Positions 1-64,000 of a stretch of DNA of 64,000 nucleotides are shown in pieces (position 1 is the stretch's first letter; each line of letters begins with the position of its first letter). The position numbers were made by a program, and so were the translations under genes. Location of the stretch: assembly GCA_030141605.1 (NCBI GenBank), contig JAQGDQ010000051.1, forward strand, positions 498,001 through 562,000. The letters are read 5' to 3'. The DNA is from Tubiluchus corallicola. Its lineage: Eukaryota; Priapulida; Priapulimorpha; Priapulimorphida; Tubiluchidae. The notes under the pieces were generated by a model. It was not told the origin of the DNA and made no database searches. It worked only from the letters and a program-made list of their open reading frames with translations.

Positions 1-137
1 TTTTTTCTTTTTTGTTTGGTTACTTATAATTACGAGGGCTTTTTTTGAGAGGCATGTGTCGTATTTATTGACTATAAAGTTAGTCTACAGTTTTGCAGTC
101 TAGGAGGTCCGGCTGAGTTCGATACAGCGGCCGGGAC

Positions 138-2194
138 ATAATAATAATAATAATCTTGTTATTTATCTTGCAACACACGCACAGTTATAATACAATTAAT
201 TTGGAAACAAAAATGTGAAGAAAGGACAGCGAAAGACTAATTGGTCAGCTGCCCTTTGGTTAGTGATGAACATTTTTATAGCGCTATGCTACAGTGTATT
301 AGTGTTGGTACTGCTTATAATAAAAATTTAATTGTTACAAATGACATTAAATTGATATGCTTATAACGTGTTATTACAAGTCATACACAGTAATAATAAG
401 TGCATAATAAAAAAATCAAACAAGAACTGAAATAAAAATCTGACAACAGAAACATAATAACAATGGAAACTGAAATATATTTTATAACACAAGCATAATT
501 CTTAGACATAAGCAAGCGAATGTATAATGGAGTCATTAAAAAATTACAGAGCGATTTTTGATGATCTGAGGTAAAATAAATTGGCAGATGGTTAAAGCAC
601 AAAAAAATTACCTGTATGACTTGTAATTGTGGAGGAGATTGACAATTGGAGTCCAGACTTTGAAAATGATCTACAGAAGTTAGACAATAAACAATTAAAT
701 ATTGAAGTTAATTGAACCTGCAATAACAGTGTTACAGTAATTGCCCTTGCACGCAGTTAGACAATTTATTATAGTGGAAAAAAGAAATAAAAGTTGTTGG
801 AAAATACTGTACGCTTATATGTAGTTGATCTCAGTAATAAGTTTGCAAGAGTTGATATTTATATAATTTACTCAAGTGACAGATACTAGTTGATTGCTTA
901 AGATCATCTGAAAGAGTATTCCATAGAATTGTACCATTGTATTTTATAGTTTCTAGACATTTTGTTGTGTTAAATTTTTCCTGAAACAATAGTTTTGTTA
1001 GGTAGCTGTTCTCGTAGAATACTGGTGAACGTCACTAATCTTTCTGAAATAATTGCCGTATAATTTAGGTAGATTACCCTTTTTATAGTTGAACATGAAG
1101 TTCGTTAACTCAAGCTTGTAAATTTCATTAATTTTTAATAATTGCAAAGCATAATAAGAAGGGGTAGCGTGATCTCGGAACCCAGCAAAAGTCATTGTTT
1201 TGATAATTTTGTTATGTGCTGCTGTAAGTGGTTTTAGTTTTTGCTGTGGCCCACGACAAGATACAATAGTTAATGTGTGGGTACACAACGGCAAAGTAAA
1301 TCATTTTTAGGATATCCGTGCTCAAGTAATGCCTCAATTTAAAAAATATACCTGTAACTTTGCTTCCTTTGTAGGCAATATTTTTTATGCATGTTGACCA
1401 ATTAAGGGTGTCATCTATGTAGTCCCCAGATATTTTATGTCTGATACTTGTTCTAATAAACAGTCTTGCATGGATACTGTTATAATGGAGTTTTCATTGT
1501 TTTCAAATTTATTTCTTGATCATAAATTTTGTTTTATTATAGTTTACTGTTAACTTATTTGTACGCATCCATGTGTTAATTTTGATCAGTTCTTCATTAC
1601 TCCTAAGCTCAAGATGTCTGCTAAGAAGAGGTTAGTGTCATCAGCAAAAAGTCGTGTTTGCATGTTAGTACAAAGAGGGAGGTCATTTGTATATATCAGG
1701 AAAAGAACTGGACCCAAGGTGGGTCCTTGAGGTACACCACATTGTATTGGGCATAGGCTGGAGGCAAAATTGTCAACTACCGCAAATTGGTGTCTGTTCA
1801 TAAGATATGACTGGAATAGTTATTGCGCGATTCCACGGATGCCATAATAGTCCATTTTGTTGAGTAAAATGTCATGTTGAACTGTGTTAAATGCTTTTGT
1901 TAAATCAAGAAAGATGCCGCAGCTAAGTAATTTATTGTTAAGGTTTGTCAGAAGATTGTCTATGATTTCAGCAGTGGCTAATATTCTGGAATGATTTTTG
2001 CAGAAACCGAACTGAAAACACGATATTGTATCGTTTTTGATTAAATATGTCATCAGGTGTTTATGTAAGATTGACTCAAAAATTTTGGCAATGACATACC
2101 AAATACATACTTTAAAAATATTACCTGATATTGCCGTTGCCTGGCGCATTGTATTTAGAGTAAAAGTGGGGTAATAATAGTCTCTGTTATGCAA
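138..2194 (-). mobile_element. LINE (CR1/Jockey-type) minus strand, decayed, RT region to 3' tail
   Basis: The minus strand reads in order: IFESILHKHLMTYLIKNDT and FGFCKNHSRILATAEIIDN and GIFLDLTKAFNTVQHDILL (1820-2194), CGVPQGPTLGPVLFLIYTND and RLFADDTNLFL (1586-1801, the RT catalytic block), LLKINEIYKLELTNFMFNYK and YSTRTA (998-1294), and ILWNTLSDDLKQS near 880. It ends at an (ATT)n tail, seen as (AAT)n at about 138-153. One or more frameshifts separate the blocks. The endonuclease part is absent, so it is 5' truncated. Confidence 0.85.
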
Positions 2195-2539
2195 GTGTAG
2201 ATTTGTTATTTACAGTAGGCGAAAAAAATTCTTTGACCTTATGTTAATTGTTAATCCAAAAGCCGACTTTAAATAATAATATTAATTATTATTATTATTA
2301 TTATTTATAACTGTTATTCAGAAATTTTTTTCTTGGAATAGCATGTTTTCTATTTTACCCGTGGTATTTCTAAACAAATGTAAATTAACCAGTTAATTAG
2401 CGACGAAATAATCGTTTACAGAAACCAACATTTAATTGCAATTTCGCAAAATTTAATTATTATTTGTGCACTCTACCAATTTTATGCTCGTACATTGATT
2501 TTTTGTTAGAGAAACTGTTAAATATGATCTATTCTTCGT
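2195..2539. other. Intergenic stretch upstream of the gene
   Basis: An (ATT)n microsatellite lies at about 2273-2305. Nothing else recognised. Confidence 0.5.
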
Positions 2540-2720
2540 TACCATAGTTTGCTTCATCGTCAATGGCGGCGCCGCGATCAGTCGTTAATTCGCAGTTTGG
2601 GAACAGCAAAACTTGGGCAAACGTAAATTGCGCTAGTTATTGTTTATGTAAGATGAGCTTGTGCGTGGATGCTATTTTTGACTCTAAAGATAAGCTAAGA
2701 AGCTAGACAAACGGCTTTCG
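2540..2720 (+). promoter_or_regulatory. Candidate promoter / non-coding first exon region with YY1-like motif
   Basis: This is a local rise in G+C and CpG (GGCGGCGCCGCG around 2566-2577) in otherwise A+T-rich flank, about 1.2 kb upstream of the formin start codon. The core ATGGCGGC at 2563-2570 matches the YY1 motif often found near animal transcription starts. A short ORF starts at this ATG and runs 49 codons to about 2705. It could be an upstream ORF in a 5' UTR, but it resembles nothing I recognise. No TATA box is clear. Confidence 0.3.
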
Positions 2721-3736
2721 TTAGTGGGTCTCATTCGCAGTTTTGCCTGACGCATTTCATATTACGTAGGTCGAAGCTTCGCTGGCTATATTTAACGGCA
2801 AATTTCTGCTTTACTGTTTTCAATTTTTTATACACTAATCGTATGTGTCGTGTTGCTCGCTGAGAAATTTTAACTAAAGGAAATTACAGTTCGCAGTCTG
2901 TTTTGCTAGATAAATGAACAGCCATTTTTTATTAAATGCTGATGAATTACGATTGAATCAACGACTATTTTCGTGTTTAACATGGGGTAGATGTAGATTC
3001 CGAAGTGTTTGTTCTAGAGCTGTGAATTACTTTGTGTTGCATTCGCAGTAGTGTTAGAAATACATGTTTTTTAATGGTGCACACTTAACATTTATTGGCA
3101 CCTAATCTGGTTTGGATTTTGTACAAAAATACGAATTTCGTTTGATTTGGCAATGCAATGGCCAGACAGCTTTATTTACCATAAGCGTTTAACCAAACAT
3201 ATTGTTGATAATGTTGGTTGGACTTTGATAAGGCGTACGTGATATGAGCGTATAATATTTTTCAAAATTTTAAGGTCCATAAACGTGAAATTCACAATAA
3301 TTACTTGGAAGACCCATTACGATGTAAAATTATCTGGAATTTTTATTTATTTTTTCTAAAAAAAAGAGGAGTTCCAGAACTGAAATGTTTTGCTAGTACC
3401 TACTGCCTGTATTATCTAATCCACATAATCTGCTGACGAATATTAGCTGAATGCAACAAAAGTATCGTACTATGATGATTTTGACTTGTGATTCGATTTT
3501 AAATTGTGCCATCATCATTATAATAGTAGTAACGATTTTCGTTAAACACTTTAATCAAATTATAGACATATGTTGGTTAAATGCTAGTGCAACAGGATTA
3601 GTGACAGCAGCAAAATAAGCCTGCTATTGTACTTGTGGTTTCATTATTATAGACATAGCTTATAGTATATAAGTTATTATAGCCCTGTACTGCCGTCACT
3701 GTCACAGTTGTGTTCTTTAATACTTTACCATTATAG
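2721..3736 (+). other. Probable 5' UTR intron or upstream flank
   Basis: No gene or repeat recognised. If the acceptor at 3736 is real, this is a non-coding intron of the formin gene. Confidence 0.35.
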
Positions 3737-3768
3737 GTTTATAACTGTGCGATAAAACATCACCAATC
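3737..3768 (+). other. FHOD: Probable end of FHOD 5' UTR exon, with upstream 3' splice acceptor
   Basis: A pyrimidine-rich stretch ends in ATTATAG at 3736, which is a plausible acceptor 32 bases before the start codon. This suggests that transcription starts further upstream in a non-coding exon. The start context is CACCAATCATGG, with G at +4. No in-frame ATG upstream gives a better N terminus. Confidence 0.4.
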
Positions 3769-3930
3769 ATGGCTTTTTCTTGCAAAGTGCAGTATATTGA
3801 TGATATAGATCCATTTTCGAGTGCTAACTTTCCAGAACCCATTCATCCTCCAACATACACATTTGTGCGAGATATACCTCTCATTAACCAAATAGCTGGT
3901 TTACGAAAATTTCTCAGAGCACCTCACAAG
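3769..3930 (+). CDS. FHOD: FHOD exon 1: start of the N-terminal domain (aa 1-54)
   Basis: The exon begins at the ATG at 3769 and ends CACAAG|gtaatc, in phase 0. It encodes the hallmark FHOD N terminus: a [20 protein letters not shown] stretch and the closing FLRAPHK, which match FHOD1/FHOD3 closely. The start is chosen because vertebrate FHODs also begin a few residues before C-x-VQ. In crystal structures of FHOD1 this part forms a ubiquitin-superfold GTPase-binding domain that interacts with Rac. Confidence 0.95.
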
Positions 3931-6900
3931 GTAATCTCAAATTATTTTGATACTGTAACTTGTTATAGAAGCAGCACTGAAGGCATAATATGATTGAGTA
4001 TCAAAATGTAGTTTAGACATTGCTGACAACCATATCATATATAAAAACTGACGAAAAGCTTTGTACAGGCAAAAATAAGCTGCTTTAGTTTTGGCTTGAC
4101 ATCACTACAGTTAATTGGTATCTCCAATGTATTTAAGAAAGCACACATGTATGCAGTAAAACACATAAAGTACTACAGTATGAAAATTTTTCGCTGAGTG
4201 TATAGAAATTACAGCAGACTACACATCATAGAAGGCCAAAAGATAAAGTTGGAATACACCAAGTAGGAGGCAGTCAATTTACTTAATAAACTGTAGCTGC
4301 ATAAGAGCCATGAGTCCATTCCTGTCAGGTCTTGTTTCATGGGGTTGAATGAGCACTATAAGTGTGACAAGTACTCCCGAGAATCAAATCTATGATCTGT
4401 AAGTAAATATTATTATTATGATTGTTTAATTAGCTACTATCAGTTAGTACACGAGTAATATAGGTAATATTAACCGTTACAGCGAAATTTTATAGATACT
4501 ATATTTAATCTAGATTAGGTGTTACAGAATTACTATAAATTTTTGACGTAATTTTCCAACATGTTTGCAACGTTCTAGTTAAATTTTATGAAAGCTGTAT
4601 TTAATCTAGATTAGAAGTTACTGAATCACTATAAATTTTTTTCTTTAATTTTTGAGCATTTTTACAACTGTAATAATTGTTTTAGTATTACTATTGTATC
4701 TCACAAAAACATTTCAGATAAAGCCATATTACTTATTTGAGCCTACAATTTCTCAAACACACTTTAGTTAAGACTTGCGCACAGCTTATGGTTTTTTAAC
4801 TCATGCAATGGACCAAAGAATGCAATAAGTTTCAGTTTTTCCTATCGAACCTCACAGCAGTGTCAGCGAAAATGCAGAGGGCTGATGCAGAACAGGGTGT
4901 TGCTAAATGTGCAGACTAAAATGCGAAAAGGATACAAACTTTAGCCCTACTTCAAAATATTAAGGGATTTACTTGCTTAATGATTAAAATTCAACAAAAT
5001 TTTATTATATTTGCACTAATTATTATAAATTTACAAATGACAAATTCATTACTTCTGATAAATGTTATTTTTTCCTTCTTTATTCAGTTCTGTTGTATAT
5101 CTTAAAGTAAACATTCCATAGACTCACTTTTTTGATGCTAACAAACTATAAATCAGCAATATTGAAGAAAAAACTTTGACTAAGCATTATTACGAATATC
5201 TATTGCTATTTAGTGTACTACAATGTACATATCTAAGCAGTTCTGTCTAACGTAGAATCTCAAACTTGTCAACTTGCTGACATTAGTGGCACCACACTTC
5301 GTAGTATGTTTACTCAGTCATTGAAAAGTCATTAAATGATAATGGACAAAATCAAAAGATATTTATTTCGCTCGTTTAGCAGATAAAGTACAAAAGCCAC
5401 TAATGGCCAAACTCAGAAAACACAATCATTCCTCTCCGTACACAGTTATTTTCTTGGTGGTCATACATATATCAGCAGGCCTAAACTGTTTTCTTACAAT
5501 TTTATCTTTTGGAAAATGTAAAAATTTTCACTCTTTTAAGTGGCACAAGGCAGCCCAATTAGCTAGACATTTAACAAGCAGGAATGGCCATGAAGCAGCA
5601 AATTTAACCACACTGCAATAATAAAACAGCGCTGTGTGAGATACCAATGATATCACACTAAAACTTTTGCTTGATGCACCTCATTAGTCATTACTAAAAT
5701 TTTTCGCCTGCAGCATATAGTGGATTGAAGTATTTGAGGACAAAAATGAGGTTCTTCCTTAACATTAAAAATGCCTTCAGTGCTGCTTTAGCACAAGTGT
5801 ATAAATCCTAATTTTTAACATACGTTAAGTAGTTTTTTGAAGCTAATTGAAAATAAGTTGTAATTCGAATTACTGGAGTTTACAAATGACAGAACCGATG
5901 ATGGTAGATCAGGTGCATAATTGTGTCGATTTCATTTTGATTTTTACCACTCGTTGTTGTTAGCTTGTACAGTGAAACAATGTTTGTGCTTTCTGAAGTT
6001 AACTCACTGTCAGTCTGGCGATTATTCATAGTACTAAATGATGGTTCTGACTAAACGTGTAGCATTTGCCAGAATTTTAAGAAAGTTAATTCATTTGTTG
6101 AACTATGATGCGATGTCGACACCTCCAGTTTTAAACAACATTTTAGTTAGCCTGATAAATGTTATACATATTTAATACAGACATGCATAGCACCTACATT
6201 ACACTGGTTAGGTTTATATAACACTTTTTTAGTTAGCTCAATAATAACTTCAGTTGTTTGCAGAGTCTTAAAACTTCTTCAGAATTTTTAATTAATGTGT
6301 TTTAAAGTTTTGCATTCATTCAGCACTAGCATGCATAAATTAATTGAAGCAGCTGCTGTAGTACGCCGGCTTAGCTGTAGTGCTGTAGACTGAAAGCTGA
6401 TAATGTAACTTAAATTGAAAAGCCGCATCTGAAAGATTTAATGTGCTGCTCAAGTGGTGGCGATATCCACATCTGTCAAAAGGGAGCTTTATATTTTATC
6501 ATAGGGAATTTTAGAGTGGCAGACTCTACATAATCCCTAAAAATCATTTTTAAGGGTAACTATTATCTTATAATATATATTTAATTATTTATTTAGGAAC
6601 ATGAGTGCAAAAAAGTAAAAAAGTGCAAAAAGAGCACAAGTGTATTTACAACATTAAACCTTCACAAGCATGCCAGGGCCAGCAGCAGGGAACTTCTTCT
6701 CCAAACAGTAAGCTGCCTGCTGGCCCACACTAGAGAAGTGAACAGGAGAATTTGTGACTATAAACGATCAGTAAAACAAGATAAAATGTAGAAAAATCAG
6801 ATATAAAATACAAAGAAATCAGATAAAAAACACACTGATAAAAAATAAACTGATGTAGAAACTGTAAGAAAACCATTGAGTAAAATCATTGTGCAAGTAC

Positions 6901-9900
6901 AAAAATGTTAAAATAATAGCTTATTGTAGTACTAGTACTTAAACGACAAGAAAAGGGGTACCTGAAGTAGGTTTCAGAAAAATCTCCTTAAAAAGTTATA
7001 TATTTTAATCTCATTGACAAAGATTCGGTAATTTAAAATTTTACTTAGTTAGTGATGTGTGCACTACGAATGCTCTGATTATTTTTTCAAACTTTACTCA
7101 ATGTTATCTAAACTTGTTTCAAATGACTTATCGTCAAAATGGCTGCATCTAATGGTCATCGTGTAAGTTCGTGTTTATACAGCGTTACTGCCGACGCATG
7201 TCCTGTATGCAAAAGGCAGTATGTAAGTGGTATAAAATTTCAAGATGAATTTTTTAAGCTTCATGTAAGTGGAGGATTTTTTGTACTTTAAGTGAATACG
7301 TATTTGTCGTTCAGATAATGATTTACAACTTTGCATTCAACTCTGACAATGTTCCTGCTTCTTTTATGCTAGAAAACTCAGAAACCGATTAAAGAAAGAT
7401 GCCCATAAACAAATTGTATGGTTGCTGTTAAGTAACAGGTAGTCCAAAAAATATGAGGTTCTGGAGAAGGTCCAGCTATGGTCAGGAAAAATGGTTGTTG
7501 AGTGCTTTTAACCAAAATAACATGGAGAATAAATGTCTGTGCCTTTTAATGATGTTCAGTCATGTGCAAATCAGACTACCTTTTTTGATATTTTGTTTGC
7601 GATAAAAGGATTATGTACTGTGAATGGTCCCTATTGTGATTACTCTTCTACAATTTTTCATAAAGCAGCAAGGTGTTTGAGCCAGAAGATCAATGGCATG
7701 GACCTATGTAATTATTTTACTTCTGGGAAGTGTGCACTTGAAAAACGAACAGGCTCTAAGACTTGGTTTACATTAATTTCATACATTTCAATTAAAACAG
7801 CTTGAAACTTTAACAAATAAAAAAGAAACATATTTTGTAATTTAGATGCTAAAAAGTAGTTTTATGAAAAGTAAATTTTATGAAAAAAAATAAAACCTTG
7901 ACATATTTATGTAAATTATAAACCTTCATATATAGTTGACATAGGAAAGAAATACACAGTCTTGTTTTGTGTATTCACCACATTTTAGAATATGGAAAAC
8001 TCCACATATAGCAAATTCTAAAATGAAATTAGAGAAACATATGTAGAATAGAAATTAGCAAGTTGGGCAATGCAAATTAATTAAACAATTATATTAAAAC
8101 TGGAATAGAAGTACCGACATAAGCTTATGAAGTAGGTTTAAAAATAAGTGAATTGAAATAGATAAATTCCAAAAAATAAATGAGTAAATTAACAGGATGA
8201 ATTCCAGACTATGCCTAAATTGATCTATGGTTTTATATAAAACAGTTGGTTTTAGCAGATGATACTAAATTGTATATTTTCTCTTTCTTCATCTGCTATA
8301 TACAGTATTATAGGTGCTAACAATTTGTGTAAGTATACCAAGGTTTTGCTTTCATTATGTAGCAGCGAATTCATTGTTTAGACTTTATGCAACATCATAA
8401 ACCTGGAAGCCTCAAAATGTTTGCACTAAATTTATTTATTTTAATTATTTAGGGAAAATTAATGAAGAATTGGTAATTTCACAACAATTGCTTTTTTACT
8501 CCAAGGTTTTTTCTTCTGTTGCTCTAAACTTCTTTTTAGGCATTGAGTCTTTCCTTTATTAATCTAACAAGTACCTCATTGTTTCCTATCTGCAGTTGAA
8601 GTTTTCAACTCCTGTGATGCTGTTGTTAAGTTTGGTCTCAGCTATTGTAAATCGTATATATGAATTTCGCTGGTATATATATATATATAAGATTCGAGGC
8701 TACAGCTCGGACGACGGCACCATTTGCAGCGATCAATATATCGAACGAAGGTCTCGATTTAGTGTCGTGCCATTGGGGGTTTATTTTTCGAATCGGGCCC
8801 ACCGGGACGAACGGGGGGCCAAAAACCTCCAAAAATGGCCATTTTCGGCCGTTTTTTGCAAAACTTATACCTCTTATTTTTGGAGAACGGGAATGGGCCA
8901 TGGGTGTATGGCCCGTTCAGCAGTGGGTGTAGTAGGCGTATTTAGAATTCGCGAGAGGGCCACAGCGTCCCGCAACAGGCATTTTCCCGGGCCGAACTCG
9001 TGATTTTTTCGAAATTTTGGTCAAACTACCTGTAGAAAAAACGTTCTAGCGGAGCCTGGTGGGAACAACAGGGCTACACAATGATGTAGGCTATATTTTA
9101 GGACACGTCTACCAAGAGGAGTACCGACGAGTTGATTAGATGTTCTATTTTTGGCAATTTTCGCTTGGAAAACTGCTGACGCAAAGCCATTGTTCTGACA
9201 TCATCCATTATGCTCTGCTTGTAACGTTAATTCAGTAAAAGCTGCTGTTGACTTTGCGTTAGATAAATCAACGAACACTAGGTAAAAAGTTTGCGCATTG
9301 TTGATTATAAGTGTATTTATACGCAAAATTTTTTGCAGGGCCTTTGCTAGTCTATATATTAATTTCGGTGGTATATATATATATATATATATATATAAGA
9401 TTCGAGGCTACAGCTCGGATGACGGCACTGGGAAATGGCGATTTTTCGGCCGTTTTTTGCATAAAATTGCAAAACTTATACGTCTTATTTCTAGAGAACG
9501 GAAACGGGCTTGGGGTGGTGCTGGCCATGGATAGATAGCCCGTTCAACTGTGGGTGTAGTAGGTGTATTTAGATTTCGCGAGAGGCTCACGGCATCCCAT
9601 AACGGGTGTTTTCCCGAACCCAACTCACAATTTTTCCGAAATTTTGGCCAAACTGCCTGTAGAAAAAGTGCTCTAGCGGCATTCAGTGGGACTCTTGGAA
9701 GGAGATATATGGCTCTTTAGAAAGAGAAATAACAGGGCTACAGGATGATGTGGGCTATATTTTAGGGCTGGTCCATCAAGAGGAGTGGTGACGAGTTAAT
9801 TAGATGTTCCTTTTTCGGCAATTTTCGCTTAGAAAACCGCTGACGCAAATCCATTGTTGTGACGTCATCCATTATATTCTGCCTATAACATTATAACTTT

Positions 9901-12900
9901 AATTCATTAAAAGCTGGTGCTGCTAGTTTTGCGTTATAAATGAGGACTGTGTAGGACATTCGCTTATTATTGATTATAAGTGTATTATACACAAATAATG
10001 TATATTGATTATACACAAATTTTTTTGCGGGGCCTTTCCTAGTCTTTATTAATTCTTGATATCCAAGTTCTTTTTTGTTTGCTTGGAGATCGTTTAGCAA
10101 TTTCAGTGCCTCATTTAATGCTAACCTTATTGATCTTATTTCTGGCAATCTCGTTAAGTGTGCCAGCTATCTTAGCATTCTGATTCTAACTTTTGTACTC
10201 CAAAATCTTTTTTTTGTTTTGTTATACAGCTGCTCATTTGAAATGGAACCATATACCATTCTATTTTTAAGATTTTTCTGAGTGGACCTCTCAGAACACA
10301 TCTGTTTCTGTTTCCTGAATTGCTGTCAAACCCCGCATTTCACTATTGTACATGAAGGTACTTATTACATATGTATTAAAGAGTCGAAGCCCAATTTTGA
10401 GGGATAGTTTCTTGCGGGTTAGAACTGATTTATTTTGATTAAAACTGTACTTTTCCCACTGTTTTTCCTATATTTCGTATCATCTTCTGTGTTAAGTAGC
10501 GATCCAATATATTTATAACATTTTCAGGATTGATCTCCATCCCTTCAAATGTTATATTCTTCAGTTTTCATGCTGTGACTTTGAGGTTTCTTTTTTTCTA
10601 GTAATTATGCTATTCTTTTTTAATGTTATCTGTATGGAATTTTGAAACACTAATCCACCCAATGTCATTAGTGTATTGTTGGTCTATTGGGAATGGCTTA
10701 TAGGAATCTGGTGCAACAATGTCAATGTCATCATATGCCTATCACTTCTATTGTACACATTTGGCAGGCATAAATCTAAAGTAAAATAATCTTGCCCTCA
10801 AGAAAATTAAACACAGCAGTAATCTAACAAAAAACTAGACACTCCTATGCCATTGGCTTCTCAGTGCCACTTCCAAACCTCACTGTCAGTATCATGATCA
10901 CCCAATGAATCATATGCCCAGGTACATGATTCTGTTCACCTCCCTGTGCCAGGACTCCCTACTCACTGCAATGCCCCAAGCGCATTTATTTCTAAGGATC
11001 AGTGCTGAAGTGTTTAAATCTTTCTGTGCAAAGTCTAAATATGTTAACATTTGTCCTCCTGCAGGTTTTTTAGCTGGTTCTATGGCTTTTTGAAGAGCTA
11101 TCTTTACTGGAATATCATCTGGTAGTCTAAAAATATGCCCATATCTTAAACAGCGTCTTTTTATTTTTCCTGTCCAAGGTTCTTTTATTTTTTCATATAG
11201 ATCTTTGGCCATCTGATACCCAAAATGTTTATGTAATTTCGCCTTTGAAACGCATCGATTACAGCTTTATGATTAGCTTTTAATGTCCAGAGCTCAGAGT
11301 TGTACAGAAATGCAGTTTCAACTAAGGCTGAGAATATTCTTATTTTTTTCCAAAGAAATCTTCCTATTTTCAAAAACTTTTGAGTTTCAATGAAGCTGAT
11401 AATGCCATTATCTTCCGTCTTGATATGTCATCTTCTGTTTCTAGCAAACTACCGAGATACTTGCATTTTTGCCATGATTCCTCACCATGGCATGTTATGT
11501 GAAACTCTTCGGTTTTATTTTTGTTTGCTACGAGATCCATTCTTTTCAGTTTCTCTTCTATTGAGTTATTATTTCATCGATTTCTTCTTTGTTTCTTGTA
11601 ATCCACATCATCAGCATATTGCATAGATATAGTAGTTGACATACTTTGTAGAGAGCTGTAACTGTGTTCTTGTCTTACTTCATTTGGTATTAATTCAGGA
11701 TCAAGAATTGTATAGTTGATCTTCTAGGTCTTTTAATGGCATAACTTTGTCCTTAGCGAGAGCTATGACAAGATATAAAGTAAAAAGTACGGAGCTTTGG
11801 CAGTCACCCTGATGTTCTCCTTTGTTTGTAGAAAATGTCAATGTCAGCAATTATTTCTTTTCAGCAATATGCAAGATCTTCCCAAAAAAATAAAACGCAA
11901 AAGTAGCAAAAAATTTGTACAAGTAATAAAAGTAATCAGATTATAAGAGCGCAACATAGTAAATTGAAAAGGCGAAAACATACTCAGTTTACAAAAACCA
12001 TTTATTAACATCAAAATTATAAATTGTGCTCTTTTTTATTTGGTACAGTATCAGGTTTAAGTTTAAAGTACTGAAAGCTGTCAGATTTATCAAATGAAAA
12101 AATTCTTGATACATGATATTCTTTTCGTTTTTCTCTTTATACATGCATTCTTGTTTTTTTTCAGCTTGAAGATATTGCACTGCAGATTACTAGACCAGGA
12201 GAAGAATATGGTCAATATCTAGACCTTGAATCAAGTTTTGATGAACAGGATGATGACTTGGAAGATTTCGAAGAGAAGTAAATTACATTTACAATCATTA
12301 ATTACTTTTATTAACCATATGCATAGAAATTCAGACGTGCTATGTGCCTCTTTATCTGGACTAAAACGTATCCAGACCACAAAATCTCCAAGAATCTAAT
12401 TATGTTAAAATATAATTGTAAATGATGCTAAAAAATTTAAAAATTAATATTTATTTTTAATATCTTTATTATAATTTTTACAATAAAATGGTTCTACAAT
12501 GACGAGACACTTTCATATTGACATTATCTTTCATCTGTCTGTAGTAATTTTTACAGATAAGATTTTTATCTGCAAGTACTGGTAGCTCGTTTTGTGGTTT
12601 AGTATGAAATGAGTAACTGTCCCTGAAAGGTGCTCAATGTTCGTTGCACTGTATAAATTTCTTCTGTGTAACTAAAGCAAATTACAGCAATACATGATAT
12701 TTTCATTGTAAGTCATTTTCCATTACCATACAAAATGACATAAAATTGTAAGCACAAAACTTTGGTAATTTTCCTTTAGCATTTAGTAAATTTTTAAATA
12801 AATTTTAATGAAAATCACTAAATATTAGTCCAACCTCTCATCAAGTTAATCATATTTCCTCGACCTTTGTATCACTAAGTTTATTATTAACAAGTCCAAA

Positions 12901-14258
12901 GCTTCACTGTAGGAGCTTATTGCTCGGCATATGGCAAACAGTTAAATTTCATTCACAGGTTAGACAAATGTGGTAAACCATACGTTTTCCCGGCAGCTTT
13001 GACTCTACACAGAATGTATCATACTCTGCATACATCAACAATATTGCAAATGACAGTCTTTGCCCTACCAAAAGTTGCACCTGTTACTGATGGAAGTTGA
13101 CATTACCAGCCAGTCAAAGTGCTTTAATGAATCTAGTCTACTAACATCACAAGCTACATTTACACCAAGCTAACTACTGTTGGATCCAAAAACACTTCTA
13201 CATTGTTACCAACATTCATCCACTGATTTTGTTAACATGGCTGCTTTTAACATCCATACGTCACCAACTGTCTACCTGAAGTAACTTTTCGGGTCACCTG
13301 TTCTGGCTTCCACTCACTCTGGATGTCGCTCTAGGTGATAAGTTGAACTTTGAGGCCCATAGTTTGGAAATTAGGCAGAAAACATTGCATAAATGGATAA
13401 AGATGAAGAATTTGTTTCTTAAGTACAAAAAGCTTAAAATGGAAATAGTCATAAGTTTGTTTAAAGGTGTTGTTTTGCCTACATTACTGTATGCAGCCGC
13501 AGCATACAGAGAAACTAATAACCACATTTGATGATCTTGTTTATAACGTCCTCAAAACTGCAGTGGGAGTGAGGTATAATCCACCCAAAAAGAACTTGAA
13601 TTATTGTGTGGCTTACTACCATTAGACATACTTATAGCAACAGTTAATAAATTCTTAATAAAAGCCTTAAATCAACCAGACCAGGATCTTGTTAGGCGAA
13701 AAATAGAGTCAGTTGATGATAATCTCAGTCAAAGCCATACATGTGAGGATTAGTAGAAGACGATAAATGTCTGTGCTCTAACGTTCAAGCACTGGAACAT
13801 CTGATTCTCAATTGTCCTGTATTAGATTACAAACTTAGAACATCATTACAAACTAAAATCGGTGGCAGATATTTAAAAAAACATTTACAGAAAACGTGAT
13901 GAAAATATATTGAAAATTCATATAGAAATAGTAAACGAATTAAGCAGAATGAATTTGATAAGTAATTAAAATCGGTTATTGGTGTCAAACTCTTTGTATT
14001 GATCTGTGTAAATTCCTCATATAGTTACTGCTAATAACAACAATGACATAGTTCGGCAAACTGTATACATTTGTAGTGAATAAACAGTAGTAATATATAG
14101 TGGTAATAATTTGAGCGTAAGTCGGTACATGTAACATGTAAAGCCCTAAACTATCGTGTGAGTAATTAGTGTTCATCATGGTAGCATAGATATGTAATTA
14201 ATATTATTTTGGTTATATATATATATATATATATATCCAAAATAATATTAATTACATA

Positions 14259-14320
<62 letters not shown>

Positions 14321-17300
14321 ATTTATATGAGCTGGCTAGATTATATTTAAAAGTTAGTTACAGATAAACACATTTATTCGCACACTCATAATTATATAAA
14401 TATACATAAATATGTGAGAATGTAACGAACTTTTAAATATAATCTAGCCAACTCATATCATATTGTAAGTACAATAATAAGTGTTAATTAGGTATAACAA
14501 TTTGTTATACTGTGTAACTTTTGCCCTGCAAATAGAGGGCTTCATTTGGAATGAATTTCTAAATAAAAGATTATAATAATAAAAAAAATTCCACTTACTG
14601 TAAAAGTGCACTGTTAAGGTGTCTCTCGAGTTCAAGGAATGACTAGCTTCTTTTGGGTGATGTCATTTTGCAACTCAAGTAAGTCACTGGAAAATCAATG
14701 CCATCATCAGCTCGCTTATTGCAAGCAAAGTTTTTTGTGTCATCTGGTACATACGATGATCTACCCACGTTTTGCTTTGTGTACTTCTCTTTGGTTGCTT
14801 GTTTCTGCAACACTTGCTTGGCTTCTCTTGCTTCTTGAGCTGCAGCGAACTAATCAGTTGCTTCGGTCATTTGTTCAAATGCCCAATTATTTAGATAAAC
14901 AGTCTCAAACTGTGGCTGCTTCCTCATTTTCAAGCCACTGGCAATGTACCCTATGAGACCTCAAAAAAATAGAAGCCCTTTCCCTCTAATTGGTCATTGG
15001 TCTATAAGCATCATAACTTGGCTTTTAACTGCAAGTATAAATTGCTTTATCTTTTGATAGTCATTAATGTCTCTGATGGATTCTTCCCTACAGCTGTGGC
15101 TGCTTTCCCAGTTAAAACTTCTGACAGGTTCACAACAAAATTACTTTATGGAACTTTATTTGACATCATAACCTTTTCAAAAATTATTGGAGATATTCCG
15201 TTGTCTTTGATTGGTCTTCTTACGAAAGAGACAAATTTTTATAGATCAGTGTTTAGTTTGCTCATTTTCAGTGTTAAGTTCAATTTGTCTTATTTTTAAG
15301 AGACATTCCAGTTGTTCTGGCATCAATTGATGAAAATTTTCTTGAGTAGTAGAAAAAGTATGCAGTGAGGGTGGTGTGAAATCCTAGGTAGTTTTAGGAT
15401 TGGCTGGGGTTGATTTGCCTTTATAGCTTCTTCCTTGGAATCGAGCTCACCGAAATACAGGGATGTTTTTAACATATTCATCCTTGCAATCTAGGATCAC
15501 ACAAAATGGCTATTTTTGCCTCCTCCTCAATTATATTTTCTGTTTTTGTAAGATTTGTTGCACAATTTCAATTTTTTTTCGTTCCTCAGACACATTGCAG
15601 TTTTTGCTTCATCTTGTGTGTTTTACCCAATGGCATTAACTGGTCCCATGCCACTTCATAAAATGGATTTTAATTCATGAAATTTAGTTAGATTGAGTTT
15701 GCAGCAAGTTTCGCTAAAGTGCATTTTATTTCTCCAGCATTCACAGAAGTTTTTCAATTTTCAGTTATAGATTTTTTATTTTATTTAAGTCTCACCTCAT
15801 TTAACATACAAATTAATACATACATTATTAATAAAAACTATATGAGCCACTCATTTAGAGTTATGAAAGACTGTTAAAAACTATACATTCAGTTATACTA
15901 AAACACAGCATTAATACACACATTAACTGTAAAAGAAAAACTATGTGAGTCATCACTAATAATTATGATACACTAGTTGATCCCCTTCGTAATAAAATTT
16001 TGTTACAGACCTTTGCACTTTCATAAACCGTCAAACATGAACCTAGCAGAAAACTCATTTTCTCAATTTTGTTCATTGTACTAAAATGTTGATTTTGTTT
16101 CTAAGTGCACTTATATATAGATCACACTTAATATCTTTGATAAAGTTCACACTGGGTTAAAACGTGCAACTCAGATTCAGTTATTATTAGTATTACAAAG
16201 TAAGCTCAGTATTCCATTAATAGAAGGCGGACGCCATTGCTTTGTACAGCCACTTAGTGGATAGCACTTTTCATGGCAGCATACATTGCTGTGAGACATG
16301 TCTTTTTTAATTATAAACTATAGATATGTGATTGATGTAATTTTTTTTACAAGTTTACTATAAATTTTAAACATTTAATTTGTTGTATTTTTATTTTTCA
16401 GTCAGAAGAACGTATTGATTTTGCGCACACAGCTTTCGGTGAAGGTTCATGCTTGCATTGGTAAGTAAAGTACTTTTGCATTTTTTTAAAAGTTCCCTGG
16501 ATGGTCATACATTGAACAGATGTTCAGTTTGTGAGTGAAATGACTGCTGATGGAATATTTTAGTAATTGAATTTAGTTACTAATTTTGTCATGTCTTCGG
16601 GCAAGTGTTCAAATGTCATAGTAAGATGAAAATGTTGTCTGAGTGAATAGAACTAAAACTGCACGAATTAGTTCAGAGCTTTAGAAATTAAAATTTGTGT
16701 ATCCAAAAGAAAAAATGGCAAATCAACAAAAACTAATTGAACTGAGATAGTATCACTTTACTCTTAGTTTTCCAGTCTCTGCCATTTTCATAGATCTGAA
16801 TCATTTTAAAAGGAATATCTGCAACGTGGAACCATAAATTTTTTTAAGAAGTAAAATAAATTATCACTTTATTGAGTACTGATATAAAGAAAAAATTACT
16901 ACTAACTCGTACTGACTAACAATTTAACAACCATTAGTTTAAAAGTAAACAACAGAATAATTAGGCTACTGTTTACGAAACGATTGCAGAAAGCTTCATT
17001 AAACACTTTTTGATATTGGTGCTAAATTAGGTTTGTCAGATTCAGTCAACTGACTGTAATTTTACTACTTATCTGCAAGAACATGAAGATGAATAATTTT
17101 TCTTCTATCTTTTATTGTGTGAAGATATATTCAACATTTGTAAGTCATTTGACATAAATAAAAGCTCTGACATATTTAATATATCCCCCTCCTCTATTGC
17201 CGACTCTGTTAGTCGCATAGTTTGAACATCATTTTCCCCTGGCAGATTTCTAAGCTTCATGAAAAAAAAACAAAAGCTATACTTATACTTAAATCAAGTG

Positions 17301-20300
17301 ATAGAACTAGTGTGAATAACCATGGATCGACATCGTTGCTTCCAGTTTTCTCTAAAATTCTACGGGAAGTGCCTGTAATCAATTAATTTCTTTCTCAAAC
17401 AAACACAATCTTTTATACTATTATCAATTTGGTTTTTGAAGGAATTGCCCTGCCGAGTTATTTTTGATTAATGTCTGCAAAAGATTACTTAAAGCAGTTG
17501 AAAATGATTTGATTATAATCTGATTTGATTAGATTTTAATAAATAATTATACAATCAATTATTTTACTATTACAGAAAGGCTGCTCAACTCTACTGGAAA
17601 AGACCTCAGACGAGCACTTTTTTCCTTAAAGCAACTTTTTCAGGTATTTCAGATCATAGCTATAGTAGTTTTCTCTAGGTTTTTTTGTAAAATAAATTGG
17701 TGTTAGTCCTGATCTCAAATCTATGTACTTGAATTTTGTTTTGAGCTGGTACAATTAAAAAATTCAAAATTTAAAGGTTTTCCATCTCAATTGTCTTTAC
17801 TATTGTTGTGGATTGATTAAAAATGTCTGTAAAATTGATGAATTTTGGCAATGAAAACATTATTTTTTGACATTTCAAAGGCTTTTTATTTTAGAGGAAA
17901 CACAAACAACATTTTAAGTCTGAGCTTTTGCTTGATGAGAAATTGCAAATATACCTAAAAGATTTAGTAAAAGTACTCGTCTATTGACAGTGTAAAATAT
18001 TTGAAGTCATGTGCCTGTTTCCTAAATTCGTTACGTTGTGGTGTGTATTTTTATTATCATGGTGCCCATTAGCATAGGTACTTTCTGAACCAGATTTCAG
18101 CTCAGGCTGTGCATCTAACATTGTTATTAAAAATCTGTTAGACTGTAGGCATGTTTCTTCTGTTATAAACTAGATGAGTGTGTTGTTTAGTCAGGTAGCA
18201 TCATTCAGGAGTTATCAGACAGATCAAATTTTTGTGGGTAACATACTGAGAGTTGATTCTTGCAATCTGGTACAAATAAAACAGATAAATAAGTGGGTTA
18301 TGTAGTTAAAATTGCTCCATGATAGGTAGGAGTTATTTTTATACTACAAGATAAAGACTGAAAGTTGCAATTAGCTATACATGCATATCATCATGTCAAC
18401 TTGTAGTAGTATTCCACTGACATTATATATCATGGCATACACCAGATTAACATAATAACTAAATATTATACAGCAATGGTATGCCATGAATAAATATTAG
18501 ATTAAAAGTAAAGTCAGAAATATTAGCAAAGAAATCTAATGGTTATAGAGCTGGTTCATGTACATTTACAAATAGATCTTACAATTAGATTTGCAAGTAT
18601 CTGAATGTCGAAATAATTAAATTTCCCCTTTCCAATATTAATTTATAAATTATAATGCCACTGCTAACTATAAATGAAATTGTTGAAGCATGAACATTTC
18701 ACCTGTAGATAATACTTATAGAATCATAGAGTCATTGTTGGCATGCTGGTCAACACCTAACATCCCCGACATGCTTACCAACACCTAACATCCTAGCATG
18801 CGTACCAACCCCTAACATCTCTGGCATGCTTACCAACACCTAACATGCCCGGCATGCGTACCAACACCTAACATCCCCGGCATGCTTACCAACACCTAAC
18901 ATCCCTGGCATGCTTACCAACACATGACGTCTCCAGCATGCTTACCAACACTTAACATCCCTGGCATGCTTACCAACACCTAACATCCATATCATGCTTA
19001 CCAACACATGACGTCTCCGGCATGCTTACCAACACCTAACATCTCTGGCATGCTTACCAACACATGACGTCTCCGGCATGCTTACCAACACCTAACATCT
19101 CTGGCATGCTTACCAACACATGACGTCTCCGGCATGCTTGCCAACACCTGACATCCCTGGCATGCTTGCCAACACATTTACTGGTTATCATTGGTTATTT
19201 AATTTCTGCCCATTCAAAGCGAGCCCCGTACCTTGATCACTGACAGCCATAGTTTGTTTTTACCTTGAAATTGTTTAGTTCAGTATTAAATTATGCAATC
19301 CGATAGATTCTTATCATCATCTCTTTGCTCTTACACAGAGCTGTCATAGCACCAGCTTGAGAAAATGCCAAAAATTTAAATAAAACCTACTGACTTATAT
19401 TAATGCTTGCCTGCTATCTTTAGGGAGAGAGAAAAGCCTAAATAGTTTGACCTTGACTGCTTTTTGAGTCATTCTGTGCTTTGGCTGGCTCACTTTCGGT
19501 TAGCAACATTGTTACTCATTTCTTCCTATGCAGCATTCAGTTCATTGGTTTTTTGAACACTGAACAACAGCCATATTTGTTAAGGGAACTGATAATTCTA
19601 TTTTTATGGCTCTATAACCATCGTAAGATTGCTTTATAATTTGTTTGCTCTTTGTGTCACTAATTATAATAACTTTTTTATGTTGTGGTTATTTATTGCA
19701 GGAAGATAAGGACCTTGTACATGAATTTGTGCAAAATGATGGTTTAGCTTGTCTGATAAAAGTTGGGTCGGAATCAGATCAGAATTATCAGAACTATGTG
19801 CTCCGAGGTAGGGTACATTCACTAAAGTCGACTGCTATGCTACTGCATGTTTGTGATCTCATAAATTTTTGTTTAACATCTGTCTTTTTTGTCTCCTTTC
19901 CTGTTCCCCCCTCTCTCTCTCTCTCTCTCTCCCATTCTCTCTATCTCTTTCTCTCTCTTTCTCATGAAACTTTGTGGAGAGGCATGTGACAAGGAAGAAA
20001 AGAAAGAATGTTTACAATTTTGGTACCAAATGATTAACAGTTCTGAAAGAAATTTAATTTAATTTATTAACTATAGGCTTGCATGGGTAAATCCTATGTG
20101 ATATCACAATACTGGGTCCCCTTTTCATTAATAACAGGAAGTCAAGATATTGCGGGGTCTGTGCTTTACTGAGTGCTATTCTAATTTATCACAATTTATT
20201 TATATGACATTGAAATTTTTTATGTCGTTCAATTGAAAAGGTATTTAATTCTGACAGCTAGTAAAGGCTTCTTTCGACAGTAAATTATATTTTGAAAGAA

Positions 20301-23300
20301 AGTAGTAATGTGTTCCTGTGTAAATGATAAATTACCACTAATATCTGAATTGACTAAAGACTGCAGCTCTCCAAGAAGCAAAAATTTTATAGTAAATATT
20401 TTGAATAAATTCTGAGACATTTTTATCCTGTCACTTTAGATATTTGGTATGATGTTGCAGCATTAGGCATGCATACTGTAGATAGGATTATAGAAAGAAC
20501 AGAAGAGTGTATTGATATTTAGTGAAAGACAGTGTGAATGCCACATGCTTTAATCTGTCACCGAAACTATTAAAACAGTCTAATTGAATAATGGATGGTG
20601 TCATCTATTCATTAAACTAATAAAATTCGAGAGAGACATTTTCTCGTCTAGATTTGCTAACGTGTAATTCTAAAAGTTTGTGAATGGCTTATCACTTATT
20701 TGCACACTGCTGCGTGTGTTCTCATTGCTATGGTAACTGCCCTAAGCCAAGTTTTTAAATCAAAGCTAGAATATCTCTCATGTCCATTAAATATTAGAGA
20801 TAAACCGTGCTAAGAGAGCCATTTTCAACCTAACACATGTCCTAATACTAGCAAAGAATATAGTTCAGTACATTTTATTTCATTTTATTTTCAGCTTTAG
20901 GCCAGGTAATGCTATATGTAGATGGTATGAATGGCGTCATTGATCATAATGAAACTGTACAATGGCTGTACTCACTTTTATCCTCAAAGGTAAGTGAAAT
21001 TGTTTCCTACAGTTTTGGAGCTAATGACACAATTTTTGTTATGGCAGAGGAATGATGGCATTATGATCTTTGGTGAAGGGATCAAGGATATAACAATATC
21101 AAATTTCGGGTAGGTAGGTGGCAGGAGATGTGATAAACGCCATTATAACTCAAGGTAGATAGGTGATTTTGTCATGATATCAGTATCTGACTTTGTTTTT
21201 TCAAGTTTACGGCCGTGAGGAGGAGGAATCTGCAGAATGAGTCGATGAGAATGAGTTCAGTAAATTGCCACTGCCACTGCCAATGCCAGTAGAATCTACT
21301 AATGGTTTCTCATTAATTAACGCGAGTGTTGTTGATGCCTCTGCTTGGAAGACAAAGAATAAAATCATTGCAATATCGATATCAATGTAAGGGGTAGGTA
21401 GGCAGTTGGGCATATGATAACATCTTTATAATGCAAGATAAGTAGGTCCTCCAAATTGGTTGAAAACTTGATATTGTTATATGTGGATTGTCCCTAATGC
21501 CAAAACTTATCTTCTCTATTTCTCTTGTGTTGCCAGTAATGTCCAATTCTTCATTGCTGTTAGACAATTTTTTAAACAGAAGAGATCAGACATATTTTTC
21601 TCAGCTTAGCTAGCTTATCCAGGTCGTGTTCTTTGAAAACCATTGAGTAAGGCTGATAAATTTTGCCATGCCAATGTTTCTTTTGGTCCTTGTTTAGAAA
21701 GGTACAAACCTGTGCTTTATGTAGCTAATACCAGGTTGGTTTATAAATATTACACAAAATTGGCTTCTGTCTTCTCACATAATAATTCTTATAATTTAGA
21801 AAAATGTTGAGTCTACAAACTTTCTTGCAAAAGTTGTGACAACGTTTGTTTTGAGGAAACTGCTAAAAATTTAAATGCGCAAATTAGAGAGCATAAAGAA
21901 GACGTACGACAACAAAAACCCACAAGTGGTTCTCCACGCCAGAGAAGCTGACCATAGATTTTTATGGAGCAAAAATTTTATAGCTATCTAAAAACATGAA
22001 AAATATTGTTGAAACTGCCTTGTTTGTAAAACCTTCTTTTCTTCTTCTGTTCCTAAAAAATCTATTGTGGACATTGAGCCTCTATCCCCACTTTTTCCTG
22101 TTTGCAGCTAAAGTTTTCAACTCCTGTGATGGTACTGTTATTTATGATCTCAGTTATTGTACATTTTCATTAATTCTTGATAAATAAGTTGTTTTTGGTT
22201 TTGCCTGGAGGTCCTTTAGCAGGTTTTAGTGCCTCATTTAATGCTAATCTACTGGTGTTGTTTCTGGCAGTCCCATTAAACGTCCTGCCCTTAGCCTTCA
22301 GATTCTGATTTTAGTGCTCCAAAGTTCCTCGTTGGTTCTTCTATACAGCTGCTCAGTTGAAATGTTACATGGCCAGTTTATTTTAACATTTTTCTTAAAA
22401 CATTCAAATTGGGCTTTAAATCAGAAACAATGCTGTTCTACTTTATGTCTTTTTGTCAAAATGCATTGTTGTCATAGGCTTTTATATATGATACATTTTT
22501 CTTTATTTTTAGGTTTTTTATAATTAGTGTTTTTATAGTTACTCCCAGTTTTGTTTGATGTTTTTGATTTGTTTTTAAATTGTGTACATTTTTTCTTGAT
22601 GATGATTGCTGGTGTGCAGTAGAAACATCGTTATTTTTTAATAAAAATGATTAAAAGTTCTTTATTTATTGGTATGCTTGGCAATCTCATTTAAGGATTG
22701 TGGCGAAATGATCAGTCAATAGATAAGTGATCATTAGGTTCAGTGTTCTCTCTGGGAAGTTTTATTTGCCATATTGATCTTGTCTGTTTACCTTATTGAG
22801 AGAAGAATGAATTCATGTCCGAATGTATGTCTCTCTACAGCTGCATTGAGTAGATCTTGCCATTGCATTAAAGAGTCCAGCTTATGGTATTCTAAATTGT
22901 ATATAAAAAAAGCAAATCATTCATGGCTATGTTCCATGGCATATGTTGGGTACAAAAGGCATGATTTGTCAAAAGCGAATGTTGTTGGGTTGTGGTTAAA
23001 CAATAATGTTTGTGGTATGCTAACATGCCAATATAAGTAAGGATTCTTAGAATCTTAGAAGAGATGCATCTTAGCAAAATGAGTCTGTAATTAGGTGAGT
23101 CCAAGTATTTTCTTTTATTTTATCTATTTTCTTTATCTAGAATTACATGGAAAGTCTGTTATGCAATAGCTGAAACTAAAAATTGCATATTTTTTCTGTT
23201 TATATATAGTACCGACTAGTTGTGAAAACAGCTCTAAAACTTCTTCTTGTATTTCTGGAGTATGCAGAAGTAAATGCCGAATTGTTGATCCAAGCAATCA

Positions 23301-26300
23301 ATATTGTGGACCTTGAGAGAGGTATGATGTTTATATTTGTAGAGAGCCATTATAGTGGGTCATTCAAAATTATTCCAGCTACATTTGTGTGGGGGTCTGT
23401 ATGAATTTTAAGATTAGCACAGAAAAATAAATGTTTGCCTCTTACTTTTAATTTGTTTTGGTTTTTTGTGGGAATACCTTGTTCTAATCATGAAAATCAA
23501 AAATATGGCATGTGTGAATAAAGTTGTAACATAACATCATTTTTGGACGTGAAGTTTTAAGTCAACATAGCAAGAATGGGAAGGAAATCAATGTGCTTAT
23601 CTTATTTTGGTGTTAAGCTATAGAATGGCCTTGGCAATAAAATTAAGCAAAGTTAATCCATTAGTGTGAATGTGACACACATTATTAAAAGTTGTGAATG
23701 CGATTTTTATAAAAGTTTATCTGCTATTAATTTTATTAAGAAATGAGCGAGTAATTTTAGTGTAAAATGTATTTTTAATATATAATACAATATTGCAAAA
23801 ACATGCAACATGTACGTGTAATGTAGTATGTAATGTATAATGAAATTTTAGGCGAATAATATTGAACTATCATTATCATTATTATTAAAAGACAAATAAA
23901 ACTTAAAAGGCTGAATCATCTTATAAATTTTTACTTATTTTTGAGAGTGATTTTTACCGTATTTATATTATATATATGTGCTTGCGAACCAAAACCGTCC
24001 ACAAGCTGCATAGGTAAAACTGCGTTATGATGCTTCAAAGTAGAATGCATCAAAAATTTGGTCAAATATCAATTTCTTGTTTTTAAAAAAAACAAGTGCT
24101 ACATATATTCAACTTTTATATTTTGCATCACATTAACTAGAAAATGTTCAAAAACACTAAAAATCTTATTTTTTAACCCCGTACCCACTTTTCTGCTTAA
24201 AAACTTTTATTATGTTTGTTTAAAACTCGTATTTTCAAACTCTGATAGTAGCTCCTGGAAGCTGTCATTTTTACGATATATAGTATATGACGTCATGATC
24301 ATGTGACTGTACTACAGCCGTTGGATTAAAATGATGAATGCTGATTTACTTTGCAAGTGTTTCTTTAGATTATGTTTGAGCACCAACCACAATTGCAACA
24401 GTCATTTTGCTTCGGGTTTTTGCTGTTGCCAAGTGCAGTTCTTCGCCACGGAGAGCCATCTACTGGATTTAAACATAACTTCAGTGTGCTCTTGCAAAGT
24501 CCATAGCAACCAACATCTGTGCGGTTGCTTTGTGTTTTGTAGAAACGCGACAGAAAACATGTCTAACTTTAATAGCGATTTTCTCAAGATTATGTTTTTC
24601 AGTACGCACCGTGCCCTTCGACTTCAACGTGGATTTATCTCAGCTTAGAAATAATAGAGCAATTATCTTTATATAAAAATTATCCACGTGAAATGGAGAT
24701 TCGGGTTATGTGAATACCTAGAAAAGTTTTAATTGCCGACTTTTGGACGATTTTGCTATGCAAGCACACGCATGTGCACACGCACGCACGTACACAGAAG
24801 AAATATCTTTTGCAAAGTATCAATATCGTTTACTAAATCAGGTAAAGTTACTTAATGAAATCTCATTAATATCTAAAGTTACTTGTTTTAGGTACTAGGC
24901 CATGGAGCAGCATTATGCAGATTCTTGATGATAAGGACACGTTGGATACAGAACTGCTTATTTATGCTTTAACATTGATTAACAAGTGCCTTGCTAGTAT
25001 CCCAGATCAGGATACATTTTATGATATCTGTGATAACCTGGAAGAACAAGGAATGGAACGAATCTCAATACATCACATGTCTAGGTATGTTTTTCAAAAA
25101 GTAAACTGATTTATTTATTCATTTACCACAAACAATACATTTACGTTACAAGCAAAAATTGAGGGACTAACTTTAATCACTGGGATTTGGATTCTCCAAA
25201 CATCTGAAAAAGGATGAAGTTTACCAGTACATAACAATCAGACAGTAGTTATATATTCAAATATATCGTTTAGTTCTATGTTACTTAAAAAACTGAAGTT
25301 AATATCTTCATTGGCATCTAAAATAGCTAAAAAAAGTGTACAGTATTTGTTTTATCGTTATCCGAGTATAATTGGGTTTACTGATACCTTTTAAAACTCC
25401 TTTCAAATCCGAATTGTCATATTTCAGCACTGCGAACATTGGTATCCCCCACCTTCTCAATTTTGGTTTTTGCCCCAATGAAAATTTTTCCTTTATGCAA
25501 ATGGCTCATGTTCAGCCATACACATCAACTCGACCTGATCTAGCCACATGCCAAAGATTGTGGCTCTAGCTCAAAAACTGTAGGAGGAGATCCAAAAACT
25601 GTAGGGCAACGGAAAAAATCAAGAAACCCCAACACTCGCAGATAACATGTTGCATTCAAACACAAGTCCCCCTACCTTGGGAATATACCCTTCGAGTTTT
25701 GTCACCCTGTGCATGTGTGAGTCATTATAGAAACAAAAAGGTACAAATAATAATAATAAACACGAGCAAATCAAGCAGACTCTGCTGTAAAACAATCTTA
25801 ATAAAATGCCTAACTCTGTAAATGTTGTTTACATTTTTTTCAGTTTCTGACCGAGTCAGAAACATTGTCAACTAGTTTCATAGGTAAAACTTGTGTAGTG
25901 TCTACTATAATTGCATCTGTCAACTCATTAATTAATTGGTGTGACTGCCATTTTTACACTTGAACATAAATAAAACAAAAGAAATTATTATTGACTTTTG
26001 AATTACTAAAGGACCCATAGCCTTCTCATTATTAAAGACGTGTTTATGAAAAAATGTTTTTGGGAAAACGATAAGGAAGTATATGCACTGCTGTGTGACA
26101 CTGACAACGAAACACAAAGTTTAACAAATTTTGAGGTTCCAATTTCTAGTTTATAATAGGGCTAAATAAATGCTTATCCGAAGCTGCCTTGACATAATGA
26201 TTGTATAGTGTAGTCCTAACATGTCATTTTAATAATCTCATCTAGGCCTAAAATGAACGTTGCACCCATTCTAAGCATGCATGCAACAGTGAAAGATTAT

Positions 26301-29300
26301 CAAAATTTGGTTTTTAAGGTAACTTTAAACAAAAAGTCCTTGCCTGTAAGACATTATTTGAAAAAAAATTATAATTGCCTTTGCAACATTTTAGAAGTAG
26401 GTCATTTTGAACTCTAGTCCAAAATTGAGTACTGTTTATTTAAAGGAAAAACATGTGATTAACTGTCTTTGCTACTTAATCACGTGTTTGTCCTTTAAAT
26501 AAATTATGGGTAACTAATATGCAACAACAAATTTAGCACATCGGCTCTCACATTTTTGCTTATACTATTTGAAGCGACTGATTAGTATTAAAGCCTTTTT
26601 ACCATAGTTTGCTGTTAGAGAGACTGTAAATACTACAGGCATGATCTGTTGAACTGATAATTCAAAGAAATGAAAATATGCTTCCAATGAATATGTAATG
26701 CTGATTTTAGAACTGATTTAATTGGTGAAACAGTACTAACCCTGATGACTGACTAATATGTAAATATGTTTGTAAAGTGTCTATGTAAATACTTTTGAGT
26801 TGTTATTGCGCTCGTAACTTAGTCTAATCTGTTGACAAAAAATTAGACACTTTATTAAAAAAATAAACAATTTAGGAAAAATAGGCATGTTAATTTAAGG
26901 AAAATGCATACCTATTTTTTAGAATGTATAATAATAAAGATGATTTTAATTTTCAAGTATGGAAAGTAAATAAGTGCGTCTTAAATTTGTAAGTAGTAAA
27001 TACTTTTAAATAACTGTCGTTCAGGCATATTTTGTCGTACAGTGTAGTTACGATGTAGCAACTGCAATACAAATCTGACGAAGCCGACAGTTAGCCTTCC
27101 TTGCCCTGGCACCTTGCAGAGGGCACTAAATTTCAATACATAATACTTTAGCGTGTTACTTTGCTGATGCGTTGATTTTTGGCTAAAATCGTATTTTCCC
27201 CAGCAACTGTCTTTGCTACTTAATCACGTGTTTTTCCTTTAAATAAATTATGGGTAACTAATATGCAACAACAAATTTAGCACATCGGCTCACACATTAT
27301 TTGTATTATTTATGTTCTTTTTATAATTTTATTTGCTTTTAAATCACAGAAATGGGACAGATATAGATCTAATTGAACAGTTTCAACAGTATGATATGTC
27401 TTTAAAAGCTGAAGATGGAGTTGACTCAATTTCTGATCAGCCTAATAATTGCGTAAGGTAATCACTATATACCACTAATAACTGCTCACTGTAAAAATAT
27501 AAATGCACTATTTTAAGTTAGTTTTTTATGATTGGAATGAATACATAAAGTTGTTCAAATAATTCTCGTTTAAATTTTTAGCTTTCTTGGTATACCAGGT
27601 GTCTTCGTTGTTTGCCATAAAAATAATATATAAAATAAAGTGCTTCCTATCTGACAGAAAATGTATACAAGACATTCTTGCAGCAGAATGCTTATATTAT
27701 TGTGATTAAGAGATCCAAGGAAGAATTTTACTATATTAGCCTACATAGATATTGGTGATTTGGAACACAACTGTTATTTGAATGCCCTCTGTTGTTTCTT
27801 TTTATGCCCCCTCCAAGGCCTTTATATTGCAGTTTATAACGGCAATATAGAATTGATATTTTTGTGCCTTGAATTGCCTTTATATTGTGAAAATTGGTCT
27901 TACCATGCTACGTGCAATGGCAGTTAAATTTCATTAAGACCGCTTAGATTCAAATTGAGTTTCCCTGTATGTCCTGTATTTACTAATTATATTTGTGCTT
28001 GTGATTTTTAAACATTAACTATACTTCAGTTATCAATTGTCATGAGTTTCTTTATTAGGAAGGTACCTCGCAGTAGAAAAGATGGACAGTTAAGTGCAAC
28101 TAACACCACCGAGAGGAGAAAGAGCAAGCGTCATTCTGCAGGTTATAGGGATATTTCTCCAAGCCCATCACGTCACAATTTTTTGGACATTAGCGCTAAA
28201 AGAAGGTGATATAAATTATTTAAATTTATAGCTTAATAATCTGACAAATTTTTCTGAGTTTTCTGACAAACAAATATTTTTATAGCATCAGTATTCATTG
28301 ATGGTGTAGTAATTTTTATGTTTTAACTTAAGTAATGCCAGAATTTGTTTCTTGTGTAAAATGCAAGTGCTGGAATCTAGTGTTTTCAGCCAGAGAAAAT
28401 GAGAAAAACAAACTTTGTATAATAAGATGAATATCTGCATTTTCATTAACTTACATTTTATTTCACAACTAATATATTTAGGCAAGTTTAAAATGCAAAA
28501 CTGACCAAGTGCTTAGGTAAAAGAGTCCAGCATGATGTCAGTACAAACACTGATGCAAGCGAGACAAGTGCTAAAATTTCGCTCTACGAAAAGCCAGCTC
28601 TAAGCCAAATACTGCAGAGATTTGTAAAGCTATATCCCTGCTAATACAATAGATGTAAGTGCACTCAGTATCATGTGAGGACATTACCAATTGTTGTGAC
28701 TACCTCTGTTTATGTATTTCTTCAACATTGGAATAATCTTGTACAAACGTAGCATTTAATGTCAGCTGATGTCAAAACATATAGTATGACGCATTCTACT
28801 AAAGAATCAGAATAGATGTTTGTATTGTTGGAAAAACCTGACAAGGAATATGATGAAAAATTTGCTGGATTATGTCAGTTGTTTTTGGCGAAGGATAGAT
28901 CTAACTTAACATATTAAACTTAACGTCAAGTAAAGTCACTCGTTGGATTAGAGTCAAAATTTAAAGTTGTTAAAAGTGACTCAATCAAAATGAAACTTGA
29001 TTTGCCTAAAGCCTTAGAAGGTGTAGAATATGTCATTTAGTTTGCAGAAAAAGCAATGATGGACACTGATAACAAGGGACAGTATTCCTGTCGGAATGTT
29101 GCTATTTTATGAAATTCCAGTACCAAATGAGGATGAAGACACTGTGGCACAAATGGTGGATTTCATAAGTGATTTTAAGCAGATTCAGGTTACGTGTAGT
29201 GACATAATCACAGCGCATAGTTTTCCAACTTGCTACCCATTCCACATCAGTGCTATTTATCATCACATTTTTGTCAACAGCCAAACAAAGTTTAGAGTTC

Positions 29301-32300
29301 AATGCTAAAAAGAAAGGTCCAGTTAATGAAGTAGGTGTCAAGTTTGGAGTTTCATTGTTTCTTATCAAATTAAATGAGTTAATTTGATGAGGCACTGGAC
29401 TTTTTCTGAGAAACTAGATCATTGGAAGAGTCTGTAGATGTAACTGAAACTGTACGAAGTTGCATAACAAGAAAGATCATCTTATTCATTTGAACACTTG
29501 CAAAGACATTCAAAAGCATATGTAAATTCACTGCAATGTATATTTGAACTATGAACTATAGGTTATAACGACCATAATTTAAATGTCTGCTATAAGTTTT
29601 CACAATTATTCTACCATTTTGCAAGTAATCTACTTGAAAACCTTTACATTATGTGTGTAACAAGAAATGTTTCGTTTGTTATACACACGAGTCGATACAA
29701 TTTAGATGTTAAAATAGGTCAAGTATTATCTCCGTTTATGTTACATTGCCACTATGCCAAAATCAGTGGACTTATCTGTGCATTTTTCATTTTTTCTTCT
29801 TTTAATTTACTGTAAATTTCCTGCTCTATGCTATTGAGCGAGTGCAATACGAAACTGCTTTAATTGTATCTTGTGCCGTTTTTGGCAAAAGCCATCTAAA
29901 AAAATACCAAGCAATTTATATTAGGAAAAAAGTCAGAGAGACAGTACATACATAAGCTATCACTATTTCTTAAAATAGTAAACAATGTAGTCGCGCTTGT
30001 CTTACAAATTTATTTACTCCTAGGGCCTCTGAACGAACTGATTACAGTTTGTGAAATTTAACTGCATTGTCTCTTTTTAGATGTAATTCTAACTACTTCA
30101 GTTCTTCCCTTATTGTATAAACAAACTCTCATTGCATTTAAGTAATCAGTCATCTGTAAGCAGATTTTAGCATTATCTAATTAGTTAGAAGTTTTCTTTA
30201 TCCATTTACATCTCATTATTTTTCTGGCCTGTGGTACTCGCTGTTTTAACATGTCGTTTAAGGCACGGTACAGCGCCTTAAATGAATCCTTGCATCTACA
30301 TAACCTATCGCCTTCACCTCTCTTTTCAAATTGTGGTCTATCATTGAAAACTACCACTCACTTTTTGTTGCAGTGTAATAAATACAACAATATCGGACAT
30401 ATCTTATTAATTAAAATTTATTTATTACTACTGCCACATGTTAATTTCTTACTTAGTAATAATAATAATTTATTAGCCTGACTTCCCAGATAGCTGTTTG
30501 GCTTTACAGAGTTAAAAATACAATAAGATCACAGAACTAAAAATGTTACACTACACATGTTAAAATTACCAAATTACGTCAGGTGACTAAAATTTATAGA
30601 AACAACTAAAATTTAATGATTGCGAATTACTAAACGCGTAAAAATAAAAGTGTTTTTCTTTGAGATTTAAAACAAGAAGTGTAGGAGACATTTTGACATG
30701 AAGGGGCAACTGGTTCCAAAGATGCGGAGTTGCATAAGCAAATGACCAACCATGACAAGTGGCAAGACTAATCCTTGGCACATTCAGATTGTATAGATTA
30801 CTTGATCTCAACTGCAATTTATACTAAGATTTAGTATAAATGAACAATCAGATTTATTACTATGTGGGTCTGACATGTTTCCTGACAATGTTAATAACTT
30901 AGTTCTCTATGAAACTTAGATGTGCATATCAAAATCTGAAATACATATTTAAATAACTTGTTTCTTTTTTCTCCTTTTGCTTGTGACAACAGGAGGTATT
31001 TTGGTACTTAGAACTATTGTTTTTATTTAAGATGTATACGTTTGTATGTTTGCCAGACTTACTCAGCTAGTTTAGGTTATTTTGTATGTTTGCCTACAAA
31101 GGATATTTTACAAGTACATATTTGAAATGTTTGAAGAAATGTAATACATTGTAAAGAACGATCACAATGTTATACACCAGATTATAAACTCATGTTCTGG
31201 TAACAGGCTTTCAGTACTATGCATGCACATAAGACAAAGATGATTAATCCGGGTAAGCGATCCATGTCTATCCAATATTCAATGGATGTATGCAAACTTG
31301 TCTGTATGTAGTATTAAGATTTTTTTAATATTTCGGTCGATGTTACAACAGTACAGATTAAGTATTCTCTACAAAATTCTTGATTGGAATTTTTACATAA
31401 CAACCAGATTCAAAATACCTAAAAATATAATCATATTAACTTGTGTCCGAAATTCTTTAGTTTGAGTTTACTTCACAGCTTTATACAACACACTGATCTT
31501 ATGATCAAACTTACGAATTATAGATCCATGATCTTCTATTTATAACTGTGTTTGGCACTGATGTCACCGTTTATTTGTAATACCTAAAAACGCATGTGCA
31601 TTTTGTTCGCTTAAGTTTTGGTTATAATCATTGATCGTCTTCTTTTTAATGGAAATTTTCAGATCTTCGGGTTCTGATAGCAGTGAAGCAAGTGAAATAT
31701 ATTCAGCAAAGATAAACGATAGTAGCAAGTTTAATGCCAATAAAGGTTAGTTTTGTCCAAATAAGGTGTTTGTGTACACTTTACAGTAAGTAAGTAATTG
31801 TCATACATTAACAGTTGATGTTTTGTTTTGTATTTTATTATATTAGTACTGTTCATTTGCATTTGGCATGAATTAGCACGTATTTAATTATTGAACTAAT
31901 GCATGTTCTTTTTGCAGTGTTTACTAATATTGGGCCTGTGGGCACATGTCAAGTTATTTCTTCCGCAAGTACAAAGAAACCATTAATGTCAGGAAGTGAA
32001 CTCAAACATTCTGTTTGTGCACTTATGTCAGAATCAGAATTCCAGTTCATGAATGCAAGTGAATGGACTTCTAAAAAATATGCTACATTAGTAACTAATG
32101 ATAATAACTTGCCATTTACTGCCAAAAGTGTTAATGACGATAAATTACTGCAGAAAAACTCTGACAAGCCGCACACTGTGATCAATAGTGTTAAATCAGA
32201 CTGTAATGCGCTGCTAAAGCAAGACTGTGATACTGATGAAAATATTAATAATTCTCAACTACCTTGTAATGGACTTGGCATATATGATGATAAATATTTG

Positions 32301-35300
32301 CCAGAGTCACGGTTCAAGAAAACCCGCTTCGTATGGTCTGAGTCGTGCTTTGAAACTTTGTTGGAAAAAAAGCCTTTTTGCCAAAATGCTGCAGCTGATT
32401 CTGCATCCTCGCCTGCTTTAGTTTTTGGACGGAATAATGAAAACCTGCCAATGACTTTTGGAGACTATTGTACTAATACTAGTAGGGCTTGTGTTGAACA
32501 AAATTCAGATTTTGTTAGTGTCAGAAAATCACCCTTGACAAGTGCTATCTTATCTTGTTCAGAAACGTCAGTTGTTCCGAATGATCGTGAAGCTTTTATA
32601 AATACACATTTGTCAGCGATATCTGATAATGAATATTCTAGTCATTCTTCAAAACATGTAGATCAATTTCTTGCATACGAGTTGTATACAGATGGTGTGG
32701 AAGGCAAAACTGTGCAATTGTCACCTCCTATTGAAGAAGATAAACTTTGCGAAAGTTATCAACTGTTGTTACCAGAAAGCCAGACAAACCGGAAAGCTGA
32801 TGTTGGTGGTGACAAATATGATACTTTAAACTCCAAGCCAGATGGCACACGCTCAGAAAAATTTATCTTTAGCAATGAAAATTTGAAACCTGTTCCAAAA
32901 GATGTCTCTCTCCGGTTGTATAGCATTCAGAAGGACACAAAGTCACAGGAAGAGACTCTGACCTCTGAAGTACCACATGTAATTGATGCCTATGAGGGAC
33001 AAATACTTCTGAAGAAGGAATTAGGTAAAATGAATTAACAAAATTTTCTAATTTTGCATAACATGAATTTAATTCTTAATGGCAAGATCAGTGATAAATA
33101 CTAAAAAAATCCTACAATTAACACAGTGAAAGGACACGACATTTCAGACCGCCACTGCGATTTATTGTCAGGTGGAAGAGAAGATAAATCATAAAGATAC
33201 TAAACTAATTTTTTGTGGCTTTTTTAAATTACTTACACTTAAAACAAATATACTCACATATTAAAATCACAGTGGTACAACAAATGAATCACAGAGAAAG
33301 CACAGAAGTAGAGTACAGTGTCACTGGCCGCATTCACTGTAACTGGGACAGAGAGAAAACTATTTCCTGGCCTTTCTATTCCAATGAATATGTAATGCTG
33401 ATTTTAGAACAGATTTAATTGGTGAAATAGTACTAACACTGACCTGATGACTGACTAATATGTAAATATGTTGGTAAAGTGTCTATGTAAATACTTTTGA
33501 GTTGTTATTATCTGTCATTTGTTTTTATTACTACTTTTGATTGCATGTTGTGAGATAAGCAAATAAAATAATAATGTGTGTGCTTGCAATCCAAAACCAT
33601 CCACAATTTGGCACAGTTAAACTGCGTTATGATCCTTCAAAGTAGAATGCATCAAAAATTGGGTCAAATATCATTTTTTTGTTTTTTCACAAAAACAAGT
33701 GTTAAATATATTGGACTTTATGCTCTAACATTAAAATTTCAGGAAATTGCTTGCAAAATACTAAAAATTTAATTTTCTAACTCCTTACGAACTTCTCTGC
33801 TTAAAAACTAATATTGTGTTTGTCAAAAACTCATATTTTCAAACTCCAATAGTAGGTTGTGGAAACAGTCATTTTGCTTGCAGCTTTTTTCTGTTGTGAA
33901 ACCCAGATGTTTGTTAGGAAAAGCCATGTACAGGATTTAAATATAACTTCAACGTGTTCTTGCAAATCCATGGCATCCACCCATTCCTATGGTTCCTAAG
34001 CATTTTTGTAGAAGTGCAATAAAAGACAATGGCAAACTTTGGTAGTAATTTTCTCAAGATTATGTTTTTCAGTGTGCAGTGTGCACCTCAGTTTCAATGT
34101 GGATTATGTCAGATTGGAAATAACTTAGAGTGATGTGCTTGTATCAAAATAATCCTCATGAAATGGAGATTCTGGACTCTGGAACTGAAAAAAGGCTTAA
34201 TTGCCAACCTCTGAACAGTTTTGGCTTGTAATCACACATATATAAATTAAAGCATCAGATAAGAATTAAGTAAATATCTCAATGATCACACTAATTGCTT
34301 CTACTATGGGAAGCGACTGATTAGTATTAAAGCCTTTTTACCATAGTTTGCTGTTAGAGAGACTGTAAATACTACAGGCATGATCTGTTGAACTGATAAT
34401 TCAAAGAAATGAACATATGCTTCCAATGAATATGTAATGCTGATTTTAGAACAGATTTAATTGGTGAAATAGTACTAACCCTGATGACTGACTAATATGT
34501 AAATATGTTTGTAAAGTGTCTATGTAAATACTTTTGAGTTGTTATTGCACTCGTAACTTAGTCTAATCTGTTGACAAAATATTAGACTCTTTATTAAAAA
34601 AATAAACAATTTAGGAAAAAATAGGCATGTTAATTTAAGGAAAATGCATACCTAATTTTTTTAGAATGTCTAATAATAAAAATAATTATAATTTTCAAGT
34701 ATGGAAAGAAAATAAGTGCGTCTTAAATTTGTAAGTAGTAAGTGCTTTTAAATAACTGCCGTTCAGGCATATTTTGTCGTACAGTATAGTTACAATGTAC
34801 GTGAAGCAGCAACTGCAATACAAATCTGACGAAGTCGACAGTTAGCCTTCCATGCCCTGGCACCTTGCAGAGGGCACTAAATTTCAATACATAATACTTT
34901 AGCGTGTTACTTTGCTGATGCGTTGATTTTTGGCTAAAATCGTATTTTCCCCCAGCAACTGTCTTTGCTACTTAATCACGTGTTACTATTATTTGTTTCT
35001 ATCTTAGAAACTTCACAGTTCAATTGCTTTATGACATTCAAAAAATACTATTTTCATTAGCTAATAAATGAATGAAATGGGCTCAGATGGATGAAATATT
35101 TTGCAGAATGATTGTGTTTAAGTCATTAATTTTAGTTACATCCCAGCCAAATGATAAAAATGGAGCTACACTAATTCAGTGCTTATTTTTTAGCACATTT
35201 CATAAATTGCACCTGGGGTAGCTCCATTACTATAACACCAATTTTTAATCCTTGGGACCTTTTAATACTTTTCAATCCCTGATTGCATTGTGTACAAAGT

Positions 35301-38300
35301 GGGAAATATTCTTTGTTGCTATTCTTGAAATAATTTTATTTAACCATATTTTATTTATTTTAAAAATATGTGCAATTATTACTTATTTTTCTTTAATTAG
35401 ACAAGCAGTTGCACTCCAGACTTCTTGATATGGAAGATAAGAACTCATTTAGAAAAGAAGAGAATCACTTGATGGACTGTCAAACTCCTGTTACACCTCG
35501 CCAAAAGGATTTTAGTCTAGGAATGATGTATGGAGGAAATAAAGGTGAATGTACTGATCTTTACTGAATTTTTTTTGTTTTGTGCTTGATACATATGTAA
35601 TTGTACTTTTAATTAAAAGAAATACTGCCACCATAGTTCGATATTAAATTATTTTTCAACAGCCATGCATAACAACAACTTTAACAGCCAATGAAAAAAA
35701 TTCAATTAGTTTTTGTATCTGAAAGCAGATAATCTGCAGCTGCAGCATGTTTGTTATACATGACTTGCTGGCTAGTTACCATTTACGTCTCACAACAATT
35801 GGAATTAAACATAGCACTTGCTAATCCTAGGTAAGTGGCTTGTAGTTGTTTGTTGCTCTGTTCGCCATGAGACCCTTGCCTAAATAAATACGCCTATACA
35901 CCTTAAGCACTGCATATTGAGTTCTCAGTCTAAATAAACTAAGGCAAATTTTTACTAGTTTCCAAATCAGTAATATTAACAAGCCCTTCTATGGAATATT
36001 TATCACTCACTGCATTGTCAGCCTCTTGCTTAAGTATTAAATGAAACAAAACTTTTTATTTTACATATTTTGTTCTGGAAAAACGAAATGTAACTTCTAT
36101 AATTATTGCAGGTTTCAGTAATGAAGAGTCTGAGATTGTGAATACAGCAGCTGGTCAGTCTAACTTCAGCTCTTCCAAAACAGAATCTCAAATGCCGAGC
36201 GAAAAGAGAAGAGATGGAGTGATTAAGAATTATTTAGAAAGTATTGATGAAAAATCTGCAGGTGGTGTAAAGGACTTGGCAACAAAGTTGAAAGTGGGCA
36301 TTGCAACTCCAAGCACGCCAGATGCGAAGACTCCAGGAAGATTGGGAGACTCAACAGGCTTGATTGCAAAAGCTAAAGAAAGCTTGGCTACTAGTGTCCT
36401 CTCTCCAGGAAGAGAAAAACCAAAAACACCAGAAAAGAAAAAATCTGAGGCAGATTTGCAGTGGGAGATGCTTATGAATCGGCTGAATCGTCCTTTGCGA
36501 ATTGGTGATATGGATTTCACGGACTTAGTGGAGCTGGATGATTGTGATTGCTTTAGGCCAGCCCCTTGCTCTGGAACACAACCACCTCCTCCACCCTGTG
36601 CCCCACCCTTAAATTACACGGTTTCTGCTCCTAATGTGCCTCCAGCACCACCAGACATTCCACTTCCTCCCAAAGCACCTCCATCTCTAGCAAACACAAT
36701 TCAAAAACACAAAAGAACCATCAGACTTTTTTGGAAAGAAATTCGAACCGAGTCACTACCACCCAGTGGAGAGAAATCTGACGATATGATTTGGACTGAT
36801 ATGTCACCTATACAGCTAGATACGGAAAAGTTAGAACATCTCTTTGAAAATAGAAGTAAAGATGTATTGAGCAAGGTAAGTAATTTCAATGATTGTTATG
36901 GATAATTCTCACTGGTGTCAGTGAATGATGAAATGTGAATATTCAATATCCTGCCCTCCCTGTTCTTTCTGAACAAAATAAAAAACCTGACAATTTTTTC
37001 CAATGCCTGCAATTTTCGTCAACCTGGTAAACATGTTGGCATAAATTTAATCTGGCTTCTTTTTCACAGTTTTCAGTTTTTTCTGATACAAAGTAATCGG
37101 CAATTTTACTTGTTTAACATTTTCATATTTTGCATCAACTTTCAACGTATCACAATCAGTGAATGATGAGATCTACATTTTCGGTTTGCTGTTCTTTTGA
37201 AATCAGAGCAGTTGTTAAATTTGCTTAGTATAAGCTATATTGTGGAATGTACAACAAGATAAATACTCCGAGAGTGCATATTTATGTTCACATGTTTTAT
37301 AGGTCTATTGTATATTTAATCAGAAGCCAATGAAGCCCTATCAATATTGATATTATATATCACATATATCACCTATCAGATATATTGATATTATATATGG
37401 TAAAAATGTGCCAAAGTTTAGGCTGCAGTGACACTATAAGCAAGCGCTACTCGAAGTTGAAATTCTATAACGTGATACTACAATTCATTAGGTTACGGTT
37501 GTGATAGTTAAAGTAGCTTTAGTAGTTTTTAAGTTATGGTGAAAAAACATTTGCTTGTTAAAAATTCAAGTGCTAGAACAATGTCAACTAATTAGCAGTT
37601 GAAAAACAGCCACATCAACGTAAGTGAAGAGCTGAATACGTGACCCCAAAACAGTAAAGAATCAACCTTTTTACATCATGATCTTACCACAGAAAAGAAG
37701 CATGGATAATGATTTGTTGCCAAGAAAACAAAGGAACTTAATCCTATGAACTACTGTATTAGGAATTCCGGAGAAAGTGCACGATGGCTGCACAGGGCCG
37801 TTTGATTTAGAGGAACTATGAGAAAAAATTATTGAGCGCTGGCTTTAAATACCTCTTAAAGAAGTAAGCAATTGCATCACTTGTTGGAAGAAACACTCAT
37901 CTACTTTGCTGTGAAAATGGTGGACAAGTGGCAGTACAGAGCACTTGCTGTAAATTTTAACAATAATGGCATTTTTTTACCTATTTGTTTGTGGAAAAAT
38001 CTAGGAGAATAACCAAAACCTTTTGGTGTTTACACGTAAGAGCTTGTAACATCAGTGTGTTAATTTTCAAGCGATTATTGAAAGTTTTTTCCCAACCTCA
38101 CTAACTTGAATAACCTTGTATTTTTACTGTGGTTGCAAAGTGCCACATTGATAAGTTCACTGAATCACTCAACAAATGCTAATCTAGATTTTCATTATTA
38201 TATATTGTACTTTCCATCTGACAAATCCTTTTAGTAAAAGATCGATTAAATTAGTGCAGATGGTGCACATTATGAATTAGTGTGTAATTATTATAATCAT

Positions 38301-41300
38301 CACAAAATGTAGCTGTGTAACTTATTTAGAATATTTAATTTAATATATTAATGTAATGCCTAGCCTATTATTTTATTGTATTTCATTAGAAGCAAGAACA
38401 AAATGCAAAAACCAAAGTGTTAACAGTCTTGGAGTCCAAGAGGTCTAATGTGATCAACATTGGAATGACCAAGCTTCCACCTCCTAGAGCAATAAAGACT
38501 GCAATCTTAAAGATGGATCATTCTATTATTAACAAGGAAGGCCTTGAGGTAGTAATTCAAGTTTTGTTTGCTTACAGGAAACCACTTTTGAAAGTTTTCT
38601 AATTAAGAAATTATTTGGCATGTATTCATCATACACATCACATTTGATAACCGTTTTCAAGTTTTGACTTCCGTGAATTAAGCTGTTCAATTAAGAAACA
38701 AGGGAAGTGACTGTTTATGGACTCGGGACCTTCTTACAAGCACATTCTGTTTCATTGTATACACAGTGGCAGATCATTAAGCTAATAAGGTTAACAAGAA
38801 CTGGAAGCTCAGCTGTGATTATGGCTTTTCAAGCTTGACTATGAGAATGCAGAGGTTTGCTTTTACAGTAGACACTGCTTAATAGACTCACTTTGGAACA
38901 AAAGCATTTTGACCCAATTAATCAACTGAATTTATTATCCAACTGGTATAGCATTACTACAATAGAAGTACGAGTCATCACTCTTTAGCCTAGCATGAAA
39001 TGTAAAGGCTTTGAGCAAATTTTACAAATGAATTAATGTCATTAATGAATTCCTATCCTAATTTATGTAAGTGAATTAACAAAAGAAGAAAATAAAAAAT
39101 TGCATAAATCTGTTTATTTACACTAAAAATTACAGAGATTCGTGCAAGGTCGGATGCTATATTTCTCCAAAAAGAAGTTGGTTTATAAAGTTCTCATTCT
39201 GATAAGAAGGGTGTAGATTTGTTGCAGTATGCTGCACATATTCACGCAAAACACCTAGTCACCTAGTGCTAGACATGCCTGTGCAACAGTTGGTGGTGCC
39301 CCGTGAAAAGCAGAGGGAGCTTCAAAAGTAAACTGCTGGGCAAATGATTAAATTTAGCTTTGAGAAACAAGGAGGTTAATTGCAGTAAACGAACAGGTGA
39401 CAGGTTCAAGCAAAACTGCTATGCTAGCATATTAGTGCGCGATAAATGCACCTGCTTAAAAACAAAATGTATTGTATTATCACTATCAACTGCTAGCTCA
39501 GTTTAGTGTCAAAATGTAACTTTTTATTGCTGTGAAAAGTTTTTTGTTTATATATTTTAATGTTAGAAAATTTTGCAAACGATGCTGCCTTAGGGTCTAA
39601 ATTTTGATAGCCAATTAAAGCGAGTTATTTTAAAAAAGGATAACAAAATTATTAAAACTGCACTGACAAGTATTAAATTCGGTTGTTCAACACGTTGAAT
39701 ATGTATAGCTTCGTCCTGAAAAAAAGTTCCCCAAATTAACTTGTAATCCATCATCTTGGTAGAAGCATTTGTAAAAGATACCCACGTTGTTGTGTAGCCC
39801 AGTTTCTCCTTTTTTCAAACAGCTATAAATTTTCTTCTATGATCTCCAGTCCCTAGGGTGCTGCTAAAATAATCTTTCTACATGATTTTCCCCAAATCAG
39901 CATAAAATGCTGATTTTTAGACGTTTTTTGTCACTGTTGTAGAAAAACATTTTACTTTCAATTGGTTGGGGTATTGGGAAAAAAATTGTACCTTTTCAGA
40001 AAGAGGTGAACTAGGGCTACACAACGATGGATGTGATTCATCCCCCCCCCCCAACCATATAAGCAATGCTTGAAATGCCACATAATGTAAGCGTTAGCCA
40101 GTAGGTAGCATGTACAAGCAAAGTTGTTCATTCTCCATAAAAAATGCAACAGTTAAAATTGAATTGAAGTGCAAGAAGTATCTCTAGTGGCGCTTTCAAG
40201 AAGAGGTTCGTAACCAAAACATTTGTTGAATTGATCTTTATTATGTCTTGTAATTTCTAATGCGGTAATCCTTCATTATTAGCTCATAATAAACATCTGC
40301 AGAAGTCTGGCGAGTCATTAAAGGCGCAGCGTACCAGAAAATCTCTGTCATATGTATTGTTTTATCTCTGTCAGCTGCTAGCTCATTTTAGTGTCAAGAT
40401 GTAATTTTTTTCATTATTGCCGTGAAAAGTTTGTTGTTTATAAATTCTAATTTTAGAAAATTTTGCAAACGATGCTGCCCACTAGTGATGAGAAGCAGAA
40501 GATACTAGAAGCGCAAGTTGAAAATCCAGATGTGCCACTAGGATCTGCTGAGCAGTTCATTCTTATTCTTTCTTCAATCACGGAACTTGAAGCTCGGCTG
40601 CGATTATGGCTTTTCAAGCTTGACTATGAGAATGCAGAGAAGGTTTGCTTTTACAGTAGGCACTGCTTAATAGACTGACTTTGGGACAAAAGCATTTTGA
40701 CCCAATTAATCGACTGAATTTATTATCTGACTGGTATAGCATTACTACTATAGAAGTATGAGTCATCACTTGTCAGCCTAGCATGAAATGTAAAGGCTTT
40801 GAACGAATTTTACAAATGAATTAATGTCAGAATTCCTATACTCTAGGAGTGGCCCATACCACATCTCTTTGAATCAATTCTAGGTGACCAATTCTATTAA
40901 CTGTTAGTCTAATAAACGACACCCACTGTATATATCTTTTGCGAAAAGCATACACACTAATTCGAAATTTCAGAATTTAAAATAGAAAGATTAGGCATAT
41001 GTGAATAGAATCGGATTAACATGTCAAATGTGTTCTTATGATAGATAAATAGTTAATTTGTTAAAAATGCCGCAATAACCAGCAAATTTTTTATCATTTT
41101 CTATTAAAAATAACAGTGTTTCTACGACAGGCATCATGTTCTACTCTGTAATGGAAACGATTAATCTTTTGTTGATTGTTGTGGGATATTTAATAAATTG
41201 GTTTATTAAGAATTTAAAAACACAAGATGAGCACTTCTAGCATAAGCATCATCGCAGAGTTACATAACATGATGTACGTACCATGCGACCATATTTTGCA

Positions 41301-44300
41301 TTTTTACCTTTTCTTGATAATTTTTGAACCTGGCAACAGTTTACTCAGATTCAACATGGTGAACTTGGTAAGACTTGGTAATCAAACAAGCAATTTTACT
41401 TTGGAATTCTCTACCATTACAGGTTAAACAAATCAAGTCCCTATCAGCATTTAAAACAAAATTAAAATCACTAATATTAACCAGATATGAAATACCATCA
41501 CACCAGTACGACAACATACACACTAATTCAGAATTCATATACCCACGGCCATATTAATTAAATCATAGTTTTTTTTATTTTTTTGTGTATGGTTGTAAAT
41601 ATGTTTGATTTTATTCGTCATTACTGCACAGTAGTTTAGATTGCACTGACGCATTTGCCTTCAGCAGTGTAAGTTTTTATTAACTAACACTGATTGATTA
41701 TCTCTGTAAAGTTTTTATCAGTGATTATCAATGTTTTTAATGGCAAATAAAGATTATTGACTTTTAGAAAAAAGGTGCCCCTAGAATTTTATAGTAGCAC
41801 CTTTTCAGGATTTTCTTCTAGCCTATTGTCAACATACGTTATCAAGCCTGCATTTTCTGAAAGTTATTGACTATAAACTGAATCAAATGTTTTGGAAATA
41901 AATATAACTCCCTTGGTATTTGCAGGATGTAGGCGAGCCACTAATGGATCTGAAATTGGGCATGGAGGAATTGCGAAAAAATAGAACATTCAAACTTGTC
42001 TTATCTACATTGTTGTGCGTTGGAAATTTTCTCAATGGATCTCGGGTAATCATATATTTGTTTGCATCTTCATATGATGTTTAAACTTGGGATCATTGTG
42101 TAAGGCAACCTTATTTTATAGTGCTAGGTAAGGCTATGGTAGCTTAAGTTAGTTGTTGGAAAAGCTGCTACCTATGTGAAGCAATGTTTTATACGTCTTT
42201 GAGTAAATACGTATAACTCGTATACCTCCGGACCGTAAAATTTGTTCGAGTTATGCGAGAGTACGAGTTAAACAATGTTCGCAAGATAACAAGATTGAAA
42301 CACTCATCAATGTCAGACAATACACTGCAGCCTGTGAAAATGATCATTTTTGCTGAAACTAGCAGTTGAGAATGTAATGTGGTGCACACTTTCGCCTAGA
42401 ATTTCTCGCTTGGCAGGTTGGTCAAGATGGGCAGGGTATTGTCACTTAGATTCTTGTAAATTGTACCGGAAATTCGTACAGAAATTGTACCGATAATTTG
42501 AGTTGCAGATTTCGAGTTACGCAATGTTTGGTAAATAGAAAAATGAAAGGGAAATTCCTTTCCATGAGAGCTGTTCTAGATATACAGGAATTCGAGTTAT
42601 AACGCGTTGAGTTATATGTAGTTTACTGTATTTCAAGTTAAACTTATTGGTGGCAGAACTTTCTGTAGGTAATAGCAAAATATTTAAATACTGAATTTCT
42701 TGTTTTAAGCAAAACCGTTATTAAAACATTATTAAACAAATTGCAGTTAGTGGAAGTAATTATTTTCTTCAAAAAAATGTTGGAACAATCTTCCCTAAGT
42801 AAATTTCAGCTGACAAACTTTGTATCTGTGAACAAAAATCGTTATAATGACAATCTGAAACAAATGTTATGACTCACCTCGTCTCCTAATAAGCTTTGTT
42901 TACTACAATTTTTGTGTACTTCTTGTTTGCATGACATCACTTATTTATGAAAAGTTATGTAGTAAAATGTTAAAATTATCAAAAATAAATCAAATGTTCC
43001 AAAACCAGTGACACTAAGCTCACTTTTACATCAAATTTGTACACCTGCCAATTTTTCAGCTTATGTTACTAATGCATTACATTATGATATCATAGTTTTG
43101 GCCTTTCCACATGGTAAGTACACAAAAAAATTAATGTTCGAAAGTTCTGCTTAAATTTTTTAATTTAGACAGCAAAAATGTCATGGTGATAAACTTGTCA
43201 CTTGGCAATCTCTGACTATCTGGATAAATACCAACAACCATGATATCATAGTTCACACAAATTTGTAATGGTAAACCACGAATTCTGCAAGTTTTGAAAC
43301 AACTGACATTTGGGCAATGGCATTTACAATCATTAGCATATCCGTTTGCAAGCCATGAACTCTACACCTTGCACCTTTTGCACCTTTTTATGTCGGTAGT
43401 TAATGCAATGTATTTATAGGTAGTTGCCGTTGTCTGTTTCTGTGATGCAACATTATTATTATTAATGCCCATTTCAGTCCATCACAAGTCGTTATTACAT
43501 TGAGGAATGTAATAACAATTGGTCTCAAAGTCTGGTAATGTTATTTAAAATAGCTTTCCAATTGGAAGCAATTATTTAACCGTTTTCTATATTAAAACTT
43601 GTAAATGTTTAAGGTCATGGTTAAATGAAATTTCTTAACCTTTCTTACTGTATATAGTCGTGTAAATTTCATTCTGAATATGATTGAAACTAGGTGAATC
43701 ACCAGCCATTAAGTCGTTAATTAGCTAGAAACTTAATTCATGAATTAGGACTACGTCAACAGGTTCAGGAAGTATTTCCCTGTGAAGACCAGCTATGATG
43801 TGGTGAAAAACACGTAAATGGTTTTTCCCTAATTTACACTGTGCACAAATAAACTAATATGCATTGAAGTGTGTAAAATGTCATTATACTAATTATGTTG
43901 TTTTTTGCAGATAAATGCACTAGTTCATATGCCATATAATATCATTTTAATAATCATTGTACAGCATGATGTTCTAATTCAGTGTTGGTTGCTTTTATTT
44001 TATTAAACTTTCCAGACCTTCCCTTTTAGAGAAACAAATGCAAATAATTTTCAGTTTATGCTCTCAATATTTATTATAAAACAAAATGCAGGAACCACTC
44101 ATCAAGTTTTTTAATGTTGCTGATTTAATTTATTTAGCATGAGGATAAAGTTCTGGACAAATGTAATATGCCTTGATACATCTGCATTAATTATTATTAG
44201 TAAATTTCTGACCTAGTGGCTGACCCTGATAAAATTACGCATTGTTCTTTCACCATGTTCACCACTCAAGTCAATAATCACTTGTGTACTATTCTAACCA

Positions 44301-47300
44301 TTACTATATGTTTAGTATATATTTATACACTGTGATCATAATTTTTCTAGAAGTTCTGTAAGAATGAAGATATTGCCAGTGACATTGACAATCATGAACA
44401 TTATCCTAAAATATAGGAAACATAATTAGCATAGAAACTAAAATATTTTTATATGTATTAACATATAAATAAACCAATTTCCACAATAATCAGTACAACT
44501 ACAAATTTGTTAAGGAAACACACGTTATTTATACCACGCAACCACACTTGGAGTCAGGGGGTACCTGATGGAGAAACACTTTTTAGTCGAAGTTAGAACA
44601 AACAGCACCCTTTAAGTACTATAATAGTTACAGCAATATAATAGTAATGCAATGGTAAATATATAGCATTTTTGTATGTTAAAAATAATTATTTACTTTA
44701 TAGAATCGTGGCTTTCAGTACGAGTATTTGGTAAAAGTTCCAGAAGTCAAAGATACAGTTCATAAACAAACTCTTCTTCATCATGTTTGTAGCTTGGTAA
44801 TGGAGAGGTTCCCAGATACAACAGACATATATTCAGACTTTGGACCAATTGTCCGATGTTCAAAGGTATCTTGCATGAACTCACACTATTCTTATTACTT
44901 TGTCTTATATTATATGACAACATATTTCATTTAAAGTAGATGGATGCGCTAGTTAAATAAACCCGAAAAATTACGTAACTTTTAAATGAATAAAATTTGC
45001 TTTGGCCTGTTCAGAAGCACAGTAATTGTAATTTTTATTAGGTTGATTTTGATGAATTGTCTACGAATTTGGAAAAGATGGAGCATGATTGTAAGGATTC
45101 ATGGGAGCACCTAAGGGTGATTGCAAAACATGAAGTAGCTAATTCTCAAATGAAGCAAAAGTAAGTAATTTTAGAGAAATTGTCATCTTACTTTTTATTT
45201 TTTTTGTAAGAAGTCCTTTAGTAATAAACTACAAATAGTTAAGGAAGTAAAACTTTACAGCAAGTCAGCGACCCACATTGACATGTATAATTCCACACAC
45301 AATACAATCAAATAAAATAATTTAAAACAAAATTAATTAATTGAAAAATACATTTTAGGTGGATTTGAGTTTCACCTTTTCTTCCCATATTGCATGTACC
45401 ATGTTGCTTACCAGTTTGCTGTTCATATGAAACTTATCATGTTATAGCCATTTCATCCCAGTTTCGTCAGTATCATTCCTTTTCATTTTTTACAATCTTT
45501 AGCTTTTTTATTCTCTTCTACTTACATGACTTAATTACACCCTTTTTTACTGCCATGCCAGCCCTTTTCATAGCACATCTTTTTTATCCTGCCCCTAACA
45601 TTTAACAATACACCAGCTGAAGCTGTTCTGTATTAGTTGTTCATTAATTAATTGCTCACTTGATATGTACTTGTAGTAAATTTGTTTTTAGTTTGTGTAA
45701 TTTGTTTTTAGTTTGTGTAATTGTATGTAATATATTTATGTGTGTAATTGTAATGGTGTTTTTATTTAATAAACATATAAATAAACTGAAAAAATCAATA
45801 TTCATAATTCTGTGTAATATTGAAACAAGTGTACACCAACTAGCCAACATACAGATTAAGCATTTCAGTATTAGAACTGCTACATAAGAATGTATACTGT
45901 TCGTCTGTTGTTAGGTTTATAAAATAAGGATATACAGGGTGTCTCAAATGTCACTATACACTTTGATTTCTAATTTTTTTCAAGTTTTCTCCAGTCTCGA
46001 CAAGCTCTTACATGATTCAAAAGGGCCTTTGACAATTATTATTATTATTTATTGTTTGACTGGACAACAGGCTGTGTGGCAACGACAGGAGTGTTAGAAT
46101 TGAGGTGCAAAATCAACTGGGCATGAAATCCTTCGATCACTAACTGAAGTTCAGTAGAAACTCAGAGTACCACACTGTTTTCTCACATTTAACAATGCAG
46201 TTTTTCAACAAGATACAGCTTTTCCTCAGCACTCATGAGCTGTAAGAGACTTTCTCAATGCAAGATGCCTGACTTGCCATTGCCGACTAAAGCTCTTGAG
46301 ATGCCTGAAAATGGTAGTAAAAGTAGCAAATCCTACTAGTGCTGTAGTTCTTTCCAGATTTTTGAGGAACTTGACTAAAAGAATTACCCAAGGTTTTAGT
46401 TCATCTGTACCCATTTTCAAACATATTACTTTGATTGTTAAAAAAATATAGAAAATGTAAAGTGTGACACTTATGACTCTGTGTAGCAATGATAGTTTAA
46501 AAGTATTTAGCTCTAACATTGGTATGTTCGAAATGTTTGTGAAGTGAATTCTAACACCTTTTGGTGAACAGTTCATGACAAATAGTTTTCAGGTGCATAA
46601 TTAATACCTTCCATTGATGTTTTTGGTCGACTTCATTTCACTGATATTCGATGTCCAAACTGCGGGCCTTCTTCTTAAATTTACATTTAATTGATTTGAG
46701 TACAATATAATGCCACAATGGCAAGCTAATGCGTACACACCTGTAATGCGAACTTGCAAAAAAGAACGAACTTTCATCATTTATTTAACTAGTATAACAG
46801 TATTGAATAAAATGTACTTGGTGATTGTGTATTGTGGATTATGTGACGGACATATTGTATGCATTACTATGTATTTTTAAGTTTTTATTACATACCTTAT
46901 CTTTGCCAGCTTTCTACAAATTCATTTACAGTTAAATTTAACCAGTCATTCCTAGTGGTGCAAAAAATTGTTATGCTTGCAGCATGTATCATTGTTAACG
47001 TATCTTTTCAAAGGGCTATCTTGTCTACTAGCTGTTTAAAATCCACAAGTCACTAAGCTGGTTTACATACGTATCCTGACAGTGCACTCCTGAGATATTA
47101 CACCAAGTGATGAACTCTTCAGAAACCTTTCATACAAGGGACAAATAGAAATTTTGTGCAAACAAAATTGACTGACCTTTTGAATCTCATTGACTTTACT
47201 GAACATGTCACACTGATCTGTTCTTTGCAGCATGACCTCTGCTGTTCCTATTGCTGACCACTCTGTTGTTCCTCTTGCTCACCACTCTACTGTTTCTCTT

Positions 47301-50300
47301 GCTCACCACTCTGCTGTTCCTCTTGCTCACCATTCTGGTGTTCCTCTTGCTCACCACTCAACTGTTTCTCTTGCTGACCACTCTGCTGTTCCTCTTGCTC
47401 ACCATTCTGCTGTTCCTCTTGCTCAACACTCTGCTGTTCTTATTGCTCAACACTCTGATGCTCCTCTTCTTCAACACTCTGCTGTTCCTCTGGCTCAGCA
47501 CTCTGTTGTTCCTCTTGCTCAACACTCTGATGCTCCTCTTGCTCAACACTCTGATGCTCCTCTTGTTCAACACTCTGCTGTTCCTCTTGCTCAACACTCT
47601 GCCGTTCCTCTTGCTCACATGGAAAAAATAACAGAGCTGATGGCCTTATGTCAGAATTCCTACAAATTAAAAGAGACGGGGTTTCGAAATTTAGTTCACT
47701 GTTACCGTATAAGAGAGTTTTTAGTGATCTTTTCACCAAAATCTGAAATGATTACTAGTAAATTTTCTGAAAATTAATTAAATGGTTGAATTTTATAAGG
47801 AATGATTGTGTTCTCACAGTGTGATAAATTATAGTTTACCATTAAGTGAAGCATCAGAATGTTAAAATATTGTATAGGTTTTGCAACAGCTAACAAGTTA
47901 ACATTTTTCTTTCATTGTGGTCTTTTTAACAGGATGCTAGATTTCCTTACAGACTGTGCTGAGCGAATAATGGTTCTAAAGATTGTACACAGACGAGTTG
48001 TGAACAGGTAACTTATATATGTCTTTGTGTTCTAAGGTTTTCTTGACAATGTAACATTATTTAATTACCTCATTTAGAAATAATATTTGTTAAGCTTTTA
48101 GTGTCTAGCAACTTCTGTTTTTTCAATAATACATTTAATGTAATCCCGATAAGGTACCTAAAATTTTTACATTAAATAAAATCAGCAGTTCTTTTTATTT
48201 TTATTATCATTAATTAACTTTTATAGGTATAGCTAATTTAGAATCAGCTAAGGCATCTCTTAATTCTCATGCACTTTACAGTAAAGTGCTACAATATTTC
48301 ATAAAAGACAATCACTAATATAAAAACATCCCAAATCTGAATTTGTAAAAGGTTTTGACAGTGTCAGCTGCATTTTTTTGCAGGTATCACAAACTATTGC
48401 TTTGGTTAGGATTACCTTTGGCATCTGCAAAAGAACAGAAAATTAATAGTTTCTGCAAAGTTTTAAGTGAATTTGCACTTGAGTATCGTACAACAAAAGA
48501 ACGAGTCCAGCTACAACAGCAAAAAAAGAAAGCCTACAAAGAACGCAAATTAACAAGAGGCAAACTAATAACAGAAGTATGTTTCAAAGATTTTCTATTG
48601 GTGGTTATTATTCAGGCTCTGTTATAACGAATTCAGATAAAAAGTCACGGGTAAAAAAGTCAGGGAAAAAACCACAGGAAAAAATAGCCCTACCTGTAAC
48701 CCCTAACCTTAATCCTAGCCCTAACCCTAGCCAAAATTGATTGTGACTTTTGCTATCCAAAATTGACTTTTTCCTGTGGCTTTATTATCACTGAGCATTA
48801 TAACAGTGCAGCAGTTTGTAGTTGAAAACTTGCATTATTGTTTGATAAAAATATAATAAATGACTTTTGTGTTAGCTTCTTTATCTGTATTTTGCAATCT
48901 ACCTATTGTGTTTAGTCTAAGTGCCATCCGTAAATACCAAGATCAGTAGGCTTACAAGCAAAATATCATAAAATAGTTTTTACTTGCAATCTACATTTAT
49001 TGTTTTTAGATAATCTATTAGAAGTATGCTCTAGTATTTTCAGTTTTGGTTGGAGTCTCAATAAACTTTGAGTTACGATACTGTTTTATTATAAATCACC
49101 AGTAAAAGCTAAATAACTCAGCAACATTGAAACTTCATGTTGAATAAGTTTTGTTGAATTAAACTGACAGTTATGTCTGTTGTTATTACAAACTGACAGT
49201 ACTAACAGTTTTTACAAATTTTGTATACTAGTTTGCATAACATGTAAAGCATTATATTTAATTTTTAGACTTCTAAATTCAAAGTGATGAGCAATGGATC
49301 AGAGAAAACAGAAACAGTTACAGATAACAGCAAGCTAAATGAACTGCTCAACCAAGGTTATGGCTCAGACTTAGATAGTGGATGTGCAAAGACTATTTCT
49401 CGTATGTATGAAAACGCTTTAAAAATTCACGAGTAGCATTAGGCCCCCAAATAGTTGTTTGCAATTGCCGACCAAATGCACCATTTTATGTGCTAGTATA
49501 TTAATCTTTTTACGTTGATAATAATAATTTTTTTATTTGCGTACAACAATCCGTTCGATAACAGGTTCACTTTTTATACAGCCGCTTCTATTATGCAAAC
49601 AAAATGACTAGCAGCCGCTCAGACAAACATATTTGTAATTTGATACCCCCATTTACTGTAGCTACCAGACACCAATGCAGCCTTCACACTGTGATTTATA
49701 ATGAAACAATCTGACAATATTGTAAAACATCAGTCCAAAGACTGAACATACACAATTAGTTATATGCATTGTGATTTTATTACTGTATATTTTATTTGGG
49801 CCACCTATGTCAAAAAGAAGACAAATCGTTTTCACTATTGATCGTAATGTAGAAATTCTGAATTTCTGTAAAAGTAAAGCCTCTTACCAATGAGTTTGGG
49901 ACTTGGCACAGTTTATATCTGGCACTTTTCAAGTCACCTGATTAACAAAGTCCAACAAGCAGAACATGCTGAGATAAGGAACACAAGAAACTAATTCAAA
50001 ACTTTTATAGAGCAAAAACTCTTGTGAGTTCGTATGTTGTAGTACAGCTTATTCGGTACAAATTCACCTTGTAAGATAGGCCTATTTACAAAAAAAATTG
50101 TAGTAAATGTAAAAATTAAAGATATAAAAAATAAAACAATCAAAAACAAAGTTATCTAATGGAGCATATTGTGGACCCTGTCGAAGCTGTCCTGATGAGA
50201 ACATTGAACATGTTATCAGAACTAAAGAGCTTATCGTATGGAAATCAGTTAAAACATATCGGTTTAACTAAATTAGCTTTGAGACCATTGTGTGGCCAGT

Positions 50301-53300
50301 TAATTGATGTTTACAAATATGTGTTTGGGGTTTATAGCCGTGACGATGATTGTCTCCTGTTAAATTGGAAGTACATCGTACAGCAAGGTCCTATTTTTCA
50401 TAAATCAAGAACAGTACACCAAACCGATAAATACGACTTTTTTCTTTTACAATGCCACATATCATTTCTTTTACAATAACAAGGATGTTTGATTTTATAT
50501 ATGTGTGCTTGCATAGTAAAATCGTCCATAAGACGACAATTAAGCTTTTCTGGTTATTCACATAACCCGAATCTCCATTTCACGTGGATAATTTTTATAT
50601 AAAGATAATTGCTCTATTATTTCTAAGCTGAGATAAATCCACGTTGAAGTCGAAGGGCACGGTGCGTACTGAAAAACATAATCTTGAGAAAATCGCTATT
50701 AAAGTTAGACATGTTTTCTGTCGCGTTTCTACAAAACACAAAGCAACCGCACAGATGTTGGTTGCTATGGACTTTGCAAGAGTACACTGAAGTTATGTTT
50801 AAATCCAGTAGATGGCTCTCCCTGACGAAGAACTGCACTTGGCAACAGCAAAAACCCGAAGCAAAATGACTGTTGCAATTGTGGTTGGTGCTCAAACATA
50901 ATCTAAAGAAACACTTGCAAAGTAAATCAGCATTCATCATTTTAATCCAACGGCTGTAGTACAGTCACATGATCATGACGTCATATACTATATATCGTAA
51001 AAATGACAGCTTCCAGGAGCTACTATCAGAGTTTGAAAATAGGAGTTTTTTTTACAATTGCAGTACTAGTTTCTAGACAGAAAAGTGGGTAAGGAGTTAT
51101 AAAAGTAAATTTTTAGTGTTTCTTGAACACTTTCTTGATTTTTGTGTTGATGATAAATTAATGTATGTGGAATTTGTCGTAATTACAGTAGAAGAACTAT
51201 TTATCTCAAAAGTTATATTTATAACTACTGGAGATAACTATAACTACTATATGGTTTCTGTTGGTCTGAAAACCAGGGAGTTTACTTTTTCCTTTATGAC
51301 ACTTCTGCAAAGATAAACCCGAGAACATGAACTGGATTACCTGAATTGGTTGTAGAATACACTTGTATGTTTGTCTTCAAGCAAGATTGTCACCAACATA
51401 ATTATTTGTGACTGTAGATACTCATTATTAAAGCTATTAGAGCTTTATCTTGCTCATTATGATATTTATGGTGATTACATGAGATGAACTGTATTATTAA
51501 ATTATATTGGTATAATAAGATATGTCGGCCTATTTCATTAGAATGGTAAACGACATAGCCACATTTTAGTAAGAGAGATTTGTACATGATATGATAAATA
51601 TATATTTGCTCAAAAGCACATTATGATATAAGTGTATACAATACTACGTGATATAGCAATAGATCATACTTAGCAACGTGCACCTAGCATATCCTCAACA
51701 ATGAGACTCCAGGAGATAACATAGCGCTTGGTGGGCTACTATGTTAACTCAACTTAAACATAAGTTAGACATAACTTTAAGTAGATTTCTGAGGAAGCCT
51801 ATTAAAAATAGAATAATTAGTTTATTAAATGGGTAATTAGGCAGAATGCCAAATCCTACTTTCTATAGGCTTATTCAGAAAAATATTGCATGTTCATTAA
51901 TGAACCTGTTTGCTGGGGCAGATTCAGGCAACCAGGGTAAATACGTATAAACACTCTGCCTCAAGATATGCTTACACCGGCATGTTTCCCGACAGCAGAT
52001 GTGGCCTGCCATGAAATAAGTCTTATGAGAACTTAATGAATGATAAAGTATAGGACTAAAACACTAAGTGAGATGCAATTTTATTTTGTTAAACATGAGT
52101 CACACTATACAGTTTACATGAAAGACATGGAGTCATATAATGGAGGAGTAGCTTTGCTTGTGTGAAAAACAATTAAAAGTGTACGTGTGTCTACGAACAA
52201 TGAAACGGAAGTAGTAGCTGTCGATTTTATCAACAGTGCTCCATCAAGACTCGTTTGTTGTTACTGTTCACCACCAGCTGACATTGTGTATATTAACAAA
52301 CTCTGTGACACTAAAAGCTCTCTGCAGAATGTACATTATCCTACTATTGTGCTTGGCTATTTTAATTTGCCACTTTTTGAGTGGACCAGTTTTACTTATC
52401 CTGTCTCAGCCACGTATGAAAAGTTTGCCAATTGTATTCTTGAAAATAGATTAACTCAGTGTGTGCAAGGTTCTACGTGTAATGACAACATATTGGACTG
52501 TGCATTTCATAACATCTGATGGTAATCAAAGTCTCAGTCTAGCTTTGGAAATTCTTGCAGAATGGGCCAACAAATGGCAGCTTACTTTTGCAGCTCATAA
52601 GTGTGTACTCATTCACATAGGACGTAGTAATTCCCATTTTCAGTACGTGTTAAACGACACGCCTTTGCCGGTGAATACTAATTGTAGAGACTTGGGTGTT
52701 ACTGTGTGTTAAGACCTAAAATTTTTAATTTACTGTACTGAGCAGGTTGCCAAAGCTTTTGAAGTAGCAAATATGGTTTTTGTTGATTTGCTACGAAAAA
52801 CATTGACGCTCTTTTAACATTATATAAGTCATTCGTTGGACCTTTGTTGGAATATTGCACTCCTGTTATAGATCTAAGTTTTCTTACCTATATGGCTAGT
52901 CTCTGATTAAGGGGTCATAGTTACAAGTTGTACAAAAATTATTGTCGTATTGATATTTTTAAACACTTTTTTGCAAACAGGGTGATCGATATGTGAAACA
53001 ATTTACCGTTGGTGATTATTACTGCTAACAACTTACATTCTTTTTTCATTAAACTACTTACATTTGATTTTAATCCTTTTTGTAAATTTAATAGAAATAG
53101 CTATAACTAATGTGAGCCACTGTAAGTGCTTTCATGCCTGATGGCTTTCTCCCTTCCTAAAACATTAGCTAATCATATTTATTTGCAGGATTTTATTGTA
53201 TATGTGCAATTGTATATTTGGATTGAATAAATCTAATCTGAAAGTGTTTCTGAGAATGTGTTCTTAAAATTTGTATTTGTTAGTCTTAAAAATGATTCCA

Positions 53301-56300
53301 ATTAAACATGGCAAAACCAGATAAAACGTGTTCTTGTTTGTGTGGTTTCAAATTATTTATCACATTAAAAGCGTTATACTGTTTGTTATTTATTTGATTT
53401 GTTTAATAAAGGGCGAAGCCATAGTCCACGTCGTGAAGAAACGCCAGTGCCAGATGTAAATGGTGATGATGAAATACTAGAATCACTCGTCAAGTCAGCA
53501 ACAACTCAACCCAATACACGGGCAGCTCCACGTGAACGTAAGCGTGCTAGACAAGGAACGAGAAAATCATGTAAGTTTTCTACGTGAACGCAAGCGTGCT
53601 AGACGAGGAAAGAGAAAATCATGTAAGTTTTCTACGTGAACGCAAGCGTGCTAGACAAGGAACGAGAAAATCATGTAAGTTTTCTATGTGAACGTAAGTG
53701 TGCTAGACAAGGAACGAGAAAATCATGTAAGTTTTCTACGTGAACGCAAGCGTGCTAGACAAGGAACGAGAAAATCATGTAAGTTTTCTACGTGAACGCA
53801 AGCATGCTAGACAAGGAACGAGAAAATCATGTAAGTTTTCTGCGTGAACGCAAGCGTGCTAGACAAGGAACGAGAAAATCATGTAAGTTTTCTGCGTGAA
53901 CACAAGCGTGCTAGACAAGGAACGAGAAAATCATGTAAGTTTTCTATGTGAACGCAAGCGTGCTAGACAAGCAACGAGAAAATCATGTAAGTTTTCTATG
54001 TGAACGTAAGCGTGCTAGACAAGGAACGAGGAAATCATGTAAGTTTTCTATGTGAACGCAAGCGTGCTAGACAAGGAACGAGAAAATCATGTAAGTTTTC
54101 TACGTGAACGCAAGCGTGCTAGACAAGGAACGAGAAAATCATGTAAGTTTTCTGCGTGAACGCAAGCGTGCTAGACAAGGAACGAGAAAATCATGTAAGT
54201 TTTCTACGTGAACGCAAGCGTGCTAGACAAGGAACGAGAAAATCATGTAAGTTTTCTACGTGAACGCAAGCGTGCTAGACAAGGAACGAGAAAATCATGT
54301 AAGTTTTCTACGTGAACGCAAGCGTGCTAGACAAGGAACGAGAAAATCATGTAAGTTTTCTACGTGAACGCAAGCGTGCTAGACAAGGAACGAGAAAATC
54401 ATGTAAGTTTTCTACGTGAACGCAAGCGTGCTAGACAAGGAACGAGAAAATCATGTAAGTTTTCTACGTGAACGCAAGCGTGCTAGACAAGGAACGAGAA
54501 AATCATGTAAGTTTTCTATGTGAACGCAAGCGTGCTAGACAAGGAACGAGAAAATCATGTAAGTTTTCTACGTGAACGCAAGCGTGCTAGACGAGGAAAG
54601 AGAAAATCATGTAAGTTTTCTACGTGAACGCAAGCGTGCTAGACAAGGAACGAGAAAATCATGTAAGTTTTCTATGTGAACGTAAGTGTGCTAGACAAGG
54701 AACGAGAAAATCATGTAAGTTTTCTACGTGAACGTAAGTGTGCTAGACAAGGAACGAGAAAATCATGTAAGTTGTCTACGTGAACGTAAGTGTGCTAGAC
54801 AAGGAACGAGAAAATCATGTAAGTTGTCTACGTGAACGCAAGCGTGCTAGACAAGGAACGAGAAAATCATGTAAGTTTTCTACGTGAACGCAAGCGTGCT
54901 AGACAAGGAACGAGAAAATCATGTAAGTTTTCTACGTGAACGTAAGTGTGCTAGACAAGGAACGAGAAAATCATGTAAGTTTTCTATGTGAACGCAAGCG
55001 TGCTAGACAAGGAAAGAGAAAATCATGTAAGTTTTCTCCGTGAACGCAAGCGTGCTAGACAAGGAATGAGAAAATCATGTAAGTTTTCTATGTGAACGCA
55101 TGCATGCTAGACAAGGAAAGAGAAAATCATGTAAGTTTTCTATGTGAACGTAAGTGTGCTAGACAAGGAACGAGAAAATCATGTAAGTTTTCTATGTGAA
55201 CGTAAGTGTGCTAGACAAGGAACGAGAAAATCATGTAAGTTTTCTACGTGAACGCAAGCGTGCTAGACAAGGAACGAGAAAATCATGTAAGTTTTCTGCG
55301 TGAACGCAAGCGTGCTAGACAAGGAACGAGAAAATCATGTAAGTTTTCTATGTGAACGTAAGCGTGCTAGACAAGGAACGAGGAAATCATGTAAGTTTTC
55401 TATGTGAACGCAAGCGTGCTAGACAAGGAACGAGAAAATCATGTAAGTTTTCTACGTGAACGCAAGCGTGCTAGACAAGGAACGAGAAAATCATGTAAGT
55501 TTTCTGCGTGAACGCAAGCGTGCTAGACAAGGAACGAGAAAATCATGTAAGTTTTCTACGTGAACGCAAGCGTGCTAGACAAGGAACGAGAAAATCATGT
55601 AAGTTTTCTGCGTGAACGCAAGCGTGCTAGACAAGGAACGAGAAAATCATGTAAGTTTTCTGCGTGAACGCAAGCGTGCTAGACAAGCAACGAGAAAATC
55701 ATGTAAGTTTTCTATGTGAACGTAAGCGTGCTAGACAAGGAACGAGGAAATCATGTAAGTTTTCTATGTGAACGCAAGCGTGCTAGACAAGGAACGAGAA
55801 AATCATGTAAGTTTTCTACGTGAACGCAAGCGTGCTAGACAAGGAACGAGAAAATCATGTAAGTTTTCTGCGTGAACGCAAGCGTGCTAGACAAGGAACG
55901 AGAAAATCATGTAAGTTTTCTACGTGAACGCAAGCGTGCTAGACAAGGAACGAGAAAATCATGTAAGTTTTCTATGTGAACGTAAGTGTGCTAGACAAGG
56001 AACGAGAAAATCATGTAAGTTTTCTACGTGAACGCAAGCGTGCTAGACAAGGAACGAGAAAATCATGTAAGTTTTCTACGTGAACGCAAGCGTGCTAGAC
56101 GAGGAAAGAGAAAATCATGTAAGTTTTCTACGTGAACGCAAGCGTGCTAGACAAGGAACGAGAAAATCATGTAAGTTTTCTATGTGAACGTAAGTGTGCT
56201 AGACAAGGAACGAGAAAATCATGTAAGTTTTCTACGTGAACGTAAGTGTGCTAGACAAGGAACGAGAAAATCATGTAAGTTGTCTACGTGAACGTAAGTG

Positions 56301-59300
56301 TGCTAGACAAGGAACGAGAAAATCATGTAAGTTGTCTACGTGAACGCAAGCGTGCTAGACAAGGAACGAGAAAATCATGTAAGTTTTCTACGTGAACGCA
56401 AGCGTGCTAGACAAGGAACGAGAAAATCATGTAAGTTTTCTACGTGAACGTAAGCGTGCTAGACAAGGAACGAGAAAATCGTGTAAGTTTTCTACGTGAA
56501 CGCAAGCGTGCTAGACAAGGAACGAGAAAATCATGTAAGTTTTCTACGTGAACGCAAGCGTGCTAGACAAGGAACGAGAAAATCATGTAAGTTTTCTACG
56601 TGAACACAAGCGTGCTAGACAAGGAACGAGAAAATCATGTAAGTTTTCTCCGTGAACGCAAGCGTGCTAGACAAGGAACGAGAAAATCATGTAAGTTTTC
56701 TATGTGAATGCAAGCGTGCTAGACAAGGAAAGAGAAAATCATGTAAGTTTTCTATCTGAACGTAAGCGTGCTAGACAAGGAACGAGAAAATCATGTAAGT
56801 TTTCTACGTGAACGCAAGCGTGCTAGACAAGGAACGAGAAAATCATGTAAGTTTTCTACGTGAACGTAAGTGTGCTAGACAAGGAACGAGAAAATCATGT
56901 AAGTTTTCTACTGAACGTGAACGCAAGCGTGCTAGACAAGGAACGAGAAAATCATGTAAGTTTTCTATGTGAACGCAAGCGTGCTAGACAAGGAACGAGA
57001 AAATCATGTAAGTTTTCTATGTGAACGCAAGCGTGCTAGACAAGGAACGAGAAAATCATGTAAGTTTTCTACGTGAACGCAAGCGTGCTAGACAAGGAAC
57101 GAGAAAATCATGTAAGTTTTCTATGTGAACGCAAGCGTGCTAGACAAGGAAAGAGAAAATCATGTAAGTTTTCTCCGTGAACGCAAGCGTGCTAGACAAG
57201 GAATGAGAAAATCATGTAAGTTTTCTATGTGAACGCAAGCGTGCTAGACGAGGAAAGAGAAAATCATGTAAGTTTTCTACGTGAACGCAAGCGTGCTAGA
57301 CAAGGAACGAGAAAATCATGTAAGTTTTCTATGTGAACGTAAGTGTGCTAGACAAGGAACGAGAAAATCATGTAAGTTTTCTACGTGAACGTAAGTGTGC
57401 TAGACAAGGAACGAGAAAATCATGTAAGTTGTCTACGTGAACGTAAGTGTGCTAGACAAGGAACGAGAAAATCATGTAAGTTGTCTACGTGAACGCAAGC
57501 GTGCTAGACAAGGAACGAGAAAATCATGTAAGTTTTCTACGTGAACGCAAGCGTGCTAGACAAGGAACGAGAAAATCATGTAAGTTTTCTACGTGAACGT
57601 AAGCGTGCTAGACAAGGAACGAGAAAATCGTGTAAGTTTTCTACGTGAACGCAAGCGTGCTAGACAAGGAACGAGAAAATCATGTATGTTTTCTACGTGA
57701 ACGCAAGCGTGCTAGACAAGGAACGAGAAAATCATGTAAGTTTTCTACGTGAACACAAGCGTGCTAGACAAGGAACGAGAAAATCATGTAAGTTTTCTCC
57801 GTGAACGCAAGCGTGCTAGACAAGGAACGAGAAAATCATGTAAGTTTTCTATGTGAATGCAAGCGTGCTAGACAAGGAAAGAGAAAATCATGTAAGTTTT
57901 CTATCTGAACGTAAGCGTGCTAGACAAGGAACGAGAAAATCATGTAAGTTTTCTACGTGAACGCAAGCGTGCTAGACAAGGAACGAGAAAATCATGTAAG
58001 TTTTCTACGTGAACGTAAGTGTGCTAGACAAGGAACGAGAAAATCATGTAAGTTCTCTACGTGAACGTGAACGTAAGCGTGCTAGACAAGGAACGAGAAA
58101 ATCATGTAAGTTTTCTATGTGAACGCAAGTGTGCTAGACAAGGAACGAGAAAATCATGTAAGTTTTCTATGTGAACGCAAGCGTGCTAGACAAGGAACGA
58201 GAAAATCATGTAAGTTTTCTACGTGAACGCAAGCGTGCTAGACAAGGAACGAGAAAATCATGTAAGTTTTCTATGTGAACGCAAGCGTGCTAGACAAGGA
58301 AAGAGAAAATCATGTAAGTTTTCTCCGTGAACGCAAGCGTGCTAGACAAGGAATGAGAAAATCATGTAAGTTTTCTATGTGAACGCATGCGTGCTAGACA
58401 AGGAAAGAGAAAATCATGTAAGTTTTCTATGTGAACGTAAGTGTGCTAGACAAGGAACGAGAAAATCATGTAAGTTTTCTATGTGAACGTAAGTGTGCTA
58501 GACAAGGAACGAGAAAATCATGTAAGTTTTCTACGTGAACGCAAGCGTGCTAGACAAGGAACGAGAAAATCATGTAAGTTTTCTATGTGAATGCAAGCGT
58601 GCTAGACAAGGAATGACAAAAGTTACGTAAGTTTTCCACATCACCACTTGAATGTAGTCATGTTAGATTATGATCAAGAAAGTCCTAACTTCTCCATGTT
58701 AATACAAGGCATTGTAGACTGGGAACATGGCTTTTTCACTTGACTGTAAGTGTGCTAGAAACAGTCAGGTGAAACAGACATTTTAGAAAGGAAATAAGGA
58801 AGTCACAAATTTTTTTTCATGCAGTCTGTATTACATTGCAGAAATTAGTAAAACTGTGAAACAGAAATTTCTTTTATAAGATGTCATTGTGAGAAAACAA
58901 AAGAATTTTGAATCAACCACATGCCAAGTTTGTGCAAAAAAATAAACAATAAGTAAGTATGTAAGTAAGTAAGTGACTGAGTTTATTTTATAATAACCAT
59001 TTATTATAACAAGATAAGTAACTAAAAAATTACAATATTATACAGCATTCAATGACATTAGAAAAGTGTACGAATGGTTATTGAATTGAGTGTTGAAAGG
59101 ATGGTAAAAGAACTGTGAGTATCGAAATCAGTCACTCCCCGAAACGTAGCAAATAATAATTAATTAATGCACATGTATTTAGAAATGTAACATTATAAGA
59201 TTTTGCACTTAAGACTATTGTTGGTTAAATTATGACATAAAAGTTTTAGTTTTTAGTGGACAAAAAGTGTGTACAGCAATGTTCAATCATGGGAAAGAAA

Positions 59301-60096
59301 AGAAAAGACAAGTGTGACTAATTTTGAATATTAAGTTAAGTTTTGATTAGTTTTTGCATTTAAAATGATTATTATTCTTGTGACCTTAAAAAAATTTGGG
59401 TTGTAGTCTGTAAATATGGGCATAAATACATGAATGCGTATTTTATATGAGCAATAATGTCTTAGCATAGCTACCTGGAAGCAGAAACTCGTGGGTTCGA
59501 ATCTCAGTGCAGCTACAAGATTTTTCTGACATTCTAATTTAAAGGAAAGGACAATCACTTTGTATATCGTGTTTATTTTACTATTATCACTTAATAGAAA
59601 AACATAACAAAAAAATTTGCACGTAAACTTTCTGTAAAGCACAAAATTAATTTATATTACTGCTGAATAGAAATTTTCAGCACTGTTATATCCGCCATTT
59701 ACTTGAAAATTATGACATAACTGGCAGACTTCGTGACTTTCGTAAATGCATCATAGCTTTCCTTAAGCGCACGTTGCTTAAAAAAATTCAAATTCAAATT
59801 GACAGTGCCCTGCTTTAAAGTGATTTTTGTAATTATACAAAATGCTTACCACACTTTTATTACTAATTCTTCTTAACATTTTTCGTGAATATTGAAGTAA
59901 GCCTCTTCCCTTTTGTGTCCATATATGTATATGATTTTACAACTTCAGACCATTGGTTACATATCACATTTCAGTTTGTGCAAACAATGGATGCAGCCCA
60001 ATTTACATCTATTTTTTGGTTGTTTCAGTGAGACGGACATTGAAAACTGGACTTGATGCTGAAGAAGAAAGGTTTATCAACATGCTTTCATCTTAA
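3769..60096 (+). CDS. FHOD: FHOD-family formin, complete gene of 24 coding exons (1544 aa)
   Basis: Seen: coding exons 3769-3930, 12165-12277, 16402-16460, 17576-17643, 19702-19807, 20895-20989, 23210-23321, 24892-25084, 27350-27457, 28059-28205, 31663-31745, 31918-33024, 35401-35544, 36112-36875, 38390-38548, 40457-40642, 41926-42045, 44704-44865, 45042-45160, 47933-48007, 48384-48576, 49269-49401, 53412-53570 and 60029-60096 join in frame to 4635 nt with one stop. The order of domains is GBD-like fold, FH3, linker, FH1, FH2, DAD, as in FHOD1/FHOD3, and the length is close to long FHOD3 forms. Family knowledge: FHOD formins nucleate or bundle actin filaments in stress fibres and sarcomeres, are autoinhibited by DAD binding to the N-terminal half, and are released by Rho-kinase phosphorylation. 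Inferred: this is the local FHOD orthologue. The vertebrate paralogue split cannot be applied to an invertebrate copy. Not seen: UTR exons with certainty, or isoforms. Confidence 0.95.
3931..7138 (+). other. Intron 1, first part
   Basis: Non-coding and A+T-rich. An imperfect tandem duplication of about 93 bp lies at 4487-4665 (shared core TTTAATCTAGATTAG). The short ORF at 5403-5621 has no recognisable domain and is treated as chance. Nothing else is recognised. Confidence 0.6.
7139..7162 (+). other. Possible alternative first coding exon in intron 1 (MAASNGHR)
   Basis: AAAATGGCTGC begins an 8-codon ORF that ends directly at a perfect donor, CGT|GTAAGT, in phase 0. Exon 2 also starts in phase 0, so splicing would give a formin whose N terminus replaces exon 1. 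Two more GTAAGT sites follow within about 100 bases. This is sequence inference only. A chance ATG next to a donor is quite possible. Confidence 0.2.
7163..8489 (+). other. Intron 1 stretch with an unrecognised 90-codon ORF
   Basis: The ORF at 7533-7805 (+) has several Cys (for example [15 protein letters not shown]) but no domain I recognise, and no splice or promoter context. A short LADDTKLY-like reading at about 8256-8280 recalls the reverse transcriptase catalytic motif, but its flanks do not support a longer match. The rest is featureless A+T-rich DNA. Confidence 0.4.
8490..8660 (-). mobile_element. LINE 3' portion, left piece, split by the R1 tandem insertion
   Basis: This stretch is similar to 22030-22165 (shared AAGTTTTCAACTCCTGTGATG). 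In both places it lies next to the same LINE C-terminal coding piece, which resumes here after about 10045. I read it as the 3' region of a minus-strand LINE, cut in two by the R1 repeats at 8670-10045. Confidence 0.5.
8670..9364 (+). repeat. R1 repeat, copy 1 (unclassified, GC-richer element)
   Basis: The copy begins in a TA microsatellite, then AAGATTCGAGGCTACAGCTC, a GC-rich core with CCTCCAAAAATGGCCATTTT and GGCCGTTTTTTGC, and ends near GGGCCTTTGCTAGTC. Four copies are present in the window in both orientations. Small ORFs in three frames are shadows of base composition, with no domain. It is a dispersed non-autonomous element or satellite-like repeat that I cannot place in a known class. 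Confidence 0.7.
9365..10045 (+). repeat. R1 repeat, copy 2, in direct tandem with copy 1
   Basis: Same order of blocks as copy 1: TA microsatellite at about 9372-9396, GATTCGAGGCTACAGCTC, the CGGCCGTTTTTTGC core, GGGCTACA block and end block GGGCCTTTCCTAGTC at about 10030. An A+T insertion with a short direct repeat (TGATTATACACAAAT type) lies near its right end. The tandem arrangement suggests local duplication rather than two insertions. Confidence 0.7.
10046..10770 (-). mobile_element. LINE fragment: reverse transcriptase YADD region to C terminus, decayed
   Basis: Reading the minus strand in shifting frames gives a [14 protein letters not shown] stretch (the catalytic YADD region) near 10735, then a KYIGSLL-like and a FMYNSEM-like block, and finally LARLPE-like and [14 protein letters not shown] blocks near 10100. 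This is the order seen in non-LTR reverse transcriptases. Many stops and frameshifts show that it is dead. The 3' continuation is at 8490-8660. Confidence 0.65.
10880..11870 (-). mobile_element. Second LINE fragment of a related family, decayed
   Basis: The minus strand encodes, across frameshifts, [14 protein letters not shown] near 11815 (RT motif region), a [14 protein letters not shown] block near 11460, then [20 protein letters not shown] at about 11270 and [19 protein letters not shown] at about 11120. These are standard blocks of non-LTR reverse transcriptase C termini. It has the same orientation as its neighbour at 10046-10770 and overlaps it in domain content, so they are two insertions or a tandem pair. 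Confidence 0.7.
12165..12277 (+). CDS. FHOD: FHOD exon 2: N-terminal domain (aa 55-91, plus 2 nt of 92)
   Basis: Acceptor TTTTTTTTCAG|CTTGAAG. The exon reads [20 protein letters not shown] and an acidic tail with DDDLEDFEE, and ends GAGAA|gtaaat in phase 2. It aligns with the region after APHK in FHOD3 (LDDCTLQLS...). The acidic stretch replaces the EGFQDD segment of the vertebrate protein. Confidence 0.93.
12278..13329 (+). other. Intron 2, first part
   Basis: A+T-rich non-coding sequence. I see no recognisable element or gene. Confidence 0.6.
13330..13975 (+). mobile_element. LINE fragment (reverse transcriptase C-terminal region), decayed
   Basis: Reads [17 protein letters not shown], then [19 protein letters not shown], then across frameshifts [25 protein letters not shown]-like and [11 protein letters not shown] blocks. 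This is the thumb and C-terminal order of a non-LTR reverse transcriptase. Its clade differs from the CR1/Jockey-like pieces elsewhere in the window. Confidence 0.65.
14189..14260. repeat. Perfect inverted repeat (24-bp arms) around a TA microsatellite
   Basis: Arms 14189-14212 and 14237-14260 are exact reverse complements and are separated by 24 bases of (TA)n. The left arm begins GATATGTAATTAATATTATT. It is followed directly by (TC)n at 14260-14279 and (TA)n to about 14318. It is a strong cruciform or hairpin candidate. Confidence 0.9.
14325..14458. repeat. Inverted repeat (31-bp arms, one mismatch), MITE-like
   Basis: The arms at 14325-14355 and 14428-14458 are reverse complements with a single difference (core GGCTAGATTATATTTAAAAG). 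They enclose about 72 A+T-rich bases. The size and termini fit a very short MITE. No clear target duplication is seen because the flanks are simple repeats. Confidence 0.8.
14640..15620 (-). other. Degenerate ORF remnant, unrecognised, antisense in intron 2
   Basis: The minus strand keeps long readable stretches in shifting frames, including [20 protein letters not shown] near 14820 and [20 protein letters not shown] near 14740. This suggests a once-coding piece, perhaps from a transposon. The plus-strand ORFs at 14639-14956 and 14997-15299 are probably its shadows. I recognise no family. Confidence 0.3.
15621..16401 (+). other. Intron 2, last part
   Basis: Nothing recognised. The sequence is A+T-rich and leads to the acceptor ATTTTTATTTTTCAG at 16401. 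Confidence 0.6.
16402..16460 (+). CDS. FHOD: FHOD exon 3: N-terminal domain (aa 92-111, plus 1 nt of 112)
   Basis: A 59-nt exon between TTTTTCAG and gtaagt, entering in phase 2 and leaving in phase 1. It encodes [15 protein letters not shown], nearly identical to the [15 protein letters not shown] block of FHOD3. It is too short to stand out as an ORF. Its phase and conservation identify it. Confidence 0.95.
16461..17575 (+). other. Intron 3
   Basis: About 1.1 kb of A+T-rich intron. I see no repeat family, ORF or RNA gene. Confidence 0.6.
17576..17643 (+). CDS. FHOD: FHOD exon 4: start of FH3/armadillo region (aa 112-134)
   Basis: A 68-nt exon, acceptor TTACTATTACAG, donor CAG|gtattt, phase 1 in and 0 out. 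It encodes [18 protein letters not shown], matching the [18 protein letters not shown] block of FHOD3. Confidence 0.95.
17644..18740 (+). other. Intron 4, first part
   Basis: Non-coding. Nothing recognised before the 28-bp minisatellite. Confidence 0.6.
18741..19176 (+). repeat. 28-bp minisatellite, about 16 units, in intron 4
   Basis: The unit starts CATGCTTACCAACACCTAAC and is about 28 bp. In the second half, units with CACCTAACATC alternate with units carrying CACATGACGTCT, so the real period there is 56 bp. This indicates expansion of a two-unit block. No coding role. Confidence 0.9.
19177..19701 (+). other. Intron 4, last part
   Basis: Nothing recognised. It ends in the acceptor TTATTTATTGCAG at 19701. 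Confidence 0.6.
19702..19807 (+). CDS. FHOD: FHOD exon 5: FH3 region (aa 135-169, plus 1 nt of 170)
   Basis: Encodes [20 protein letters not shown] and [11 protein letters not shown], matching FHOD3 almost residue for residue. Phase 0 in, phase 1 out (CGAG|gtaggg). The open frame continues past the donor only by chance. Confidence 0.95.
19808..20894 (+). other. Intron 5 with a CT-rich microsatellite
   Basis: An interrupted (CT)n tract lies at about 19908-19965, near the start of the intron. The rest is A+T-rich and featureless. Confidence 0.65.
20895..20989 (+). CDS. FHOD: FHOD exon 6: FH3 region (aa 170-201)
   Basis: Acceptor TTTATTTTCAG, donor AAAG|gtaagt, phase 1 in and 0 out. Encodes [20 protein letters not shown] and [10 protein letters not shown], matching the [14 protein letters not shown] block of FHOD3. 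Confidence 0.95.
20990..21700 (+). other. Intron 6, first part
   Basis: The diverged direct repeat GGGTAGGTAGG/GCAAGATAAGTAGG at about 21110 and 21390 is the only pattern noticed. The ORFs at 21207-21413 and 21382-21567 on the minus strand have no recognisable domain. Confidence 0.5.
21715..22050 (+). mobile_element. Possible Penelope-like element remnant (GIY-YIG endonuclease tail)
   Basis: The plus strand reads [20 protein letters not shown] then [11 protein letters not shown], followed in another frame by [13 protein letters not shown]. The order 'C-x-CxNVY-x-GET-x-RxLxxRIxEHKxDVR ... HxxxxxHxxxW' is typical of the GIY-YIG domain at the end of Penelope-like retroelements. The piece is short and frameshifted, so the assignment is tentative. 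Confidence 0.45.
22051..22340 (-). mobile_element. LINE 3' fragment, same family as 8490-10770
   Basis: Similar to 10046-10250 plus 8490-8660 in the same orientation. The minus strand reads [11 protein letters not shown]- and [18 protein letters not shown]-like blocks from the end of a non-LTR reverse transcriptase. This locus shows the uninterrupted form into which R1 was inserted at the other copy. Confidence 0.6.
22341..23209 (+). other. Intron 6, last part
   Basis: Nothing recognised. The ORFs at 22774-23040 (+) and 22892-23104 (-) have no domain. It ends in the weak acceptor TTTATATATAG at 23209. Confidence 0.5.
23210..23321 (+). CDS. FHOD: FHOD exon 7: FH3 region (aa 202-238, plus 1 nt of 239)
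   Basis: Encodes [20 protein letters not shown] and LLIQAI, matching [20 protein letters not shown] of FHOD3. Phase 0 in, phase 1 out (GAGAG|gtatga). The acceptor has a poor pyrimidine tract, but the frame and conservation leave no alternative. Confidence 0.95.
23977..24768 (+). mobile_element. MITE-like DNA element, family M1, copy 1 (intron 7)
   Basis: Starts TGTGCTTGCGAACCAAAACC and ends with its imperfect reverse complement (CGATTTTGCTATGCAAGCACA), giving terminal inverted repeats of about 28 bp. Related copies lie at 33577-34237 (+) and 50504-51160 (-). The internal ORF at 24331-24648 is preserved in the minus-strand copy with few changes, but its Cys/Ser-rich product resembles no transposase, so it is probably non-autonomous. 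Confidence 0.75.
24892..25084 (+). CDS. FHOD: FHOD exon 8: FH3 region (aa 239-302, plus 2 nt of 303)
   Basis: Acceptor TTGTTTTAG, donor TCTAG|gtatgt, phase 1 in and 2 out. Encodes [20 protein letters not shown] and [19 protein letters not shown], matching PWSNIMEILEEKDGVDTELL and the [16 protein letters not shown] block of FHOD3. Confidence 0.95.
25085..26430 (+). other. Intron 8, first part
   Basis: Non-coding with short AAT-rich stretches (about 25745). The ORF at 25932-26117 on the minus strand has no recognisable domain. Nothing else recognised. Confidence 0.55.
26438..26500. repeat. Hairpin-forming inverted repeat at the edge of element E1
   Basis: The arms at 26438-26461 and 26477-26500 are reverse complements with about two mismatches (ATTTAAAGG... 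/ ...CCTTTAAAT), with a short loop of about 15 bases. The right arm belongs to the direct repeat described in the next entry. Confidence 0.8.
26461..27297 (+). repeat. Element E1, copy 1, bounded by ~93-bp direct repeats (intron 8)
   Basis: The segments 26461-26553 and 27205-27297 are nearly identical (CTTTGCTACTTAATCACGTG ... CAACAACAAATTTAGCACAT). The stretch between them (from AAGCGACTGATTAGTATT at 26572) reappears almost unchanged at 34292-34985. It looks like a short repetitive element with terminal direct repeats, or a tandem unit with a period of about 744 bp. No coding capacity. Confidence 0.8.
27350..27457 (+). CDS. FHOD: FHOD exon 9: end of FH3 region (aa 303-338, plus 2 nt of 339)
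   Basis: Acceptor TTAAATCACAG, donor GTAAG|gtaatc, phase 2 in and 2 out. Encodes [19 protein letters not shown], matching KGTDLDLVEQLNIYEVALR in FHOD3. After this point similarity to vertebrate FHOD fades into the linker. Confidence 0.93.
27458..28058 (+). other. Intron 9
   Basis: 600 bp, nothing recognised. A local near-repeat of GCCTTTATATTG occurs around 27820-27890. Confidence 0.55.
28059..28205 (+). CDS. FHOD: FHOD exon 10: basic Ser-rich linker (aa 339-387, plus 2 nt of 388)
   Basis: Acceptor TTTCTTTATTAG, donor AGAAG|gtgata, phase 2 in and 2 out. Encodes [20 protein letters not shown], comparable in position and composition to the RRRSRRHSVQSIKS region after FH3 in FHOD3, which contains potential kinase sites of RxxS type. 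The exact alignment is uncertain. Confidence 0.88.
28480..29400 (+). other. Degenerate ORF remnant in intron 10, unrecognised
   Basis: The plus strand stays readable across many frameshifts and stops ([16 protein letters not shown] near 28600, [20 protein letters not shown] near 28825, [14 protein letters not shown] near 29000, [20 protein letters not shown] near 29105). This suggests a dead coding insertion, either a transposon or a processed copy. I recognise no family, and there is no oligo(A) tail or target duplication to decide. Confidence 0.35.
29401..30439 (+). other. Intron 10, middle part
   Basis: Non-coding. The ORF at 30251-30481 (+) contains [15 protein letters not shown] and [20 protein letters not shown], which recalls the 'C-x-ET-x-HxLLxC' tail of reverse transcriptases, so a further small LINE piece is possible at 30250-30400. 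The rest is featureless. Confidence 0.4.
30440..30830 (-). mobile_element. LINE C-terminal fragment, minus strand (intron 10)
   Basis: The ORF at 30587-30817 (-) reads [20 protein letters not shown] and [14 protein letters not shown], the familiar 'F/Y-A-P-x-LWNxLP' block at the end of CR1/Jockey-type reverse transcriptases. It continues to an (ATT)n-type tail, seen as (AAT)n at about 30455 on the plus strand. It is 5' truncated. Confidence 0.75.
30831..31662 (+). other. Intron 10, last part
   Basis: Nothing recognised. It ends in the acceptor GGAAATTTTCAG at 31662. Confidence 0.55.
31663..31745 (+). CDS. FHOD: FHOD exon 11: Ser-rich linker (aa 388-415, plus 1 nt of 416)
   Basis: 83 nt, phase 2 in and 1 out (TAAAG|gttagt). 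Encodes [20 protein letters not shown]. Low complexity and not alignable with certainty. It is accepted because both splice sites are good and it carries the frame from exon 10 to exon 12. Intron 11 after it is only 172 bp. Confidence 0.85.
31918..33024 (+). CDS. FHOD: FHOD exon 12: large linker exon (aa 416-784, plus 1 nt of 785)
   Basis: The longest exon, 1107 nt, acceptor TTCTTTTTGCAG and donor GAATTAG|gtaaaa, phase 1 in and 1 out. It encodes about 369 residues rich in Ser, Asn, Asp and Lys with no domain I recognise, which suggests a disordered linker between FH3 and FH1. Vertebrate FHOD3 also has a long variable linker here, partly from muscle-specific exons, but I see no residue-level match. 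Because both ends are phase 1, skipping this exon would keep the reading frame (31745 joins 35401). Confidence 0.92.
33025..33385 (+). other. Intron 12, first part
   Basis: Nothing recognised. Confidence 0.5.
33386..33512 (+). repeat. Element E1, partial copy
   Basis: Matches the 26690-26810 and 34425-34545 parts of E1 (ATGAATATGTAATGCTGATT onward), with a small internal insertion. It lies just before MITE M1 copy 3, while a longer E1 copy lies just after that MITE. Confidence 0.75.
33577..34237 (+). mobile_element. MITE-like element M1, copy 3, diverged (intron 12)
   Basis: Starts TGTGCTTGCAATCCAAAACC and ends with its imperfect reverse complement TTTTGGCTTGTAATCACACA. Internally it follows copy 1 in order (ACTGCGTTATGATCCTTCAA, TTTCTCAAGATTATGTTTTTC). 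It has many more substitutions and indels than copies 1 and 2, so it is an older insertion. Confidence 0.75.
34292..34985 (+). repeat. Element E1, copy 2 (intron 12)
   Basis: Nearly identical to 26550-27233 over about 690 bp, from AAGCGACTGATTAGTATT at 34311 to GCTACTTAATCACGTGTT at 34983. It has only one of the two terminal direct-repeat segments, and that one partly. Confidence 0.85.
34986..35400 (+). other. Intron 12, last part
   Basis: Nothing recognised. It ends in the acceptor TTTTTCTTTAATTAG at 35400. Confidence 0.55.
35401..35544 (+). CDS. FHOD: FHOD exon 13: linker (aa 785-832, plus 1 nt of 833)
   Basis: 144 nt, phase 1 in and 1 out (AAAG|gtgaat). Encodes [20 protein letters not shown] and [18 protein letters not shown]. 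The last segment, with TP motifs followed by a hydrophobic LGMMY patch, has its likely counterpart before FH1 in other FHODs. Like exon 12 it can be skipped in frame. Confidence 0.9.
35545..36111 (+). other. Intron 13
   Basis: 567 bp, nothing recognised. Confidence 0.55.
36112..36875 (+). CDS. FHOD: FHOD exon 14: pre-FH1 region, FH1 and start of FH2 (aa 833-1087)
   Basis: 764 nt, phase 1 in and 0 out (GCAAG|gtaagt). Residues about 862-981 are charged linker with many TP sites ([22 protein letters not shown]). Residues 982-1025 are a short FH1 with a single PPPPP run and several [13 protein letters not shown] pieces, which in formins binds profilin-actin. From about 1032 ([12 protein letters not shown]) the FH2 begins. 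[15 protein letters not shown] matches VDTSRLEHLFESKSK of FHOD3. The FH1 is short even for an FHOD, suggesting few profilin sites. Confidence 0.96.
36876..38389 (+). other. Intron 14
   Basis: Around 37330-37395 a short palindromic A+T stretch (TATTGATATTATATA repeated) is seen. The stretch 37560-38010 is somewhat less A+T-rich and might be an old insertion, but I recognise nothing in it. Confidence 0.45.
38390..38548 (+). CDS. FHOD: FHOD exon 15: FH2 domain, actin-contacting segment (aa 1088-1140)
   Basis: 159 nt, phase 0 on both sides, acceptor TTTCATTAG, donor CTTGAG|gtagta. Encodes [20 protein letters not shown] then IKTAILKMD, matching VLDSKRSNAINIGLTVLPPP of FHOD3. This block includes the isoleucine region that in FH2 domains is required for actin assembly, and it is intact here. 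Confidence 0.97.
38795..39060 (+). pseudogene. Broken duplicate of the 3' half of exon 16 plus following intron
   Basis: Similar to 40575-40836, covering the last third of exon 16 (GGCTTTTCAAGCTTGACTAT), the donor region and about 180 bp of the MITE that follows. Compared with the true copy, the AA of GAGAAG before the donor is lost, so the frame is broken. The duplication happened after the MITE arrived, because the copy contains its left part. Confidence 0.85.
39061..39464 (+). other. Intron 15 stretch between the two exon 16 fragments
   Basis: Nothing recognised. It has no counterpart in the true exon 16 region. Confidence 0.5.
39465..39590 (+). pseudogene. Broken duplicate of the 5' edge of exon 16
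   Basis: Similar to 40350-40485: intron sequence with CTAGCTCA and GTGAAAAGTTTTTTGTTTAT, an acceptor-like AATGTTAG, then AAAATTTTGCAAACGATGCTGCC, after which the match stops and a TAG follows in frame. Together with 38795-39060 it gives the two ends of an exon 16 copy in the wrong order. Confidence 0.85.
39890..40115 (+). repeat. Possible strongly diverged R1 repeat
   Basis: A few blocks occur in the R1 order: TGTAGAAAAACATT, a GGGGTATTGGG stretch, AGGGCTACACAACGATG, then a (C)10 run. They resemble TGTAGAAAAAACGTT and AGGGCTACACAATGATG of R1 copy 1. The similarity is patchy. Confidence 0.35.
40457..40642 (+). CDS. FHOD: FHOD exon 16: FH2 domain (aa 1141-1202)
   Basis: 186 nt, phase 0 on both sides, acceptor AATTTTAG, donor GAGAAG|gtttgc. 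Encodes [20 protein letters not shown] then [20 protein letters not shown], matching EKQKIQEAQLANPEVPLGSA of FHOD3. The donor GTTTGC is weak at positions +3 and +4. A MITE starts within 12 bases of it. Confidence 0.96.
40654..40928. mobile_element. MITE with TA target duplication, next to the exon 16 donor
   Basis: The left end (TA)CAGTAGGCACTGCTTAATAG and the right end, reversed, (TA)CAGTGGGTGTCGTTTATTAG form terminal inverted repeats. Both ends are flanked by TA (40652-40653 and 40929-40930). The 275-bp size, TA target and CAGT start fit a Tc1/mariner or pogo-type MITE. Confidence 0.8.
41220..41765 (+). mobile_element. LINE C-terminal fragment with 3' tail (intron 16)
   Basis: The plus strand reads, with one frameshift, [20 protein letters not shown] then [13 protein letters not shown], the end of a CR1/Jockey-type reverse transcriptase. 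It is followed by a 3' UTR ending GGCAAATAAAGATTATTGAC. It is 5' truncated. Confidence 0.75.
41926..42045 (+). CDS. FHOD: FHOD exon 17: FH2 domain (aa 1203-1242)
   Basis: 120 nt, phase 0 both sides, acceptor TATTTGCAG, donor CTCGG|gtaatc. Encodes [25 protein letters not shown] is the FH2 signature, matching LSTLLAIGNFLNGTN of FHOD3. Confidence 0.96.
42200..42630. mobile_element. MITE-like element with imperfect inverted ends (intron 17)
   Basis: The left end GAGTAAATACGTATAACTCG and the right end read in reverse (TACAGTAAACTACATATAAC) are imperfect inverted repeats. Several internal CGAGTTA/TAACTCG motifs occur. The CAGT start and TA flank at the right end recall pogo/Tigger-type termini. 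Confidence 0.5.
42640..44703 (+). other. Intron 17, remainder
   Basis: About 2 kb of A+T-rich intron with no recognisable ORF, element or RNA gene. It ends in the acceptor TTTACTTTATAG at 44703. Confidence 0.55.
44704..44865 (+). CDS. FHOD: FHOD exon 18: FH2 domain (aa 1243-1296)
   Basis: 162 nt, phase 0 both sides (CAAAG|gtatct). Encodes [20 protein letters not shown], matching [20 protein letters not shown] of FHOD3, then [20 protein letters not shown]. Confidence 0.97.
45042..45160 (+). CDS. FHOD: FHOD exon 19: FH2 domain (aa 1297-1335, plus 2 nt of 1336)
   Basis: 119 nt, phase 0 in and 2 out (CAAAA|gtaagt), separated from exon 18 by a 176-bp intron. Encodes [20 protein letters not shown] and [10 protein letters not shown], matching VDFDQLQDNLCQMERRCKAS of FHOD3. 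Confidence 0.96.
45161..47222 (+). other. Intron 19, first part
   Basis: A short tandem AATTTGTTTTTAGTTTGTGT duplication lies at about 45680-45720. A TATACAGGGTGTCTCAAATG stretch at 45930 resembles the end of a DNA transposon, but no partner end was found. The ORF at 46226-46576 (-) has no recognisable domain. Confidence 0.5.
47231..47625 (+). repeat. 24-bp minisatellite, about 16 units, open in several frames (intron 19)
   Basis: The unit is of the type CTTGCTCAACACTCTGCTGT plus TCCT, 24 bp. Because 24 is a multiple of three, ORFs run through it in four frames. The plus frame gives an eight-residue PLAQHSAV repeat, the minus frames VLSKRNSR and SVEQEEQQ. It begins directly after a good acceptor (CTGTTCTTTGCAG, ending 47230) whose frame would continue exon 19. 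No good donor of matching phase follows before the stop at 47777. Most likely it is non-coding repeat DNA. Confidence 0.85.
47933..48007 (+). CDS. FHOD: FHOD exon 20: FH2 domain (aa 1336-1360, plus 2 nt of 1361)
   Basis: 75 nt, phase 2 in and 2 out (GAACAG|gtaact). Encodes [20 protein letters not shown], matching MSEFLKDCAERIIILKIVHR of FHOD3. Confidence 0.96.
48008..48383 (+). other. Intron 20
   Basis: 376 bp, nothing recognised. It ends in the acceptor ATTTTTTTGCAG at 48383. Confidence 0.55.
48384..48576 (+). CDS. FHOD: FHOD exon 21: end of FH2 (aa 1361-1425)
   Basis: 193 nt, phase 2 in and 0 out (ACAGAA|gtatgt). Encodes [20 protein letters not shown] then a Gln/Lys-rich helix with [14 protein letters not shown], matching [20 protein letters not shown] and ERNKTRGKMIT of FHOD3. 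Confidence 0.96.
48600..48815. repeat. Small inverted-repeat element with telomere-like core (intron 21)
   Basis: The outer short inverted pieces CTGTTATAAC (about 48618) and GTTATAATG read in reverse (about 48800), and the inner CCACAGGAAAAA / TTTTTCCTGTGG, surround TAACCCCTAACC and CCTAACCCTAGCC at about 48695-48732. This is degenerate (CCCTAA)n, the vertebrate-type telomere sequence shared by many animals. It may be a MITE that carries such repeats. Confidence 0.55.
48816..49268 (+). other. Intron 21, last part
   Basis: Nothing recognised. Acceptor ATTTAATTTTTAG at 49268. Confidence 0.5.
49269..49401 (+). CDS. FHOD: FHOD exon 22: FH2-DAD linker (aa 1426-1469, plus 1 nt of 1470)
   Basis: 133 nt, phase 0 in and 1 out (TTTCTC|gtatgt... 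with exon end at the C). Encodes [20 protein letters not shown]. Poorly conserved, as this linker is in other FHODs. It is accepted because it directly follows FH2 in frame and its phase fits exon 23. Confidence 0.88.
49402..50110 (+). other. Intron 22, first part
   Basis: Nothing recognised. Confidence 0.5.
50150..50480 (+). mobile_element. LINE fragment, reverse transcriptase thumb region (intron 22)
   Basis: The ORF at 50159-50479 reads [20 protein letters not shown] then [20 protein letters not shown] and VYKYVFG. This is the 'VQRRATKxVxxLxxLxYxxRLxxLxLxxLxxRRxRGDLIxxYK' block of CR1/Jockey-type elements. It is truncated at both ends. Confidence 0.7.
50504..51160 (-). mobile_element. MITE-like element M1, copy 2, inverted (intron 22)
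   Basis: Minus-strand counterpart of 23977-24768. The 105-codon ORF 50623-50940 (-) differs from that at 24331-24648 (+) in only a few residues, so the two copies are nearly identical and in opposite orientation. One terminus, GTGTGCTTGCATAGTAAAAT, is clear at 50502. The other end is eroded or truncated near 51160. Confidence 0.75.
51161..52079 (+). other. Intron 22, middle part
   Basis: Non-coding. The ORFs at 51116-51316 (+) and 51402-51587 (-) have no recognisable domain. Confidence 0.5.
52080..53245 (+). mobile_element. LINE with internal deletion: endonuclease piece joined to RT C terminus
   Basis: The ORF at 52187-52519 reads [20 protein letters not shown] and [19 protein letters not shown]. 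This resembles the GDFN region of the endonuclease domain, with GDFN changed to GYFN. At about 52520 the sequence jumps to [15 protein letters not shown] and [19 protein letters not shown], then [14 protein letters not shown] and a GHSYKLYK- and VIDMWNNLP-like end (frameshifted). The catalytic RT core is missing. It ends near the GATTGAATAAATCTAATCTG tail. Confidence 0.8.
53412..53570 (+). CDS. FHOD: FHOD exon 23: DAD core and basic patch (aa 1470-1522, plus 1 nt of 1523)
   Basis: 159 nt, phase 1 in and 1 out (AATCAT|gtaagt). Encodes [20 protein letters not shown] then [13 protein letters not shown], matching the DEIMDRIVKSATQ...RERKRSRANRKS autoregulatory domain of FHOD3. In FHOD1, Rho-kinase phosphorylates a cluster of two Ser and one Thr here. 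The first Ser (in RKRSR) is Ala here (RKRAR, A1515), while S1522 (RKS) is kept. The last 41 or so coding bases and the donor were the source of the 52-bp array that follows. Confidence 0.95.
53571..58626 (+). repeat. 52-bp tandem array, 96 full units, each a copy of the exon 23 end plus its splice donor
   Basis: The unit is GTAAGTTTTCTACGTGAACG followed by CAAGCGTGCTAGACAAGGAA and CGAGAAAATCAT. From the first donor (53571) to the last clear one (58574) is 5003 bases, equal to 96 x 52 plus two visible insertions of 5 and 6 bases (about 56911 and 58061). A 97th, degraded unit runs to about 58626. The stretch CGTGAACG...AAATCAT is the exon 23 sequence for [13 protein letters not shown], and GTAAGTTTTCTA is the start of intron 23. 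Thus almost every unit carries an intact CAT|GTAAGT donor. 52 is not a multiple of three, and TGA follows shortly in the extended frame, so it cannot be translated through. Confidence 0.97.
58627..59330 (+). other. Intron 23, after the array
   Basis: A (GTAA)n-like stretch AAGTATGTAAGTAAGTAAGT lies at about 58952-58973. Otherwise nothing recognised. Confidence 0.5.
59333..59640 (+). mobile_element. tRNA-derived SINE, copy 1 (intron 23)
   Basis: Contains a B box GGTTCGAATCT (59494-59504) and, 30 bases before it, an A-box-like TAGCATAGCTACCTGG (about 59464-59479), the internal pol III promoter pair of tRNA-derived SINEs. The whole stretch is similar to 61141-61440. It does not fold as a normal tRNA. 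Confidence 0.7.
59641..60028 (+). other. Intron 23, last part
   Basis: Nothing recognised apart from the acceptor TTTTTTGGTTGTTTCAG that ends the intron. Confidence 0.6.
60029..60096 (+). CDS. FHOD: FHOD exon 24: end of DAD and stop (aa 1523-1544)
   Basis: 68 nt, phase 1 in, ends in TAA at 60094-60096. Encodes [20 protein letters not shown] then [11 protein letters not shown] matches LRRTLKSGL of FHOD3, including the Thr (T1526) that corresponds to the third Rho-kinase site of FHOD1. The tail after it is shorter than in vertebrates. Confidence 0.95.
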
Positions 60097-60700
60097 TTAT
60101 TTGTTTCTGGGCCATTCAGATGTTTTCGCATTTTTAGATGCATATGATAATCAACATAATTATTACAATTATTCTTATTAATAGTTACCAAACTACAGGA
60201 AATGAAATTAGCTGTTCAAGTAGCATAATAGGAATATACACTATAATCTGCAACTTATTATGTCTTAACTAATGCAGCAACATGGGCCTACCTACAAGTG
60301 TGATAAGTTTAACACGTGTTTATGGCAGCTATTATAATCATCTAATAATCTTGTTGTTATAAAATCAATCATGCAGTTGTAATACTGTACTATTTCATTA
60401 AATTAATGTATGTGCTACTATGTGTGCCTTTCAAATTAGCCTGTTGCCCCAATTGCAGGAATACCTGTAATTGCAATAAATGATTCTTATTTTTTCCTTT
60501 ATTACACAACCACATTATTTATACTGATGGTCACCGTTGTATTTACTTTGAAAAATAAATTTTTTGAACTGAGGTTTTTTCACATTAGAATAGTGTGTAT
60601 TGTGCTGAAAAAAGTGCAAATATGAAGAAAGGCTAAATAAAATTGTAGTGGCATTGGTGATGCCTGCCACATGGCATGCGTCTGACAATGTATGTTGTCT
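60097..60700 (+). other. FHOD: FHOD 3' UTR with candidate poly(A) signals
   Basis: AATAAA occurs at 60475-60480, 60554-60559 and 60636-60641. The last is followed by a GT-rich stretch (TTGTAGTGGCATTGGTGATG), which makes it the best candidate for the cleavage region. The actual end is not visible from sequence. Confidence 0.5.
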
Positions 60701-60730
60701 GACAAAAGTAAGTTTTATTAGATACTGTAA

Positions 60731-61122
60731 CGTATTACATTGACGCTAACATCAATGTGGTGGAGACTGCATACATAGTACTAATGCACTTATTAAATAG
60801 TTCTTTCATATATAATGTAATATGAAATAATATTATAATACATAATACACATTACATTGAAGTTAACATCATTGGGGTGGAGACAAAATACATAGTACTA
60901 ATATACTTGTGAAATAGTTCTTTAGCATATTACATTGACGCTAACATCAACGTGGTGGAGACTGCATACATAGTACTAATGTACTTATCAAATAGTTCTT
61001 TCATATATAATGTAATATAAAATAATATTATAATACATAATACACATTACATTGACGTTAACATCATTGGGGTGGAGACAAAATACATAGTACTGATATA
61101 CTTGTGAAATAGTTCTTTCATA
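60731..61122 (+). repeat. Tandem duplication, two units of about 196 bp
   Basis: Each unit holds a longer half (ACATTGACGCTAACATCAAT...) and a shorter related half (ACATTGAAGTTAACATCATT / ACATTGACGTTAACATCATT), so there are four related sub-blocks. The second unit begins near 60927. No coding content. Confidence 0.85.
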
Positions 61123-61140
61123 TATAATATAATGAACTCC

Positions 61141-61440
61141 TTTGAATACCAGTTAGTTTTTGCATTCAAGATAATTATCATTATTGTGACAAAGAATTTG
61201 GGGTTGTAGCGGGTAAATATAGCCATATTTAAAATAAATACATGACTGTATATTTTATATGAGCAATAATATCTTAACATAGCTACTTGGAAGCAGAAAG
61301 TCGTGCGTTCGAGTCCCAATGGAGCTACACGATTTTTCAGACATTCCAGTATAAAGGAAAGGACAATCACTTAGCATATCATGCTTATTTTACTATTATC
61401 ACTTAACAGAAAAATATAACAAAGAAATTTACATGAAAAC
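61141..61440 (+). mobile_element. tRNA-derived SINE, copy 2
   Basis: Similar to 59333-59640. The B box is GCGTTCGAGTCC at 61305-61316, and the A-box-like stretch is TAACATAGCTACTTGG. The ORFs that overlap both copies on the minus strand are shadows. Confidence 0.7.
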
Positions 61441-61479
61441 TGTCTATAAAACTATATAATTACCATAAAATTCTATAAA

Positions 61480-62200
61480 AAATATAATTACCAATAAAAA
61501 AAATTGATATTCATAAGCATAGGAGCATGCAAGAGCATCGCTCTGTGAAAATAAAATTCACACATCTGTTGAAAGGAAAATGCTTTCAGTGCAAACTGAA
61601 AACAATTGTGCACAGAAATTTAAAACAAAAGTATATAGTACAATATTATATTCAAATTATAATACAAACTATGTACAATATATACGTACAATTTAGAAGG
61701 GGTGCGGATAAATAAAATTTGTGGAAAATACATACCATCATTAACATATGTATGATTATGAAAACGATTTAAAGTATGTATTTTTAACTTTGATTTAAAC
61801 CCGAAAAAAGTTTGATTTGTTTTAAATTTTGTGGCAGTTCATTTCAGAGTTAAACGGCTTGTGTAGTGATGGAATTTTTGTCATGTCTATTATTACAACG
61901 TGTTTGTCTAACAGGTGTCCTTAGGCTTGGTGCAACATCCGGGAGGAGTGAAAGCTGATTTTTAATGAAAGGGGTGTGAATATTATTGATATATTTGCAT
62001 AAAAATAGGATTGTGTATATATTTGTAAAATTGGAATTTTAAACATGGATTTTAAATCTATTGCAGAAGTTTGATTTGCAATGAGAGACCTTTTATTTGA
62101 ATAACCAAAGACCAACTTTAAGGCATGATTTTGAAGACTTTCACTTATTAGCTGTCTCTTGGCACTTCATGAAAAAGCATGCGTCCGTATAAAACGTGTG
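61480..62200 (-). mobile_element. LINE C-terminal fragment, minus strand
   Basis: Across frameshifts the minus strand reads RCNNRHDKNSITTQAV, then NELPQNLKQIKLFSG near 61830. This corresponds to the LWNxLPxxxKQIKSLSxFK block of the LINE at 41220. Upstream IFTPLSLKISF-like and IYTQSYFYANI-like blocks lie near 62000. It is heavily decayed. Confidence 0.55.
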
Positions 62201-62278
62201 TTAAAAAAAGAGTTTTACAAATTAAAAACTTTGTCTGTTTAGTTAGCTGACCTTTTACCTGCCGTAAGTAATTTCATT

Positions 62279-62360
62279 GGTATATATATATATATATATA
62301 TATATGTATCTTTCATGGTTAGCTAAAAATTATTACACTAGCCTTTTGTGGGCCTGTCTG

Positions 62361-62395
<35 letters not shown>

Positions 62396-62490
62396 ACCGA
62401 AATTAATATAATTCATAAGATTATTAGGTGAATATATATATACCACCGAAATTAATATAATTCATAAGATTATTAGGTGAAGGATAAGCG
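62279..62490. repeat. TA microsatellites and a 49-bp direct duplication
   Basis: (TA)n runs lie at about 62281-62304 and 62364-62391. The stretch starting ACCACCGAAATTAATATAAT is present twice, 49 bp apart (62393 and 62442). TTCGGTGG/CCACCGAA next to TATATA is also the flank of R1 copy 2 at about 9363, so these may be R1-associated insertion sites. Confidence 0.75.
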
Positions 62491-62579
62491 AAAATTAATG
62501 ATATTTTTATGTATTTCGTCATGTTTATAAATCGTCTATTTTACTGATACAATTTTTTTCCTTTTTTTGTGTGTATATA

Positions 62580-63130
62580 TATTCTAACTATTGCTTGTTA
62601 CTACAATGGAATGACGTCAAAACAATGAAAACGTCACTGTAGCTTCTAAGCGAGAATCGCCCGAAATGGAACCGCCAATCAACTCGTCACAGCTCCTCTT
62701 AGTGGAGGCTTCCTGAAATGTGGCCCAAATCACCATGTAGCCCGTTCCTCCTCTTTCTAAAGAACCATGTATCTCCTGAGAGTCCCACCAGACGTCGCTA
62801 GAACGTTTTTCCTACAGGGTGATTGGTCAAAATTTGAAAAAAATCGGGAGTTGGGTTCGGGAAAACGCCCGCAACGGGAAACCGTGACCCTCCCCATAAT
62901 TTTAAATATGACTACAACACTCACCGTCGAACGGGCTATTTAACCATTACCAGCACGGCTCTTTCTAGAGCTCCACAAATAAAAGGTATAAGTTTTGCAA
63001 AAAAAAAACTGCCGAAAAACAGCCATTTTTGGAGGTTTTTAGTCCCCGTTCCTCCCAATAAACCCCCAATGAGATGACACTAGATCAAGACCTTTCGTTT
63101 GATATGTTTGAATGGTGCCGTCGTCGGCAC
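62580..63130 (-). repeat. R1 repeat, copy 3, inverted
   Basis: The reverse complement follows R1 copy 1 block by block: GACGACGGCACCATT, CCTCCAAAAATGGCTGTTTT, TAGCCCGTTCGACGGTGAGT, AAAACGTTCTAGCGACG and the GACGAGTTGATTGG block. It is more diverged than copies 1 and 2 are from each other. Confidence 0.75.
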
Positions 63131-63545
63131 CACTATAAAACACTAGCACATTATAATATTACGTAGCACGTTGACTACTCAACTTTATTTTTTGCTCATG
63201 AAAATCTAGCAACAGCACAACGACTTTTAGAACACGACATCGCAAACATTAAAATGGCATTTACTAAAGCAGATTTCACGGTCGTTTCCCCTTTCTCAAA
63301 TGACAATATAATAAATATTTCAATGAAAGTATAAACTAATATAATAAAACAGGAAACCAGTGTGATTTTTCTAACTATCTGCATAGATAAACTTTCGTGG
63401 GATAACCGCTTTAACGATAAGATGCATTCGGAATGTTCTACTTACTGCAGATAACTAAACAGAAAAGTTAGTAATTTATAAAACTCTCATGCTACCCAAC
63501 TTTTTATACGGATGCATACTTTCACGAAGTTTCAAGAGATAGCTA
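63131..63545 (+). other. Stretch between R1 copies
   Basis: Nothing recognised. The ORF at 63196-63384 (-) has no known domain. Confidence 0.5.
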
Positions 63546-63725
63546 TAATCGTATCGGGGACCCCTGGAGAAACGGGGGGTGGGGGCGAAAAGCCTCCAAA
63601 AATGGCCATTTTTCGGCCGTTTTTCGCAAAACTCTTATTTCCGGAAAACGGGAATGGGCGAGGGTGGTGCTAACTATGGACAGATAGCCTGTTCAACGGT
63701 GGGTGTAGTGGGTGCAGTAGTATCA
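63546..63725 (+). repeat. R1 repeat, copy 4, truncated
   Basis: Contains the R1 core GCCTCCAAAAATGGCCATTT, CGGCCGTTTTTCGC, AACGGGAATGGGCGAGGG and the TTCAACGGTGGGTGTAGTGG block, then stops. It lies about 420 bp from inverted copy 3, so the two form an imperfect inverted pair. Confidence 0.7.
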
Positions 63726-64000
63726 CTTCCTTATTTTGTATTTTGTGATCGTATAGTATTCAAGTGATTTGTTATCTATATAGATTGTATAATAATTTAA
63801 TCGATTCGCTTCCTATGTAATTAATTGCTACAAGGTGATTTATCACCCGGCTCCTAGGGCTTTAGATGAGTCTATCGGGCGATAATCTTGTCCCTCAAGA
63901 CTGACACTTCGACTTCGCGTTGTGAGTAAAGTCTTTGACCCTAAAGCTATCTAGCCTTGCTCCCGCAATTGAGCTTTATCTAATTAATTAATGCAATGCG
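63726..64000. other. Right edge, with a short hairpin
   Basis: A stem of about 12 bp is formed by GATTTATCACCCG (about 63837) and CGGGCGATAATC (about 63878). This stretch is less A+T-rich than its surroundings. No gene is recognised. Confidence 0.4.

Follow-up and report, generated by a model that had tools for sequence, protein, structure and literature searches.

The closest described counterpart of the locus presented here is found in the human gene IFI6 (6-16, G1P3), whose minisatellite reportedly supplies several splice donors (Turri, Cuin and Porter 1995, NAR 23:1854). According to a paper citing this work, two of the repeat units, located downstream, act as donors, which gives rise to three mRNA species. 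Repeat number is reported to change splicing in TERT, where the minus-beta isoform needs at least nine of the 38-bp repeats of the intron 6 VNTR. Competing 5' splice sites with several U1 sites per transcript are described for ESR1 exon 1 and DOK7 intron 4, and a published account states that the intron-proximal of two comparable sites is favoured by a mechanism that is not known. In exon 44 of VWF, an extra donor is described as interfering with the real one and causing cryptic-donor intron retention. Earthworm metallothionein genes are reported to carry a minisatellite of 10 to 19 kb in intron 1, and their transcripts are still spliced. For the MIR137 VNTR, new donors in an exon are described, which the account available to us does not place within the repeats. 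A literature search, judged largely from listings, returned no second array of exon-intron junctions besides IFI6.

We analysed a stretch of 64,000 nucleotides from the priapulid Tubiluchus corallicola (hereafter the window; all positions refer to it, and all features lie on its plus strand), in which the end of a coding exon of an FHOD formin gene is repeated in tandem together with its splice donor. Like the IFI6 minisatellite as described, this array, known from its DNA sequence, lies at an exon end and consists of units carrying donors, but its unit measures 52 bp, a length not divisible by 3, and is present in 98 copies, and any donor after the first would truncate the protein. The IFI6 unit is reportedly 12 bp long, and the residues it adds stay in frame. 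As an intronic tandem array, the FHOD repeat also resembles the TERT VNTR and, in its length, the minisatellite of the earthworm genes. However, the accounts at hand locate the RNA pairing in TERT more than 1 kb from the junctions and do not call its units junction copies, nor do they say that the earthworm unit holds an exon end or donor. ESR1 and DOK7 are described with two sites and no tandem array, against 98 here, and VWF exon 44 with a single site created by a point mutation within the exon. Given the IFI6 precedent, the kind of array is not wholly new, contrary to an earlier sequence-only reading, which had taken an exon-donor minisatellite to be undescribed; new are its scale, its frame and its place.

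The array represents a rare natural test of how one splice site is chosen among near-identical ones: a single endogenous transcript holds about 98 donors that barely differ in sequence or surroundings, their spacing (52 bp) exceeds the reported U1 footprint, and the result can be read from one protein outcome. Exclusive use of the first donor would mean that, even at such extreme numbers, the intron-proximal rule yields to exon definition or to co-transcriptional order; any other outcome would mean that a minisatellite sets the autoinhibition of a formin.

The exon-donor array in the FHOD gene

The host gene spans 3760..60096, counted from the most upstream exon with homology up to the stop codon, and positions 3760-53575 were jointly covered by four FHOD orthologues in tblastn searches. 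It contains an FH2 domain (PF02181, E 1.8e-82), and most of its named nearest relatives are FH1/FH2 domain-containing or formin homology 2 domain containing proteins, the rest being unnamed or hypothetical. Judged by these matches, the gene is FHOD and not Diaphanous. The penultimate coding exon (53412..53570, exon 23 in the sequence-only reading) matches FHOD orthologues, its 5' boundary being assigned from an AG and the frame, and the last coding exon (60029..60096, exon 24 there), which codes for 22 residues and the stop, matches the orthologue tails. Splicing 53570 to 60029 keeps the frame open and adds these 22 residues past the junction.

We assigned tail positions to human FHOD1 numbers via what we take to be the human tail sequence. 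The extended polybasic DAD is present, with arginines matching R1128, R1135 and R1139 and sites matching S1137 and T1141, while the counterpart of S1131 is an alanine. As far as the sequence tells, the array junction sits in the autoinhibitory DAD tail, just ahead of the counterpart of R1139, which agrees with its earlier placement within the DAD. In FHOD1, a single substitution at R1139 is enough for activation. The tail is conserved from arthropods to fish, and so is the last-exon motif RRTLK.GL, with RKS followed by LRRTL or FRRTL in 104 of the 148 listed FHOD proteins.

The tandem repeat finder TRF reported a head-to-tail array of 98.0 copies of 52 bp at 53530-58636 (95% matches, score 9133). 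The anchor TGCTAGAC occurs 98 times, and 95 of the 97 spacings are exactly 52, the other two being 57 and 58, which corresponds to a minisatellite, i.e., tandem 10-100 bp units of one length arranged head-to-tail. As had been proposed, the unit consists of the exon end and the donor: unit 1 (53530..53581) comprises the last 41 bases of the exon (53530-53570) and the first 11 of its intron (53571-53581), with the authentic donor GTAAGT at 53571..53576 (GT at 53571). Units 2-98 follow at 53582..58636, as established by TRF and the anchor spacings. GTAAGT is kept in 97 of the 98 units, which thus carry the donor with its exonic context as in an IFI6-type array; the donor sequence reads CATGTAAGT in 94 units, CGTGTAAGT in two, and TACGTAAGT and CATGTATGT in one each. 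Unit 98 is degenerate and holds the last donor-like GTAAGT (58627..58632). It is followed by decayed units without the donor at 58646..58774, in which 87 of 127 aligned bases (68.5%) are identical to the unit; their alignment score is 59, whereas 300 shuffles reached 39 at most. The array noted earlier is thus real, but its count of 96 units has to be raised to 98, with a degenerate last unit and decayed ones reaching to about 58774. The stretch beyond (58811-58980) is not clearly array-derived, as its score was reached by 17 of 300 shuffles.

The array contains 27 unit variants, two units with indels and higher-order repeats with a lag of 22 units (1149 bp), whose copies differ from each other; identical repeated blocks reach 458 bp. 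Because the next-best tandem array in the window and 200 kb of its contig scores 1215 compared to 8859 for the FHOD array, the latter is not a product of chance.

Consequences of donor choice

We ran 96 donors through in silico and obtained the full tail only with the first; the 95 later donors, like intron retention, all gave the same shortened tail, RKSCKFST*, which ends at an in-frame TGA (53585..53587). This bears out the expectation that later donors would remove the last 22 residues, among them the counterparts of FHOD1 R1139 and T1141. From the third donor onward, the TGA lies at least 87 nt before the junction, and the mRNA is in principle open to decay. Because all later donors truncate and the last exon is conserved, use of the first donor is implied; this conservation spans distant animals and thus says nothing on the timing of donor use once the array existed. 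No signal of RNA structure was seen at the junction (z -1.35, 0.25 and -0.18), and a spliced retrocopy across 53570/60029, which would have shown the donor in use, had no genome matches at up to three mismatches.

We consider it roughly 60% probable that the locus is a single-locus minisatellite with the first donor mainly used and the others serving mostly as passive decoys. The array would have started by tandem duplication of the FHOD exon end with its donor and, as the higher-order repeats and the decayed edge units suggest, grown by unequal exchange and segmental duplication. Splicing would mainly take the donor at 53571, and the remaining 97 donor-like sites would be intronic. A probable reason is that transcription reaches this donor first and that, paired with the acceptor upstream, it delimits an exon of 159 nt, which is an ordinary size. 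The reported U1 footprint, about 23+12 nt, is smaller than the 52-bp unit, so that U1 could in principle occupy all sites together. Slips, either to a later donor or to retention, should yield the RKSCKFST* protein, which is expected to be poorly autoinhibited, so that the array may leak a little active FHOD or mRNA open to decay.

Some observations run against this explanation. The published preference between two comparable donors is for the intron-proximal, i.e., downstream site, the opposite of first-donor use. Annotation also records a choice at this junction, with the donor read through in 5 and another last exon used in 22 of the 148 listed FHOD proteins. Moreover, the authentic donor is modest, its U1 duplex of -5.5 kcal/mol being weaker than those of six of the eight other FHOD donors scored, whereas a second donor-like sequence, AACGTAAGT, occurs at 18 places in the array with -7.6 kcal/mol.

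Regulatory and other alternatives

The number of donors might set how often the first one loses and thereby tune the share of truncated, active, ROCK-independent FHOD, through later donors, through intron retention caused by U1 decoys, or through intronic polyadenylation near 58941, where the only AATAAA of the array-bearing intron (58941..58946) may serve as a signal. We regard such a rheostat as unlikely, although several observations fit it. The junction lends itself to switching: among the 148 listed orthologues, RKS is followed by LKRSRT or FKRSRT from another last exon in 22, skipped in 12, and read through at the corresponding donor in 5, and the read-through and the other last exon show that a choice at this junction is known in annotation. 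In addition, every array outcome run through leads to the same truncated protein without the R1139 and T1141 counterparts, and intron retention can follow from a cryptic donor, as described for VWF. Against this, VWF cryptic donors at other positions are reported not to have promoted retention, and the insect alternative last exon (LKRSRTREN) has no convincing match within 48500-64000. In a tree of 18 proteins hand-picked from the 148 plus that of the window, the latter is left unplaced on a long branch and falls outside the starred insect-crustacean clade (10 rows), with a program warning that a long branch may be wrongly shut out.

The donors themselves also argue against a regulatory function. 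In units 2-97, 2 of 9 donor positions vary compared to 14 of 43 in the rest of the unit, so that no selection on the donors is seen, and the donor is lost in the decayed edge units. The suggestion of a U1 decoy or regulatory role thus found no positive evidence in the sequence. Since the donor positions vary about as often as other positions of the unit, and since decayed units flank it on the right, the array gives the impression of an old minisatellite that is largely passive. It is a still slimmer prospect that 98 near-identical donors make the choice of the first donor probabilistic, with array length and U1 level setting the fraction of FHOD without the R1139 hook; actin assembly would then be controlled by a copy-number dial, independent of Rho kinase and evolving through changes in minisatellite length.

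The array structure is known from one assembly, and an assembler may have misjudged its length or build, identical blocks, here as long as 458 bp, being a classic site of such error. We hold such an artefact to be improbable: the 27 unit variants, the differing higher-order repeats, the two indel units and the decayed edge are hard to produce by error, and the contig is 830 kb long.

It is about as improbable that a late donor is mostly used, as the intron-proximal preference between comparable donors might lead one to expect. The main mRNA would then carry the TGA followed by up to 5 kb of array, and FHOD would normally be truncated. However, the exon would have to grow to 5 kb, the last exon would be untranslated and yet has a conserved open frame, and the stop position from the third donor onward would in principle leave this mRNA open to decay.

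The exon as source of the repeat

For the passive minisatellite that we favour, an ordinary minisatellite origin is most likely. A microhomology scar of the duplication at the array ends was dropped as a candidate, because the array, as its decayed units reveal, originally ended elsewhere than at the right end now visible. We searched the 343.5-Mb genome with a junction probe covering 21 of the 52 bases of the unit, allowing up to three mismatches, and obtained 123 forward and 18 reverse matches, whereas the reversed control gave 18 and 23. Inside the array lie 97 of the 123 forward matches, 70 of them exact and 27 with one mismatch. Because all matches with zero or one mismatch are within the array, the FHOD exon is, on this sequence evidence, the source and not the recipient of the repeat, as the sequence-only reading had proposed. 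Tandem arrays are common on the contig (19 rows with at least 4 copies of units of at least 10 bp in 200 kb), but the disfavoured idea that a dispersed 52-bp satellite landed next to the exon, which would owe its end and donor to it, has next to no probability, as the 21-base probe did not find the unit at other loci of the genome at this stringency and the exonic part encodes the conserved FHOD tail. A 281-base query matched only at the FHOD array, a count to be taken as a lower bound.

The repeated exon-intron junction of the FHOD gene

The in-frame spliced exons of the gene at 3760–60096 (+ strand) yield a protein with an FH2 domain (PF02181, E 1.8e-82), whose named relatives are mostly FH1/FH2 domain-containing proteins. 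Because the exons at 3760–53575 also align jointly to four FHOD orthologues, and the orthologue tails match the last exon at 60029, we assign the gene to FHOD, a formin with an extended polybasic stretch in its autoinhibitory tail domain (DAD). The exon junction cuts this stretch, with LRRTLKTGL following, in accordance with the placement in the sequence-only reading. Aligned with what we take to be the human FHOD1 tail, the counterparts of R1128, R1135 and S1137 would lie inside the repeated unit. The residues corresponding to R1139 and T1141 would be encoded by the following exon, and S1131 appears to be replaced by alanine. Single substitutions of R1128, R1135 or R1139 in human FHOD1 are reported to weaken the autoinhibitory contact and induce stress fibres, and S1131, S1137 and T1141 are described as its ROCK sites.

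The junction belongs to a single tandem array at 53530–58636 with a period of 52 bp, 98.0 copies and 95% matches, as determined with Tandem Repeats Finder. Its first unit comprises 41 exonic and 11 intronic bases with the donor GT at 53571, and GTAAGT is kept in 97 of the 98 units. The sequence-only reading had correctly described a long 52-bp array of an exon end plus its splice donor, while its count of 96 units has to be raised to 98. The anchor TGCTAGAC occurs 98 times, spaced by exactly 52 in 95 of 97 cases and by 57 and 58 in the remaining two; 27 unit variants are present, the commonest represented by 33 units. In 264 kb (the window plus 200 kb of the same contig), arrays of four or more copies of a unit of 10 bp or longer filled 23 rows (19 + 4, some overlapping). 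Of these, the FHOD array had the top score (8859, runner-up 1215) and alone contained GTAAGT on either unit strand. A second donor-like site is located further 5' in the unit, present within 53530–58640 as AACGTAAGT at 18 places and as AACGTAAGC at 9, the latter also in the exon's own unit.

The view that no such exon-junction minisatellite had been described fails because human IFI6 (6-16) is reported to contain a minisatellite providing multiple splice donor sites. The literature search listings, examined in part, contained no further cases; earthworm metallothionein genes, which are reported to carry a long intronic minisatellite, represent a looser parallel. As far as our searches go, the array size, the frame-shifting unit and the location in an autoinhibitory switch are new.

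Origin and age of the unit

A junction probe of 21 of the 52 unit bases, placed across the exon-intron junction, was searched with up to 3 mismatches in the species' own genome (343.5 Mb), resulting in 123 forward and 18 reverse matches (reversed control: 18 and 23). The FHOD array accounts for every exact match (70) and every match with a single mismatch (27), 97 in total, and the 26 forward and 18 reverse places outside are close to the control level. The total counts are complete, and the next three places listed, with 2 mismatches each, are on three different other contigs. A DNA search with a 281-base query gave at least 26 matches, every one in the array. Because the probe is confined to the array at 0–1 mismatch and the tail is conserved in orthologues, the exon was the source of the unit, as had been proposed.

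The units recur blockwise with a lag of 22 units, the longest identical run measuring 458 bp, as expected from unequal exchange or segmental duplication. Beyond the right edge of the array, 58646–58774 still aligns to the unit (87 of 127 aligned bases identical) with a score of 59 vs. a maximum of 39 in 300 shuffles. Five other stretches around the array were tested: 58811–58980 was borderline (17/300 shuffles scored as high), and four showed no unit similarity in the shuffle test. The decayed unit sequence and the block repeats indicate that the array was not recently made. Because 2 of the 9 donor positions (−3 to +6) vary vs. 14 of 43 in the rest of the unit, there is no sign in units 2–97 of selection keeping the donor copies functional.

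Outcomes and mechanism of donor choice

We ran 96 donors through a script, whose filter missed two donors with CGTGTAAGT. The first donor leads to the 22-residue tail, and the 95 others all lead to RKSCKFST*, ending at a TGA (53585–53587), as does intron retention; loss of the last 22 residues from later donors, as previously claimed, was thus obtained in 95 of 95 cases. The array reduces 98 donor sites to two outcomes. With the second, third and fourth donors, the stop precedes the junction by 35, 87 and 139 nt, respectively, so the products of later donors could be subject to mRNA decay, a rule which is weaker in some invertebrates.

Because the last exon is translated only via the first donor and keeps a conserved reading frame, the first donor appears to be used. 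This argues against a late donor, the choice that would be predicted by applying to the array the reported tendency of the intron-proximal of two comparable donors to win, for which the reason is stated as unknown. All units could be occupied by U1 simultaneously because the reported protection, cited from other work, extends over about 23 exonic and 12 intronic nt. The penultimate exon would measure 159 nt with the first donor and 211, 263 and onward with later ones. Exon size and order of synthesis would favour the first donor, and we consider it reasonably probable (roughly 0.6) that they decide the choice. With what we take to be the U1 end, the authentic donor pairs at −5.5 kcal/mol, weaker than six of the eight other FHOD donors scored, and a second, better pairing site occurs at 18 places in the array. 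Because of both features, there may be room for leakage from the first donor.

The junction in other FHOD proteins and further elements

Among 148 FHOD proteins, chosen by similarity and including redundant predicted isoforms, RKS is followed by LRRTL or FRRTL in 104, by LKRSRT or FKRSRT in 22 and by another sequence in two; 12 lack RKS, five show donor read-through (RKSCKC or RKSRKC) and three have none of these tails. Several tails are thus annotated at this junction in insects. Annotated insect isoforms diverge exactly there, with RKS skipped, LKRSRTREN as an alternative last exon, or read-through (listing rows P0020, P0057, P0060, P0062, P0076, P0079, P0082 and others). In some of the read-through proteins, the codons are compatible with a T|GTAAG donor at this very position, which, as judged from protein sequences, points to an old intron position. 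The insect isoforms are only a lead for our species because it falls outside the insect-crustacean clade in the FHOD tree, on a long branch.

A second duplicated exon-intron junction was observed in FHOD: the end of the FH2 exon at 40457–40642 and the intron start (~40600–40700) have a near-copy with a stop ~1.8 kb upstream (~38797–38900). FHOD introns also contain minisatellites of 28 bp (~16 copies, 18740–19175) and 24 bp (~16 copies, 47237–47617), the latter traversed by a 186-residue open frame. Two inverted, near-identical 113-residue open frames at 24307–24648 (+) and 50623–50964 (−) likely represent an unclassified repeat element, and a 388-residue open frame in mid-FHOD (31872–33038) is possibly a large taxon-specific exon.
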